Below, piece by piece: positions 1-64,000 of a stretch of DNA of 64,000 nt (the first letter of the stretch is position 1; the number at the start of each line of letters is the position of its first letter). Position numbers and translations under genes: made by a program. Source of the DNA: an uncultured Bacteroidales bacterium (GTDB lineage Bacteria > Bacteroidota > Bacteroidia > Bacteroidales > F082); assembly GCA_905236635.1 (NCBI GenBank), contig CAJOCJ010000003.1, positions 1 through 64,000 of the forward strand. Direction: 5' to 3'. The notes under the pieces are model-generated. The model was not told the origin of the DNA. It searched no databases and saw only the letters and a list, made by a program, of their open reading frames with translations.

Positions 1-148
1 GCTAACTGTTTTGTAACTTAATGTATCCATTTAATTTTGTTAATTAATTTTATTGTGTTTTTTACACTATTTTCCTACCCAAAATTTGGGACTGCAAAAT
101 TACAAATAAATTTTATACGAAAAACATTAATTTAGGAAATATTTTTTC

Positions 149-871
149 CTATTTTGTCAACGCCTGAAAACACTCTTCAATACTGGCATCCGCACGATGC
201 ATCACATTCATTTTTATGTTCTCAATCGTGTCATTTGCAACCACGATACCTTTATTAATTATAACAATACGCGGACACATCGCCTCCACCTCCTGCATGA
301 TATGCGTCGAGAGAAGAACTGTTTTTTCTTTTCCCAATTCTGAAATCAACCCACGAATCTCAATCAATTGATTCGGATCAAGACCTGATGTGGGTTCGTC
401 GAGAATCAAAACCGAAGGGTTATGCATCATGGCCTGAGCTAAACCTACACGCTGACGGTATCCTTTCGACAAAGCACCTATCTTCTTGCGCATCTCGATG
501 GTCAGACCTGTCTTTTCAATCATCTCGTCGATGCGTTTCTTCGCCTCTGAACCTGTAATGTGATGAATTCCGGCAACAAATTCAAGATATTCGCGCACAT
601 ACATGTCGAGATAAAGCGGGTTGTGCTCCGGCAGATAGCCCACGCGTTTGCGGACCTCCATCGGGTTGTCGATGGTGTCGAAACCTTCAACCGACACTGT
701 GCCTTCCGTCTGCGGAATGAAGCAGGTTATAATCTTCATCAGCGTCGATTTTCCGGCTCCATTCGGACCTAAAAGCCCCACAATCTGGCCTTTCCCAATC
801 TCCAGATTTACATCATTCAGCGCCAGCTGCTGGTCATAGCGTTTCGTTACGTGGTTTATCTTTATTGACAT
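149..871 (-). CDS. gldA: ABC transporter ATP-binding protein, GldA-like
   Basis: Walker A GPNGAGKST, LSKGYRQRVGLAQAM signature, LDEPTSGLDPNQ. Start trimmed to MSIKINHVTKRY; the upstream residues of the ORF look like intergenic DNA. Confidence 0.8.
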   Translation of the reverse strand: MSIKINHVTKRYDQQLALNDVNLEIGKGQIVGLLGPNGAGKSTLMKIITCFIPQTEGTVSVEGFDTIDNPMEVRKRVGYLPEHNPLYLDMYVREYLEFVAGIHHITGSEAKKRIDEMIEKTGLTIEMRKKIGALSKGYRQRVGLAQAMMHNPSVLILDEPTSGLDPNQLIEIRGLISELGKEKTVLLSTHIMQEVEAMCPRIVIINKGIVVANDTIENIKMNVMHRADASIEECFQALTK

Positions 872-939
872 GTTTAAATTTTTGGATTGCAAAAATACAA
901 AATTATTTTTAAAAAACAGCTGCATATCAAAAATTGTTG

Positions 940-947
940 TATCTTTG
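940..947 (+). promoter_or_regulatory. Bacteroidota-type -7 promoter box (TATCTTTG) upstream of metK
   Basis: Matches TAnnTTTG. Predicted start lies just before the putative riboswitch. Confidence 0.6.
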
Positions 948-957
948 CGGCAAATTT

Positions 958-1005
958 CAGTGGACAGATTTGATTGATTGCAACCACAAGAAAAAATGCT
1001 AAAAC
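958..1005 (+). promoter_or_regulatory. Putative SAM-II-like riboswitch in the metK leader
   Basis: GTGG(960-963)/CCAC(984-987) stem enclosing GATTTGA...ATTGCAA, followed by AATGCTAAAA (995-1004). This matches the remembered SAM-II core (GAUUUG...UUGCA-P1'...GCUAAA). The pseudoknot helix is weak by eye. Confidence 0.5.
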
Positions 1006-1054
1006 AGTATTTCTTTTTACAATCTCAAATTATCCATATTTATTAACACTGTAG

Positions 1055-1073
1055 GGACGTATCGAATACGTCC
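1055..1073 (+). repeat. Perfect 8-bp stem hairpin GGACGTAT-CGA-ATACGTCC just upstream of metK
   Basis: Direct reading; about 15 nt before the ATG. Confidence 0.75.
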
Positions 1074-1087
1074 GGAAAAATTAAATT

Positions 1088-2377
1088 ATGGGTTATTATT
1101 TTACATCAGAATCAGTATCAGAAGGCCATCCAGATAAAGTGGCCGACCAGATTTCGGATGCCGTCCTCGACGAAATGTTGCGTCAGGACCCGGAATCAAA
1201 AGTTGCTTGCGAGACATTGGTGACCACAGGTCTCACCGTCGTGGCAGGCGAAGTTAAATCAGAAGGATACGTTGATATTCAAGACACTGTCCGTCGTGTC
1301 ATCGAGCGCATTGGCTATACAAAAGCGGAATATCAGTTCGACAGTAAGTCGTGCGGCGTAGTGTCTGCGATTCACGGTCAGTCGGGCGATATCAACCGTG
1401 GCGTGGAACGCGAAAGTGCCGAAGACCAGGGCGCCGGCGACCAGGGCATGATGTTCGGCTATGCCTGCAAGGAGACACCCGACTATATGCCGCTCACAAT
1501 AGTGCTCTCGCACATGCTTCTCATGGAGCTCGCCAAGATCCGTCGCGAAGGCAAGAAAATGAAATACCTTCGTCCTGACGCGAAATCACAGGTCACGGTG
1601 GAATACGGCAACAACTGGAAGCCGTTGCGCATCGACACTATAGTCATCTCAACACAGCACGACGAGTTCCTCGACGACGACGCTGCCATGATTAAGAAAA
1701 TCGAGCACGACGTCCGCACAATATTGCTCCCAAGAGTGAAAAAGCTTCTGCCTCAGAGAGTTAGAGACCTCTTCAATGCGGATATGAAGCTCTTCGTTAA
1801 CCCAACTGGTAAGTTCGTCATCGGCGGACCTCATGGCGATACCGGTCTCACAGGCCGTAAGATTATCGTTGATACCTACGGCGGTCGCGGCGCACATGGT
1901 GGCGGAGCGTTCTCTGGCAAAGACTCGTCAAAGGTTGACCGCTCGGCAGCATATGCAGCACGTCATATCGCGAAAAACATAGTGGCAGCTGGCGTTTGCG
2001 ACGAGGCTCTCGTGCAGATAGCCTACGCCATCGGCGTGGCAAAACCTGTCGGTTTCTATGTCAACACCTACGGCACTGCTCACGTGAAAGACGCCAACGG
2101 CAAGAAGATGAACGATGCTGAAATCGCTGAAAAGATTAAGAAATTGTTCGACCTTCGTCCGTATGCCATCGTGAAACGTTTCGGACTGAAGAACCCTATC
2201 TTTGAGCCTACAGCATCGTACGGTCATTTCGGCCGCGACTACTACACCGCCAAGGTCGAGGTTATGTACAAAGACAAGGACACCTTCACCGAAGACGGCA
2301 AAAACTACAAAAACGTCGAATTCTTCGCCTGGGAGAAGCTCGATATGGTTGAAAAGATTCAGAAAGCCTTTAATTAA
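1088..2377 (+). CDS. metK: S-adenosylmethionine synthetase
   Basis: Full-length 429 aa; [30 protein letters not shown] and [19 protein letters not shown] motifs. Confidence 0.97.
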
Positions 2378-2380
2378 TCC

Positions 2381-2468
2381 GTCATTTCGACCGACCGTAG
2401 GGAGTGGAGAAATCTCATTTAATTTGTTTGAGATTTCTCCATTTTGCTTTGCTAAAGTTGAAATGACA
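2381..2468 (+). repeat. Palindromic interspersed repeat (GTCATTTCGA ... GAGAAATCTC/GAGATTTCTC ... TTGAAATGAC)
   Basis: Terminal inverted arms GTCATTTCGA/TTGAAATGAC and an internal AGAAATCTC/GAGATTTCT inverted pair. Related copies at 8058-8139 and 19091-19130. Confidence 0.8.
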
Positions 2469-2535
2469 TTTTTTTCAAAAAAATTACCAATATTTAATAA
2501 TTATTAGTAATTTTGCATCGAAAAATATAAATGAT

Positions 2536-2838
2536 ATGAAAACTACATCTGTTGCATTAGGCAGTTATTTTGATGAATTTATTAGTTCTACCATTCAAAC
2601 AGGCAGGTATAACAACGCTAGTGAGGTGGTTAGAGCAGGTCTTCGTCTTCTAGAGGAGAGAGAACAGAAGGTGGCGCAACTGAAAAACGCCATCCACGAA
2701 GGACTTGAAAGTGGCCGGAATGATGATTTCGACCCAGAAACCAATTTGAAACAACTGAAAACCAAACATTATGAAAAAGTATCATCTCACAAACAAAGCA
2801 ATCGAAGATCTCAACGAGATATGGATTTACACGGTTGA
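2536..2838 (+). CDS. ParD-family type II antitoxin
   Basis: LGSYFDEFISSTIQTGRYNNASEVVRAGLRLLEEREQK is a typical ParD ribbon-helix-helix sequence. Confidence 0.85.
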   Translation: MKTTSVALGSYFDEFISSTIQTGRYNNASEVVRAGLRLLEEREQKVAQLKNAIHEGLESGRNDDFDPETNLKQLKTKHYEKVSSHKQSNRRSQRDMDLHG

Positions 2839-2872
2839 GAAATGGTCTGAAACGCAGGCTATTTCAGCGTGA
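2771..2872 (+). pseudogene. Truncated ParE-family toxin remnant
   Basis: Overlapping frame MKKYHLTNKAIEDLNEIWIYTVEKWSETQAISA* matches only the N-terminus of ParE/RelE toxins. It stops at 33 aa where it meets the mutS2 3' end. Confidence 0.75.
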
Positions 2873-5270
2873 TGCGGGTGATTCCGGCGCCGCCTGTTTC
2901 AAGGCTTGCGTCATTAAATGATTGGACGCATGACTGCTTGCTCAGGTATTCTCTTATGAGTTTGCGCAAGATGCCGTTGCCTTTGCCGTGAAGAATGCTT
3001 ACTTCTTTGATACTCAATAGTGTGGCCTCGTCGAGGTATTTCGCCACGTTGTCGATGGCCTCGTCGCCACGCTGACCGCGGACATCAAGAGTGAGGTTGA
3101 AATGCTGCGCCTTCTCGTTGATATCGTTCATGATGCTTTTGTGCAGATACGACGGGTTGTTGGCGGCTTTCTTCGCCTGAGTCTTGCTCATCTTTTTAAG
3201 CTTGTTGGCAGTAGTGCGCAGCCTGACATCTCCAAACTGCACCATGACATCGTTGCCGGATATCGACAATAGCTCTCCGACGACCTCTAACTCAGTGATA
3301 CACACGGTGTCGCCAACTTTGAGTTCTTGATTTGTGACTTCTTCTTTCTCTTCTGCTTTCTGCTTCTTTGAGAGTTCTGCCGCTTCTTTCACGAGTTCGT
3401 CTTTCATCTCCTTGAGTTCCTCGCGAAGCTCCTTGGTGCGGTTCTTATCTGCTTTCGTCTCCTTGATCTCACGGATGGTGTTCTCAATCTTTGCGTTAGC
3501 CCTGTCGATGAGTGCCTGCGCTTCTTTGTTGGCGTCTTTCATCAGCTGGTTCTTGCGTTTCTCGATGTCGGCAAGATGGCCTTTGTATTTTGTGACGACC
3601 TCGTCAAGCAGTTGGTCAGCCACTTTTAGTTCATATTCCTTCTTTTTAATCTCTTTTTTCTCGATTTCGAGTTGTTGCAGTTGTTTGTCGAAGTCGAGAT
3701 GCTCACGGCCTGATATCTCTGCCGCATTGTCGAGTATTTCCTGAGGAAAACCTATCTTTTTCGCTATCTCGAAGGCGAACGACGAGCCTGGCTTGCCAAT
3801 CATCATCACGTAGAGCGGCTGCAGGTAGCGTGTGTCGAACAACATCGCGCCGTTGACGATGCCAATATGGTTGTCGGCCAGCAACTTGAGGTTAGCATAG
3901 TGCGTTGTGACCACTCCGAACGACTTCTTCTCATTCATTTTCAACAAGATAGCCTCTGCGATTGCGCCTCCAAGTTGTGGTTCTGTGCCGGTGCCGAACT
4001 CGTCGATGAGGAACAGTGACCGCTCGTTTCCGTTTTCGATGAGCGCCTTCATGTTGATAAGATGCGAACTGTATGTAGAGAGGTCGTTTTCGAGCGACTG
4101 CTCATCGCCGATGTCGATAAACATATCGTGAAACACGCCACATTTCGAGTCCACCTTGACAGGAATGGCCAATCCGCATTGAAGCATGTATTGTAGCAAT
4201 CCTATCGTCTTGAGGCATACCGACTTACCGCCTGCGTTAGGACCTGAAATCACAAGTATTCTGTTGTTGTTGCCCAACTTCAAATCTAACGGCGTAATCT
4301 TTTTTCCTTGCCCTTTTAATTTCTCTTCTAACAATGGATGCCGTGCCTCTATCCAGTCGAACATCGGTTCGTCGATGACTTCCGGGATAACGCAGCCGTA
4401 TTCGTGGCTCAAAAGTGCCTTCGCCCTGATGAAATCGAGCAATCCGAGGAGTCGCCATGCCATGATAAGACTTGGGATTTCTGGCCTCAGAATCTTCGTG
4501 AAAGCCAGCAAAATCTTGTTGATTTCGCGTCTCTCAGCATATTCCAGTTCCTTGATTTCGTTGTTGGTCTCAAAAATCTCGGCCGGTTCGATATATACCG
4601 TCTGTCCTGTTGCCGACTCGTCATGGATGAAGCCTCGCAGCTCGCGTTTGTCGGCTGCACGCACAGGAATCACTGGTCTTCCGTCGCGTATGGTCATCTC
4701 GGCAGTGCTGTCGGTCCAACCTGCGTTCTTTGCCTCGACAAGAATCTTGTGCATACGATGGTCGATGGAACTCTGTTTTCGCCTTATGTCTCTACGTATC
4801 TCAGCAAGTTCAGCGGAAGCGTTGTCGGGAATCTCGCCCTTGTCGTCGATGAGACGGTTTATCTCTGTAAAAATGTGATTATCAATGGAGATGCCTTCTG
4901 CCAATGCCTTCAGATAAGGCACCTTTTCAGACGATTCCGAACTGAAGAACTTGAAAATATACGACAATGCCAATAGGGTGGGCTTCAGTGCAAACATGCT
5001 TTCGAGGCTGATGACGGTGCCGTCGATGGCGAGATGATGGAACTCCTCGCGCAAATCGTTGTAATCCCTCACCGGGAAAGGCACTCCGTCCTGTAACAGT
5101 GTCTCAAAGTCCTGAATAAGGCGCATATAAGTGCGGATCTCATCGACATCGGTGCTAAAACCCATCTTGCCGATGAACTCTTTTCCCATCTCGCTGATAC
5201 ACAGTGCGTTGAGGCGTTCTCTCACAGCCTTGAAGCCAATCTTATTTTCAAATTCCGACGGATAAATCAT
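2859..5270 (-). CDS. mutS2: Endonuclease MutS2
   Basis: MutS ATPase GPNAGGKSVCLKTIGL, DEFGTGTEPQLGGAIAE, C-terminal Smr domain (LDVRGQRGDEA...HGKGNGILR). Confidence 0.95.
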   Translation of the reverse strand: MIYPSEFENKIGFKAVRERLNALCISEMGKEFIGKMGFSTDVDEIRTYMRLIQDFETLLQDGVPFPVRDYNDLREEFHHLAIDGTVISLESMFALKPTLLALSYIFKFFSSESSEKVPYLKALAEGISIDNHIFTEINRLIDDKGEIPDNASAELAEIRRDIRRKQSSIDHRMHKILVEAKNAGWTDSTAEMTIRDGRPVIPVRAADKRELRGFIHDESATGQTVYIEPAEIFETNNEIKELEYAERREINKILLAFTKILRPEIPSLIMAWRLLGLLDFIRAKALLSHEYGCVIPEVIDEPMFDWIEARHPLLEEKLKGQGKKITPLDLKLGNNNRILVISGPNAGGKSVCLKTIGLLQYMLQCGLAIPVKVDSKCGVFHDMFIDIGDEQSLENDLSTYSSHLINMKALIENGNERSLFLIDEFGTGTEPQLGGAIAEAILLKMNEKKSFGVVTTHYANLKLLADNHIGIVNGAMLFDTRYLQPLYVMMIGKPGSSFAFEIAKKIGFPQEILDNAAEISGREHLDFDKQLQQLEIEKKEIKKKEYELKVADQLLDEVVTKYKGHLADIEKRKNQLMKDANKEAQALIDRANAKIENTIREIKETKADKNRTKELREELKEMKDELVKEAAELSKKQKAEEKEEVTNQELKVGDTVCITELEVVGELLSISGNDVMVQFGDVRLRTTANKLKKMSKTQAKKAANNPSYLHKSIMNDINEKAQHFNLTLDVRGQRGDEAIDNVAKYLDEATLLSIKEVSILHGKGNGILRKLIREYLSKQSCVQSFNDASLETGGAGITRITLK

Positions 5271-5416
5271 TCAACTTAGATTTGAGCTGCAAAATTAGTA
5301 AATTAGTTAATAGATAAGAGTTAAAAGTTAAAAGAGTTTGAATATATTTCTTTTAACTTTAATCTTTTAACTTTCAACTTTTAACAAAAATCATTATCTT
5401 TGCGAAAAATTACGTC

Positions 5417-6184
5417 ATGATACGATTTGAACTTTGTGCTAACGGATATGAGTCATTGCTTAACGGCGTCGATGGCGGCGCCGACTGCGCCGAGCTCTGC
5501 GAGGCGCTTGAAGTCGGCGGACTGACGCCATCATTGGGAACATTAAAACGTTGCACTCAAATAATGCAATGTGTGGATGAGATAGATAGCGGTTCCCCAC
5601 GCCGTATTCCTGTTCGAGTGCTAGTCCGCTGTCGGCCAGGCAATTACATATACAACGACGACGAGGTCGCCATTATGTGCGAAGACATCAAGACGATAAA
5701 GAATCTCGGCTACGAAGGCGTGGTCATCGGGGTACTGAACGCTGAGGGCGACCTCGACGTCCCTGCCATCAAAAAGATGATGGCGTCAGGCGATGGAATG
5801 AAATTCACATTCCATCGCGCCATCGACGCCTGTAACAACCCTATCGATGCGATGGAGACGCTGATAAACCTTGGTTTCGACAAAGTGCTTACAAGTGGCT
5901 GCAAACCAACGGCTTACGAAGGCATTGATATGATTCGTGAGTTTCAGACTCTGTTCGGCGACCGCATCAACATCATGGCAGGCGGCGGAATCAACGAAAG
6001 CAACGTCGAACGTATCATCACCGCAACCGGAATTTGCAATGTTCATGCCTCATTGACATCGGAAGTCGCTGATAATCATAGCGATTTATATCCCAACGAT
6101 ATTGATAATACTGGCGCTTCGATGACATATAAAGTTTCAAATTTAATAAGGATAACGGAATTTGTTGACGTCATTAATATATAA
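5417..6184 (+). CDS. cutC: Copper homeostasis protein CutC family
   Basis: ELCANGYESLLNGVDGGADCAELCEAL, VRCRPGNYIYNDDE, FHRAIDACNNP, LTSGC, MAGGGI. Confidence 0.93.
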   Translation: MIRFELCANGYESLLNGVDGGADCAELCEALEVGGLTPSLGTLKRCTQIMQCVDEIDSGSPRRIPVRVLVRCRPGNYIYNDDEVAIMCEDIKTIKNLGYEGVVIGVLNAEGDLDVPAIKKMMASGDGMKFTFHRAIDACNNPIDAMETLINLGFDKVLTSGCKPTAYEGIDMIREFQTLFGDRINIMAGGGINESNVERIITATGICNVHASLTSEVADNHSDLYPNDIDNTGASMTYKVSNLIRITEFVDVINI

Positions 6185-6227
6185 GTCTGGTTCGCTTTTC
6201 GCCAGGTTGTCTTTGGTGCGGTGGCCC

Positions 6228-6301
6228 GCGCCATACTGCGGCGGCCGAGCATTGTATGGCGCTTGACTTTTTGGTTACTTTTTTGTCAAGAAAAAAGTAA
6301 C
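6228..6301 (+). repeat. GC-rich double-hairpin repeat element
   Basis: GCGCCATAC(6228-6236)/GTATGGCGC(6254-6262), then GTTACTTTTTT/AAAAAAGTAAC (6274-6301). Composition differs from the flanking AT-rich DNA. Confidence 0.65.
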
Positions 6302-6331
6302 AAGAAATAATTAAGAGAAAAGGAATAAAAA

Positions 6332-8896
6332 ATGAGAATATATAAACTAATAATTATTTGTTTGTTTGTTGCGTCTTGCCAAAGCAAAAATCATGAGGTT
6401 TCACAGTCTCTGAACGAGAATTGGAACCTCAAAACCGATACCTTATCCATTGATTTACAAGTAGATATCCCATCTGTAATCCAATCCGATCTGTACGAAA
6501 ACGGTCTCATCCCGCATCCGTATCTTGGCAAGGTGGAGCAGGACCTCCAATGGATTCCGCAACGCGAATGGGATTATTTTTTGAGATTTGATGTCGATAA
6601 AAATGTCTTTGAAAAAGATAATATCGAATTGATTTTCAATGGTTTGGACACCTATGCCGACGTCTGGCTCAACGGCGAGAAGATACTTCATTCCGACAAT
6701 ATGTTTGTCAAATATCAGAAAGAGGTGAAAAATCTTCTGAAAAAGCATGACAACGAGTTGAAAGTGCATTTCTATCCTTTTGATAAACAATGTGATAATC
6801 TCATCGAAACCTATCGCCTCCGTTTTCCGGAAAAATATGCCGTGATGCGCAAATGCGGCTACCAAAACGGCTGGGACTGGGCACCAAGATATCTAAATAT
6901 CGGCATCTGGAAAGACGTAGAACTACTCGGATGGAACGATTTTAAAGTCGAAAATGTCTCCATCCTTACCGAGAACCTTATCGGAAACGATGCCGAAATG
7001 TCAGCAAACATTAGACTTTCCACCGATAATCCTCGCGATTTGAGATTTGTTGTTTCAAAAGATGGCAACAAACTGGCAGAACAAGCAGTCTCTATAAACG
7101 GCAAAACACATGTCAAGATTCCATTCGTGGTTGAAAATGCAGACCTCTGGTGGCCCAACGGGATTTGGGAGCATACCATGACAGATTTTGTGGTCGAGTT
7201 TTTTGAAAATAACGAACTCATAGATTCTCAAAAAGTTAGGACTGGAATTCGAAAAATCGAACTCATTGAAGAGCCCGACAGCATCGGAAGTGCCATGTAT
7301 TTCAAGGCAAACGGCCGAAAAGTCTATATCAAGGGCGCCAACTATATCCCAGAGGAGATGATAGAGACTTGGATGTCTAAGGACAAGACCGTCAAACTAT
7401 TAGCTGAATGTGAGGCTGCACATTTCAACATGCTCCGGGTGTGGGGCGGCGGCATCTATCCTCCCGATTATTTTTACGACATCTGCGACAGTCTCGGCAT
7501 TATGGTATGGCAGGATTTCATGTTTGCCGGCACTACGTATCCATATTCCGACGAGTTTTTGAATAACGTCAAAGAGGAAGCAATCCAGCAAGTGATTCAT
7601 TATCAGAACCATCCGTCGCTGGCACTGTGGTGCGGCAACAACGAGGTGAGCGAGGGTTACGTCAACTGGGGCTGGCAGCAGTCGATGGGCTGGACCGACG
7701 AAGACTACGCCGAGATGAAACATGGCATGGACACTCTGTTTGTGGATATCTTCTCGCAAGTGGTTGAAAATGAAGATGGTACCCGTGACTATTGGCCGAG
7801 CTCGCCGAAAAACGGTTGGGGCAAAGCAGAAAGCCTCACCGAAGGTGACGTCCATTATTGGGGCGTGTGGTGGGGCGAGCTGCCATACGAGGCTTACCTC
7901 GAGAAAGTGGGCCGTTTCAATAGCGAATTCGGCTATCAGGCATATCCGGATCTGTCAACACTGCTTGCCATCTCGCCCGACCTGGACGACGATGTGATCC
8001 AAGCACATCAGAAACACAACAGGGGAGAGGCGCTGATACAGAAACATATTGGCCGTTACGTCATTTCGACTGAAGCGAAGCGTAATGGAAAAATCTCAAA
8101 TGAATCAGATGAGATTTCTCGACAAGCTCGAAATGACGTGTACTGGAGTCAATTATCCCAAGCCTATGGCATCGGCCTTGCCATAGAAGCCCAGCGCGCC
8201 GCAAAACCTCGCTCCATGGGCACACTCTACTGGCAACTGAACGACGCTTGGCCTGTAATCTCTTGGTCATCAATAGATTACTATGGAAATAAGAAGGCGT
8301 TGCATTGGAAACTCAAGGAACTCTACGACGATATATTAATAGGTGCTATCCCAACCACCGACGGCAACTTCACCGTTTACGCCAACAGCGACTATTTCGA
8401 GCCTGTCGACGCCACCTTGGAGCTCAACGTTTGCGATTTTGACGGAAATGTCTTGAAATCTTATTCCGAAAAGGTGTTTATTCCGGAAAACGGCTGCATA
8501 CATCTGCCACTCGACGTGAACGATTTTGTTAAAGAATTTGACAAAACTTCAATTTATATCAAGATGCAACTTCTTGATAATCAAGATAATTCTGTATATG
8601 CCGAGAGGCTTCAATATCTCGTTTATCCGAAAGATTTGAAACTCAAACCCATTGATTTACAGCCAGTTATAGAAGTGAATAAACTTGGTTATGGAGCCAT
8701 AACATTCAATTCCACCACCTTGGTAAAAGACGTTTATTTGGAGTTTCCAGAAAACACGAAAATCTCTGAACTATCCGACAATTTCTTCGACATTGAACCG
8801 AACAAGCCTAAATATGTGACATTTAAAATGGATTATAACAAAAATGCGAGCCCCATAATACCAGAAATTAAAGTATTGACACTCAATAATATATAG
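6332..8896 (+). CDS. Glycoside hydrolase family 2 beta-mannosidase-like lipoprotein (contains in-frame repeat insertion)
   Basis: Lipobox LFVASCQS; GH2 motifs LRVWGGGIYPPDYFYDICDSLGIMVWQDFMFA, WCGNNEVSEG, NSEFGYQ. Confidence 0.88.
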   Translation: MRIYKLIIICLFVASCQSKNHEVSQSLNENWNLKTDTLSIDLQVDIPSVIQSDLYENGLIPHPYLGKVEQDLQWIPQREWDYFLRFDVDKNVFEKDNIELIFNGLDTYADVWLNGEKILHSDNMFVKYQKEVKNLLKKHDNELKVHFYPFDKQCDNLIETYRLRFPEKYAVMRKCGYQNGWDWAPRYLNIGIWKDVELLGWNDFKVENVSILTENLIGNDAEMSANIRLSTDNPRDLRFVVSKDGNKLAEQAVSINGKTHVKIPFVVENADLWWPNGIWEHTMTDFVVEFFENNELIDSQKVRTGIRKIELIEEPDSIGSAMYFKANGRKVYIKGANYIPEEMIETWMSKDKTVKLLAECEAAHFNMLRVWGGGIYPPDYFYDICDSLGIMVWQDFMFAGTTYPYSDEFLNNVKEEAIQQVIHYQNHPSLALWCGNNEVSEGYVNWGWQQSMGWTDEDYAEMKHGMDTLFVDIFSQVVENEDGTRDYWPSSPKNGWGKAESLTEGDVHYWGVWWGELPYEAYLEKVGRFNSEFGYQAYPDLSTLLAISPDLDDDVIQAHQKHNRGEALIQKHIGRYVISTEAKRNGKISNESDEISRQARNDVYWSQLSQAYGIGLAIEAQRAAKPRSMGTLYWQLNDAWPVISWSSIDYYGNKKALHWKLKELYDDILIGAIPTTDGNFTVYANSDYFEPVDATLELNVCDFDGNVLKSYSEKVFIPENGCIHLPLDVNDFVKEFDKTSIYIKMQLLDNQDNSVYAERLQYLVYPKDLKLKPIDLQPVIEVNKLGYGAITFNSTTLVKDVYLEFPENTKISELSDNFFDIEPNKPKYVTFKMDYNKNASPIIPEIKVLTLNNI
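8058..8139 (+). repeat. Palindromic interspersed repeat inserted in frame within the GH2 gene
   Basis: ACGTCATTTCGA(8058-8069)/TCGAAATGACGT(8128-8139) perfect terminal inverted repeat. Encodes about VISTEAKRNGKISNESDEISRQARND. Confidence 0.88.
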
Positions 8897-8901
8897 TAGA
8901 A

Positions 8902-10344
8902 ATGTTGTTTCAGTCCATAGAGTTTTTGATATTTCTGCCAATAGTTTTTCTGCTCTATTGGTTCGTTTTCAAGCGATTGAAATACCAAAATATGCTTGTG
9001 CTTGTCGCAAGCTATATCTTCTATGGATGGTGGAACTGGCGTTTTCTGATTCTCATCGCAATCACCAGTGGTTTCAGCTACTGGAGCGGCATTTTAATTA
9101 AAAAATATGAAACAAAGCCTAATAAAGCAAAATGGATTAGCGCAGGTAATATCATACTTAACTTATTGATACTCTGTGTGTTTAAATATTTCAATTTCTT
9201 TGCGGAAAGTTTTGTACAGCTGTTCAACGCCTTAGGTATGCATCTCGACTGGGCCTCGGTTTCTATCATCCTGCCAGTGGGCATAAGTTTTTACACCTTC
9301 CAGGCATTGAGTTACACCATCGACGTTTACCGAAAAAAGATTGAGCCAACCCACGACGCCATTGCGTTTTTCGCTTACATTAGTTTCTTCCCGCAACTCG
9401 TGGCAGGTCCTATCGAACGCTCAACCAACCTCCTTCCGCAGTTTCAGAAAGAACGCAATTTCAACTGCGAAAATGGTGTAAGTGGATTGCGCCAGATGCT
9501 ATGGGGATTCTTCAAAAAGATAGTGATTGCTGACCAATGCGCGAAATATGTTGACGTGGTCTTCGCCGACTACGCCGCTCAAAACGGAAGCACACTGCTC
9601 CTCGCCGTATTTCTTTTCTCGATACAGATCTACGCTGATTTTTCGGGTTATTCCGATATAGCCATAGGTACTGCTAAGTTGTTCGGTATCAGACTGATGC
9701 GCAACTTCGACAACCCGTATTTCAGTCGCGACATAGCCGAGTTCTGGAGGAGATGGCACATCTCGCTCACCACCTGGTTTCGCGATTATGTCTACATCCC
9801 TCTTGGAGGCAGTCGAGTGTCGAAAGCGAAAATTGTCCGTAACACATTCATTATCTTTTTGTTAAGCGGTTTTTGGCATGGCGCCAACTGGACCTTCATC
9901 GCATGGGGTGCCTATCACGCAATATTATTTCTGCCGCTGATATTACTCGGGAAGAACCGTAAGTATTTAACAAACATCGCTGAAAATCAATGGGTTCCAA
10001 ATGTGAGAGAACTGCTTCAGATGCTTTTGACGTTTGTTTTAGTGGCCTTTGGCTGGATTTTCTTCCGCTCTGCAACGATTGGCGACGCATTTTTGTTTAT
10101 CTCGACCATATTCAATTCGTCAATAATAGGTCCTATTATGCTTGTTAATGGGATGAATATCAATATATTACTGATTTTTATTCTAATTATGGCATTTTTG
10201 GAATGGTTTAATCGTAATGGCGATTTCGGCTTTGATATTGTGAAATGGAATGTCGTTTTCCGTCATCTGTTTTATTACGCATTGCTTTTTTTAATTTTAT
10301 TATATATCGCTGAAAATGAATCGTTTATATATTTCCAATTTTAA
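8902..10344 (+). CDS. MBOAT family O-acyltransferase (AlgI/DltB-like)
   Basis: PVGISFYTFQALSYTIDVYR, FFPQLVAGPIER, FWRRWHISLTTWFRDYVYIPLGGSR, FWHGANWTFIAWG. Confidence 0.93.
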   Translation: MLFQSIEFLIFLPIVFLLYWFVFKRLKYQNMLVLVASYIFYGWWNWRFLILIAITSGFSYWSGILIKKYETKPNKAKWISAGNIILNLLILCVFKYFNFFAESFVQLFNALGMHLDWASVSIILPVGISFYTFQALSYTIDVYRKKIEPTHDAIAFFAYISFFPQLVAGPIERSTNLLPQFQKERNFNCENGVSGLRQMLWGFFKKIVIADQCAKYVDVVFADYAAQNGSTLLLAVFLFSIQIYADFSGYSDIAIGTAKLFGIRLMRNFDNPYFSRDIAEFWRRWHISLTTWFRDYVYIPLGGSRVSKAKIVRNTFIIFLLSGFWHGANWTFIAWGAYHAILFLPLILLGKNRKYLTNIAENQWVPNVRELLQMLLTFVLVAFGWIFFRSATIGDAFLFISTIFNSSIIGPIMLVNGMNINILLIFILIMAFLEWFNRNGDFGFDIVKWNVVFRHLFYYALLFLILLYIAENESFIYFQF

Positions 10345-10347
10345 GAA

Positions 10348-11361
10348 ATGAAGAGGTTTATTAAGAAATTGTCGGTCTTTTGCATCCCGCTGCTGGTTTT
10401 GGTGGCTTGGTACGTTTATGTGATGGCAAACATGACTGGCGACCTCGGAAATCTCGGAATGATTCCTTTCGGTTGTTATGATGTGGGCGAAAAACCTGGT
10501 TTTATTGAATATTACGACGCTTTTTCTATTGAAGAAGCACAAAATGCCGATATTGTTGTGCTTGGCGACTCGTTTACCAACAGAAATGTCGACAGTTATA
10601 TGAATTATCTGGGGTATGCTCTCGGCAAAAAAGTCTGCCATCTGTATATCGCTAATCGGGAAACTAATATTTGCGCTGTAGCTAATAAGCTGATTGACAA
10701 TGAATTACTGCCAAATTGTAAGGTTTTTATTCTCGAATCCGCTGAACGCACCGCTGTTATGCGCCTCAGCAATTGTTTTAATGATGCTAAAATCACTTTT
10801 AAAGAACGTAGTGAGGATTCCCCTAACAGATTTAATGTATCTAAATATTTGAACCTCAATAAATTAAGTTCGTTGATAAAGTTAAAATTGAATATTGATA
10901 ATCCTGTTAAGAAACTACAACTTGACGGTGACTTTTTTACGAACAGATACTCTGATAAGCTTTATTTTTATGTTTCAAAAACGGATGATGATGGCGATTT
11001 GTGGTATCGTAAGTATAATGCGCAAGATTATGCTAAAGCTAAGTCTAACCTATTGAAACTAAGAGATAAAGCTGTTGCAAATGGTATCGATTTCTATTTT
11101 TTGATGCCTTCCGACAAGTTTGACATGTATTATGATCATATAATTGACAATCCTTATCCTGAAAATCCAGTTTTTGACTGTTTTTCAGATATTGACACCA
11201 CATGGTATCTCTCTGGTAAACAAATACTTATGCCTTATTTGAGAGATGGTGTAAAGGATATTTACATGGTTAATGACACGCATTGGTCGCGTATTTCCGC
11301 CAAGATAATAGGGGAGCGGCTGGCTCGTTTAATCGAGCTTAAGCACGGCGAGGAACGCTGA
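10348..11361 (+). CDS. AlgJ/AlgX-like SGNH-type protein, likely partner of the MBOAT acyltransferase
   Basis: [14 protein letters not shown]-like motif and C-terminal VNDTHWS (DxHW) motif; N-terminal TM; adjacent to MBOAT. Confidence 0.7.
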
Positions 11362-13125
11362 TTGAGGCACCTCGACGTTGCCGATCTGACGCATACGTTT
11401 CTTTCCTTCTTTCTGTTTCTCAAGGAGCTTGCGCTTACGCGAGATATCGCCGCCGTAGCACTTCGCTGTGACGTCTTTTCGTACCTGGCGAACGGTCTCT
11501 CTTGCGATGATCTTCGCTCCAATGGCTGCCTGTATGGCGATGTCGAACTGCTGACGTGGTATCAACTCCTTTAGTTTCTCGCACATGCGTCGTCCGAAAG
11601 AGTAGGCGTGGTCAACGAAAATAAGGGTTGAAAGCGCATCGACAGTGTCGCCGTTGAGCATGATGTCGAGTTTCACCAGCTTCGATGGCTTGTAGCCGCA
11701 GATATGATAGTCGAAAGAGGCATAACCTCTTGATATTGACTTCAGTTTGTCGTAGAAATCGAACACGATCTCGCTCAATGGCATCTCGAAGGTGAGTTCC
11801 ACACGGTCGGTGGTGAGATACACCTGGTTTTTCAAGATGCCTCGTCTCTCGATGCAAAGCGTCATGATGGAACCTACGTACTCGTTTTGCGAGATGATCT
11901 GTGCCATGATATAAGGCTCGTCGATGTGGTCGAGCTTGGTGGCCTCCGGCATGCCGCTAGGGTTATGCACATCCACTACGCTGCCATCGGTGAGATATGC
12001 CTTGAACGACACGTTAGGCACCGTGGTGATGACGTCCATATTGAACTCTCTGTCGAGACGTTCCTGGATGATCTCCATGTGCAGCAATCCCAAGAAACCA
12101 CAACGGAATCCGAAGCCCAGCGCCGCCGACGATTCCGGCTCCCATACCAACGAGGCGTCGTTCAGTTGCAGCTTCTCCAACGAGCTCCTGAGTTCTTCGT
12201 AGTCATCGGCATCTACAGGATAAACGCCAGCAAACACCATCGGCTTCACGTTCTCGAAGCCAGCGATGGGCTTGTCACAAGGGTTGTCGACAGAGGTTAT
12301 AGTGTCGCCGACTTTCACCTCTTTCGAGGTCTTGATGCCGGAAATGATATAGCCCACGTTGCCCGCCGACAGCTCTTTCTTAGGCACCTGCTTCATCTGA
12401 AGCACGCCGATCTCGTCGGCGTCGTATTCCATGCCGGTATTGAAAAACTTGACGTTTTCGCCAGTCTTAATAGTTCCGTTCATGATACGGAAATAGGCTA
12501 TGATGCCTCTGAATGAGTTGAAGACAGAGTCGAAAATCAAGGCTTGAAGTGGTGCCTCGGGGTCGCCTTTCGGTGCAGGGATGCGCTTGACGATGGCCTC
12601 CAAAATCTCCGGAACGCCTTCTCCTGTGCGTGCCGAGCAGCGTAAAATATCTTCACGCGGACAGCCTAAGAGATCCACAATCTGGTCCTCCACCTTCTCG
12701 GGCTGCGCGCTTTCCATGTCGATTTTATTCAAAACAGGGATGACCTCCAAGTCGTGGTCGATGGCCATATAAAGGTTACTAATCGTCTGAGCCTGAATGC
12801 CTTGCGACGCGTCAACGACCAGCAAGGCGCCTTCGCATGCCGCTATCGAACGTGAGACCTCATACGAAAAGTCGACGTGACCGGGGGTGTCGATAAGATT
12901 CAGGGTATAGACCTCTCCCTCATGCTCGTATTTCATCTGGATGGCATGGCTCTTGATGGTGATGCCACGCTCGCGCTCAAGGTCCATATCGTCCAAAACC
13001 TGATCCACTAACTCTTTCTTGGTCAAAGTGTTAGTGAGCTCGATGAGTCTGTCGGCCAAAGTGCTTTTTCCATGGTCGATATGAGCTATAATACAGAAAT
13101 TTCGAATCTTATCCATAAAAAACAA
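11329..13125 (-). CDS. lepA: Elongation factor 4 (LepA)
   Basis: [39 protein letters not shown]-terminal [24 protein letters not shown]. Confidence 0.97.
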
Positions 13126-13261
13126 TTAATCTTGCAAAGATACTAAAAATCTTAATATTCCACCTAAATTTTATTTTTAAAAAAAATTCTTGAATATTGC
13201 TTGTTTTATTAAAAAATAGTGTCTAACTTTGCAAAACAATTAAAACATGAAATTTTATTAA

Positions 13262-14301
<1,040 letters not shown>

Positions 14302-14302
<1 letters not shown>

Positions 14303-16521
14303 TGACTCTACCCGATACATATACGCAGGACGAAAAGATTGAACTCGAACGGCAGTTCAACGAGCTCCTACAGTGTTGGAAATCAAGGAAAAACGAGCAG
14401 GATGTGGCTCTGGTGACAGAGGCATTCCTGCTCGCTGCCAATGCTCATAAAGATGCCCGCCGCCGCTCGGGAGAGCCATATATGTATCACCCCCTCGCCG
14501 TGGCTACCATCATAGCAGGCGAGATGGGAATGGGACGCACCTCCATCATCTGCGCACTCTTACATGACGTGGTGGAGGATACCGATTATACCCTGGAATA
14601 TATCAGCGAGCATTTCGGCGAGAAGGTGGCGAAGATAGTAGATGGCGTCACCAAACTCACCAACGAGGACTTCAACGATGAGAAGGCGAGGAGCATGCAG
14701 GCCGAGACATTCCGTAAGGTCATCATGAGCATGTCGTACGACATCCGTGTCATACTTGTGAAACTCGCCGACCGACTGCATAACATGCGCACCCTCAGCG
14801 CGATGCCTCACCACAAACAGCTCAAGATAGCATCCGAGACGACGCAGATTTACGCCCCGATAGCCTACCGACTCGGTCTTTACAAAGTGAAAATAGAGCT
14901 CGACGACCTCTGTCTGAAGTATATCAACCCTGCCGTTTTCGACTCGGTGCAGAAACAGCTCTGTGAGGTTAGAGAGAAGAAACTTAATGAGTTGGAGGAG
15001 TTCCTTGCACCAGTCAAGGCGGAGCTGGAACAACGTGGCATCAAGGTGAGGACCATGGCCATCGAGCGTAACGTGAGCTCGGTATGGGAGCGTATGGTGA
15101 AGTTCGGCATGTCACTAGAAGAAGTTTACGACGTATATGTCGCCCGTATCATCATCGACTGCCCCAAGGTGGAGGATGAGAAGGTACAATGCTGGGAGAC
15201 ATTCGCCGTGTTCACCAAGTATTACTATCCCGACAATAAAAAGATGCGCGACTGGGTGTCGTTCCCAAAGACCAACGGTTATTCGTCGATACATGCCGTG
15301 TTTATGAACAAACAGGGCAACTGGGTGGAGACACAGATACGCACCGAGCGCATGGACGAGATAGCGGAGAACGGATTTGCCGCTTATTGGAAATACCGCG
15401 ACCAGAACTCCACCGCCGAGTCGGGCCTCGACCTCTGGATGAAGGTTGTCAAGGACCTGGTACAGCAAGCCGACGAGAACCAGGCGACGGCGATAGAGTT
15501 TATCGACAGCTTCAAGCTCGACCTCTTCAACGACGAGATCTTCGTATTCACACCAAATGGCGACAAGATAACATTGCCGAAAGGCTCCACGGTGCTTGAC
15601 TTCGCATATAATATCCATAGCGACCTCGGCAATCATTGCGTGGGAGCTAATATCAACAAAAAGCTGTCGCCTATACACACCGAGCTGAAGATGGGCGACC
15701 AGGTGGAGGTCATCACTTCTGAACACCAGGAGCCACAGGAGAAATGGTTTGACTACCTCGCCACCTCGAGCGCCAAGAGCCGTCTCAAAAACGGAATCAA
15801 AGAATTCCGTAAGGTATTCAAAGAAAAAGGCAAGGCGATGCTGAGGGAGTTCTTCGAGCATGCCCATGTCGACTTCAGCAAACAGAACCGAAACAAACTG
15901 GCGGAGAGCTTTAACCTGGCTAACCGCAACGACCTTTACTATTATGTGGCTATAAATAAGATTGGCCAACAGGAGGTGGAGAACATCCTCAAGAAAAACG
16001 ACGCCAGCTGGTCGGATTATCTTGTAAAATATCTCACTTTAGGTTTCGTCAGACCATCGTCGAAGAAAAACGAAGAAAAGACTGGCGATGTCGACGTCTC
16101 AGGATACGTCATCTCTACATGCTGTAACCCTATCCCAGGCGATGATGTGGTGGCGATAAGCCTTCCGGGAGAGCCTGTCCAGATTCATCATCCCGAGTGT
16201 CCGGAGGCCCAGAAACTCATGTCGCGCTATGGCGAGAGCATCGTCAAGGCGAGATGGCAGTTTGGTGAAGAGTTTGCGTTCCTTGCAACGCTTAAAGTGT
16301 TGGCAGTCAATAAGATGGGATTTGGAGCTATGCTGTTTGACATTATCACAAACCAAGAAAAACTCGACATGCAGGCCATGGAGATGAAGATTGAAGGCGG
16401 CATGGTTGTCGCCATCGTCTCGGTGTATGTCAACAACCTGAAAACCCTTGAGAATCTTATCGAAAAGATTAAGAAACTCGACCTCGTGAAGAAAGTCGAA
16501 AGAGTAGGGAAGAAATCGTAA
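14302..16521 (+). CDS. RelA/SpoT family (p)ppGpp synthetase/hydrolase
   Basis: HD domain (YMYHPLAVATI...ALLHDVVEDTDY), synthetase, TGS (ITLPKGSTVLDFAYNIH) and ACT regions. ATG overlaps the gap stop (TGATG). Confidence 0.93.
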
Positions 16522-16634
16522 AATTTTTTTGTGAAAATTGTATTTTTGAGTTCAAATTTTTCGTATATTTGAACCGTATTTTGTTTTGTATAAACAAATT
16601 ATAAATCTTTGATTTATAAATCATTAAATTTTGA

Positions 16635-17935
<1,301 letters not shown>

Positions 17936-17936
<1 letters not shown>

Positions 17937-19087
17937 TGATAATCCTAGAAAAACCATACGTCTCCGCTCCGTTAGTCGAGTATCTGGAGAAATCACAAAT
18001 AGCAGTTTTGAGAAACGAGATGTCGGAGCTTCTTGTGAAGAAGGGGCATCAACTTAACCTCGTGAACGACAACGAGTTCGTCGAAGGATATAAGAAAAGC
18101 GGCAAACTCTACGCTGTGTCGGAAAATGCACTCGTGTGGCTCTATCCACATCTCGAAGGAACCGAGCTTATTGAGAAGGTTAAGATAGTGAAAGACAAAG
18201 CCGAATTCCGTAAGATCTGCGCCAAGATTTTTCCTGACTTCTATTATAAAGAGGTGGAAATGAACGAGTTGCGCAGTCTGGACCCCGACAAACTGCCGCT
18301 TCCTCTAGTAATAAAACCGGCAGTGGGATTCCTCAGCGTGGGCGTGTATATCGTCCGCAACAAAGAGGAATGGAACAACGCCCTCGACGACATCGACCGT
18401 AACTTCGCAAAACAGTGTGCAGTGTTCCCGGAAACGGTGGTGAAGAGCGGAAAGTTCGTGCTTGAAGACTTCATCCAAGGCGAGGAATATGCCGTTGATG
18501 CTTATTATGACAAAGATGGTAGGCCAAACATTATCAATATCTTCCATCATATCTTCAAGAGCGAGACCGACGTAAGCGACAGGCTTTACTGCATGAGCAA
18601 GGAGATCTTTGAGAAGAACTATGGGCCGTTTAACCAATTCCTCATCGACCTGAATGGCGTGCTTAACCTCCGTAACTTCCCGATGCACATAGAGTTTCGT
18701 GTCGACAAAAACACAGGCAAGGCTATCCCGATTGAGATTAACCCGCTGCGTTTTGCAGGAATGTGTCTTAACGATTTGACACGTCATACCTGCGGACTGC
18801 TGCCTGTACAGGCCTATTTCGAGGGCATCCATCCCGACTATGACACTATGTGGAACGGTATCGAAGACGATGTGTTCAGCTTTGTGGTGCTCGACAAGCC
18901 ATACGAGACAAAGAAAGCCTTCAATTTTGAGAAGGTCAAGAAACATTGGCATGGCGTCGTTGAGACACGCAACATCATGAATCCTGACATGAGCGTGTGG
19001 GGATTCCTGTTCGTGAAGACCGATAAAGACCATCGCAACGAACTGAACGAAATTCTGAATTCAGATCTTACCGAGTTTATTATATAG
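17936..19087 (+). CDS. ATP-grasp domain-containing protein
   Basis: LPLPLVIKPAVGFLSVGVYIV, LEDFIQGEEYAVDAYYD, IEINPLRFAG; start overlaps the purA stop. Confidence 0.8.
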
Positions 19088-19090
19088 TTC

Positions 19091-19130
19091 GTCATTTCGA
19101 GTGAAACGAAGTGGAGTCGAGAAATCCTCC
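19091..19130 (+). repeat. Half-copy of the GTCATTTCGA palindromic repeat
   Basis: GTCATTTCGAGTGAAACGAAGTGGAGTCGAGAAATCCTCC; no distal arm visible. Confidence 0.7.
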
Positions 19131-19159
19131 ATCACCATAATCCAACATATAATAAGGTT

Positions 19160-21481
19160 ATGAAAAGATTATTGTTTATATCCTTCGCGCTACTTCTGGC
19201 ATCATGTACCAGCCGTCATTTCATATCCGATGCCTCCCAACGTGACGAGGTTCATCAAGATTTCCTTGCAAAGCAAGCCGCTATGCCTTATGGCGACCTG
19301 TTTTCAATTTTTAAAGAGGATTTGGTACAAAAAGACCGCGAGGCCCTTGAGTTTCTGTATGCTTACATGCCTTCCTGCGATGTGGCGGATTATGACAATC
19401 AGTATTTTTTAGATAATGTAAAAAAGTCATTCCAGGCAAAAGCCGAGTTGCCATGGGGTGGGAGAGTGCCTGAGAGAGAGTTTAACCATTTTGTCGTCCC
19501 CGTGCGTGTCAACAACGAGAATCTCGATGATTTCCGTATGGTGTATTATGACGAATTGTTCAATAGAGTCAAGGACTTATCGATGTACGACGCTGTGTTG
19601 GAAGTCAACCACTGGTGTCATGAGAAAGTCAACTATAAAGGCTCCGACTCACGTACAAGCGCTCCGATGGCGACCATCAAGACCTCGTGGGGACGCTGTG
19701 GTGAGGAATCGACGCTTCTGGTAGCGGCTCTGCGTACCATATGTATTCCCGCCCGACAGGTCTATACTCCGCGTTGGGCTCATTGTGATGATAATCACGC
19801 CTGGGTGGAGGCATGGGTCGATGGCAAATGGCATTTTCTTGGTGCCTGCGAGCCTGAGCCGGTGCTCGACTTGGGTTGGTTCAACGCTCCTGCATCGCGT
19901 GCATTGCTACTTCACACTCGCGTTTTCGGAAAATACTTCGGTCCTGAAGAGGTCATCGACAGAAACAACAACTACACCGAGATCAACGTGATCGACAACT
20001 ATGCGGAGACAGCAAAACTGAACGTCAAAGTCGTTGATGTTTATGATAAAGGTGTCGACAATGCCCGTGTTGATTTCAAGATTTACAACTATTCTGAGTA
20101 TTGCACTGTTGCGACGAAATACACTGACAATCAAGGTAATACGTGGCTGACAGCTGGCCAGGGCACCATGATGGTCTATGCGTCCAAGGATGGAAAAATA
20201 GGCTGGGAAGTCGTGAATGTGGGAACACTCGATACGATAATAATAGAATTAAATAATCCTACATCTTGTCATCCTTATGATTACGACATTATCCCGCCAG
20301 CGGAAAATGCAAGAATTCCAGAGGTTTCCGCCGAGATGCGAGCTGAGAACAACCGTCGTCTGGCTATCGAGGATTCAATACGAAACGCATATATTGCCCA
20401 ATGTGTGGCGGCCCAAAACGAGGGCGATTACGACCGTGAGATGATGGCGAAGACTTGGGGTAACTATCAGACTATCAAGGATTTCATCGATTATGCGAGA
20501 ACACAGGATAGGGAAGAGGATGCCTATACGCTTCTTCACAACCTCACCGACAAGGATTTGCGTGATGTCACACTCAACGTTTTGATAGATTGTATCGATA
20601 ATGGTGTCATGAACCCGCGTGTCGCCAACGAGATGCTGCGTCCGTTCCCCGCCAACGGATGCGATGTCGATACTATATTGATTAACAACGACTTAAACGT
20701 ACGTCAGATTCCTATGTCGCCTGCTGGAGTGGTCAGGGCCCGTGTCACCGATTCGTATTCGTACGACATTTATAACACCACTTGTTCGCGTCGCGGGGAA
20801 CGGACGCAGCAGGATACATGCATACCCGGTACTCTGATAATCCATTACAATGGTGACGATGATCCACGTTATTACACACATTTTTCAATAAAGAAATTCA
20901 ACGGTAACACCTTCGATTTATTGGCCTACGATGCTATGGACCCAGGCATGGATGTGGGCATGACCTTGTCGCAGCTGATGGTTGACGGAGGACTTGCACT
21001 CGAGCCTGGTAATTACGCCATGAGCAGCGGTCCTCGTCTTGAAGACGGCAGCGTGCTTAACCATTTGGTTTTCTTCACGATACAATCAGGAGAGACTACA
21101 GATGTCGAATTAGTGATGCGTTCCGTCGATTCTTTGAAAAGAGGTGAAAAGATTATAGCCTATCTTGACGGTGGGAGCGAACCGACCACCCATGCCATGC
21201 ATGATATCTCAATTTTAAAAGAAAAATTTGAGAAATATGGTGTAAAAATGACCTTTATCTTCAAAAATGAAGAAGATTTAAAGAATTTTAAGTTGAAGAA
21301 ATTCAATGGGTTACCTCAAAATTTGGAGTTTAAAATCGACTCCGATGCAGCTTTTGATACTATCAATAATCTACCTTATTTCCAAATTATGAATTCGGAT
21401 AACGAGATGATTTTTGAAAAACAAGGTTACACAATAGGCCTGGGGGAACAACTTCTTCGTTATTTCACCGAATTGCCGTAG
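19160..21481 (+). CDS. Transglutaminase-like domain lipoprotein
   Basis: Lipobox LLLASCTS; Cys-His-Asp triad region SWGRCGEESTLLVAALRTICIPARQVYTPRWAHCDDNHAWVEAWVDGKWHFLGACEP. Confidence 0.85.
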   Translation: MKRLLFISFALLLASCTSRHFISDASQRDEVHQDFLAKQAAMPYGDLFSIFKEDLVQKDREALEFLYAYMPSCDVADYDNQYFLDNVKKSFQAKAELPWGGRVPEREFNHFVVPVRVNNENLDDFRMVYYDELFNRVKDLSMYDAVLEVNHWCHEKVNYKGSDSRTSAPMATIKTSWGRCGEESTLLVAALRTICIPARQVYTPRWAHCDDNHAWVEAWVDGKWHFLGACEPEPVLDLGWFNAPASRALLLHTRVFGKYFGPEEVIDRNNNYTEINVIDNYAETAKLNVKVVDVYDKGVDNARVDFKIYNYSEYCTVATKYTDNQGNTWLTAGQGTMMVYASKDGKIGWEVVNVGTLDTIIIELNNPTSCHPYDYDIIPPAENARIPEVSAEMRAENNRRLAIEDSIRNAYIAQCVAAQNEGDYDREMMAKTWGNYQTIKDFIDYARTQDREEDAYTLLHNLTDKDLRDVTLNVLIDCIDNGVMNPRVANEMLRPFPANGCDVDTILINNDLNVRQIPMSPAGVVRARVTDSYSYDIYNTTCSRRGERTQQDTCIPGTLIIHYNGDDDPRYYTHFSIKKFNGNTFDLLAYDAMDPGMDVGMTLSQLMVDGGLALEPGNYAMSSGPRLEDGSVLNHLVFFTIQSGETTDVELVMRSVDSLKRGEKIIAYLDGGSEPTTHAMHDISILKEKFEKYGVKMTFIFKNEEDLKNFKLKKFNGLPQNLEFKIDSDAAFDTINNLPYFQIMNSDNEMIFEKQGYTIGLGEQLLRYFTELP

Positions 21482-22572
21482 ATTCCCAAGAAAATGTCGC
21501 GTAAAAGATCTTGGTCAAGGTCTTTGTACGTCTCAATCCACTTCATATATTGCAGGAAATCTTCTTTCTGCTTCTCGGTATAATGGCTTGCGTATTTGTC
21601 TGATTCGCTGCGTAAGTCGTTGGCAATGAAATTGTTAGGCATCGACATATATCCTGCGCTGATGCGTTCGTCCATCAGCTTGGCGATGTTGTTGAAGTAA
21701 TCGCCCGGATTGCTGTCCATCCTTCGAAGGTCGTCTTCTGTGACAGGCTCGCAGATATGGAAATGCACATGTCCTTTCGGCTGCATGATGCCAGTGAGGA
21801 TGCTGTTGAGGTCCTCTCCTGGGCGTTTCTCATAACGTCCGTTGACCTTTGTAGCGTAAAGTTCCAGTGTTTTCAGCTTGTCGCACGACTCCCATTCATA
21901 AGAAACAGCCACCGGCACTATGTTTAGTTCGGCCAGTGATTTGACTTTGTCGTCTCTGCGGCTCATCCAAAACATCTTGATGATGGCAGGGTCGGTGGCG
22001 TCGATGCCGTCCTTGGTACGACCGTTACGTTGCGCTATCCACACAGACTCTTTTTCTTCCGTGATAACGTGGCGCATATACTCAGACGTATGCATCAGGT
22101 TGTTGTAAAACTCCATCCTGTTGCCTCCGCGTTCGATGCGGAACATCTTGTTGGCCTTACCGAAATCGACGACAAACGGGTGCTCCATAAGGTTGCTGCC
22201 AAAGGTGATCTGGCAGGTGTTGTGACCGCCTCCGATATACAGTATATACTGCAGAAACATCGCGTCAAGCACAATGTCACGATGGTTAGAGACAAACAGA
22301 TAAGGCTTCTTCTCCTTGATGTTTTCCAAGCCTGACCAATCAAATTTTGTGGTGGTCTTTTTTGCCAGAATCTCTATGACTTCCTTTAAAAATCCCACTT
22401 GTAACTCATAGATATTCTTGATGTTACGAAGCTTGTTGCGTAATATTTCCGGATCCGTGCCAGGCATCAGGAAGTTCGCAATCGACGGTATCAGCTCGCT
22501 GTCGGCGATACGCTGCATGGCGGCCGGGAGCTCGTCGGCGTTGTAAGGTCTTATGTCGTCGAAATTAGCCAT
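21460..22572 (-). CDS. Lysophospholipid/glycerol-3-phosphate acyltransferase-like protein
   Basis: LFVSNHRDIVLDAMFLQ (NHxxxxD), FRIERGGNR, WIAQRNGRTKDG. Confidence 0.78.
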   Translation of the reverse strand: MANFDDIRPYNADELPAAMQRIADSELIPSIANFLMPGTDPEILRNKLRNIKNIYELQVGFLKEVIEILAKKTTTKFDWSGLENIKEKKPYLFVSNHRDIVLDAMFLQYILYIGGGHNTCQITFGSNLMEHPFVVDFGKANKMFRIERGGNRMEFYNNLMHTSEYMRHVITEEKESVWIAQRNGRTKDGIDATDPAIIKMFWMSRRDDKVKSLAELNIVPVAVSYEWESCDKLKTLELYATKVNGRYEKRPGEDLNSILTGIMQPKGHVHFHICEPVTEDDLRRMDSNPGDYFNNIAKLMDERISAGYMSMPNNFIANDLRSESDKYASHYTEKQKEDFLQYMKWIETYKDLDQDLLRDIFLGIYGNSVK

Positions 22573-23870
22573 TATTTGTTTCTTAAGTCGATAAATTTTA
22601 TGGGTTTACGGCTCTTTGCCGGATAGTTGATCTTCTGAATCTCCTCCACGGGATGCACCTCAATCTGCGGTGCCACTCTGATGCGTGAGCGGAAGCTGTC
22701 TTTGAGTTCTTTCACCACGTCGAATTCGGGCTGGTATTTCAAGCCTATCTTCACCACCACGTCATCGGTGCCGGCCTCGCTCTGTCTCACCTCAATGACA
22801 TAGTTTTCGACGTAGTCGGTGTTGTCCAAGACGTCGTTGATTGCAGGCGGATACAGCGTCGTGCCCTTGAGTTTTATCATGTTGTTTTTGCGTCCCACGA
22901 GAGGGGTGAGGCGATAGGAGTTGCGTCCGCATTTGCAGTGTTCGACAATCTTTGCGGCTATGTCGCCAGTGCGGAAACGCAGCAGAGGCATGCCCTCCAC
23001 GCCTAGTGTCGTCACCACTATCTCGCCAGGCTGTCCGTCGGGCACAGGAAGTCCGTCTTCGCCGATGATTTCAACTATGATGAGCTCTGGATGCACGTGA
23101 CCTCCTTGGCCGAACTCGCATTCCGAGAAGGTGGCACCCATCTCTGTCGATGAATATGTGGCAAACAGCTGCACATCCCATTTCTCCTTGATCTTTCGGC
23201 CAAGGAGGTTGAGGTCGAAGTTCTGGTCTCTCAAGCCTTCGCCTATGCCTATGATACGGCGTATGCTGCTATTTTTATAGTCGATGTTATGTTCTTCGGC
23301 GTATTGTATCAGCTTCAAGATGAATGACGGCACGCACATGATGGTGTCGGGTTGTATGCGACGTATGGTGTCCCACTGCAGCTCGGGGATGCCGTTGCCA
23401 ACACGTATGACGCCGGCGCCAAGCTCGCGGAGTCCAAGGAAATAGGCGAGTCCCGCCATGAAACGTTTGTCCAATGTGGTCATCAGCTGCACTATGTTGC
23501 CGGGCTTGACGCCGGCGCATTCAAACGACTTCTTCTCGTTGAACGCCAAGCGCTGCAGGTCTTTCTCGGTGCATCCGAAGGTGACAGGGTCGCCGAGAGT
23601 GCCTGAAGTGGTGATATAATCGATGACCTTCGCCTTGGGGCAGCATAAAAACTCGTCGTTGAAGAGCTGAAGGTCTTTCTTCTCGGTGAACGGAATCTTC
23701 ACCAAATCCTCGATATGACGGATCTTCTCGATGTTGATGCCGTAGCTCTTGAACATACGCTGATAGTAAGGCGAGTTGTTCTTCAGATATGTCAGCGCCT
23801 CATGGAGCAAACCCTCCTGAAACGTCTTTATCTCTTCTACTGATTTATATTCTATATCATTGATATTCAT
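22572..23870 (-). CDS. PaaK-like AMP-binding acyl-CoA/acyl-ACP ligase
   Basis: YITTSGTLGDPVTFG, YSSTEMGATFSEC, LLRFRTGDIA, phenylacetate-CoA ligase-like organisation. Confidence 0.85.
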   Translation of the reverse strand: MNINDIEYKSVEEIKTFQEGLLHEALTYLKNNSPYYQRMFKSYGINIEKIRHIEDLVKIPFTEKKDLQLFNDEFLCCPKAKVIDYITTSGTLGDPVTFGCTEKDLQRLAFNEKKSFECAGVKPGNIVQLMTTLDKRFMAGLAYFLGLRELGAGVIRVGNGIPELQWDTIRRIQPDTIMCVPSFILKLIQYAEEHNIDYKNSSIRRIIGIGEGLRDQNFDLNLLGRKIKEKWDVQLFATYSSTEMGATFSECEFGQGGHVHPELIIVEIIGEDGLPVPDGQPGEIVVTTLGVEGMPLLRFRTGDIAAKIVEHCKCGRNSYRLTPLVGRKNNMIKLKGTTLYPPAINDVLDNTDYVENYVIEVRQSEAGTDDVVVKIGLKYQPEFDVVKELKDSFRSRIRVAPQIEVHPVEEIQKINYPAKSRKPIKFIDLRNK

Positions 23871-23882
23871 ATCTTTATGATA

Positions 23883-24752
23883 TTAAATATGGATTTCTTT
23901 AAGCCATTTTATAAATTCATTTTTCCAATTTCTACTCTCTTTGGTGCCAAACACCTCGCTTACGCCAAAGCCATGGTCACCAGTTTTATATTGGATGTAT
24001 TTATGCTCTATGTTTTTCTCGCTGAGAGCCGTATCAAGAAGGACTGAATTCTGATAGTTGACGGTCTCGTCATCGAGGCAGTTGATGACAAACACTGGCG
24101 GACAGTCATCGGGGATGTGTTTCTCCATCGACAACGAATCGCGCATCATTTGGTCGTTCTGCCTGCGCTCGCCAAGTAAGGCGCGACGTGAGCGTTCGTG
24201 AGCATAAGGCCCGTTCATCGTTACGACAGGGTATATCGCACCAACAAAAGCTGGACGGTTTTCGGTTGTGTTGGAAAAACATGCTGTCATTAACGCAAGA
24301 TGCCCGCCTGCCGAGAAACCGACGATTCCCAACCTGTCGGGGTCAATATTATAGTCGGCATAGTGCTCTTTAACGAATTTTATTGCTTGTTGTGCGTCTT
24401 CAAGCATATCCGGGTGCTGTTTGCCGTGAAATATTCTTCTGTGATGCCAAAAAAACGCTCCAAATCCAGCCGCCCTATATCTTAATACAAACGCTGATAT
24501 GCCTTTGTTTTGAAACCATTCAGCCACTTCCTCGCCTTCGTTGACATCATCGAGCCAGAAATAACTGCCTCCCGGACAAACGATCACGGCGGTCCCATCG
24601 GGATTGTCGTCAGCCAGAAATGGCATCAACGTGACTTGCTTGCCATGTCTCACATCCATGCCATCCCAGATGCATACCGTATTCTGTGACAAAAGATTTC
24701 CGCTGGAAGAAAGCATAAGAGTCAAAACAATTAACTTTTTTATCATTATCAT
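23883..24752 (-). CDS. Secreted alpha/beta hydrolase (acetyl esterase/lipase-like)
   Basis: Signal peptide; VIVCPGGSYFWLDDVNEGE; GFSAGGHLAL nucleophile; C-terminal GDHGFG. Confidence 0.87.
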   Translation of the reverse strand: MIMIKKLIVLTLMLSSSGNLLSQNTVCIWDGMDVRHGKQVTLMPFLADDNPDGTAVIVCPGGSYFWLDDVNEGEEVAEWFQNKGISAFVLRYRAAGFGAFFWHHRRIFHGKQHPDMLEDAQQAIKFVKEHYADYNIDPDRLGIVGFSAGGHLALMTACFSNTTENRPAFVGAIYPVVTMNGPYAHERSRRALLGERRQNDQMMRDSLSMEKHIPDDCPPVFVINCLDDETVNYQNSVLLDTALSEKNIEHKYIQYKTGDHGFGVSEVFGTKESRNWKNEFIKWLKEIHI

Positions 24753-25108
24753 TTTACAATTTTCATGACTTCTTCCTTTGATAACTGACGGTATTTGTGC
24801 TGGATATCGGCAAAGAAATCCACCTGGAAATACTCTTCATCGTAAAATGACAGCTTGGAATTGGTGTTTGGTGTGCATTCCAGATAAATTATATCTTCCA
24901 ATTTAAAACCTTTAGCTTCGCATATCTGGTCGGCGAGTTTCTTGCCTGCATACGTCACTGAAGTGCCGGGGTTATCCTGATACAGCTCTGTCACTATGAC
25001 ATATTTTTTACCATCTACCTCTCTGATTTTCAATCCACAAGACGATTCCATGTCCCATTCACCCTTGAATGGAAAAATCTCATCATAATATTCTGGTGCT
25101 ACTTTCAT
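24749..25108 (-). CDS. Small conserved-looking hypothetical protein, unknown function
   Basis: Intact 119-aa ORF between the radical SAM and esterase genes, overlapping the esterase start by 4 nt. Confidence 0.65.
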   Translation of the reverse strand: MKVAPEYYDEIFPFKGEWDMESSCGLKIREVDGKKYVIVTELYQDNPGTSVTYAGKKLADQICEAKGFKLEDIIYLECTPNTNSKLSFYDEEYFQVDFFADIQHKYRQLSKEEVMKIVK

Positions 25109-25110
25109 CT

Positions 25111-26415
25111 CTATTGTACCCTTACATTAACATTTCGTTTGCTTCTGTCGACATCACGACCGAATGATTTATTTATCAATTTCCTGTCGCGAGGACGATA
25201 TGTGCCTTCTTCCATCTCGCGCAATGCCACGTTACAGAACAGTCTGAACATCTTTGATTCCTGCGTCTCACTGGCGTAGAAACTCTTCCAGGCGTAGTCG
25301 TAGAGGTCCTGCAACTTCTCTGGTGTCATGTTCTTCGGCTGATACACCACCTGGCCTGCATTATAATGATCCCAGTCGAAGTCGAAGATACGGCCTTGTC
25401 TGAGCAAATCGTCATGACCTTTGGTGTGTGGGAACGGTGCGAAGATGGTGAACTCCGCAAGGTCCAGATCTATCTCGCCGAGGAAGTCAATTAGTCGTTT
25501 AATGTCGTCTTCAGTCTGATTGTCAAGACCAAATAAAATGGTGCCTTCCACACCGATGCCATAGTCGTGGTAGCGTTTCACGCGTTCTTTGATGTAATCC
25601 GATGTGTCATAGACGGCCTGATAAACATACCAAGCACCTGCTTTTGCAGCCAGATCCAGCACTTCTGGGTCATCTTCTATTGTGTGGCTTATCCATTTTT
25701 TCTTCAACGGGGCGATGGCTGTGAACAACTCTTTCTCCCATTCTTTATTCTGTGCCAATGAGTTGTCGACGATAAACAGGCGGTTGTTGTCGATGCCTGC
25801 CATGTCTTCCACTACCTTATCGACTGGACGTGGGCGGAACTTACGCCCTCCAAGATACGAAACGGCGCAAGGGTAACAGCTGAAACGGCAGCCACGGCTC
25901 GCGTTGAATAAGTCGACCATCTGAACGCCTTTGTGGTTGTATAGCTCGCGTTTATACAGGTCGCGACGGCATGGCCCCACGCTCTCGATAGGAGGCTGGT
26001 TGCCCATGTAGTTGTAAATCTTCTTCAAACACCCGTTCTTCCAGTCAAGAATCACCTGCTCCGAACGACCTTCCGACTCACCCAAGAACACGCTATCGAC
26101 ATGATTTACCATCTCTTCTGCGTGAAGCATGGTGGAGATGCCTCCAGCGATCACCTTTTTGCCTCTTTTGTGATATTCGTCGGCGATAGCCCAGCCACGT
26201 TTTACCTGAGTGGTGAGCATCATCGAGAGGGCTACGAGATCGCATTCCTCGTCAAAATCAATGGCCTCGACATTCTCGTCGGTGAACGAGATGTCAACAT
26301 ATTCCGGCAATGTGGCGGCAAATGCAACTGGCCCGTGGGGAGGCAGATTGAACGTAGTCTGTCCCGGAAGTTTGTTCCATTTCGGGTAAATCAGTTTCAG
26401 CTTTATAGTTTCCAT
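25111..26415 (-). CDS. B12-binding domain-containing radical SAM protein
   Basis: N-terminal cobalamin-binding-like region (LVALSMMLTTQVKRGWAIADEYHKRGKKVIAGGISTMLHAEE) and radical SAM cluster motif CRFSCYPC (CxxxCxxC). Confidence 0.9.
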   Translation of the reverse strand: METIKLKLIYPKWNKLPGQTTFNLPPHGPVAFAATLPEYVDISFTDENVEAIDFDEECDLVALSMMLTTQVKRGWAIADEYHKRGKKVIAGGISTMLHAEEMVNHVDSVFLGESEGRSEQVILDWKNGCLKKIYNYMGNQPPIESVGPCRRDLYKRELYNHKGVQMVDLFNASRGCRFSCYPCAVSYLGGRKFRPRPVDKVVEDMAGIDNNRLFIVDNSLAQNKEWEKELFTAIAPLKKKWISHTIEDDPEVLDLAAKAGAWYVYQAVYDTSDYIKERVKRYHDYGIGVEGTILFGLDNQTEDDIKRLIDFLGEIDLDLAEFTIFAPFPHTKGHDDLLRQGRIFDFDWDHYNAGQVVYQPKNMTPEKLQDLYDYAWKSFYASETQESKMFRLFCNVALREMEEGTYRPRDRKLINKSFGRDVDRSKRNVNVRVQ

Positions 26416-26443
26416 ATTAAAATAATCCTTCGAATCAAAAATA

Positions 26444-26451
26444 CAAAGATA
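26444..26451 (-). promoter_or_regulatory. TATCTTTG -7-like box upstream of the radical SAM gene
   Basis: Minus-strand TATCTTTG about 30 nt upstream of the start at 26415, in one of the wider gaps of the cluster. Confidence 0.5.
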
Positions 26452-26468
26452 CGGTTTTTTTTATTGAT

Positions 26469-29432
26469 TTAAACTTTTTTATTGATTTTTCTAACAATTT
26501 CATTATGACCAACAATGGCTTCGGCAGTCTCAATGGCTGTTATCGATACACCGCAGAAACCATGTATGTTGACGTTCTGTCCGGTAAGGTAAAGGTTTTT
26601 AACCTTAGTGAATACTGACATCTGTGAAAGCATGAGGTTGTTGCTGTCTTTCTGGAAGCCGTAGTTCGAACCATACTTGTTGCCATAGAAATCGCGTATG
26701 GTAAGAGGGGAGGAGGCAAACGAGAACTCAATGGCGTCGCGGATTTCCGGATAGATATTTTCAACGAGATCTAACAGTTTTTCTGTCATCTGCCGTTTCC
26801 ATATCTCATACTCCTCGCCACGATGTCCGGTCATAGTATTTCCCCATTGTTTCACCTGTTCAAACTCCATCGGACTTATGATAATCATTGTATCCGCAAA
26901 TGCACCTTGATTTGTAACTGGCGGCGTCACACTCATAAACTGATTTGGCCAATCCATTTGATTATCAATGTAATAGCACGGATGGTTGATGTATTTGAAA
27001 GTGTTTTTCTTGAATTTTATATAAACTTTAAAACTCGAGACCGACTCTGGAACTGAATGAATCCTTTTCTTAAAAGCAGTCGAAAATGCATCTTCAGAAA
27101 TGACTTTCAACAGCACATCAGGATGCACGTCGGAGATGTAATGGTCGGCATGATAACTGTTGCCATTTTTAGTTAAAACATCTGTAACTAAATGATTATC
27201 AACATTTATTTTGACAACTTCCTCATTCGCTAAAACCTTTCCGCCTCCGTTCTCTATCACTTCTTTCAACAGATCGGCCATCTGCTGACTGCCATCGACA
27301 AACTGGAAAGTGCCGTTGATATGCAGAACACTCAAAAGAGCATTAAAAAATGCCGGAGTCATGTCTTCCACACCACCGAAAAGCGGACTTAAATACACCA
27401 ATAATCTCTTTAACTTTGGATTTTGTATGTATTTGTTAATCAAGATGTTATATGGTTTCAAAAAATCTTCGCTAAGTTTGGCAAAATTTGGTTCGGATGA
27501 GCTTTCACGAAGATAATAAAGGTCTTCCTCTTGGGACAACTCAAAGAGTTTTTCAATGTAATTCCTAATATTTTCAGCCTCTTCAGGGAATATATCTGAA
27601 AGATAATTTATCAGGTTTTCTTTTCCTTTAGGGAGATGATATGTCGCATTATCGTCAGCGATAGTAACTTCGTCACATGAATCGGCATCGGTCGGCAAGA
27701 GGTGTAATTTTTTCGTAATACCAAGATAATCAAATATTTGCTTGAGATTGCCGCCTTCGTTGAAACCTCCGAAGATGTGCATTCCTGTCGCAAAACTAAC
27801 CCCATGACGTTTGAAGGTCTGCAATCCGCCTCCGATTATGGCGTTCTTCTCCAAAACCGTCACCTTGTATCCTTCTTTCGAGAGAATCGCACCTGTAACA
27901 AGTCCGCCCAGACCGCCACCGATGACTAATACCGACTTCTTGTTAGCGTCTATGATTTGTTTTTTAATGACTTGTTCACCAATTAGTTGAGAGCAGACAG
28001 TCATCGTTCCTACCAGCACTCCCAACATACCGTGTGAGTTGATGTTTTGACCGACCAAGAAGAGATTTGGCACTTTTGTCCTAAAGGATACACGTCCTGC
28101 AATGCCTTTGTTCACGTCTTTGGCAAGTCCGTATATTGACCCATCGGGAGTGGAGGTGTAGTCGCGATAGGTGAGAGGTGTGGCGGCATGATAATCGGCT
28201 ATTGTGTCGCGTAATCCAGGGAAATCTTTCTCGACAGAATCCAAGAGTCGCTCTGCCATCTCGTGCTTGAAATGCTCATAATCAGCACCTCTGTTGCCGA
28301 TACTAGTGTCTTTCCATCTCTTTAAAGCGTCTATCGACATATATGAAAGAATCACGCCGCTTTTTGCGAATTTAGGACTTTTCTCATGGCAATAGTGCAT
28401 ATAAAGATAACCGGTAGGCCATTTCTCATCAACGATTCCACTCATCTCCCATGGCGTAACTGATTGAAAACCATAGAAATTGGAGTTGAGATAAGGCATG
28501 GCCTCATCCTTGAAACGAAGATAGAGCGAGAATACGGAGTTGGTGTTGCCGATGTCTCTAATTCTTGTCTTATAAGCTTCGTTGAAGACTGTATCGTCAA
28601 CAATATCAATGACTTGCTTCGGATTGATGTCAGATATGACTACGTCGGCAGGATAAAAACTGCCGTTTGCGGTCATGACGCCTTTCGCCATCTTGTTTTC
28701 GATGACTATTTTAGTCACCTTCTGCCGTGTCAGCACTCTTCCGCCATAATGTAAAAGCCTGTCATTCAATGCCTTGGCTATGGTGTCGCTGCCTCCTACA
28801 ATTCTATAAGCGCCGTTGTTGTAGAAATCGAAGATAAAGGCGTGGACCGCAAACGGCGTCTTGTCTTTCTCAGCAGAATATAGCGAAAGATTACCGACCA
28901 ACACATTTCTTAGTAGCGGATCGGTGATGGTATTATCAATTATCTCATTTAAACTCTTGAATAACAATTCGTTACTCTGGAAATAGCTGTCGTCATCAAG
29001 GAGTTTCAAATCTCTAAATGGCGATAATTCTGCCACCTGTTCGACTAGTTCGCAATAATGTTCCAAATTCTTGCGCTGATCGGGGAAACGCTCCGAAAAA
29101 TGCTCAATGAAAGCCTCGCGACCATTAGGGAATGCGAACTTTTCACTATTCAAGGAAACGATGTCGTATGCATTTTCATCGAGGCGGTTGACTTCTATCT
29201 TATCTTTGATTTCCAAATAGTTAAGATAATTAGAAAGCACCTTGCCGTCGTCAAGACTGCCGATGAAATGCATGCCGGTCTCAAACTTCATACCATCACG
29301 CTGGAAGCACTGCAAACAGCCACCGATTTGGCCCGCCTGCTCCAAGATAGTGACGTCATAGCCGTTTTTTGCCAAGATGACGCCAGTGGAGAGTCCACCC
29401 AAACCGCTTCCTATGATGATACATTTTTTCAT
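26469..29432 (-). CDS. Tandem-domain CrtI/retinol-saturase-like FAD-dependent oxidoreductase
   Basis: Two full-length homologous halves, starting KKCIIIGSGLGGLSTGVILAKNGYDVTILEQ and KKSVLVIGGGLGGLVTGAILSKEGYKVTVLEK. Each has GGxLQTFKRxGxxFxTGMHxxGG and a C-terminal NLxLxGQNxNxHGxxGV motif. Confidence 0.92.
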   Translation of the reverse strand: MKKCIIIGSGLGGLSTGVILAKNGYDVTILEQAGQIGGCLQCFQRDGMKFETGMHFIGSLDDGKVLSNYLNYLEIKDKIEVNRLDENAYDIVSLNSEKFAFPNGREAFIEHFSERFPDQRKNLEHYCELVEQVAELSPFRDLKLLDDDSYFQSNELLFKSLNEIIDNTITDPLLRNVLVGNLSLYSAEKDKTPFAVHAFIFDFYNNGAYRIVGGSDTIAKALNDRLLHYGGRVLTRQKVTKIVIENKMAKGVMTANGSFYPADVVISDINPKQVIDIVDDTVFNEAYKTRIRDIGNTNSVFSLYLRFKDEAMPYLNSNFYGFQSVTPWEMSGIVDEKWPTGYLYMHYCHEKSPKFAKSGVILSYMSIDALKRWKDTSIGNRGADYEHFKHEMAERLLDSVEKDFPGLRDTIADYHAATPLTYRDYTSTPDGSIYGLAKDVNKGIAGRVSFRTKVPNLFLVGQNINSHGMLGVLVGTMTVCSQLIGEQVIKKQIIDANKKSVLVIGGGLGGLVTGAILSKEGYKVTVLEKNAIIGGGLQTFKRHGVSFATGMHIFGGFNEGGNLKQIFDYLGITKKLHLLPTDADSCDEVTIADDNATYHLPKGKENLINYLSDIFPEEAENIRNYIEKLFELSQEEDLYYLRESSSEPNFAKLSEDFLKPYNILINKYIQNPKLKRLLVYLSPLFGGVEDMTPAFFNALLSVLHINGTFQFVDGSQQMADLLKEVIENGGGKVLANEEVVKINVDNHLVTDVLTKNGNSYHADHYISDVHPDVLLKVISEDAFSTAFKKRIHSVPESVSSFKVYIKFKKNTFKYINHPCYYIDNQMDWPNQFMSVTPPVTNQGAFADTMIIISPMEFEQVKQWGNTMTGHRGEEYEIWKRQMTEKLLDLVENIYPEIRDAIEFSFASSPLTIRDFYGNKYGSNYGFQKDSNNLMLSQMSVFTKVKNLYLTGQNVNIHGFCGVSITAIETAEAIVGHNEIVRKINKKV

Positions 29433-32400
29433 TTTATAAAAGATTGATTATCAATTAAATAATCATATTTTGTTGCAATACTATCGTCATTTACAAAATG
29501 TAAATTATCTGGAATATAACTACAATGAGATGCAATCAAATACTTGTCTTCATCAGCTTCAAAAGCGTAAATCTGAGTGTCGCGATGCACCAAAGCAAGC
29601 GTCCATGCCAATTCTCCATAACCACTATTTGTTATAGCTATAGTGTTGTAATTCAATGAGTTGATTTCTTCGGAATGAGTTTTAATTATCTTTAAGTTTG
29701 TTCGGACAACACGTTCAACAGCAGAGCCTTTGTATATGTATTTGTACTTAACTAAAGGCATGACATAATCCACGTCTTCGCGTTGCTTCCTTATCTCTTC
29801 AAGATGGTTGATGTATAATTCATGGAAATGCGACCTTAACTCTTTGGCATCCATGGACTTGACCTCTGTCGCCGACATTCTATGACCCACTTCGACATAG
29901 AGATTTCCTTCTCTTAAGACGAAGTCATTCTTAGGCATCACATCGCGTGCGCCATGGATAAACACCGGCAAGATGTCGACATTCAATGCTTGTGCCAACT
30001 GAAAAGCGCCTTTGTGGAAACGTAATATCTCGCAGGTCACCGAACGTGTGCCTTCTGGGAAGACGACGACGGAATAGCCTCTGTTTACTAGACTCTGCAG
30101 ACGCTCGACGTTCTTGTCATAGCCATCCGAGACAGGGTAGAACTCGGCAAAACGGATGATGACGCCGTAAATCGGATTTTTCCACACCCAGTCGGCGGTC
30201 AATAGCACAACTTTGGGATTCAGCATCATGACACATAGTAGGTCGAGGTGCGACTGGTGGTTTGCTATGATAACAGCAGGCTTGTCGAAGGTCTCGCCAT
30301 ATTTGTTTTCAAGATGGAACTTCACGCCAGGCAACAACTTCAGGGCTATACGCATGAAACCGCATATCATCTGGTGATAACGATAGCGTTTGTTCTTCGT
30401 CCTGGGCCATAACACAATGTAGATCAACGTCAAAGGTGTGACGACGACGAAGGCTGCTATGAAAAAGACGATTAACATCAATGCTGTGTAAAGCATGCGT
30501 TTCAGAGTCAATGGCACCTCGCGAAGCTTGCCTTTCTTCTTGGTGAGCCAGCCGAAAACAATAGGAGGGAGGTAACACGCCATAAACACGACAGTAGCCA
30601 TACCGATGATTGCTACCTCTGCCAACGACCGCATCGCAGGATGTTTCGCGAAAATCAGCGTGCCGATGCCGATAAACATCAGGATTCCCGACAAAATCAC
30701 GCTGTTGCGATAGTTTTTCAGCATTTTCTTGCCGTAAGCGTACTCGTAGAGCAGCCCTTCGGTTATAAATATGGTGTAATCGTCGCCCTGACCGAAGATG
30801 AACGTCGCCAAGATGATGTTCACGATATTGAACTTTATAGAGCTTAAGTTCATGATTCCCAATATCCACATCCATCCGACAGTGAGCGGCAAAAATGCGA
30901 GAATCGACAGCTCCAGGCGGCCGAATGAGAGACATAGGAAGAAGAACACCACTATGCTGCAGACATATAAAATATAATCAAAGTCATCGGACAATGCCGA
31001 AACGAGGTTATTGCCCACGTCGCTGATGCTGAAAGCGTATACACTCCCTGAACCAATCATATTTCTTATTTGCCCCTTCATCTCTTCCGCCTCGTCGGTT
31101 GGAACGCGGACGAAGTTGACTATCCTAGTCAAAGTGTCGTGCTGTAGAGTATAAGTCTTGCAAAGCTCAGTCAAGACTTCCATCTCATCTGCCGACTTTG
31201 TAACATATTGTTTGTCAATATTTTGTGTAAAAACATTAAATGCGTCAACAGTAAAGCCGACCTTAACGGCTTCGTTTCTGACATCCTCAACTATTCCTGC
31301 GTGGTTATTCCAGAAGTCAGTCCATTTTTCGAGCGATTGCTGCTGTTTTTCAATTGATGGCAGCAGTCCGTTAGGGCCGGAAACTGTCATTAAACCATCT
31401 GAATTATCCAAGAGATCTACGATACTCTCGTTTTGCTCTAAAGCCTTTTCAAAATCGGCGTTTTCCGAAACCAAATAAATCAAATCGGTCTCGCCATCTT
31501 TCTGCATAGACTCGCTCAACAACGCCAGGTCTTCTTTCTGTTGCGCCGTCATGTAATTGATGTTGTGCAAGTCGGCATCGAATGAGGTGCCGCCACTGAA
31601 GTAGCTGAGTATCAATGTGATAATGACTATAGGCCAGAAGGCAGATAGCTTGATTTTACGCCATCTTTCGGAAGGCTCCTTGCCGCTGTCGACGAATAGT
31701 TTGTGTGTTTTCTTCGGTGAGACTGCAAACAATGGCAGGAATACCATCACGAAAAGTATCGTTCCGACGAGCATCAGCGCGCCGAAGAGTCCCAGGTCGT
31801 GCATCGCCTCGGCTTTCACGAAGATCAGACAGGCAAAGGCCGCCACTGTGGTGATATTGCCGATGACAAGAGGCTGGACCACGTCTTTCAGCGCCTCGCG
31901 TTTGTTGGGCTCCTGCTTGATATGGTCGAGATAATGCAAAGGATAATTCACGGCGATGCCGACAATCACTGAGCCTATGCCCACTACGATGATGGAGATG
32001 CTGGTCTTGAACAGAGCTATCACCGCCAATGCGAAAACCCAGCCGAATAGGATGGAGATGCCAAGCCACAAGAGATTGCGTTTTCTCGCCATAGTAAACA
32101 TCAAGATGCTGAAAATCAGCACTATGGCGAGTGATATGGAGAGGAAACTGTCGTTTTTCACCCTCTGTGCGTTAGTGACCGCGATAGTCGGTGCTCCAAC
32201 AGCAGAGATCTTCACATTTTGATGGTCTTGCATCGTCATTTTGATAACATCATCCATCAAAGTGACTAGAACTGCGTTGTTTTTGGTGTCGCTACCTGAG
32301 AAAGGCGAGGAGAAAAACGCAAACGCCTTGTCCGCCGCCTCGTTGAAGAGATACTCATCTTCAACGCGATAACCCTCGGCGGCGTTCAGCGCCGTGAGTC

Positions 32401-32947
32401 GTTGAAGGGTAGGCGAATACAGATTCAAAGGGTCCGATTTCACGCCTTCAATGACGACGCTAGCCGTCGGAAACGCCAGCATTCGCCTGATGTTCTGCAT
32501 GCATGTCGCCACATAGTCGGGCTCTGCAAGCAATGAGTCCATACGCCTGTAGTCTTTGTCAGTTAAGAACAAAGGCTGGTTTTCTCTTATGAAATCGATG
32601 GCATCGAATACCAAGCCGTCGTCAACTTTACAACGTAAGTCGTTGACCAACAGCGCTGTATCTAAGTCATGCCAGTTTCTCTCGAAGTCATCGACAGTGT
32701 TCATCAGCTCATCCATGTCGTCGCCCGAGAAGATGATAGTAATCTGTCCTTGGTTGCTTAAATCGTCGTAAACCGAGGTATAACGCTCCTTCTCAGGATC
32801 TGATGGCAAAAAATCTGCTATGTTCTCCTTATAATTCAATTTCAATGCCGAGACAACGCATAAGGCGCTGATTATCAATAATAAAACTATTGATAAAACC
32901 TTCTTCCCAGCCAAGAAATCATATATTCTAAGGAAAAACTTAGTCAT
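29429..32947 (-). CDS. MMPL/RND-type exporter fused to a lysophospholipid acyltransferase domain, with a C-terminal Rossmann-like tail
   Basis: MMPL-type TM bundles (SVIVGIAVNYPLHYLDHIK; FGQGDDYTIFITEGLLYEY); LPLAT motifs NHQSHLD and FPEGTRS; C-terminal AITNSGYGELAWTLALVHRDTQIYAFEADEDKYLIAS. Confidence 0.88.
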   Translation of the reverse strand: MTKFFLRIYDFLAGKKVLSIVLLLIISALCVVSALKLNYKENIADFLPSDPEKERYTSVYDDLSNQGQITIIFSGDDMDELMNTVDDFERNWHDLDTALLVNDLRCKVDDGLVFDAIDFIRENQPLFLTDKDYRRMDSLLAEPDYVATCMQNIRRMLAFPTASVVIEGVKSDPLNLYSPTLQRLTALNAAEGYRVEDEYLFNEAADKAFAFFSSPFSGSDTKNNAVLVTLMDDVIKMTMQDHQNVKISAVGAPTIAVTNAQRVKNDSFLSISLAIVLIFSILMFTMARKRNLLWLGISILFGWVFALAVIALFKTSISIIVVGIGSVIVGIAVNYPLHYLDHIKQEPNKREALKDVVQPLVIGNITTVAAFACLIFVKAEAMHDLGLFGALMLVGTILFVMVFLPLFAVSPKKTHKLFVDSGKEPSERWRKIKLSAFWPIVIITLILSYFSGGTSFDADLHNINYMTAQQKEDLALLSESMQKDGETDLIYLVSENADFEKALEQNESIVDLLDNSDGLMTVSGPNGLLPSIEKQQQSLEKWTDFWNNHAGIVEDVRNEAVKVGFTVDAFNVFTQNIDKQYVTKSADEMEVLTELCKTYTLQHDTLTRIVNFVRVPTDEAEEMKGQIRNMIGSGSVYAFSISDVGNNLVSALSDDFDYILYVCSIVVFFFLCLSFGRLELSILAFLPLTVGWMWILGIMNLSSIKFNIVNIILATFIFGQGDDYTIFITEGLLYEYAYGKKMLKNYRNSVILSGILMFIGIGTLIFAKHPAMRSLAEVAIIGMATVVFMACYLPPIVFGWLTKKKGKLREVPLTLKRMLYTALMLIVFFIAAFVVVTPLTLIYIVLWPRTKNKRYRYHQMICGFMRIALKLLPGVKFHLENKYGETFDKPAVIIANHQSHLDLLCVMMLNPKVVLLTADWVWKNPIYGVIIRFAEFYPVSDGYDKNVERLQSLVNRGYSVVVFPEGTRSVTCEILRFHKGAFQLAQALNVDILPVFIHGARDVMPKNDFVLREGNLYVEVGHRMSATEVKSMDAKELRSHFHELYINHLEEIRKQREDVDYVMPLVKYKYIYKGSAVERVVRTNLKIIKTHSEEINSLNYNTIAITNSGYGELAWTLALVHRDTQIYAFEADEDKYLIASHCSYIPDNLHFVNDDSIATKYDYLIDNQSFIK

Positions 32948-33692
32948 GACGCCTCCTCGCTCTTCTTATCAGCCTTGAAGGCAGTCCGTAAAACAACGCC
33001 AATATGCACAAAACAGTGTTTAACACGCTGATTCTCAAGAAGTCCCAGAATGGGCGGAAATGTGTCACGCGTTCCTCGGCTTTCGGATAGAACACGTTTA
33101 TTTTGATAGGTATCAGGTCAACACCGCGCCACGCCGCTCCCACCAAAAGCTCAAGCTCAGCCTCGTAACGCGAGGTCAGAAGCTTCAGGTTCGGCAGGCT
33201 ATTCAAGGGATACAGACGATAGCCAGTCTGTGTGTCGGGCAACTTGACGCCCGTCTGGATCTTGAACCAGAAATTGGAAAACTTGTTCGCGAAGGTGTTC
33301 TTTCCAGGCATATTCTCTTCGTTGAGGTTACGGCTTCCAACTATCAAAGCCCCGGGATGCTGATTAAATGCCTTGATAAACAATTGGATATCTCTTGGAA
33401 AATGCTGTCCGTCGGAGTCTATGGTTATGACGTATTCGAAACCGAGCTCCTTGGCTTTTTCAAAGCCTTGTCTCAAAGCATAGCCCTTGCCGCGGTTTCT
33501 GCCGTAGCTCACCACTTTTATCCTCTCTCCAAACGAGGCCAAAATCTCACTGGAATTGTCGGTGCATCCGTCGTTTACCACAATGACATTGGGGCAGAAC
33601 TGCAACGTGCGTTCCACTACATCACGTAGTGTGCCGGCGTTGTTGTAAGTCGGCATGACCACGCATAGTCCCGATGTCTTAGAGTCGTTCAT
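32940..33692 (-). CDS. Glycosyltransferase family 2 (DPM-like)
   Basis: VVMPTYNNAGTLRDVVERTL, VVNDGCTDNS, GRNRGKGYALRQGFEKA, TIDSDGQHFP. Confidence 0.9.
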   Translation of the reverse strand: MNDSKTSGLCVVMPTYNNAGTLRDVVERTLQFCPNVIVVNDGCTDNSSEILASFGERIKVVSYGRNRGKGYALRQGFEKAKELGFEYVITIDSDGQHFPRDIQLFIKAFNQHPGALIVGSRNLNEENMPGKNTFANKFSNFWFKIQTGVKLPDTQTGYRLYPLNSLPNLKLLTSRYEAELELLVGAAWRGVDLIPIKINVFYPKAEERVTHFRPFWDFLRISVLNTVLCILALFYGLPSRLIRRARRRHD

Positions 33693-34032
33693 AACTGAAA
33701 ATCAACGATATTTTTGCATAAATGATGGCATCGTCGCTCACCACGACCTGCGCCTTGCATTCGTTTTCGTCTTCAACAATATTCGTGAAATCGTATCTTA
33801 TCTTTTTGCCTTCTTGAGGAATTATGACAGAAAGGAATTTCACATTTTTCACGGTTTTAAGATAAAGCTTGCGACCGAGTTTCTTTTCGAGTAGTTCTCC
33901 TGCTGTCTGGATGACGCAAACACCAGGCGTTATTGGATTTCCCGGGAAGTGTGCCTTGTAAATCGGATGTTCGGGATTTGTACGCAAACCGTCGGTGTCC
34001 TCAAGAATGAAAAAGTCGTCAATCAATCGCAT
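33679..34032 (-). CDS. Hotdog-fold 3-hydroxyacyl-ACP dehydratase-like protein
   Basis: HPIYKAHFPGNPITPGVCVIQTAGELLEKKLGR, FabZ/FabA-like. Confidence 0.82.
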   Translation of the reverse strand: MRLIDDFFILEDTDGLRTNPEHPIYKAHFPGNPITPGVCVIQTAGELLEKKLGRKLYLKTVKNVKFLSVIIPQEGKKIRYDFTNIVEDENECKAQVVVSDDAIIYAKISLIFSYERL

Positions 34033-34616
34033 AACTCATTGATTTTCATATCGTAAAACTGTATCAGCGTCACGTCACCTCCTGCCTCTGTCATCTCCAC
34101 TTTTTTTATGATGTTGTCATCTTTGCTGAAATAGAAAGTCAGCATGGAAAACATACGCTTCATGTCGCGTTTCTTTGGAGTCATTTCGGCTTTCCAAAAT
34201 CCGTCAATATCTTTAATATCAACGTCAAACGTGGTTTTGTCGAAAAGTTTCTTGCCTGTGGCGCTGCTCATGATGATGTTTACAATACCTTGATACATCC
34301 TTCCAGACTTCGCATCGAGAACCTCTTCAACGCCGTCGGTTATTTTCGTCATTTCTTTTCCATTGACAACCAGGGCAAAAGAGTATGGAGATGTGTACTC
34401 CCAGCGCATCTTATCGGGTGCGTCATAACTCATAAGTCCTTCAGATACTGCTGGTTCTGACAGCATCGCAATGGTTTTTTGCTGTGTGAAATGGCATTGC
34501 ATACACTGCATCGAAGCGGCAGCTTGCGTCAGCATATCAACGACCTCGTCTTGTGTCTGCGCAAAGCCGATTAGACTTGTAAGTGTTAGTATGACAATGA
34601 GATACAGCTTTTTCAT
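34023..34616 (-). CDS. LolA-like outer membrane lipoprotein carrier protein
   Basis: Signal peptide; FTQQKTIAMLSEPAVSEGLMSYDAPDKMRWEYTSPYSFALVVNGKEM is LolA-like. Confidence 0.85.
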   Translation of the reverse strand: MKKLYLIVILTLTSLIGFAQTQDEVVDMLTQAAASMQCMQCHFTQQKTIAMLSEPAVSEGLMSYDAPDKMRWEYTSPYSFALVVNGKEMTKITDGVEEVLDAKSGRMYQGIVNIIMSSATGKKLFDKTTFDVDIKDIDGFWKAEMTPKKRDMKRMFSMLTFYFSKDDNIIKKVEMTEAGGDVTLIQFYDMKINELCD

Positions 34617-34617
34617 T

Positions 34618-34989
34618 TTATTTCATGCTAATTAAGAAACAACCTGCAACGATGAGAAAAACGCCAATCCATCTGGTAAACGGGATGGCTTCGCTGAACA
34701 TAAAATAAGCCAATATCATGCCAAAGATAAAACTTAGACTTGATAGGGGATAGGCCTGGCTGAATGGTAGTTTTTTCAATGCATACGTCCAAAGCAACAG
34801 CGACGATAGGAAAAATGCTATCATACCAAGAATGATCAGGCCATTTTGTATAGTCAAATCCTTGATATAAGCCCAGGACCACTCAAATTCATTTCGGTGA
34901 ACTCTGTTCAGAAACAATTTGAACATCGCCTGTCCGGCCGCCAAAGTGCTAGTTTGCAACATTATCAATATGAAATATCTCCACCACAT
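34618..34989 (-). CDS. Small DMT/EamA-like four-TM membrane protein
   Basis: Four hydrophobic segments; AYPLSSLSFIFGMILAYFMFSEAIPFTRWIGVFLIVAGCFLI. Confidence 0.75.
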   Translation of the reverse strand: MWWRYFILIMLQTSTLAAGQAMFKLFLNRVHRNEFEWSWAYIKDLTIQNGLIILGMIAFFLSSLLLWTYALKKLPFSQAYPLSSLSFIFGMILAYFMFSEAIPFTRWIGVFLIVAGCFLISMK

Positions 34990-34990
34990 G

Positions 34991-37243
34991 TTATTTTTCT
35001 AATAGTGTTAATGAATAGTCTTTTAAGTCTGAATTATTGAGAACCAATATTCTTGTTATTTTGTCATTGCTGATGTCCGATGGGTTGACAAACAAATGTG
35101 TCGGTATCATACCTGCCTTCAAACACTGTGCCGCCACATAAATTCCCATACCCGATGATGTAAAGCTTTCGCCGAATAAGTGCTTGTATTTCAATAGCTT
35201 GGCATCTCCGAATAATTCTCTACATTCTTCGATATATGCCATATCACTTTCATGGTTTCCGCTGATTCCCGTCAACACATAGTCGATTTCCGATATTTTT
35301 TTATTTATTTTTGTAAAAAATGTGCTGACGTTCTGCTTCAAGCTTGCGTTGCTTTGCTGATGCAACATCGTGAATCCCAATAGCTTACAAAGCTTTCTTT
35401 CCGGCCTGCTTCCTAATACCACCGATACTGCTGCTTCTCCGCACATCTCGTCGTCCCGACCCATCACTCCACCTTTTTTAAGGATGTTGTAAAACGTCGG
35501 AGTCAGCTCATCGTGACCGCCAACAAGGGCTGAGTCTATCTTGCCGAGTCGCATCTGCAGCACCGCATCCTGCAAGGCGCTGTCGAAAGATATGCCTTTG
35601 TGCGCGTAGGTCACATTATAGCCGTGGTTCTTCGTCTGGATGGCCACCAACGAGCTGATGGTGTTGTGTGTCGACTGCATGAAATACGTTGGGCTCAACA
35701 TCTGTTCGCCTTCTTTAGATAGCGCGTCGAGGAAGATCTCAGTGTTCTCAATACATCCGTATCCTGTTCCGGTGATTATCGCATCTACCGACGACAGCCC
35801 TGATGCGCTTATTGCTTCTTTCGACGTGGCGATGGCACGTTTCAGTATCTTTCCCATACGCCTTGCCTCGATAGGTGAGACGTAATCCTTGAAACTCGGG
35901 TCGATGGAACGGTTGAAAGGCTCTTGATATTCAATTGGTTGCGTCATCCAGTCCTCGCTGAGAGGCTGTTGCACGGATATCTGCTTGGCGGAAAGGACGT
36001 AAATAGGCCTTTGTTCAGGTGATTGTTGGTCAAGCCAGCAATGACGGTCAGAACCTGCGCGTGAAATAAGCATCGACGAGTCGTTGCCTCCAAAGCCGAA
36101 GGCGTTGCACAAGACGTGCTTCAACTCCTTCTTGACTATCTGATGCACTGGCACTATGCCGTCGTCCATGGGCTGTGACCAATTCAGATTTGCCGGCAGG
36201 AACCCGTGTTGCAATGCGAGGATGCAGAACACTGCCTCGATAGAACCTGACGCGCTGGTGGTGTGTCCGGTGAATGGCTTCGTCGACGACATCGGAGGCA
36301 CTTCCTCTCCGAAAAGCCTCTTCACCGCTTGGCTCTCGCTCAAATCGTTGTTGGGCGTGCCTGTCCCATGTGCGTTGATATAGTCTATCGCTTCTTTCTG
36401 AATGCCAGCAAGCTCTAACGCCTCTTTCATCGCCCGGAAGGCTCCCTCGCCGTCGGGTGACGACGCCGTCTGATGGAAGGCATCGCAGGCGTTGCCGTAA
36501 CCTGAGAGTATCGCCTGGGCCTTCACCCCGCGCCGTTTTGCGCTTTCTTCGGTCTCAAGGACGAGATAAGCAGCGCCTTCGCCGAGGTTCAAGCCGGCAC
36601 GTGTGGCATCAAATGGCCTGCAGGGCTTGGTGTCGAGGATCATCAACGAGTTGAAGCCGTTGAGGTGGAACTTGGTGATGCATTCACTGCCTCCGACTAC
36701 CACGATGTCGGCCTCGCCACAACGTAACATGTTGGCGCCCAAGATGATAGCGTTGGCTGCCGATGAGCATGCCGTCGATAACGTGGTGATGAAAGCGAAC
36801 TTCCCAAAGTGCTCGGCGGTCATCTCGGAGCAGTTGCCACAGTCGTGAACGGCGATGTATTCCTTGTGCTTGTCGTTGTTGACATAGTCGAGATAAAACT
36901 GCTCGCTCATGTCCATGCCGCCGACCGTCGTACCCGAGATGAAACCGATGTTTGGTATCATCTCCGATGTGATTTCCGCTTCTTTCAGAGCCTCGTCAAG
37001 GGCTATCATCCCCATCAGGGCAGTGCGTGTGGTGATGGCGTCGTCGCTGATATTCAGCAACTTACGCATCTCCTCGTCGTTCATCTTGACCTCGCCAACA
37101 GGAAACTCCTTGTGTTCGGTCTTGAGATAAGCAAGCTCGCCAACGCCAGAGCGGTTGTGCAGCAAGGCATCCAATGTCTCCGCCTTGTTGTTGCCAATCG
37201 CCGAGATGACGCCACAACCCGTTATCAGAATGGGACCCGTCAT
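34991..37243 (-). CDS. Fused beta-ketoacyl synthase and chain-length-factor-like protein
   Basis: N-terminal KS with STACSSAANAI (Cys), INAHGTGTPNND (His), GHTTSASGSIEA (His). The second KS-like half has no Cys or His at equivalent sites (VTYAHKGISFDSAL; LTGISGNHESDM). Confidence 0.88.
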   Translation of the reverse strand: MTGPILITGCGVISAIGNNKAETLDALLHNRSGVGELAYLKTEHKEFPVGEVKMNDEEMRKLLNISDDAITTRTALMGMIALDEALKEAEITSEMIPNIGFISGTTVGGMDMSEQFYLDYVNNDKHKEYIAVHDCGNCSEMTAEHFGKFAFITTLSTACSSAANAIILGANMLRCGEADIVVVGGSECITKFHLNGFNSLMILDTKPCRPFDATRAGLNLGEGAAYLVLETEESAKRRGVKAQAILSGYGNACDAFHQTASSPDGEGAFRAMKEALELAGIQKEAIDYINAHGTGTPNNDLSESQAVKRLFGEEVPPMSSTKPFTGHTTSASGSIEAVFCILALQHGFLPANLNWSQPMDDGIVPVHQIVKKELKHVLCNAFGFGGNDSSMLISRAGSDRHCWLDQQSPEQRPIYVLSAKQISVQQPLSEDWMTQPIEYQEPFNRSIDPSFKDYVSPIEARRMGKILKRAIATSKEAISASGLSSVDAIITGTGYGCIENTEIFLDALSKEGEQMLSPTYFMQSTHNTISSLVAIQTKNHGYNVTYAHKGISFDSALQDAVLQMRLGKIDSALVGGHDELTPTFYNILKKGGVMGRDDEMCGEAAVSVVLGSRPERKLCKLLGFTMLHQQSNASLKQNVSTFFTKINKKISEIDYVLTGISGNHESDMAYIEECRELFGDAKLLKYKHLFGESFTSSGMGIYVAAQCLKAGMIPTHLFVNPSDISNDKITRILVLNNSDLKDYSLTLLEK

Positions 37244-37501
37244 TTATTTCTTTCTGTTCTTTGCAATGAAATCAGCCATTACCGCTACTGACCTGAAGAT
37301 CTCCTTGCCCTGTGTAGGGTCCTGTAGCTTGATGCCGTAGTTCTTCTCCATCATCACGATAAGCTCAAGAGCGTCGATGCTGTCAAGGCCGAGGCCTTCG
37401 CCAAACAATGATGCGTTCTCGTCAATGTCTTCCGGTTTCATGTCTTCGAGGTTCAATGCCTCGATAATCTGCTGTTTCAGCGTGTAAATCAATTCGTCCA
37501 T
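37244..37501 (-). CDS. Acyl carrier protein
   Basis: 85 aa; LGLDSIDALELIVMMEKNYGI, Ser in the DSI motif. Confidence 0.93.
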   Translation of the reverse strand: MDELIYTLKQQIIEALNLEDMKPEDIDENASLFGEGLGLDSIDALELIVMMEKNYGIKLQDPTQGKEIFRSVAVMADFIAKNRKK

Positions 37502-37521
37502 AACTATTATTTAAAATTTAA

Positions 37522-38073
37522 CTATTTTTCCATTAAAAAAATGTTTGCTTCAAAATGTTCCTCGTCACTACAGTCAACCCATCCGCCAATGATGCTTTTC
37601 GTGATGGGGTCTTGGAATGCGTTTTCGAGGTTTCTCATTATAATTTTTTCATCAAAACTGTCAATCACCATGAATGATGTCTCTCCGAAATACTTGTTCC
37701 TTATGGCGATTTCACCTGTCACTATGTTTGGCAGGGTATATACAAATATCGCCGGGCTAGGGAAGAAGTTCTCTGGGTCTTGAATGGTCGCCTGATATGC
37801 CGTGTCGTCTTGCAACGAGGCATTTCTGTTGAAGAAAATGACAGCTCTGTCTTCGCGAGGATCAAAACTCCTGTCACCTTCAGCATTTAAAAGCAGTTCC
37901 GAAGCGATGAATCCAACTTTGCTCAAGGTGTCCATCTTGAAAAACTTCGGATAGTCGCCCACATGCTCGCGATAAAGGTCGGTGAGCATTGCCGAACCGC
38001 AGCTCTTGATTGTCAATGCTTTACCATCGACTTTTACCTCGTTAGGCGATATGTAGACCTGATGTCTTATCAT
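37522..38073 (-). CDS. Stand-alone KS N-terminal-half-like protein lacking the active-site Cys
   Basis: Start trimmed to MIRHQVYISPNEV, overlapping the upstream KS stop. FFPSPAIFVYTLPNIVTGEIAIRNKYFGETSFMVID resembles KS NPxxFPxxLPNxxxGxIAIxxxxxG. Confidence 0.65.
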   Translation of the reverse strand: MIRHQVYISPNEVKVDGKALTIKSCGSAMLTDLYREHVGDYPKFFKMDTLSKVGFIASELLLNAEGDRSFDPREDRAVIFFNRNASLQDDTAYQATIQDPENFFPSPAIFVYTLPNIVTGEIAIRNKYFGETSFMVIDSFDEKIIMRNLENAFQDPITKSIIGGWVDCSDEEHFEANIFLMEK

Positions 38074-39188
38074 CTGAGACCTCCTTTCGCCATGAGCAGT
38101 GCCGCGTTGCAACCGCCGAATCCCGATAATAGTTTGATGAAAGCATGTTTCTCTGTGCTTCTGTTTTTATTCGTGACATCCAAAGGATGTGTCACTCCCA
38201 ATGTCTCAAAACCTCTGGTAGCCAATATGTTATTGTCATCTACGGCCTGCATCGACATGATGGTCTCAAGTACGCCCGCCGCACCCATGGTGTGACCGTA
38301 ATAACCTTTCAGCGAATTTACTGGAACGCCCGACAGTCCTGCTCTTTCGATGGCTATCGACTCCATCTCGTCGTTGTATGGCGTCGCCGTCCCGTGTGCG
38401 TTGACGAACGCCAACTTCGAAGGCTCTAAGTCGCCTAAAACAGCCATCAAGGCCCTGTAGCTGCCCTCGCCTGTGCGCGACGGCCCGCTGATGTGGTTGG
38501 CGTCGTTTCTGATAGCGCCACGGTATGCAACCCATTCATTATCACCCACTTTATCTTTCTTGGTGTAGATAATGGTCGCAGCAGCATCGCCGAGATTCAA
38601 ACCGCATCTGTTGGCATCGAAAGGCTTGCATTCGTCAGGTGACAATGCCTTAAACGACTGGAAGCCCGACACTATGAACGCTGACTGCACATCGCATCCT
38701 ACGGTCACGACATAGTCAAAATTGCCGGCTTCAAGTTCGCGCATCGCCATGATCTGAGCGCAAACGCCTGATATACAGGCATTTGATACCACCAACGGAG
38801 TGTTGGGATTATGAAAATACTCCGTCATCTGCATCGCCGCCATGCCCAGTCGCACACGTTCTTTAGGAAATCCCGTCTCGCGTTTGTCAAGTAGGAACAC
38901 GTTGCCTTTGGTTGTCGAAAGGATGAACAAAACCCTGTCGGAAGCCGCGTCGATATTGGCGTCGCTGATGGCTTTCTGTGCCGATTCAATAATCATCTTC
39001 TCGAAGATGGTGTATCTTCCGTTTTTGTCGTCGTCTCTATTCATCAGCGACGCCACGAAAGGCTCAGGTAGGCCCCACAATCCGTCGTATCTGCGTAATG
39101 CCGACTTGCCCGACTTCACCGCCGCGTAGTTTTCCGCCGAGGTGCTGCCGAGAGGCGAGATGATGTTATGTGACACGCAGACTATCAT
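38070..39188 (-). CDS. Beta-ketoacyl-ACP synthase
   Basis: VVSNACISGVCAQIMA, VNAHGTATPYND, KGYYGHTMGAAGVLE. Confidence 0.92.
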   Translation of the reverse strand: MIVCVSHNIISPLGSTSAENYAAVKSGKSALRRYDGLWGLPEPFVASLMNRDDDKNGRYTIFEKMIIESAQKAISDANIDAASDRVLFILSTTKGNVFLLDKRETGFPKERVRLGMAAMQMTEYFHNPNTPLVVSNACISGVCAQIMAMRELEAGNFDYVVTVGCDVQSAFIVSGFQSFKALSPDECKPFDANRCGLNLGDAAATIIYTKKDKVGDNEWVAYRGAIRNDANHISGPSRTGEGSYRALMAVLGDLEPSKLAFVNAHGTATPYNDEMESIAIERAGLSGVPVNSLKGYYGHTMGAAGVLETIMSMQAVDDNNILATRGFETLGVTHPLDVTNKNRSTEKHAFIKLLSGFGGCNAALLMAKGGLR

Positions 39189-39190
39189 TC

Positions 39191-39637
39191 CTAATCCTTT
39201 GATTCTATGTCGGTTAACGCTATCTTCATATTGGCACGGACTATCTCCTCGCCGTTGATTCTTGTCACTGCTTCGACCAGCGTCATCTGCATTACCTCGC
39301 TGATCAGCTCTATCGTGGTCTCGAGTTTTTCGCCCACCTTTGGCGTTCGGGAAATCTCAAGGTTGCTGATAGCACCGATGACGCCGATCTTTACCGTGCT
39401 GCCGGCATTCAAGTTGAGGTAGCCGATTCTCGCTGCGCATGTCTGTGCTATGTTTTCAATCAGTCCTGATGACGTAAGACGCTCGTCTTCAACGAAAATG
39501 TTATCCTCGCGAATGGTCAACTCGGTCACGGCAAACACATCGTCACACGACACCAGCCTGTCGATCATCACGAAAGGCGGGCGTTGCGGCAACAGCTCGT
39601 TTAGCGTTATGTCCTCGATTTTTCTCATTGTTTCCAA
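39191..39637 (-). CDS. Hotdog-fold dehydratase-like protein (ApeP-like)
   Basis: LNELLPQRPPFVMIDRLVSCDD ... SGLIENIAQTCAARIGYL. Confidence 0.8.
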   Translation of the reverse strand: METMRKIEDITLNELLPQRPPFVMIDRLVSCDDVFAVTELTIREDNIFVEDERLTSSGLIENIAQTCAARIGYLNLNAGSTVKIGVIGAISNLEISRTPKVGEKLETTIELISEVMQMTLVEAVTRINGEEIVRANMKIALTDIESKD

Positions 39638-40518
39638 AAATCAAAATAGTTAAACCATTGCGTAGGATATGTTCTCACTATATCTTCGATTCTGTGTGCA
39701 TAATCCTGTGCCAGCTGTCCAATTTGCTCGCGTAGCTTCAGCTGCTTGTCGCATCGTATCTCGTGTACGTAGGCGTGATATGTCCTCATGCCTTCTTTCA
39801 TCACGAAAACTGCAAGCACTGGTGCGTTTTTTTGTGCAGCCAGAGCAAAGGCACCCATGGGGAAATGTGCTTTTTCGCCAAAGAAATCACATTCGACGTA
39901 TTTCTGCGAGCCGTAGACTCTGTCGGCAGGCATACTCACTATCTCGCCGTTATCGATTGCTGCGTTGAGTTCAAAAAGATGGGAGAGGTCTTCCTTTACC
40001 AAAATAAGTTTGGTGTTATTCTGTGACAGCAACCTTTGGCGGTTTTCCATCACCGTCTTGGTCTCTCCAGCATATACTAACGCATTGAATCTCTTTGACT
40101 TGGGCTTTAAAAAATACCCAGCAATCTCATAATTTCCGACATGACTGCTCAACAGAACCAACCCCTCGGATTTATGTTCCATCTCGTCCATTATTTCCTG
40201 ACCTTCAGCGATAAAATGGTATTTCTTGCCAGCATAAACGCCAAAGCGGTCTAATATGACCTGTCCGAAACGGAAATGGTTAATATAAACATTACCGAAT
40301 GATTTCCATACGCCATATCCAAACTTGCGACGAAACAGTCTGTACATGGCTTTGTAGCCTTTTCTGCCGAATAGCATGTAAAAAGGTACTATAAGCGCCA
40401 TGCATCCATATATCAGCCATAGCGGAAAGATATGGAATAAGAATATCAATGAGCGCTGCATCCAAGGAAGACCATCAGTCTTTCCCGACCACTCGTTATG
40501 TTTAACAACGTTGGCCAT
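39625..40518 (-). CDS. LpxL/HtrB-like lipid A biosynthesis acyltransferase family protein
   Basis: LLSSHVGNYEIAGYFL (HxxNxE-like), SMPADRVYGSQKYVECDFFGEKAHFPMGAFALA. Confidence 0.87.
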   Translation of the reverse strand: MANVVKHNEWSGKTDGLPWMQRSLIFLFHIFPLWLIYGCMALIVPFYMLFGRKGYKAMYRLFRRKFGYGVWKSFGNVYINHFRFGQVILDRFGVYAGKKYHFIAEGQEIMDEMEHKSEGLVLLSSHVGNYEIAGYFLKPKSKRFNALVYAGETKTVMENRQRLLSQNNTKLILVKEDLSHLFELNAAIDNGEIVSMPADRVYGSQKYVECDFFGEKAHFPMGAFALAAQKNAPVLAVFVMKEGMRTYHAYVHEIRCDKQLKLREQIGQLAQDYAHRIEDIVRTYPTQWFNYFDFWKQ

Positions 40519-40520
40519 CC

Positions 40521-40763
40521 TTAGGCTGTCTTCTTCTCAATATAGTCGCAGAAGTCCTTAAATGTCTTGACGCCAGCCATCTCTTCGGTCTTGATTTTGA
40601 AACCGAATTTGCGCTCGACGATGACCACGATATCAACGAAATCGAGGCTGTCGACGCCGATATCTTCCTTCAGACGTGCATCCGGGGTGATTTTTTCCTC
40701 ATCAAGCTCAAGATCTTCAACCATGAACTCCTTTACTTTTTCTTCAATTTCTTTTCTTTCCAT
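40521..40763 (-). CDS. Acyl carrier protein
   Basis: 80 aa; IGVDSLDFVDIVVIVERKFGFKI. Confidence 0.94.
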   Translation of the reverse strand: MERKEIEEKVKEFMVEDLELDEEKITPDARLKEDIGVDSLDFVDIVVIVERKFGFKIKTEEMAGVKTFKDFCDYIEKKTA

Positions 40764-40816
40764 AATATCTAAAAACTTTAAACTTAAAAACTACTCTAAA
40801 CTCTCAACTTTAAACT

Positions 40817-41914
40817 CTACACTTTCTTACAGACCATGATGCTATGTCCGTGTCCCAGACCGTCGTGAATCGTCTCGACCGCAAGACCTGCTTTTTTCAC
40901 AAGGCGTTCCATGTCATCTGAATGATACATCTTGCTGTTACCATTAGCTAATGCTGTGAAATACAACGACGTCATCGTCAATGCGAAGGCGGCGGCAGGG
41001 TAGTTCTGACGGTCCCAGAATGTCTCCATGATACACAGGCGGCTGTCTTTGTCCATAATCTTTGCCGCTCTCGACACTATGCTTAAAATCTCGTCTTCGC
41101 CAAAGCAATCGAGGAACTGGCTCATCCAGATAACGTCATAGTGTTTGTTGGTCGGAAACTGCTGTTTGTCGTCAAGTAAGTTGATGCCGTAGCCGTCGAT
41201 GCGCTCGAAGCCTTTCTTGCCATTGGTGAATCTCTTCATCATCTCGAGCTGTTGCGGCAGGTCCATGATGGTGACGTTGACATCATCATCAAAATCGACG
41301 CAGCGCAGTGCCCAACGACCAGTGTTTCCGCCTACATCGAGCAATGTCTTCGGCTTGTTTCCAAACACAATCTGCAGAGCTTGGTCGAAGGAGTGGTCGG
41401 AATAGAAGTGGTCGAATCCGAACCAGCTCTTCTGAACCTGTTCCGGCAGTTGTGAGAGGCCTTCGTAAATCGTCGGCCAGCTGCCGAAATGCTCTAAACC
41501 TGAAGGTTTTCCTTCTTTCAGTGCCTCTTCGAGTTTAAACCAACCCTCGTAGTTGACATCGTGGTTGAAGTCGATGTTCACGCGGATGGCAGGGTCGGTG
41601 AGGAGGAAAAAACCTGTCTTCGACATGGCGAATCGGTCGGTGTCTTTGTCTAAGATCACCAAACCGATACACAGCGAGCCTTCCATCAATACCTTGACGG
41701 CATAGTCGGAAAGACCTGTCTTTGCTGCTATCTCTGCCATCGCCATGCCATTCTCGCTGTCGCGAAGCATGTCAAGGATGCCGAATTTTATCATCAGCCT
41801 GCCGACCTGGAAAATGATAGGGCCGAAAGCGATGTAATATGCCATTTCCTGAGCTTCACCTGCTCTCTTGTGTTCTTTGGTATATGCCTTTTCTAGACCT
41901 GGAAACAATTTCAT
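40817..41914 (-). CDS. SAM-dependent methyltransferase, Methyltransf_2/O-methyltransferase-like
   Basis: N-terminal winged-helix dimerisation-like region; LLDVGGNTGRWALRCVDFDDDVNVTIMDLPQQL motif I. Confidence 0.87.
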   Translation of the reverse strand: MKLFPGLEKAYTKEHKRAGEAQEMAYYIAFGPIIFQVGRLMIKFGILDMLRDSENGMAMAEIAAKTGLSDYAVKVLMEGSLCIGLVILDKDTDRFAMSKTGFFLLTDPAIRVNIDFNHDVNYEGWFKLEEALKEGKPSGLEHFGSWPTIYEGLSQLPEQVQKSWFGFDHFYSDHSFDQALQIVFGNKPKTLLDVGGNTGRWALRCVDFDDDVNVTIMDLPQQLEMMKRFTNGKKGFERIDGYGINLLDDKQQFPTNKHYDVIWMSQFLDCFGEDEILSIVSRAAKIMDKDSRLCIMETFWDRQNYPAAAFALTMTSLYFTALANGNSKMYHSDDMERLVKKAGLAVETIHDGLGHGHSIMVCKKV

Positions 41915-41916
41915 CT

Positions 41917-43143
41917 TTAATGTATTTTCTTGATTATCAATGCACTATTCGTTCCTCCGAAACCGAATGAGTTGGAAAGGATAGTGTTGAGTTCTTTGTT
42001 TGTTGTCTTGTTGATGATATTCAATCCTTCTGAATATTCGTCAGGATGTTCGAAGTTGATGTTCGGTGCTATGAATTTGCCCTGCATCATGAGGATGCAA
42101 TAGACTATCTCGCTGGCGCCCGCCATCCAGCACTCGTGGCCTGTCATCGATTTCGTTGACGAAATAGGGGTGTGGGTGTCACCGAAGAGCTGTCTCAATG
42201 CCATTGCCTCGAACATGTCGCCTTGTGGTGTCGATGTCGCGTGTGCGTTGACGTAGTCGATGTCAAAGGCATAGACGCCGGCTTCTTTCATGGCGCGTGA
42301 CATGGCTCTGTAACATCCTTCCTGGCTTGGCTGTGAGATGTGGCTCTCGCCGTTTGACGAGAATCCGTAGCCGCAGACCTCAGCCAAGATAGTGGCTCCG
42401 CGAGCTACTGCGTGGTCGTAGTCTTCAAGTACCAACGCTGCCGCACCACCGCTCGGCACGAGACCGTCACGGTCTTTGTCGAATGGACGAGAGGCCTTCG
42501 TCGGGTCGTTGATTCTTGTCGAGAACGCGCTGATGCCGTCGAAGCTGCCCATAGAGAGATAGTTGGTCTCCTGAGCGCCGCCACACAGCACCATATCCTG
42601 TAATCCGTTCTTAATCAGCAGTGCACCCAAACCTATTGAGTGGGAGCCACTTGCACAGGCGGCGCTGATAGTCATGTTGATGCCTTTCAGGTGGAAGATG
42701 GTCGAGAGGTTCATCGTCACGGTGGAGTTCATCGACTGGAAGATAGCAGCCGAGCCTATCAAGGTGGTGTCTTTCTTCTCCAATGCTATCTCATGTGACT
42801 CGATTACGGCCTTGGCGGATGAGTCGTTGCCGAAGAGCACACCGACCTCGTTGTTTTGAAGGTATTCGTCGGTGATTTTTGCCTGCTCGAAAGCCTCCAG
42901 CGTTGCCATGTAAGCATATTCGCCTTCTTCGGCGAGGTACATGCGGAGCTTGCGGTCGAGTTTGCCTTTCAGCTGCGGCTTTTCTACTATGCCTGTCAAT
43001 GGTGAGCGATAGCCGTATTCGATACGCTGTGGGTCGATGCCGATGCCCGACTTGCCTTCACGCAGCGACATGCTGACTTCTTCCTTGTTCTTTCCGAGGC
43101 ATGACCATATTCCCATGCCGGTGATGACCACTCTTCTTGCCAT
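41917..43143 (-). CDS. Beta-ketoacyl-ACP synthase (FabF-like)
   Basis: ISAACASGSHSIGLGA, NAHATSTPQGD, MTGHECWMAGASEI. Confidence 0.94.
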   Translation of the reverse strand: MARRVVITGMGIWSCLGKNKEEVSMSLREGKSGIGIDPQRIEYGYRSPLTGIVEKPQLKGKLDRKLRMYLAEEGEYAYMATLEAFEQAKITDEYLQNNEVGVLFGNDSSAKAVIESHEIALEKKDTTLIGSAAIFQSMNSTVTMNLSTIFHLKGINMTISAACASGSHSIGLGALLIKNGLQDMVLCGGAQETNYLSMGSFDGISAFSTRINDPTKASRPFDKDRDGLVPSGGAAALVLEDYDHAVARGATILAEVCGYGFSSNGESHISQPSQEGCYRAMSRAMKEAGVYAFDIDYVNAHATSTPQGDMFEAMALRQLFGDTHTPISSTKSMTGHECWMAGASEIVYCILMMQGKFIAPNINFEHPDEYSEGLNIINKTTNKELNTILSNSFGFGGTNSALIIKKIH

Positions 43144-43153
43144 ATATATCTTT

Positions 43154-43882
43154 TTATGTGTATAACCCTCCGTTGATTGAAATAGCCTGTCCTGTTATGT
43201 ACGATGCCTCGTCTGATGCCAGGAACGACACCAGGCTCGCCACTTCTTCAGGTTTTCCGAAGCGTCCCATCGGGATGAGCTTCTTTAACTCGGCCTCGTT
43301 GAGCTCTTTAGTCATATCTGTCGCGATGAATCCTGGTGCTATGGCGTTGACGGTGACTTTACGCGCCGCCACCTCCTGTGCGAGGGCTTTTGTCGCCCCG
43401 ATGAGCGCTGCCTTGGCGGCGGAGTAGTTGGCTTGTCCCGGCAACCCTTTGATTCCTGACAGCGACGCCATATTGATGATACGTCCGTTACGATGCATCA
43501 TCATGTCTTTTAACAGGCGGCGCGTAATATAAAAGAATCCGTTGAGGGTGGTGTCCAAGACCTTGTTCCATTCCTCGTCCTGCATGAATACCATGAGGTT
43601 ATCTTTGCGGATGCCTGCGTTGTTGACCAACACTGAGATGTAGTCGTCGGGATGCGCGGCTTGCCATGCCTCGAGGGCGTGCTCGATGGCCTGTGGGTCC
43701 GACACGTCGAAAGGCATGAGCTCGCCAAAGCCGCCGGCTTCCTGCACCTGCTTAAGGGTGTCTTCAGCGGCCTCCCTGTTCGACTGATAGTTGATGATCA
43801 CCGCAAAGCCGTCTTTGGCGAGCCGCAAGGCTACCGCCTTGCCCAAGCCGCGCGAGGCACCAGTGATGAGAGCGTATTTCAT
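43154..43882 (-). CDS. 3-oxoacyl-ACP reductase (FabG-like SDR)
   Basis: ALITGASRGLGKAVALRLA, LVNNAGIRKDNL, GLPGQANYSAAKAALIGATKALAQE. Confidence 0.95.
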   Translation of the reverse strand: MKYALITGASRGLGKAVALRLAKDGFAVIINYQSNREAAEDTLKQVQEAGGFGELMPFDVSDPQAIEHALEAWQAAHPDDYISVLVNNAGIRKDNLMVFMQDEEWNKVLDTTLNGFFYITRRLLKDMMMHRNGRIINMASLSGIKGLPGQANYSAAKAALIGATKALAQEVAARKVTVNAIAPGFIATDMTKELNEAELKKLIPMGRFGKPEEVASLVSFLASDEASYITGQAISINGGLYT

Positions 43883-45420
43883 TATCTTAAGTTCAATTTA
43901 TTGGTTTTCAAATAGTTTTCAACGTTGGCGATGTCCTTGTAGAACGGCGTGTCTTCGATGAAGAGCGGCACCATCTCGCGGATCTTGTCGTAAATCTTGC
44001 GTGAGGTAGGGCAGAGCTTGTCGGCAATTTTGAGGCAGTCTGTCGCCTGTGCCAAGGCGATGTATTGTATCGCCATCACCTGGAAACAGTTCTCGACCAC
44101 CTGCTTGCATATCAAAGCGGTGTTGGTGCCCATGCTCACGATGTCTTGGTTGTCGTTGTTGTTAGGGATGCTGTGCACGTAGTTAGGCATCGCCAGCGTC
44201 TGACACTCTGCCGTCGTTGAGGTGGCGGTGAACTGACAGGCCTGCATGCCGTAGTTCAAGCCGAGCGTCCCGAGGTTGAGGAACGGCGGCAAGATGCCGT
44301 TGATACGGTCGTGGAACAGGTAGTTGAGCTGACGTTCTGCCGTCATGGCAAGACGTACCAATGCTATCTTCACCTTGTCTTCCTCAAGCGAGATATAGTC
44401 GCCATGGAAGTTGCCGCCATGATATACGTATTGTGTGTCAGGGTCGACGATAGGGTTGTCGCATGCCGAGTTGAGCTCGTCTTCAATGATCTGACGTGCG
44501 TTTTGCAGGGTGTCATAGATAGGACCGAGTATCTGAGGGGTGCAACGTAACGAGTAGTAAGCTTGCACCTTATGCTCAAACACCTTGACATCTGCATGTC
44601 CGTAGTCAAACAGCTCATGGGCGCGTTTCTTGAGGCACTGCGAGCCCTCTGATAGCTCACGCAGACGACGTGCAATCACCTGCTGCCCTTCATGGCGGCG
44701 GCAATTGTTCTCTCCTTCCGACATGTAGTCGTCAAACGAAGAGGCGATCTCGTTCATCCATACTGCTGCCAAAGTCGCCCAGTCGAGCAGGGTCTCCGCA
44801 TGAAGCTGATTCACCACGCTGATGCCGGTCATCACCGAGGTGCCATTTGTTATCGAGAGGCCTTCGCGGATATGCATCTTCAGTGGGGTGATGCCTAATT
44901 CCTTCATCACGTCGGCCGACTTACGCCATTCGCCTTTGTAATGTACCTCGCCTTCACCGATGAGGCATAACGCGATGTGTGCCAACTGTACCAAATCGCC
45001 GCTCGCCCCAACACTTCCGTGCATCGGGATAAACGGATAGATCTCGTTGTTGATGAACGAAATTAACAGTTTTGCGACGTCTGCATGCACTCCGGAACGG
45101 CATTGCAAGACCGTGCCAAGGCGTGCTATCATGGCCGACTTCACATACACATCGGCGAGCGGCTCGCCAGCACCAGTGGCATGGCTGCGGATGATATTAT
45201 ATTGTAAATCAGTGAGATAACGGTCGTCGACACGCCATTGTGCCATCGGACCGAACCCGGTGTTGATACCGTAAATCACCTTCTCGGCAGCAAATTTCTC
45301 CAAGAACTTGTAGCAGGCATCGACACGTGCCATCCAATCGTCGGAGACATCAATTTTTTCGCCTGAGTACAGGACTTTTTCCACTTCGCCAAGAGTTATC
45401 CTATCTTTGAAAGTTATCAT
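43882..45420 (-). CDS. Aromatic amino acid ammonia-lyase (HAL/TAL family, FjTAL-like)
   Basis: MIO motif GSVGASGDLVQLAHIALCLIGEGEV; INTGFGPMAQ; QYNIIRSHATGAGEP; YHGGNFHGDYISLEEDK; TATSTTAECQTLAMPNYVHSIPNNNDNQDIVSMGTN. Start trimmed to MITFKDRITLGEV. Confidence 0.93.
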   Translation of the reverse strand: MITFKDRITLGEVEKVLYSGEKIDVSDDWMARVDACYKFLEKFAAEKVIYGINTGFGPMAQWRVDDRYLTDLQYNIIRSHATGAGEPLADVYVKSAMIARLGTVLQCRSGVHADVAKLLISFINNEIYPFIPMHGSVGASGDLVQLAHIALCLIGEGEVHYKGEWRKSADVMKELGITPLKMHIREGLSITNGTSVMTGISVVNQLHAETLLDWATLAAVWMNEIASSFDDYMSEGENNCRRHEGQQVIARRLRELSEGSQCLKKRAHELFDYGHADVKVFEHKVQAYYSLRCTPQILGPIYDTLQNARQIIEDELNSACDNPIVDPDTQYVYHGGNFHGDYISLEEDKVKIALVRLAMTAERQLNYLFHDRINGILPPFLNLGTLGLNYGMQACQFTATSTTAECQTLAMPNYVHSIPNNNDNQDIVSMGTNTALICKQVVENCFQVMAIQYIALAQATDCLKIADKLCPTSRKIYDKIREMVPLFIEDTPFYKDIANVENYLKTNKLNLR

Positions 45421-45455
45421 AATAACACTCCTAAAAACAATATTCTTTAAATTTG

Positions 45456-45463
45456 CAAATATA
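45456..45463 (-). promoter_or_regulatory. Candidate promoter -7 box (TATATTTG) for the aryl polyene operon
   Basis: Minus-strand TATATTTGC about 36 nt upstream of the ammonia-lyase start. Confidence 0.6.
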
Positions 45464-45510
45464 CGAAAAATATCAACTCTATACAAAAATAATAAAAATT
45501 AATAAAGAAA

Positions 45511-45570
45511 AGCCCTGTAACCATATCGACATCCGGGAATGCCAATGATTACAGGACTTAACAGGGTTTT
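45511..45570 (-). terminator. Hairpin region 3' of the small lipoprotein gene, upstream of the aryl polyene operon
   Basis: CCCTGTAA(45513-45520) can pair with TTACAGG(45549-45555) or AACAGGG(45560-45566). The minus strand ends ACAGGGCTTTTCTTT. Confidence 0.45.
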
Positions 45571-45580
45571 TAAAGGAGTG

Positions 45581-45958
45581 TTATTCCTCGACTTCAACTA
45601 CATCGATTTCTTCGACTTCGACGTCATCAGTATCCTCACAACCGAGTTCTTCGTACTTCTTTTGAATTGACTCAACCCATTTCTCTGAAAGCTTTGTCAA
45701 TTCCTCTTCTTCTGCTGATGTGAGCTTCTCATTTTCATCGTAGCTCTGCATAGCAAAACCCCATGCCTCTGTTTCCATCTGTTCGCCGACGGCGTTTAAT
45801 TCTTCGCATGTCGTAACTGCGCTGACGGCTTTTTCAAATTTTTCGATAAAAGCTTTGGCATCTCTAAATTCCTTTGATCCCTTGTTTGTCTCACCTGCGC
45901 ATGATGCAAATGCGAACAAAACGATGCCTACGAGGGCGATAATTAATGACTTTTTCAT
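45581..45958 (-). CDS. Small acidic-tailed lipoprotein, unknown function
   Basis: Lipobox FAFASCAGE; C-terminal EDTDDVEVEEIDVVEVEE. Confidence 0.7.
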   Translation of the reverse strand: MKKSLIIALVGIVLFAFASCAGETNKGSKEFRDAKAFIEKFEKAVSAVTTCEELNAVGEQMETEAWGFAMQSYDENEKLTSAEEEELTKLSEKWVESIQKKYEELGCEDTDDVEVEEIDVVEVEE

Positions 45959-45991
45959 GGTGATTTTTTTAGGTTAATAATAAGTTGATAT

Positions 45992-48004
45992 TTAATGAAT
46001 AATTGAAATTTTTTCTATACAAAAATCTTCTATACCATTGATTTTCAATATATAAAGACCGCTATTCAAAAATGAGATGTCAATGGTGTTTGAAGTGTAT
46101 GTTGCAATAATACGACCAGATAAATCAATAACATCCACCGATACTATTTCTTTTTCAGATATGATATTGATTATGCCGTCGCTTGGATTTGGATAAACAA
46201 CGACATAATTGGCATAAATCTCATCGACATTATCGTAATACGTGCTGAAAGTCCAATTTTGCGGTAAGCTGTTATCTAAGTCTAAATCAATGAGTTGCAG
46301 ATATGGACCATAGCCATCGGCTTGTGTAGGCCACGGCCTGCTGTCGGAATAGCACACCTCATCGATGACATTGCCCCAGGCATCGGCTATGACGATATTC
46401 TCCGATTTGTTGGAGAGCTTTCTGTCATATTCTCCAAATGGAGTTTTATTATATACCTGTACGTAAGTCGTTGAGTCAGAACATAATACCAATGAATCGC
46501 GGGCTGCAAGACGAGATCCAGCGGGGAAGTTGTAGGTGATTCCCAATTCTCGCAGGTAAAAGCCTGTCAAGTCGACGTCCTCATCGCCGTTGTTGTTGAT
46601 CTGGATAAATTCGAGTTTGTTCCCGTTGATGGTGTCTAAATCGGCCGGATGATAATGGATCTTTGATATGACCAACGGTGGCAAATCGATATCGTCACAG
46701 TTGTTGTACGACCCGATGTGGCTATTTAACCAATTGTATCTGTTCTGTAACCATGTCTTCATAGCCTGCACCTCCGACGTGTGCTGCCCCATCCTGTTCC
46801 AACGTTGGTTGTCACGTGCCACGCCTTCGCTAATGAGCTCGTCAATCTCGTCCATTCTGGCACATATTGTATTGTAATTCAAAGGATTACCAACGGCAGT
46901 GACTTCAAACCAACGCTTCGCCAGATAGCATCTGAACTCGTCGGTGTCGAATAAGTCTTTCCAGAATTTCGGTCCGACATTATCGTCGTTGTCAAATTGC
47001 CACACATCGTAACGGCTCCTGCTTCCGAACTCGTCGTGGCCGTAAGCGAGGTTGTAGTCCCAAATCGGACCGGCACGCAACTTGCCTTTTCTGTCTTTAT
47101 GGAAGAAAGTGCTTAATTCATAGACATCGACATTCGACGATACTTCGCCCATTATCATAAAATCTACGAAAGATGGTATGTCGATGACGCTGGGAATGCC
47201 GTTCTCAATGGAAGTGTTATGACTGCCAGCCTTGTCGGCAAGGTCGAAAAACACATTTTTAATGTAGTTGTGCTGTGCATCGGTGACGTCATCTGGCTTG
47301 GGATAATGATGAATGAAAGCGGCGTAATTGGGCCACCACCAACCTCCATATTCTTCCATTTGCCATGCTACCGGATCGTTGCCGGTAGTCTTGTCAGCCT
47401 TGGTGATGTAACCGCCGGAGACTTCGGGATAACTGTTGCATGTCTCATCCATCTTCTCGATGTTGACACGCCCTTCGTCTGCTTTGATCTTTTCCATGAA
47501 GACGTATAATCCCTTATAATCGCCGTTAATGACAACCTCGCAATACACTCGTCTGGAAGCGTATTGCCCAAGTTTTTCTGACAATTCGTATGACAATACG
47601 TCACGCATTCCTGTCTGGTCGAACGCAAGAGAGTTCAGCACCCAGTCGTTTTCCCGTGGCATGCCGAGAATGCTGACGTTGTTGTTGGTGACATTGTCGG
47701 CTTGCAGCGTCTCAAGACCATAAGGTTTCTTGGGCAAGTCTTGCGACGAGCTGCCTCGTCTCTCAATGCCTATTCTTCCATTATAATTGAGAAATTCGGG
47801 ATTATTGGCGTCGGTCAGATAGTTGCGCGACCCGTCCTGATGCCATATTATCTTCATGGTAGCCAAAACCTTAGGCTCGTCAGGGATTGTCACGCCTCCG
47901 TCGGTGTCGATGATGACAATAGGCAGGTTGCTGTCGGTGAAAGTCTGTGCCAACGACAGCAGAGGCGCGATAATCAGGGATAATATGACCAGGATCCTTC
48001 TCAT
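45992..48004 (-). CDS. CotH kinase-family protein with lamin-tail-like region and T9SS sorting tail
   Basis: CotH-like YCEVVINGDYKGLYVFMEKIKADEGRVNIEKMD, GPIWDYNLAYGH; LTD-like region; C-terminal VVVYPNPSDGIINI...LNSGLYILKI. Confidence 0.88.
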   Translation of the reverse strand: MRRILVILSLIIAPLLSLAQTFTDSNLPIVIIDTDGGVTIPDEPKVLATMKIIWHQDGSRNYLTDANNPEFLNYNGRIGIERRGSSSQDLPKKPYGLETLQADNVTNNNVSILGMPRENDWVLNSLAFDQTGMRDVLSYELSEKLGQYASRRVYCEVVINGDYKGLYVFMEKIKADEGRVNIEKMDETCNSYPEVSGGYITKADKTTGNDPVAWQMEEYGGWWWPNYAAFIHHYPKPDDVTDAQHNYIKNVFFDLADKAGSHNTSIENGIPSVIDIPSFVDFMIMGEVSSNVDVYELSTFFHKDRKGKLRAGPIWDYNLAYGHDEFGSRSRYDVWQFDNDDNVGPKFWKDLFDTDEFRCYLAKRWFEVTAVGNPLNYNTICARMDEIDELISEGVARDNQRWNRMGQHTSEVQAMKTWLQNRYNWLNSHIGSYNNCDDIDLPPLVISKIHYHPADLDTINGNKLEFIQINNNGDEDVDLTGFYLRELGITYNFPAGSRLAARDSLVLCSDSTTYVQVYNKTPFGEYDRKLSNKSENIVIADAWGNVIDEVCYSDSRPWPTQADGYGPYLQLIDLDLDNSLPQNWTFSTYYDNVDEIYANYVVVYPNPSDGIINIISEKEIVSVDVIDLSGRIIATYTSNTIDISFLNSGLYILKINGIEDFCIEKISIIH

Positions 48005-49011
48005 TATTCTTCTGGGAACTCAGGAACTTCCAAGACTTTTAGCGCTTCTGTAAAGTATTGTGCAGCAGTGAGTTGCGGATAGTTCAAGAGCGCTGACAGT
48101 GCATTCTGGTGTCTTGCACGGATTGGAACCATCTGCTCGTCAATCTCCATAGCCACAGGGAGCTGCTCGTCGAGACGCACCTTACAGTTTTTGATGACGT
48201 TTTCACGGATGATAGGCGCCACCTCTTCATAATAGCTTAAAAGAATCTTGTTGTGTGCCTCGTCGTCGTCAACAGTCTTTGCCAGTCTGTCGGCATATTT
48301 CGCATAGATGGTTCTGCACTGGGCATCGGCATCGTCGTTGTTGGCGGTTATCTTATCGTCAAAAGCCGACCAGCGGTCGATGATAGGCTGTAGCGGCTCC
48401 ATCTCTTCGCCAAGTTCTGCTGCCTGTTCAAGCATTACAGCCTCGGCACGGCCTTCCTGATAATGAGTCTGCAGATATGCCTCCTGCTCCTCCTCGCTCA
48501 TTGTTGAGAGCATGTCGATCTCTTCTTTCGTGAGGCCTGTGTAAAGCTCGGCATTTTTATATGCTGCTTCCATGATCTGTGTGGAATCGGCACCCTGATA
48601 AGGAACGGTATAAACCTTGCCGGTGAGTTCTAATACCGACATCTGGAACTTCATCAGAGGGTTGGCAATCAGCTTGAGACCCTGTCCGTTAAGCTCTGCT
48701 TTTTTATAGCCGACCATCTGCTGTGCAGAAGGTATCTCAGGTAACATGCGCATCAGCGACTCATAGGTGAGAGGCTCGTCTGAATTGATCTCCTGAGGCT
48801 CGTAAATCGCTGGCTCCTCGCCGAAATCAATCTCGTTGACGATGGCTTCAGAAGCTTTTTCGGCCGCTTTTTCCGTTGCCTTTTCAATAATCTTCTCTTC
48901 TGTCTTCTTGGCTGCTTTTTTCGCCGCTTTGTCAAGGAAACCGCCTAACTGCGCATTGGCACTGAAGGTTCCGAAGATTATAGCTATCGATAGGATGATA
49001 AATCTCTTCAT
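48004..49011 (-). CDS. Hypothetical exported protein with Ala/Lys/Glu-rich helical N-terminus
   Basis: Signal peptide; KAAKKAAKKTEEKIIEKATEKAAEKASEAI. Confidence 0.65.
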   Translation of the reverse strand: MKRFIILSIAIIFGTFSANAQLGGFLDKAAKKAAKKTEEKIIEKATEKAAEKASEAIVNEIDFGEEPAIYEPQEINSDEPLTYESLMRMLPEIPSAQQMVGYKKAELNGQGLKLIANPLMKFQMSVLELTGKVYTVPYQGADSTQIMEAAYKNAELYTGLTKEEIDMLSTMSEEEQEAYLQTHYQEGRAEAVMLEQAAELGEEMEPLQPIIDRWSAFDDKITANNDDADAQCRTIYAKYADRLAKTVDDDEAHNKILLSYYEEVAPIIRENVIKNCKVRLDEQLPVAMEIDEQMVPIRARHQNALSALLNYPQLTAAQYFTEALKVLEVPEFPEE

Positions 49012-49028
49012 GGTTTTTAAAGTCTATT

Positions 49029-49619
49029 TTATTGTAAAACTTTATTCAAAGTGATATAGTCTGGATATGCAAGCTGCTGTCCGCCAATGTTGATGTACGG
49101 CTTGAGCTTGATGCCCACGTTGACCGGGTCGCTGCTGGCACCTGCAAGTTTGAATGCCAAACTGGCGACTGCCTCTGTCGATTCACCGCTGAAAAGCTGG
49201 AAAAGATCAGTGGTAATTGGGATTGAGATGACATCGGTTCCGTTAGCGGGAACATTGATACCATTGTTCATTGTGGTGTTGATGACCTGTTTGTCGTTGA
49301 GACTCACAATGTAATCCATCTTAATCATTGAAGCTGGCGAGCTGTTGGGATTGGTGACATCGAGATTGACGTTGAAGGAGACCGGCAATGACTTGTTTAA
49401 CAATGCTTTTGTCAACAAAAGTGCTTGACCGATGTTCAAATCGTCTCTTGACATGCCTTGGCGTAACTGAATGCCGAGCATCTGTACATCGCTGACGCTG
49501 TTAAACTTGAAGTCGCAGTTTGCGAAATTCGACATCTGGACCATCTGTTCCAAAAGTACACATGATGAAAGTCCCATTGAGACAAACAAAATGAGGATTA
49601 ATCTTTTAATTCTTGACAT
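49029..49619 (-). CDS. LEA type 2-like lipoprotein
   Basis: Lipobox-like MGLSSCVLL; LPVSFNVNLDVTNPNSSPASMIKMDYIVSLNDKQV. Confidence 0.65.
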   Translation of the reverse strand: MSRIKRLILILFVSMGLSSCVLLEQMVQMSNFANCDFKFNSVSDVQMLGIQLRQGMSRDDLNIGQALLLTKALLNKSLPVSFNVNLDVTNPNSSPASMIKMDYIVSLNDKQVINTTMNNGINVPANGTDVISIPITTDLFQLFSGESTEAVASLAFKLAGASSDPVNVGIKLKPYINIGGQQLAYPDYITLNKVLQ

Positions 49620-49631
49620 GGTATGATATTT

Positions 49632-50717
49632 TTAAAATTCAACAATAAATTTCTGTGTTGTGCCGTCTTCTCTTCTTAAGAAATAAATGCCTTTTTTAAG
49701 TGTAAATGTTTCTTTATCAACGATATATGTATTTAAGACCTCTTGTCCGAGGCTGTTGTATATAACTATCATGCCGTTACCTTCCACAGTAATACTCCCT
49801 TTCGAAGGATTGGGATATATGTGTGTCGTGACATAATTTTCCTCGATACCGTCGGCGGCGACCGTAGCCCAATAGGTGAACATGGCCGTTGCGCATCCGC
49901 AGTCGATGGTAAACATTACGTCGAACCAACATAGGGTGCCTGGCTCCAGACCTGGCTGCAACGTCGCCACTCCGCCTATCGTCACAACCTCATCTTGAAC
50001 AATATTGAAGGTGTTGGTCTGTTCGCCGCCGACGTAGAAATGTATATCGGTAAAATACTCGGTATATGGTGTCATGGTAACATGTAAGCTCTCGTATCCG
50101 TCATTCATGATTTGTAATGTGAAGGAGGCCTGTGCACCTGCATGCATCAATGTGTCATTCTGGGCCGGATTGGAATGAAAGGCATATTTCTCAATCATCT
50201 CGATAGAGATGTCGTCAATAGAGAGATGATAAGCGCCAGGTGCTGCTACGGCATGGATGCCGAAATAGTCGTAATTACCTGTGATAGTCTCAATATATTC
50301 CGAGAAAATATCATAAGAGCCGCTGTCAACCGTAGCGGAAAACAGCAATTGCCTCATGCCTTCCTGTGTCGCTGAGCTGCCTGCCCAGAACTCGACCTCA
50401 TAGCTGCCGTCGGATATACCCCAAAACGAACAACGGTATTTCAGCTGGTCGTTGAAATATGACGCCATGAACATCCATGAATCGTCGGTGTCGGTATATG
50501 CGTACCAGTCGCCCGTGTGTGCTATGCGATTGTGGTCTTTCTCCATGTATCCACACAGCCAGGAGTTGTCGTTACATACCCATCCCAGCGGTGTCTCCCC
50601 GTCATGATTGGCATATTCGAAGCTTTCGGAGAATATGCTGCTAGCCTGAGAGATAGCCGCTACCGACAACAATAATATGATGAATACTATTTTTTTCATA
50701 GAAATACACCTTTCCAA
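49632..50717 (-). CDS. T9SS type A sorting-domain protein with choice-of-anchor/cleaved-adhesin-like domain
   Basis: FSESFEYANHDGETPLGWVCNDNSW...; C-terminal HIYPNPSKGSITVEGNGMIVIYNSLGQEV...LKKGIYFLR. Confidence 0.82.
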   Translation of the reverse strand: MERCISMKKIVFIILLLSVAAISQASSIFSESFEYANHDGETPLGWVCNDNSWLCGYMEKDHNRIAHTGDWYAYTDTDDSWMFMASYFNDQLKYRCSFWGISDGSYEVEFWAGSSATQEGMRQLLFSATVDSGSYDIFSEYIETITGNYDYFGIHAVAAPGAYHLSIDDISIEMIEKYAFHSNPAQNDTLMHAGAQASFTLQIMNDGYESLHVTMTPYTEYFTDIHFYVGGEQTNTFNIVQDEVVTIGGVATLQPGLEPGTLCWFDVMFTIDCGCATAMFTYWATVAADGIEENYVTTHIYPNPSKGSITVEGNGMIVIYNSLGQEVLNTYIVDKETFTLKKGIYFLRREDGTTQKFIVEF

Positions 50718-50783
50718 TCTGCAAAGATATAAAAATAAGTTAAAAGATGTAAGATAAAAGTTAAAAGATTTTATTTTTTTAAT

Positions 50784-50811
50784 AAAAAAAGGGACGCGCT
50801 CGGCGCATCCC
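50784..50811 (-). terminator. Rho-independent terminator of the rimP-nusA-infB operon
   Basis: Minus strand GGGATGCGC-CGA-GCGCGTCCC followed by TTTTTTT; 9-bp stem with one G-T pair. Confidence 0.85.
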
Positions 50812-50845
50812 TCCTCTAAACGATAAACAGTAAACTGTAAACCAA

Positions 50846-53689
50846 TTACAGCTTACGGCTGACTTCTTTCTCGGTGTAACCCTCGATGATATCGCCGACC
50901 TTGATGTCGTTGAAGTTCTCGATGTTCAAACCGCATTCGAATCCGGCTGAAACCTCCTTCACATCGTCTTTGAAACGTTTCAAGGAGCCGAGTGCGCCGG
51001 TGTACACCACGATGCCGTCGCGAATCACGCGGACCTTGGTCTGGCGGTTGACTTTTCCGTCGAGGACCATACATCCTGCGATGTTGCCGACCTTGCTGAT
51101 GTGGAACACCTCGCGAATCTCGATGTTGCATGTCACAACCTCTTGAATCTCAGGAGCCAACATACCTTCGATAGCTGCCTTGATTTCTTCGATGGCGGTG
51201 TAGATGATAGAGTAGAGTCGGATGTCGATCTGCTCTTTCTCTGCAATCTTTCTGGCTTGCATCGTCGGACGTACGTTGAAGCCCACGATGATGGCGTTGG
51301 ATGCCGATGCCAGCATGATATCTGCTTCTGAGATAGCACCCACCGACTTGTGGATGATGTTGACCTGCACCTCTTCTGTCGAGAGCTTGAGCAACGAGTC
51401 GGACAAAGCCTCCACCGAGCCGTCAACGTCAGCTTTAACGATGATGTTGAGCTCTTTGAAGTCGCCGATGGCGATACGACGTCCGATTTCATCCAAGGTG
51501 ATGTGTTTCTGTGTTCTGATACCCATCTCACGCTGCAGCTGCTGACGACGGTTGGCGATGGTCTTCACCTCGCGTTCGTCGGTCATCACGTTGAAGTTGT
51601 CGCCTGCCTGCGGAGCACCATTTAAGCCTAGAAGCAAGAGTGGGGTAGAAGGACCAGCTTCTTTCAACGGCTGATTACGCTCGTTGAACATAGCCTTTAC
51701 CTTGCCGTATGTAGTGCCGGCGAGTACCATGTCGCCGACGCGCAATGTGCCTTCCTGAACCAGAATCTTGGCGACATAGCCACGTCCCTTGTCGAGTGCC
51801 GACTCAATGACGGTGCCTTTGGCGAGTCTGTTAGGGTTGCCCTTGAGGTCAAGCATCTCGGCTTCGAGAAGCACCTTTTCAAGCAACTCGTCGACGCCAA
51901 TACCTTGTTTTGCTGATATCTCCTGCGACTGCACCTTGCCGCCCCATTCCTCCACGAGGATGTTCATGTCGGCAAGCTGACGATAGATCTTCTGTGGGTC
52001 AGCCGTTGGCTTGTCTATCTTGTTGATAGCGAATACGATAGGCACGTTGGCAGCATGTGCGTGGTTGATAGCCTCGACGGTCTGCGGCATCACGTTGTCA
52101 TCAGCGGCGATGACGATGATGGCGACGTCGGTGATCTTAGCACCGCGGGCACGCATAGCGGTGAACGCCTCGTGGCCAGGGGTATCCAAGAACGTTATCT
52201 TCTTGCCTGTGCTGGTCTTCACCTCGTAAGCACCGATATGCTGCGTGATGCCGCCGGCCTCGCCAGCCACCACGTTGGTGCTTCTGATGAAGTCCAACAG
52301 CTTGGTCTTACCATGGTCGACGTGACCCATGACGGTGACGACAGGGGCTCTCGGGACGAGGTCCTCCGGGTTGTCAGGCTCGTCAGCCTCAGCGATGGCC
52401 TCCTGAACGTCCATGCTCTGGAACTCCACCTTGAAGCCGAACTCCTCAGCCACGACCTGCAGAATCTCAGCGTCGAGACGCTGGTTGATGCTGACGAACA
52501 TGCCGAGGCTCATGCAGGTGGCGATGACCTTGGTCACAGGGATGTTCATCAAGGTAGCCAACTCGTTGGCGGTGACGAACTCCGTGACCTTGAGGACTTT
52601 CTGTTCCTCCATTTCGTGCATTCTCTCCTCCTCAAGCTCGTTCTGGATGTTGTGACGTTTCTCGCGGCGGTGCTTCGAAGTCTTCGATTTGCCCATAGGC
52701 TCCAACCTTGCGAGTGTCTCCTTGATCTGTTTCTTGATCTCTTCATCCGTCAGCTCAGGCTTCTCTTCAAAGATAGGCTGTTTGCCTTTCTTGAAGCGGT
52801 CTTTGCCACGTTTCTCGTCTTTGCCAGGTTTGCCACCTTGTTGTGGCTTGCCGCCTTTGTTGTCCTTCGGCTTGTCGGCACCCGCAATCTCGTTAGGGTT
52901 GACAGGTCCGTTGCCTATACGTTTACGTTTTTTCTTCTTGTCTTTCTTGTCATCACCAGATGTGGCTACAGGCTTGCCTTTGCCGCTCTTATGCTCCACT
53001 GGAAGCTCGATCTTGTCGAGGATCTTCGGTCCTTCCAGTTTCTTTACCTGGGTGGGGATGAAGTTTACATCAGAGGTATCAGCGGTCTGCTGTTGCTGCT
53101 CCTGTTCGGGCTGAGGCTGTTTGACCTTTTTGTCCTCTTTAGGCTGCTTTGCGGGCTCTGCCTTGGCTTGTTTCTCCTCTTTAGGCTGCGGTTTCTCTTC
53201 TTTCTTTGGGGCGTTCTTGGGCTGTCCGTTACCCTTCTTGCCGCCGTCCAAATCAATCTTTCCGACCACGTTCAGCTTGATGGCGTCTTTCACGCTGCTG
53301 TCATCCTTGGCTTCTTTGACCTCGGCCTTTTTCTCCTTGGTCTCTGCCTTCTTCTCGACAGTCTTCACTTCTTTTTTAGGCAAGATATTCGACTTGATAG
53401 ACACGATTTCTTCCTCTTCCTCAATGGGTTTCGGCTTCTCTGTCGTCTCCACAGTGATGGTCTTGCCTTTGAAGGCGATGTTTCCGAGCTGGTCGGCATT
53501 CTTCTTAACTTCTTTTTCGCCTTGATATTCTTTTACAACCAAGGCATACTGCTCTGGAGTGAGCTTGGTGTTCGGCGACGGGTCGATGTTCTGGCCTTTT
53601 TTGGCAAGAAATTCCACAATCGTCGAGGTGCCTACGTTAAACTCCCTCGCAGCCTTTGATAATCTGATGTTTTTAACTTCTTCGGACAT
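50846..53689 (-). CDS. infB: Translation initiation factor IF-2
   Basis: [45 protein letters not shown]; long charged N-terminus. Confidence 0.97.
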
Positions 53690-53781
53690 AAAATTCTTTT
53701 AATTTTGTTAAATTTTTCTAATCTTTATATTATTTATTCAAAAATTGAAAAAATTCTCAATTATCAATTGTCAATTCTCAA

Positions 53782-55029
53782 TTAATCATCAGCGAACTCC
53801 GCCTTCAAAATCTTGAACACCTCGTTCACTGTCTCGATCTCGAGGTCAGCGCGTGATGCCACTTCCTCAGGGGTGTAGGCGAGCACGTTCTTAGCTGTGT
53901 CGCATCCCATTCTTCTGAGTGAGTCGATGATCCAGTCTTCGATTTCGTCGTTGAATTCTTTCAGATCGACGTCGTCTTCCATATCGACCTCGTCGCTGTT
54001 ACGATAAACGTCGATGTCGTAGCCTGTCAGCTTGCCGGCGAGCTTGATGTTGTAGCCGCCCTTGCCGATGGCGAGGCTCACCTGGTCGTTTTCCATATAG
54101 ACCTCAGCGAGTTTCTTTGACTCGTTGATGCTTATCGATGTGATCTTTGCCGGACTCAAGGCTCTGCTGATGAACAGCTCAGGCTTCGTTGTGTAGTTGA
54201 TGACGTCGATGTTCTCGTTACGCAACTCTCTCACAATGCCATGAATGCGCGAGCCCTTCATACCCACGCATGCGCCCACCGGGTCAATTCTGTCGTCGTA
54301 TGACTCAACGGCAATCTTTGCTCTTTGGCCGGGCTCGCGCACGATTTTTCTGATGGTGATAAGTCCGTCGTAAACCTCAGGAACCTCCTGCTCGAACAAG
54401 CGCTGCAGGAAGATCTCCGATGTCCTCGAAAGGGTGATGACCGGCGTGCCGTTCTTGTTCTCCACGCTCTTCACGATGGCGTGGATTGTCTCACCTTTCT
54501 TATATACGTCGGCAGGAATCTGCTCGATCTTTGGCAATACGAGTTCGATGCCGTCTTCATCAACGGCGATGATCTCTTTGCGCCATGCCTGTGAGACCTC
54601 AGCGTTCACTATCTCACCAACTTTATCTTTGTATTTCTGATAGATGTTCTCCTTCTCGTATTCCATGATCTTGGTCTGGAGGTTCTGACGGATAGCCAAA
54701 ATCTCTCTTCTTCCAAAGCTATGAATATCAACGATTTCCGCAACATCGTCGCCGACTTCGAAGTCCGGCTCTATTTTTATTGCGTCGGAATATGCTATCT
54801 GTGCCAACTCGTCCTCGACAGCGCCGTCCTCAACCACAGTGCGGTTGTGATAAATCTCAAGGTCGCCCTTGTCAATGTTGACGATGATGTCGAAATACTC
54901 GTCGCTGCCGTATTTCTTGGCAAGCATGGCCTTGAACACGTCGCTCAGGATGTGCATCATGGCCTCGCGGTCGATGTTCTTAAACTCCTTAAATTCGGAG
55001 AAGGTGTCGATTAAGTTAAGTGTGTCCAT
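53782..55029 (-). CDS. nusA: Transcription termination/antitermination factor NusA
   Basis: DPVGACVGMKGSRIHGIVRELRNENIDVI, VSLAIGKGGYNIKLAGKLTGYDIDV. Confidence 0.96.
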   Translation of the reverse strand: MDTLNLIDTFSEFKEFKNIDREAMMHILSDVFKAMLAKKYGSDEYFDIIVNIDKGDLEIYHNRTVVEDGAVEDELAQIAYSDAIKIEPDFEVGDDVAEIVDIHSFGRREILAIRQNLQTKIMEYEKENIYQKYKDKVGEIVNAEVSQAWRKEIIAVDEDGIELVLPKIEQIPADVYKKGETIHAIVKSVENKNGTPVITLSRTSEIFLQRLFEQEVPEVYDGLITIRKIVREPGQRAKIAVESYDDRIDPVGACVGMKGSRIHGIVRELRNENIDVINYTTKPELFISRALSPAKITSISINESKKLAEVYMENDQVSLAIGKGGYNIKLAGKLTGYDIDVYRNSDEVDMEDDVDLKEFNDEIEDWIIDSLRRMGCDTAKNVLAYTPEEVASRADLEIETVNEVFKILKAEFADD

Positions 55030-55031
55030 TT

Positions 55032-55493
55032 TTAAAATTTGATATATGGTCTGACTTCTTTTAATTTATTGATTTTCAATGTTGTAGCGTCGTGATAGAT
55101 GATTTTTGTCAATTTGCCGTACTTCTTGGCCTCAGCTTCTTCAACTTCAAGAGTCAAGTCGTTGAACGACAAAAGCTTATACATCTTTTTCACGCCTTCT
55201 TTATCGGTAATGATCAAATCCTTGCCAATATATTTCTGATACTGTCTCATCTTCAGCAATGGCTCATCGATGCCTGCCGACGACACGCTCAACTCGTAAT
55301 CCTCAACGTCTCTGTCAAGTTTCTCGTTGATGAAATTGCTCACCGCAACACAATCGTCGATGGTCACCGAACTGTCAGCATCGAGATAAAGCTCAATGAC
55401 ATTGTCCTTGTGTATCAACACGTTAACTACATAACGGTCGGTGCCTTGCATAGCCTCTTCGGCCAAATTGATGATCTGTTCTTTTGTTATCAT
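55032..55493 (-). CDS. rimP: Ribosome maturation factor RimP
   Basis: Upstream of nusA; VTIDDCVAVSNFINEKLDRDVEDYELSVSSAGIDEPL. Confidence 0.92.
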   Translation of the reverse strand: MITKEQIINLAEEAMQGTDRYVVNVLIHKDNVIELYLDADSSVTIDDCVAVSNFINEKLDRDVEDYELSVSSAGIDEPLLKMRQYQKYIGKDLIITDKEGVKKMYKLLSFNDLTLEVEEAEAKKYGKLTKIIYHDATTLKINKLKEVRPYIKF

Positions 55494-55505
55494 TTCTTTT
55501 TACAA

Positions 55506-55536
55506 TAAAAAAACCTGTTACATTCCGTAGCAGGCC
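55506..55536 (-). terminator. Terminator-like hairpin between the tRNA-like element and rimP
   Basis: Minus strand CCTGCTAC-GGAAT-GTAACAGG (one C-A mismatch) followed by TTTTTTT. Confidence 0.65.
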
Positions 55537-55552
55537 TTCAACTCTTTCCTAA

Positions 55553-55600
55553 TGTTGTCGAGCAAGGATTCGAACCTTGACAGGCAGAACCAAAATCTGC
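55553..55600 (-). pseudogene. tRNA-Gln(TTG) 3'-half-like sequence (anticodon arm, T-arm, 3' acceptor strand; no D-arm or 5' acceptor)
   Basis: Minus strand GCAGA-TTTTGGT-TCTGC, then CTGT, CAAGG-TTCGAAT-CCTTG, CTCGACA-A-CA. The expected 5' strand TGTCGAG is absent upstream. Confidence 0.75.
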
Positions 55601-55743
55601 ATTTCAATTCTGAATGCGGGTGCAAAAATACACATTTTTTTAATATGATTATAAATTTTTATAAAAATTATTTAAAAAATAGAAAAATGACGTTCATTAA
55701 CAATTTTTGCTTATTTTTGCAGTTTAAATTGAAAATTTCAAAA

Positions 55744-58700
55744 ATGAATTTCAAAAAACTGAATAACCTTGTAGGATGGGGCGTTTTCGCGATTGCCACC
55801 ATCGTTTATTTCCTCACCATGGAACCTACCGTGAGCTGGTGGGACTGCGGTGAGTACATCACTACGGCAAATAAATTGCAGGTCGGCCACCCGCCTGGAG
55901 CACCAACTTTCCAGCTTATAGGCCGTTTCTTTACGCTGTTTGCTTTCGGTGACGTCACCAAAGTGGCCATGATGATCAACATCATGTCGTGTCTGTGCTC
56001 AAGTTTCACGATCTTGTTCCTTTTCTGGACAATCTCAATGCTAGCACAGAAGATTTGGATGAAAGATGGTGAAAATGCTAGCAATAACAACAAGTTAGCG
56101 GTTATCGCAGCATCAGCGATCGGAGCCTTGGCTTATACCTTCACCGACTCGTTCTGGTTCAACGCGGTGGAAGGCGAGGTGTATGCGATGTCATCACTCC
56201 TCACAGCCATCACTTTCTGGGCTATCCTCAAATGGGAAAAGGTGTCCGAAGAGCCGAACCATTATCGCTGGTTGATACTCATAGCCTACATCATCGGCTT
56301 GTCTATCGGCGTGCATCTATTGAACTTGCTGACGATTCCGGCAATAACCTATATCGTTTATTTCAAGAAATACAAGTTCTCTTGGAAAGGCTTTATCTGG
56401 TCGGGAATCATCGCTGTGGCTATAACAGGCTTCATCCAGGTGATTCTTATTCCCGCAATTGTGTCGCTTGCCGGCAAGTTCGAGCTGTTCTTCGTCAACT
56501 CGCTCGGAGCAAGTTTCAACTTCGGTACGATATTCTATTTTGTGTTGCTTATCGCACTGATAATCATAGGATTATGGCTTACGGCAAAATATAACAGACC
56601 AGTGCTTAACACGGTCGTTTTGTCGTTTATGTTTATCCTCATCGGCTACTCGTCGTTCTTTATGCTCGTGATCCGCGCTAACGCCAACACGCCTATCAAC
56701 GAAAACGAGCCGAAAGACGCCATCTCCATGCTTTCTTACCTGAAACGTGAGCAATACGGCACTTGGCCGCTTATCTACGGACCTTATTACACGGCAAAAC
56801 CTTACGACATGACCGAAGGCTTACCTATTTATTATAAGGACCACAAGAAAGGAAAATATGTGGAAATAGCCCGGGCACAAGGCGAATGTATCTACGATGA
56901 CAACGTTCAGACCATATTCCCACGTATGTGGAATGGCTCGAAGAATACGTTTAAGAGTGTCTACGAGCGTTATATCGACAAGTCGAAAATGCGTGTCACC
57001 ACTCAGAAAAAGTCAAACGGCACCTCAGAACGCGTGGCCATCCCGACATTTGGTCAAAATATGCGTTTCTTCATTGATTACCAATGTGGTTGGATGTTCT
57101 GGCGTTACTTTATGTGGAACTTCGTAGGTCGTCAAAACGACACTGAAGGTCAAGGTGAGTTAGAACATGGCAACTGGGTCAGCGGCATCGGATTTATTGA
57201 CAATCCACGACTTGGCAATCAGGATAACCTGCCTCGAACGATGCAGAGTCCGGCAAATACCAAGTTTTACTTTATGCCATTGATCCTTGGACTCATAGGA
57301 CTGTTCTACCAGCTGAAACATGACCCGAAAAACTGTTGGGTGGTGTTCCTGCTGTTCTTCATGACAGGTCTCGCCATCATTATCTACCTCAACCAGACTC
57401 CTTATCAGCCGCGTGAACGTGACTATTCCTATGCTGGCGCTTTCTACGCCTTTGCAATATGGATGGGTTTCGGCGTTCTCGGCGTAATCAATAGTTTGCA
57501 AAAAGTCATTAACAATAAGAAAGTGGCGATGGGAATAGCTACAGCAGCATGCCTCTTCGTCCCAATTCTTATGGCGGCACAAGGCTGGGAGTGTCATAAC
57601 CGCTCGGGCAAGACATCTGCTCTCGACTGGGGTAAGAACTACCTCGTCAATCTGCCTGAAAATGCTGTGATTGTGACACGTGGCGACAACGATACCTTCC
57701 CGCTTTGGTATGTCCAGGAGGTGGAAGGCTTCCGCACCGACGTGCGTGTGTGCAACTACATGCTTTCAGGTGGCTACTGGTATGTGCATCAGATGGGCAG
57801 AAAGACATACAAGTCTGATAGACTTCCGCTCTCGCTGACGCCTGCCCAGTATGACAACGGAGTGCATGAGCCAGTGTGGATCTATGACGTAATTGAAGGT
57901 CCTGTTGAACTTAAAGACGCCATCGACTTCGTGCGTAGCGACAACCCACGCACCAAAGCCAAAGACGGCATGAACAACACGGTCGATTATTTCCCGACAA
58001 GAAATCTGAAAATCACAGTAGATAAAGAGAAAGTTGTGGCGACAGGTATCGTCCCGGAAAGCATGAAAGACGATATCGTCGATGAGATAGTCTGGACCAT
58101 ACCGGAGAAGATCCAGTGTCTGCAAAAGAACGATCTCATGCTTCTCGATTTCATGGCGACAAACAACTGGGAGAGATGTGTGTATTTCACCAGTCTGAAC
58201 GATATCTCAGATATTTTAAGCATCGACAAATATCTGCATCAGGAAGGCCTCGCACATCGTTTTATGCCGGTCCTCGCGCCTGACTATTATAAAGGTGCAG
58301 GCGGTGTGTTTATCGACGGCTCTTATGACCTTCTCGTCAACAAGACTAAATGGGGTAATCTCAATGATCCTGATGTGACCATCGACCCTGAGAGTATTCG
58401 TAATGTTTCGTTCGTGAAGATGGCGTATATGCGTCTGGCTCAATCACTTGTAAACCGTCAGCGCTACGAAGAGGCCGTCACGGTAATGGATAAATGCCAG
58501 TATTTCTTCCCAGACGAGAAGATCCCGTACGGCTTCTACTACGAGGGCTACTTCCCGGATTTGTATTACCGTTCGGGCGCTATGGAAAAGGGTGATGACA
58601 TACTGCAGAAGATAGCGGCAAATGCTACCGATGAGCTGCGTTATTACAAGACGTTGGAGCCTAAATTTGCCGAATATTACAAGGAAGAAATCCACGATGC

Positions 58701-58818
58701 GTTATCGCTTGTGAATACTATGGCAGACTGCGCAAGACGTTATAAACGCTACGATATCCAGCATCGTCTTGACGATGTTGTCAACGAATATCTGGAGTGT
58801 TTCTTGCAATATCTCTAG
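55744..58818 (+). CDS. DUF2723 family multi-TM protein (TMEM260-like)
   Basis: MEPTVSWWDCGEYITTANKLQVGHPPGAPTFQLIGRFF; NQTPYQPRERDYSYAGAFYAFAIWMGFG; TRGDNDTFPLWYVQEVEGFRTDVRVCN. Start trimmed to MNFKKLNNLVGWGVF. Confidence 0.88.
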   Translation: MNFKKLNNLVGWGVFAIATIVYFLTMEPTVSWWDCGEYITTANKLQVGHPPGAPTFQLIGRFFTLFAFGDVTKVAMMINIMSCLCSSFTILFLFWTISMLAQKIWMKDGENASNNNKLAVIAASAIGALAYTFTDSFWFNAVEGEVYAMSSLLTAITFWAILKWEKVSEEPNHYRWLILIAYIIGLSIGVHLLNLLTIPAITYIVYFKKYKFSWKGFIWSGIIAVAITGFIQVILIPAIVSLAGKFELFFVNSLGASFNFGTIFYFVLLIALIIIGLWLTAKYNRPVLNTVVLSFMFILIGYSSFFMLVIRANANTPINENEPKDAISMLSYLKREQYGTWPLIYGPYYTAKPYDMTEGLPIYYKDHKKGKYVEIARAQGECIYDDNVQTIFPRMWNGSKNTFKSVYERYIDKSKMRVTTQKKSNGTSERVAIPTFGQNMRFFIDYQCGWMFWRYFMWNFVGRQNDTEGQGELEHGNWVSGIGFIDNPRLGNQDNLPRTMQSPANTKFYFMPLILGLIGLFYQLKHDPKNCWVVFLLFFMTGLAIIIYLNQTPYQPRERDYSYAGAFYAFAIWMGFGVLGVINSLQKVINNKKVAMGIATAACLFVPILMAAQGWECHNRSGKTSALDWGKNYLVNLPENAVIVTRGDNDTFPLWYVQEVEGFRTDVRVCNYMLSGGYWYVHQMGRKTYKSDRLPLSLTPAQYDNGVHEPVWIYDVIEGPVELKDAIDFVRSDNPRTKAKDGMNNTVDYFPTRNLKITVDKEKVVATGIVPESMKDDIVDEIVWTIPEKIQCLQKNDLMLLDFMATNNWERCVYFTSLNDISDILSIDKYLHQEGLAHRFMPVLAPDYYKGAGGVFIDGSYDLLVNKTKWGNLNDPDVTIDPESIRNVSFVKMAYMRLAQSLVNRQRYEEAVTVMDKCQYFFPDEKIPYGFYYEGYFPDLYYRSGAMEKGDDILQKIAANATDELRYYKTLEPKFAEYYKEEIHDALSLVNTMADCARRYKRYDIQHRLDDVVNEYLECFLQYL

Positions 58819-58821
58819 CCG

Positions 58822-59658
58822 TCAGTTCGACACTTTTTTATAGCTCCTTATTATGAAATAAATTCCGACGATGACGAACGGAATGCTGAGCCATTGTCCC
58901 ATGTCAAGTGCCATAGAGTTCTCGAACTCCACTTGTGGCTGTTTGATGAACTCTATGAGTATTCTTGAGCCGAAAATCACCGTACAGAACAGCCCGAAGA
59001 AGAAACCTGGATGTTTGTTGATAGTGTCTTTTTTGTAAAACAGATACATCAACACAGCGAAGACAATCACGCAAACCAAGGCTTCGTATATCTGGGTGGG
59101 ATGGCATGCAGGGATGGCGTCTATGGGTGTTCCTGGAGCCCAGTCGCGCACAAATTTGAAGCCCCACGGGAGCGAGGTCTCATAGCCGTATATCTCCGAA
59201 TTCATCAGGTTTCCCAAGCGAATGAAAGCACCTCCGATGGCGACTGGAATCACTATCCTGTCCAAAATCCAGATATATGGTTTCTTTATCTTTCTGGCAT
59301 AAATATAAAGTCCAATCAAGATGCCAATCGCGCCTCCATGACTGGCGAGACCGCCTTCCCAGACGTACAGAAACTTTTCTGGATTGGCAAGATAATACTC
59401 GGGCTCATAGAACAAGCAATGGCCTAAACGTGCACCCACAATGGTGAAGATAAGCATATAAATCGTCAGCTTGTCGAGCTGCTCGTCGCTGAGTTTCTCC
59501 TTGCGATACACACCGCGCATCACGTAATAGCCAACGACGAACACCATCGCCCAAAGGAGCCCGTACCAAGCCACCGGATGACCACCCAACAAAGGCCAGT
59601 TCTCCGGAAACGTGAAAATATATGGGTTGACGTCCCAAACAATGAAATCTAATATCAT
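58822..59658 (-). CDS. lgt: Prolipoprotein diacylglyceryl transferase
   Basis: ARLGHCLFYEPEYY, GGLASHGGAIGILIGLYIYARK, RLGNLMNSEIYG, HPTQIYEAL. Confidence 0.96.
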   Translation of the reverse strand: MILDFIVWDVNPYIFTFPENWPLLGGHPVAWYGLLWAMVFVVGYYVMRGVYRKEKLSDEQLDKLTIYMLIFTIVGARLGHCLFYEPEYYLANPEKFLYVWEGGLASHGGAIGILIGLYIYARKIKKPYIWILDRIVIPVAIGGAFIRLGNLMNSEIYGYETSLPWGFKFVRDWAPGTPIDAIPACHPTQIYEALVCVIVFAVLMYLFYKKDTINKHPGFFFGLFCTVIFGSRILIEFIKQPQVEFENSMALDMGQWLSIPFVIVGIYFIIRSYKKVSN

Positions 59659-59659
59659 T

Positions 59660-60736
59660 TTATCTCAAATTTTCTGTCCAAATCTGTAAGAAATCTTCAA
59701 TATAACCTAAGTTGTCGCGGTATTTCTCTCTCAACGAAATATCAGGTGTTATGACTTTATTCAATTGAAAATCAGCCTGTTTGCACCAGTTGAAATACCC
59801 CTCTTTGCTTAAATGTCTAGCCAAATACTCTTGCTCTGTCTGTCCTGGAGTTGGTACGAGATAAGCATTTCTTCCCAGTCTCACCAAATCCATCAATGAT
59901 GAATAACCTCCACGGCAGATGATATTTTTGGCGTTTTTTATGAATTTCACAAACGTTTCATCATCTACATGGTTCAACATCCTTACATTGGCAGGAATGT
60001 CTTTCGGCATCTCGCAGCCATCGGGTTTTGCCCTGAGAATCAACACGTTATCGTCGATGTCATTGGCCTGCTTCAATATGATGTCTTCAAACATAGTCCT
60101 CTGTGGCTCCGGACCTGACAAGATAACAAGATACTTGATGCTTTTTTCCTCCACATCCTGATTGTCGGCATTAAAGCGACTTAAAATACCGAGATATTCT
60201 GTCTTGACGCGTTTGCTTTCAGGATGCGACAACTTGCCGGCCAGTGACGGGTCATACTCATAATCGGGAACCCAAACCTCGTTGTATTTCTTGATGTAGC
60301 TGTTGTTAAACACATTAATAATAGGAGTGGTCCACTTCCATAAATGTGGCACCCGGATGTGCAGCTGATGTGTGATGAAAACCGAATATACCTCATCACT
60401 CCAGCAGCCGAAACGGTTGTCGGATATCACAGCATCGATATTGTGGCTTTTTACTATGGATTCCACCATTTTATGGTCTCTTCTGAAGTGACGCAAAGCC
60501 TTTGGAAATGAAGCCATCATCTTGAAAACCTGGGTGTTTGACTTGCTATATATAGGCTCAAATCCAGGGAGTTCTATGAATTCATAATCCGGCAGGGCTT
60601 TCTGAAGAAATGCCAAAGGACCTTTGTCGGCAGCAATAATCACCTTGTGGCCTAAGTTTGTTAAGGTCTTAATAATTGGCACACAACGAGTTGCATGACC
60701 CAATCCCCAATTTAAAGGACATATCAGAATATTCAT
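59660..60736 (-). CDS. MurG-like (GT28-type) glycosyltransferase
   Basis: ILICPLNWGLGHATRCVPII; IICRGGYSSLMDLVRLGRNAYLVPTPGQTEQEYLARHL. Confidence 0.85.
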   Translation of the reverse strand: MNILICPLNWGLGHATRCVPIIKTLTNLGHKVIIAADKGPLAFLQKALPDYEFIELPGFEPIYSKSNTQVFKMMASFPKALRHFRRDHKMVESIVKSHNIDAVISDNRFGCWSDEVYSVFITHQLHIRVPHLWKWTTPIINVFNNSYIKKYNEVWVPDYEYDPSLAGKLSHPESKRVKTEYLGILSRFNADNQDVEEKSIKYLVILSGPEPQRTMFEDIILKQANDIDDNVLILRAKPDGCEMPKDIPANVRMLNHVDDETFVKFIKNAKNIICRGGYSSLMDLVRLGRNAYLVPTPGQTEQEYLARHLSKEGYFNWCKQADFQLNKVITPDISLREKYRDNLGYIEDFLQIWTENLR

Positions 60737-60867
60737 TCTAACAGCATATTTTTTGCAAAAATAAAGTTTTTATAGATATGAGAAGAAATTAAAATTGTAA
60801 AAATTTTTTAACACAAATTGCAGAAATCTGGAAGAAAACGTATTGCTGTAATGTGTAATTTTGCGTC

Positions 60868-61965
60868 ATGGCAAATCAAAAACTATACGAGATAGCTTTT
60901 ACGCTAGTCCCAGGTATCGGAGTGGTTAATGGTAAGAAGTTGGTCGCCTACTGCGGAGGCGCCGAGGCAGTGTTTTGTGAAGACAAAAACGCCTTGTTGT
61001 CAATATCAGGGATGAATGATAATATCGTGAAAAACCTTGGATCTAAAGAGATTTTGCTTCGGGCGGAGCAGGAGTTGGAATTTATTGAGAAGAACGAGAT
61101 TAAGCCGCTTTTTTACCTCGATCCAGACTATCCAAAACGTCTTCAGCATTGTCACGACAGTCCCCTGATGCTTTACTACAAAGGTAATGCTGATTTGAAT
61201 GTCGAAAAAGCCATCGGAGTGGTCGGGACACGCAACATCACAGATTATGGAAGGTATGCAGTGGAAAAAATCATTGAAGATTTGTCATCAGACAACATAT
61301 TGATAGTCAGTGGATTGGCGTATGGTGTCGATGCCGCGGCGCACAAGTCCGCTTTAAAATATGACCTTGCTACCGTGGGTGTGCTGGGACACGGGTTGCA
61401 AACTATTTATCCGGCAGAAAACAGGAAATTGTCATTAAAAATGCTTGAGAAAGGAGGTGTTTTAACAGAATTCATCAGCGGAAAGAAACCCGACAAGGAG
61501 AATTTTCCTCAGCGCAACAGGGTAGTGGCGGGCATGGTCGACTGTCTTCTCGTGGTGGAGAGTGCTCTGAAAGGTGGTGCGATGATAACAGCGGAGATAG
61601 CCAACTCATACGACCGCGAAGTGTTCGCATTGCCAGGCAGGATTGGCGATATCTACAGCGAGGGATGTAACCATCTCATCAAGGCGAACAAGGCTAATCT
61701 TATCACTGGAGCGGCCGATATCAGGTATTTCATGCGATGGGATGTCGAGACCAAAATCGTGGCGAAACAGATGCGTATGTTCCGCGATTTCAGCGATGAA
61801 GAACAGAAGGTAATAAGTGTTTTCAATAGCAACAATATCGTACATCTCGATGACATCATCGTGGGGACCGATTTGTCGCCTTCGAAGATTGCGTCGGTGC
61901 TGCTTTCATTAGAGTTTGACGGGGTTTTGACAGCCTTGCCAGGGAAACGTTATCAAAAGTTGTAA
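60868..61965 (+). CDS. dprA: DNA processing protein DprA
   Basis: AIGVVGTRNITDYGRYAVEKI, VSGLAYGVDAAAHKSAL, LGHGLQTIYPAENRKL, FPQRNRVVAGMVDCLLVVE. Confidence 0.96.
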   Translation: MANQKLYEIAFTLVPGIGVVNGKKLVAYCGGAEAVFCEDKNALLSISGMNDNIVKNLGSKEILLRAEQELEFIEKNEIKPLFYLDPDYPKRLQHCHDSPLMLYYKGNADLNVEKAIGVVGTRNITDYGRYAVEKIIEDLSSDNILIVSGLAYGVDAAAHKSALKYDLATVGVLGHGLQTIYPAENRKLSLKMLEKGGVLTEFISGKKPDKENFPQRNRVVAGMVDCLLVVESALKGGAMITAEIANSYDREVFALPGRIGDIYSEGCNHLIKANKANLITGAADIRYFMRWDVETKIVAKQMRMFRDFSDEEQKVISVFNSNNIVHLDDIIVGTDLSPSKIASVLLSLEFDGVLTALPGKRYQKL

Positions 61966-62033
61966 TGTTTTTATTATTATTTATTTATAATTAAATAAAA
62001 ATCTGTACCTTTGCACCGTTTTTTATTGCAAGG

Positions 62034-62942
62034 ATGCCGATAGGTAGAGTAATCAGGTCAACAGGTAGCTGGTACGACGTTCGCGACGATGCCGGCAAGG
62101 TGGTGTTATGCCGTTTGAGAGGCAAGATACGCCTCGACGGTCTGCGTACCACAAACCCAGTAGCCGTTGGCGATCTCGTTAACTTTGAGAAAGAGCGCGA
62201 CAAGGATACTTGCGTTATCGACAAGATACTTCCTCGTAACAACGTGATAGTGCGTAAGTCGGTGAATCTGTCGAAAGAGTCGCATATCATAGCGTCGAAT
62301 GTCGACCAGGCTATCCTCGTCGCCACCATAGCGCAGCCACGCACGTCGACGGGTTTCATCGACAGGTTTACGGTGACAGCCGAGGCTTATCATATCCCTG
62401 TCGTGATAGTGTTTAACAAATGCGACCTCTACGACGACGAACAGAATGCTATGGCGGAGAGACTGATGCAAGTGTATAACAGCATCGGCTATCAGACTTT
62501 TGTGATTTCGGCAAAGACTGGCTATAACTGCGACAGGCTGAAAGACATCATGAAAGATAAGATGAGCATGTTCTCCGGGCATTCAGGAGTGGGTAAATCG
62601 GCGCTGGTTAACAGAATGGACCCGAATCTCAATATAAGAGTTGGCGAGATTTCAGAAGTTCATGAGAAAGGTAAGCATACGACAACCTTTGCTCAGATGT
62701 ATGAACTCGGATTTGGAGGCTATATCATCGATACTCCTGGTATCAAAGAGTTTGCCTTGTATGATATGGAGAAAGAGACTCTGGCTCAGCGTTTCCCCGA
62801 GATGAGGGCGCTGATGCACGAGTGCCGCTTCAACAACTGCACACATCTGCATGAACCACATTGCGCAATAAAAGACGCTGTAGCAAACGGTATCATAGCC
62901 GACTGGCGCTATGAGAACTATTGTAACATGATGGATGATTAA
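62034..62942 (+). CDS. rsgA: Ribosome small subunit-dependent GTPase A
   Basis: FNKCDLYDD, SGHSGVGKSALVN, IDTPGIKEF, C-terminal zinc motif C-x5-C-x-H-x6-C-like (CRFNNCTHLHEPHC). Confidence 0.96.
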   Translation: MPIGRVIRSTGSWYDVRDDAGKVVLCRLRGKIRLDGLRTTNPVAVGDLVNFEKERDKDTCVIDKILPRNNVIVRKSVNLSKESHIIASNVDQAILVATIAQPRTSTGFIDRFTVTAEAYHIPVVIVFNKCDLYDDEQNAMAERLMQVYNSIGYQTFVISAKTGYNCDRLKDIMKDKMSMFSGHSGVGKSALVNRMDPNLNIRVGEISEVHEKGKHTTTFAQMYELGFGGYIIDTPGIKEFALYDMEKETLAQRFPEMRALMHECRFNNCTHLHEPHCAIKDAVANGIIADWRYENYCNMMDD

Positions 62943-62944
62943 TT

Positions 62945-64000
62945 GTGAAGAAACTGCTGGCCATATTGCTTTTGATGTTGTCTGTTGGGACATTCGCACA
63001 ACAGCAGGACGACTGTTTCGTCGTCTCAAAAATCGACATCGTAGGCAACAAGGTCACGAAGCTGTCCACCATGTACAGAGAGATGCTGTTCCACGAAGGC
63101 GACACTATTTGCGACAGCGATATGATTAAACAAAGTCGGGAGAACCTCCGAAACTGCGCATTGTTTAACTTCGTCGACTTCGATTGGGTGACAGATCCTG
63201 AGAATCCTGGAAGCAAGTCGCTGACAATCAGTGTAGTGGAGCGCTGGTACCTCTGGCCGGTGCCTTATCTTGCGTTTGCCGACCGTAACCCTACTGCATG
63301 GCTCAAAGCCCGTGATTTTACTCGTCTTAGCTACGGCGTCGACCTCTACTACTACAACATGTGGGGTAGAAAACATGTGCTCGATCTGAGAATAATCGGC
63401 GGTTACAACCAAGACTTCGGCATTTCTTACGATATCCCGTATGTCACCTATCGTCAACGACTTGGAATAAAAGCCGCGACGGGTTATACGCGTGACAGGG
63501 AAGTGGCTTACATCACAAATGATGATAAGATAAAGTATTTCAGCACCGAAGACCATTATGCACATGAGTCGTTCTACGCATACCTCATGCCGTATTATCG
63601 TTTCGGCTATCGCAACAAGCTGTTTTTGCAGATGCGCTACGACGACCGTACGTTCAATAGCGACAGCCTGCCACTGCTGAATGCCGACTTTGCCAACCCT
63701 GACGGCACCCGTTTCCAGTATTTTACTGTGTCGGCGATATTTAAGCACGACTATCGTGACGACCACAACTATCCTCTGGATGGTCATTATCTGGAGCTGG
63801 AGCTGACGAAAATAGGTCTCGGAATATTCGATTATTCGCCAGATATCTTCTACGGCAAGATTACTGCTGACTGGTACACTCCAATAAGCGGCAGGTTTTA
63901 CTGGGCATCCAATATAACAACGAAGATTTCCGACAGCCGTACTGCCCCTTATTTCCTGTCGCAGGGCTTTGGGTATAACAACGACTATGTCCGAACCAAC
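62945..64000 (+). CDS. Outer membrane BamA/Omp85-like protein with POTRA-like N-terminus (partial, GTG start, runs off window)
   Basis: Not in the ORF track. Read from GTG at 62945: VKKLLAILLLMLSVGTFAQQ...FVVSKIDIVGNKVTKLSTMYREMLFHEGDTI..., then beta-barrel-like sequence to the window end. Confidence 0.75.
   Translation, partial: MKKLLAILLLMLSVGTFAQQQDDCFVVSKIDIVGNKVTKLSTMYREMLFHEGDTICDSDMIKQSRENLRNCALFNFVDFDWVTDPENPGSKSLTISVVERWYLWPVPYLAFADRNPTAWLKARDFTRLSYGVDLYYYNMWGRKHVLDLRIIGGYNQDFGISYDIPYVTYRQRLGIKAATGYTRDREVAYITNDDKIKYFSTEDHYAHESFYAYLMPYYRFGYRNKLFLQMRYDDRTFNSDSLPLLNADFANPDGTRFQYFTVSAIFKHDYRDDHNYPLDGHYLELELTKIGLGIFDYSPDIFYGKITADWYTPISGRFYWASNITTKISDSRTAPYFLSQGFGYNNDYVRTN

Follow-up and report, generated by a model that had tools for sequence, protein, structure and literature searches.

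The window, a stretch of 64,000 nucleotides from an uncultured Bacteroidales bacterium, carries on its minus strand a single open reading frame (26469–29432) that translates into 987 amino acids with zero internal stops. The encoded protein consists of two complete CrtI-type FAD oxidoreductase units in one open frame, and the features of this gene are as follows.

26469..29432, minus strand: fused two-unit FAD-dependent oxidoreductase, 987 aa, FlxV-position enzyme of a flexirubin-type aryl-polyene cluster (translation, Pfam, AlphaFold2, Foldseek)
27957..29432, minus strand: N unit, residues 1–492, the upstream-copy or 'first' paralogue (half-versus-half alignment and trees)
26472..27956, minus strand: C unit, residues 493–987, the downstream-copy or 'second' paralogue (half-versus-half alignment and trees)
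29394..29411, minus strand: predicted GxGxxG FAD-binding motif of the N unit, GSGLGG, residues 8–13 (sequence)
27903..27920, minus strand: predicted GxGxxG FAD-binding motif of the C unit, GGGLGG, residues 505–510 (sequence)
28029..28052, minus strand: predicted C-terminal flavin-site motif of the N unit, GQNINSHG, residues 461–468 (sequence and conserved columns)
26559..26582, minus strand: predicted C-terminal flavin-site motif of the C unit, GQNVNIHG, residues 951–958 (sequence and conserved columns)

Aligned with each other, residues 1–492 and 493–987 are 33% identical across 482 aligned positions (E 2e-92), far above chance. Pfam places PF01593 (Amino_oxidase) on two stretches of the protein, scoring 132.1 bits where the cut-off is 19.8, and NAD_binding_8 is matched twice, once per half. 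An AlphaFold2 model calculated from an alignment of 30 relatives (pLDDT 89.3, pTM 0.77) gives one fold twice, the helix and strand order of one unit being repeated along the chain. The first-pass annotation of this DNA had described two full oxidoreductase units, each with its own dinucleotide-binding and GQNxNxHG motifs, and had proposed both structure prediction and a split at about 27960/27945; all of this holds, the split falling a few residues from the joint at 27957/27956 used here. The ligand of the dinucleotide-binding motif is most likely FAD; CRTI uses FAD alone (PMC3382138).

The top Foldseek match of the fused model is the gamma-carotenoid desaturase 4rep (TM 0.79 by target, E 4.6e-28), followed by 3ka7, 3nrn and 4dgk. 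This carotenoid-desaturase fold, the N-terminal GxGxxG in each unit and the PF01593 score above the gathering score place the protein in the CrtI-type superfamily (Amino_oxidase), as had been proposed. No carotenoid-enzyme NCBIfam model reaches its cut-off on the 987-residue protein; the sub-threshold matches are led by CrtD (TIGR02733, 277.5 against 549.7) and the carotenoid isomerase CRTISO (TIGR02730, 212.6 against 586.9), with CrtI (TIGR02734) at 181.6 against 238.1. A model dedicated to retinol saturase was not among the matches listed; the likeness to that enzyme comes from the first-pass annotation.

Judged by its gene content, the run 21460–45486 on the minus strand is a flexirubin-type aryl-polyene cluster, in keeping with the first-pass placement of the oxidoreductase in a polyene cluster. 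Its principal genes besides the fused oxidoreductase are listed here.

43882..45486, minus strand: FlxA tyrosine ammonia-lyase homologue (NF053541, 833 bits against a cut-off of 700)
43154..43882, minus strand: FlxB ketoreductase homologue (NF053542, 412 bits against 340)
40817..41914, minus strand: FlxJ-family methyltransferase (NF053543, 592 bits against 560)
34991..37243, minus strand: two ketosynthase-like units in one 750-aa chain, separate genes in several relatives
29429..32947, minus strand: MMPL-type exporter fused to an acyltransferase, FlxU position, overlapping the oxidoreductase start by 4 bp (Pfam)
25111..26415, minus strand: B12-binding radical SAM protein, downstream, unusually conserved
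22572..23870, minus strand: FlxY 4-coumarate-CoA ligase homologue (NF053551, 704 bits against 520)

The FlxA, FlxB, FlxJ and FlxY models thus all score above their cut-offs in a single run that further holds carrier proteins (ACP), ketosynthases, a FabZ-like dehydratase, LolA and a glycosyltransferase. Neither the window genome nor the (nearly) complete genus members contain DarA or DarB homologues, queries from a Flavobacteriia-type cluster returning only short, weak FabH-like matches there and 55–64% homologues in two such control genomes. The product should therefore lack the dialkylresorcinol half and not be a true flexirubin, and DAR aromatisation is an unlikely substrate step given the absence of DarA and DarB. 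The ketosynthase-like pair is a second recurrent fusion in the cluster, found as two genes in L031, L036, L046, L047, L060 and L070 and fused in L032, L034, L035, L043, L045 and L072. Beside the cluster, at 45992–50717, two proteins carry a type IX secretion tail, one of them a CotH-kinase/LTD protein.

In Persicobacter and Aureispira the annotated order is exporter/acyltransferase, NAD(P)/FAD oxidoreductase, C45 family protein and AMP-binding protein, and the same order of exporter, oxidoreductase, C45 protein and AMP ligase occurs in several other genomes of the phylum. The flxA-flxY cluster of Chitinophaga pinensis has the order FlxU-V-W-Y (PMC3992019), to which the present oxidoreductase is matched at the FlxV position by gene order alone and not by sequence. 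The published description of that cluster offers beta-keto reduction as a guess for FlxV (PMC3992019); our literature search returned no published reaction for any FlxV-position enzyme, and nothing relevant on fused CrtI pairs or on FAD oxidoreductases in flexirubin clusters.

Across 99 genomes of the window's genus, surveyed at a match threshold of E 1e-60, the complete fused gene is present in 23, with one more cut by a contig end. Only the C-type unit is found in 11 and only the N-type unit in one, about half have no match, and there are in addition one C-type match beginning at a contig edge and one fragment. None of the 11 C-only genomes or the N-only genome has a second copy elsewhere at E <= 1e-60, and in the nine single-unit loci inspected the unit occupies the usual cluster slot. 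The 22 complete fused genes of the genus other than that of the window are 63–88% identical to it, and the open fused frame recurs in three genomes of a second family, f138 (L060 and others); the genomes with the fused gene include an assembly of 8 contigs, and the linker is conserved.

In other Bacteroidales families (G060, G482, L076, L077 and most of L130–L149) the two units are separate adjacent genes, mostly within 15 nt or overlapping, and 19 of the 22 pairs inspected lie within 30 nt or overlap. The two genes of G482 are in frame and 3 nt apart with a single TAA between them, so that one stop loss can create the fusion. Flavobacteriia-type genomes have a single copy of the oxidoreductase. 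Apparent frames of about 1000 aa in G654, G872, G712 and G826, considered as independent fusions, are each two ORFs of about 410–500 aa. The fusion is not ubiquitous; the first-pass annotation had named ubiquity, along with a function unrelated to polyenes, as grounds for refutation.

Several neighbouring genes also vary among these loci. The radical SAM protein is 94–99% identical within the genus and 66–83% in other loci, while the adjacent oxidoreductase drops to 60–70%. Its gene is absent from five of nine single-unit loci and from none of 27 fused loci, which is a lead only, as the loci are related; in L073, the one locus with an N unit alone, the usual radical SAM place is taken by a protein of 438 aa that weakly matches a hydrolase (L073:11518–12834). 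The MMPL-acyltransferase of the fused-type loci L062, L066, L068 and L074 is strongly diverged from its sisters in L060, L064, L067 and L071 (branch 1.36), which suggests that the exporter gene was replaced in these four.

In phylogenetic trees of the halves the N unit falls among upstream copies and the C unit among downstream ones, and copies sort by position with 6–7 changes against 23 in shuffles. A recent duplication within the gene is rejected, since N and C each cluster with the separate genes of other families; the tree of the halves suggested by the first-pass annotation as a means of dating the duplication thus places the pair before the fusion, which appears as a later step taken in two families and probably arose when one stop codon was lost. 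A topology that fully separates the 28 upstream from the 28 downstream copies is not rejected (p-AU 0.30), so these data allow, without proving, one ancient duplication with conserved order. The single genes of Flavobacteriia-type genomes fall outside the N and C clades of the window.

The solo-C genes are scattered within the fused group, and their monophyly is rejected (p-AU 5.5e-69); together with the seven arrangement changes required by the tree of the neighbouring exporter gene, this excludes one single loss of the N unit. The simplest reading of the trees would be a single fusion, after which a unit was lost several times. Most solo-C genes begin with an N-like MKxC followed by the C-type GGGxGG, a pattern that L036 does not fit and that is only suggestive of in-frame deletion inside the fused gene. 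For the N unit the f138-type sequences branch outside those of the genus (p-AU 0.0036 against the alternative), and for the C unit they nest among them, a discordance that points to recombination between clusters and to halves that have not always been inherited as one. The fusion is a young, tidy variant, from which several close relatives have since dropped a half.

Both halves retain the conserved columns shared across the copies and the single genes, and median dN/dS is about 0.07 for N and 0.10 for C, indicating purifying selection; neither half looks degenerate on these grounds. Thirty-four columns are fixed differently between N and C, from which the two probably differ in substrate or bond, and the two units probably act on different bonds or intermediates.

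With moderate confidence we favour the reading that the gene encodes fused tandem FlxV-position paralogues of the CrtI/CrtD/CRTISO type with separate FAD sites, functioning in polyene isomerisation or saturation. Each unit would bind its own FAD as a separate active site and would act during or close to export, on the aryl polyene as such or while it is bound to a carrier or lipid. The likely reaction would be reduced-flavin-dependent cis-trans isomerisation or double-bond saturation rather than oxygen-driven desaturation, with a different bond or intermediate for each unit, and the fusion would mainly keep the two enzymes, already linked as genes, close together and in equal amounts. Isomerisation or saturation is preferred because the ketoreductase and dehydratase can make double bonds, because of the anaerobic chemistry of CRTI, and because of where the relatives come from. 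Under nitrogen CRTI has no dehydrogenase activity, its dehydrogenation needing O2 or a quinone as acceptor, and with reduced FAD it isomerises carotenes anaerobically (PMC3382138); the named relatives are mostly gut and rumen assemblies, from which we take these bacteria to be anaerobes. Counting against this reading, the ketosynthase, ketoreductase and dehydratase could in principle make the polyene without the oxidoreductase, the carotenoid-enzyme NCBIfam models all stay below their cut-offs, the equation with FlxV is by gene order, and the literature searched gives no reaction for an enzyme at that position. We put forward more tentatively, as a possibility that we would not yet favour, that an ancient CrtI-type pair of conserved order would constitute a two-site anaerobic polyene isomerase/saturase, joined into one chain in two families, of which either site can be shed to alter the pigment.

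That the two units work only together, as an obligate internal heterodimer locked by the fusion and represented in unfused form by the adjacent gene pair, is unlikely. The fixed-order tandem pairs are widespread in the order and both halves are constrained, as such a reading expects; however, the genus members with one unit have no second copy at E <= 1e-60, the nine such loci inspected have that unit in its usual slot, and Flavobacteriia-type genomes manage with one copy. The obligate pseudo-dimer raised by the first-pass annotation is contradicted by these close relatives, unless they make no pigment. We consider it improbable, too, that the oxidoreductase works on the pigment's lipid or acyl partner, instead of the polyene, while the pigment is being anchored or exported. 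The MMPL-acyltransferase is its most constant neighbour, the exporter–oxidoreductase junction is kept in most loci examined, and in G060 the exporter and both oxidoreductases are on a different contig from the ammonia-lyase; yet G060 retains the ammonia-lyase, in G449 the oxidoreductase stands with ketosynthase, carrier and reductase genes but no exporter, and the closest characterised relatives are known to act on polyenes.

There is little probability that the units desaturate the polyene in two successive steps, with electrons passed to O2 or quinone; in the wider form given by the first-pass annotation, two sequential redox steps may take place. The nearest folds are those of carotenoid desaturases and CRTI accepts either oxidant (PMC3382138), but the cluster's own ketoreductase and dehydratase are already able to place the double bonds, and CRTI dehydrogenation halts without an acceptor (PMC3382138), in a group whose relatives come from gut and rumen. 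An assembly or sequencing artefact that joined two genes can be dismissed even though the window genome is a fragmented assembly of 50 contigs and the units are separate genes in other families, as the open fusion with its conserved linker recurs in more than 20 other genomes and the missed stop or frameshift that might have undone the first-pass claim was not found.

The arrangement is real and conserved, both the enzyme family and the kind of cluster are known ones, and the literature search gave no earlier report of it. Flexirubin-type clusters throughout the Bacteroidota examined retain the FlxV-position oxidoreductase, with no reaction assigned to it in the literature searched, and the genus offers a natural experiment in which fused, N-only and C-only versions occur in otherwise similar clusters. 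Comparison of their pigments would show the role of each unit and whether a CrtI-type enzyme works on a non-isoprenoid polyene without oxygen.

Among known systems, CrtI, CrtD and CRTISO (4dgk, 4rep) have in common with the present protein the fold, at the TM of 0.79 by target for 4rep, and the FAD-binding Rossmann motif, and their known members act on polyenes at membranes. They differ in having just 15–20% identity in the structure alignment and equivalog scores that are all below cut-off, and no isoprenoid genes are seen in the present cluster. The FlxV-position oxidoreductases of Persicobacter (WP_338399410.1), Aureispira (WP_264793641.1) and, by gene order, C. pinensis likewise follow the MMPL/acyltransferase exporter near the FlxY ligase, and the Persicobacter and Aureispira proteins are about 33–37% identical to each half with conserved columns in common; the FlxV-position enzymes are, however, single units of about 500 aa beside a C45 protein, which is absent from the window cluster, and the Flavobacteriia-type genomes tested have DarA and DarB, unlike the window genome. 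The tandem two-gene pairs of other Bacteroidales share with the window the paralogues, their order and the kind of cluster, and have in two reading frames what is here in one.
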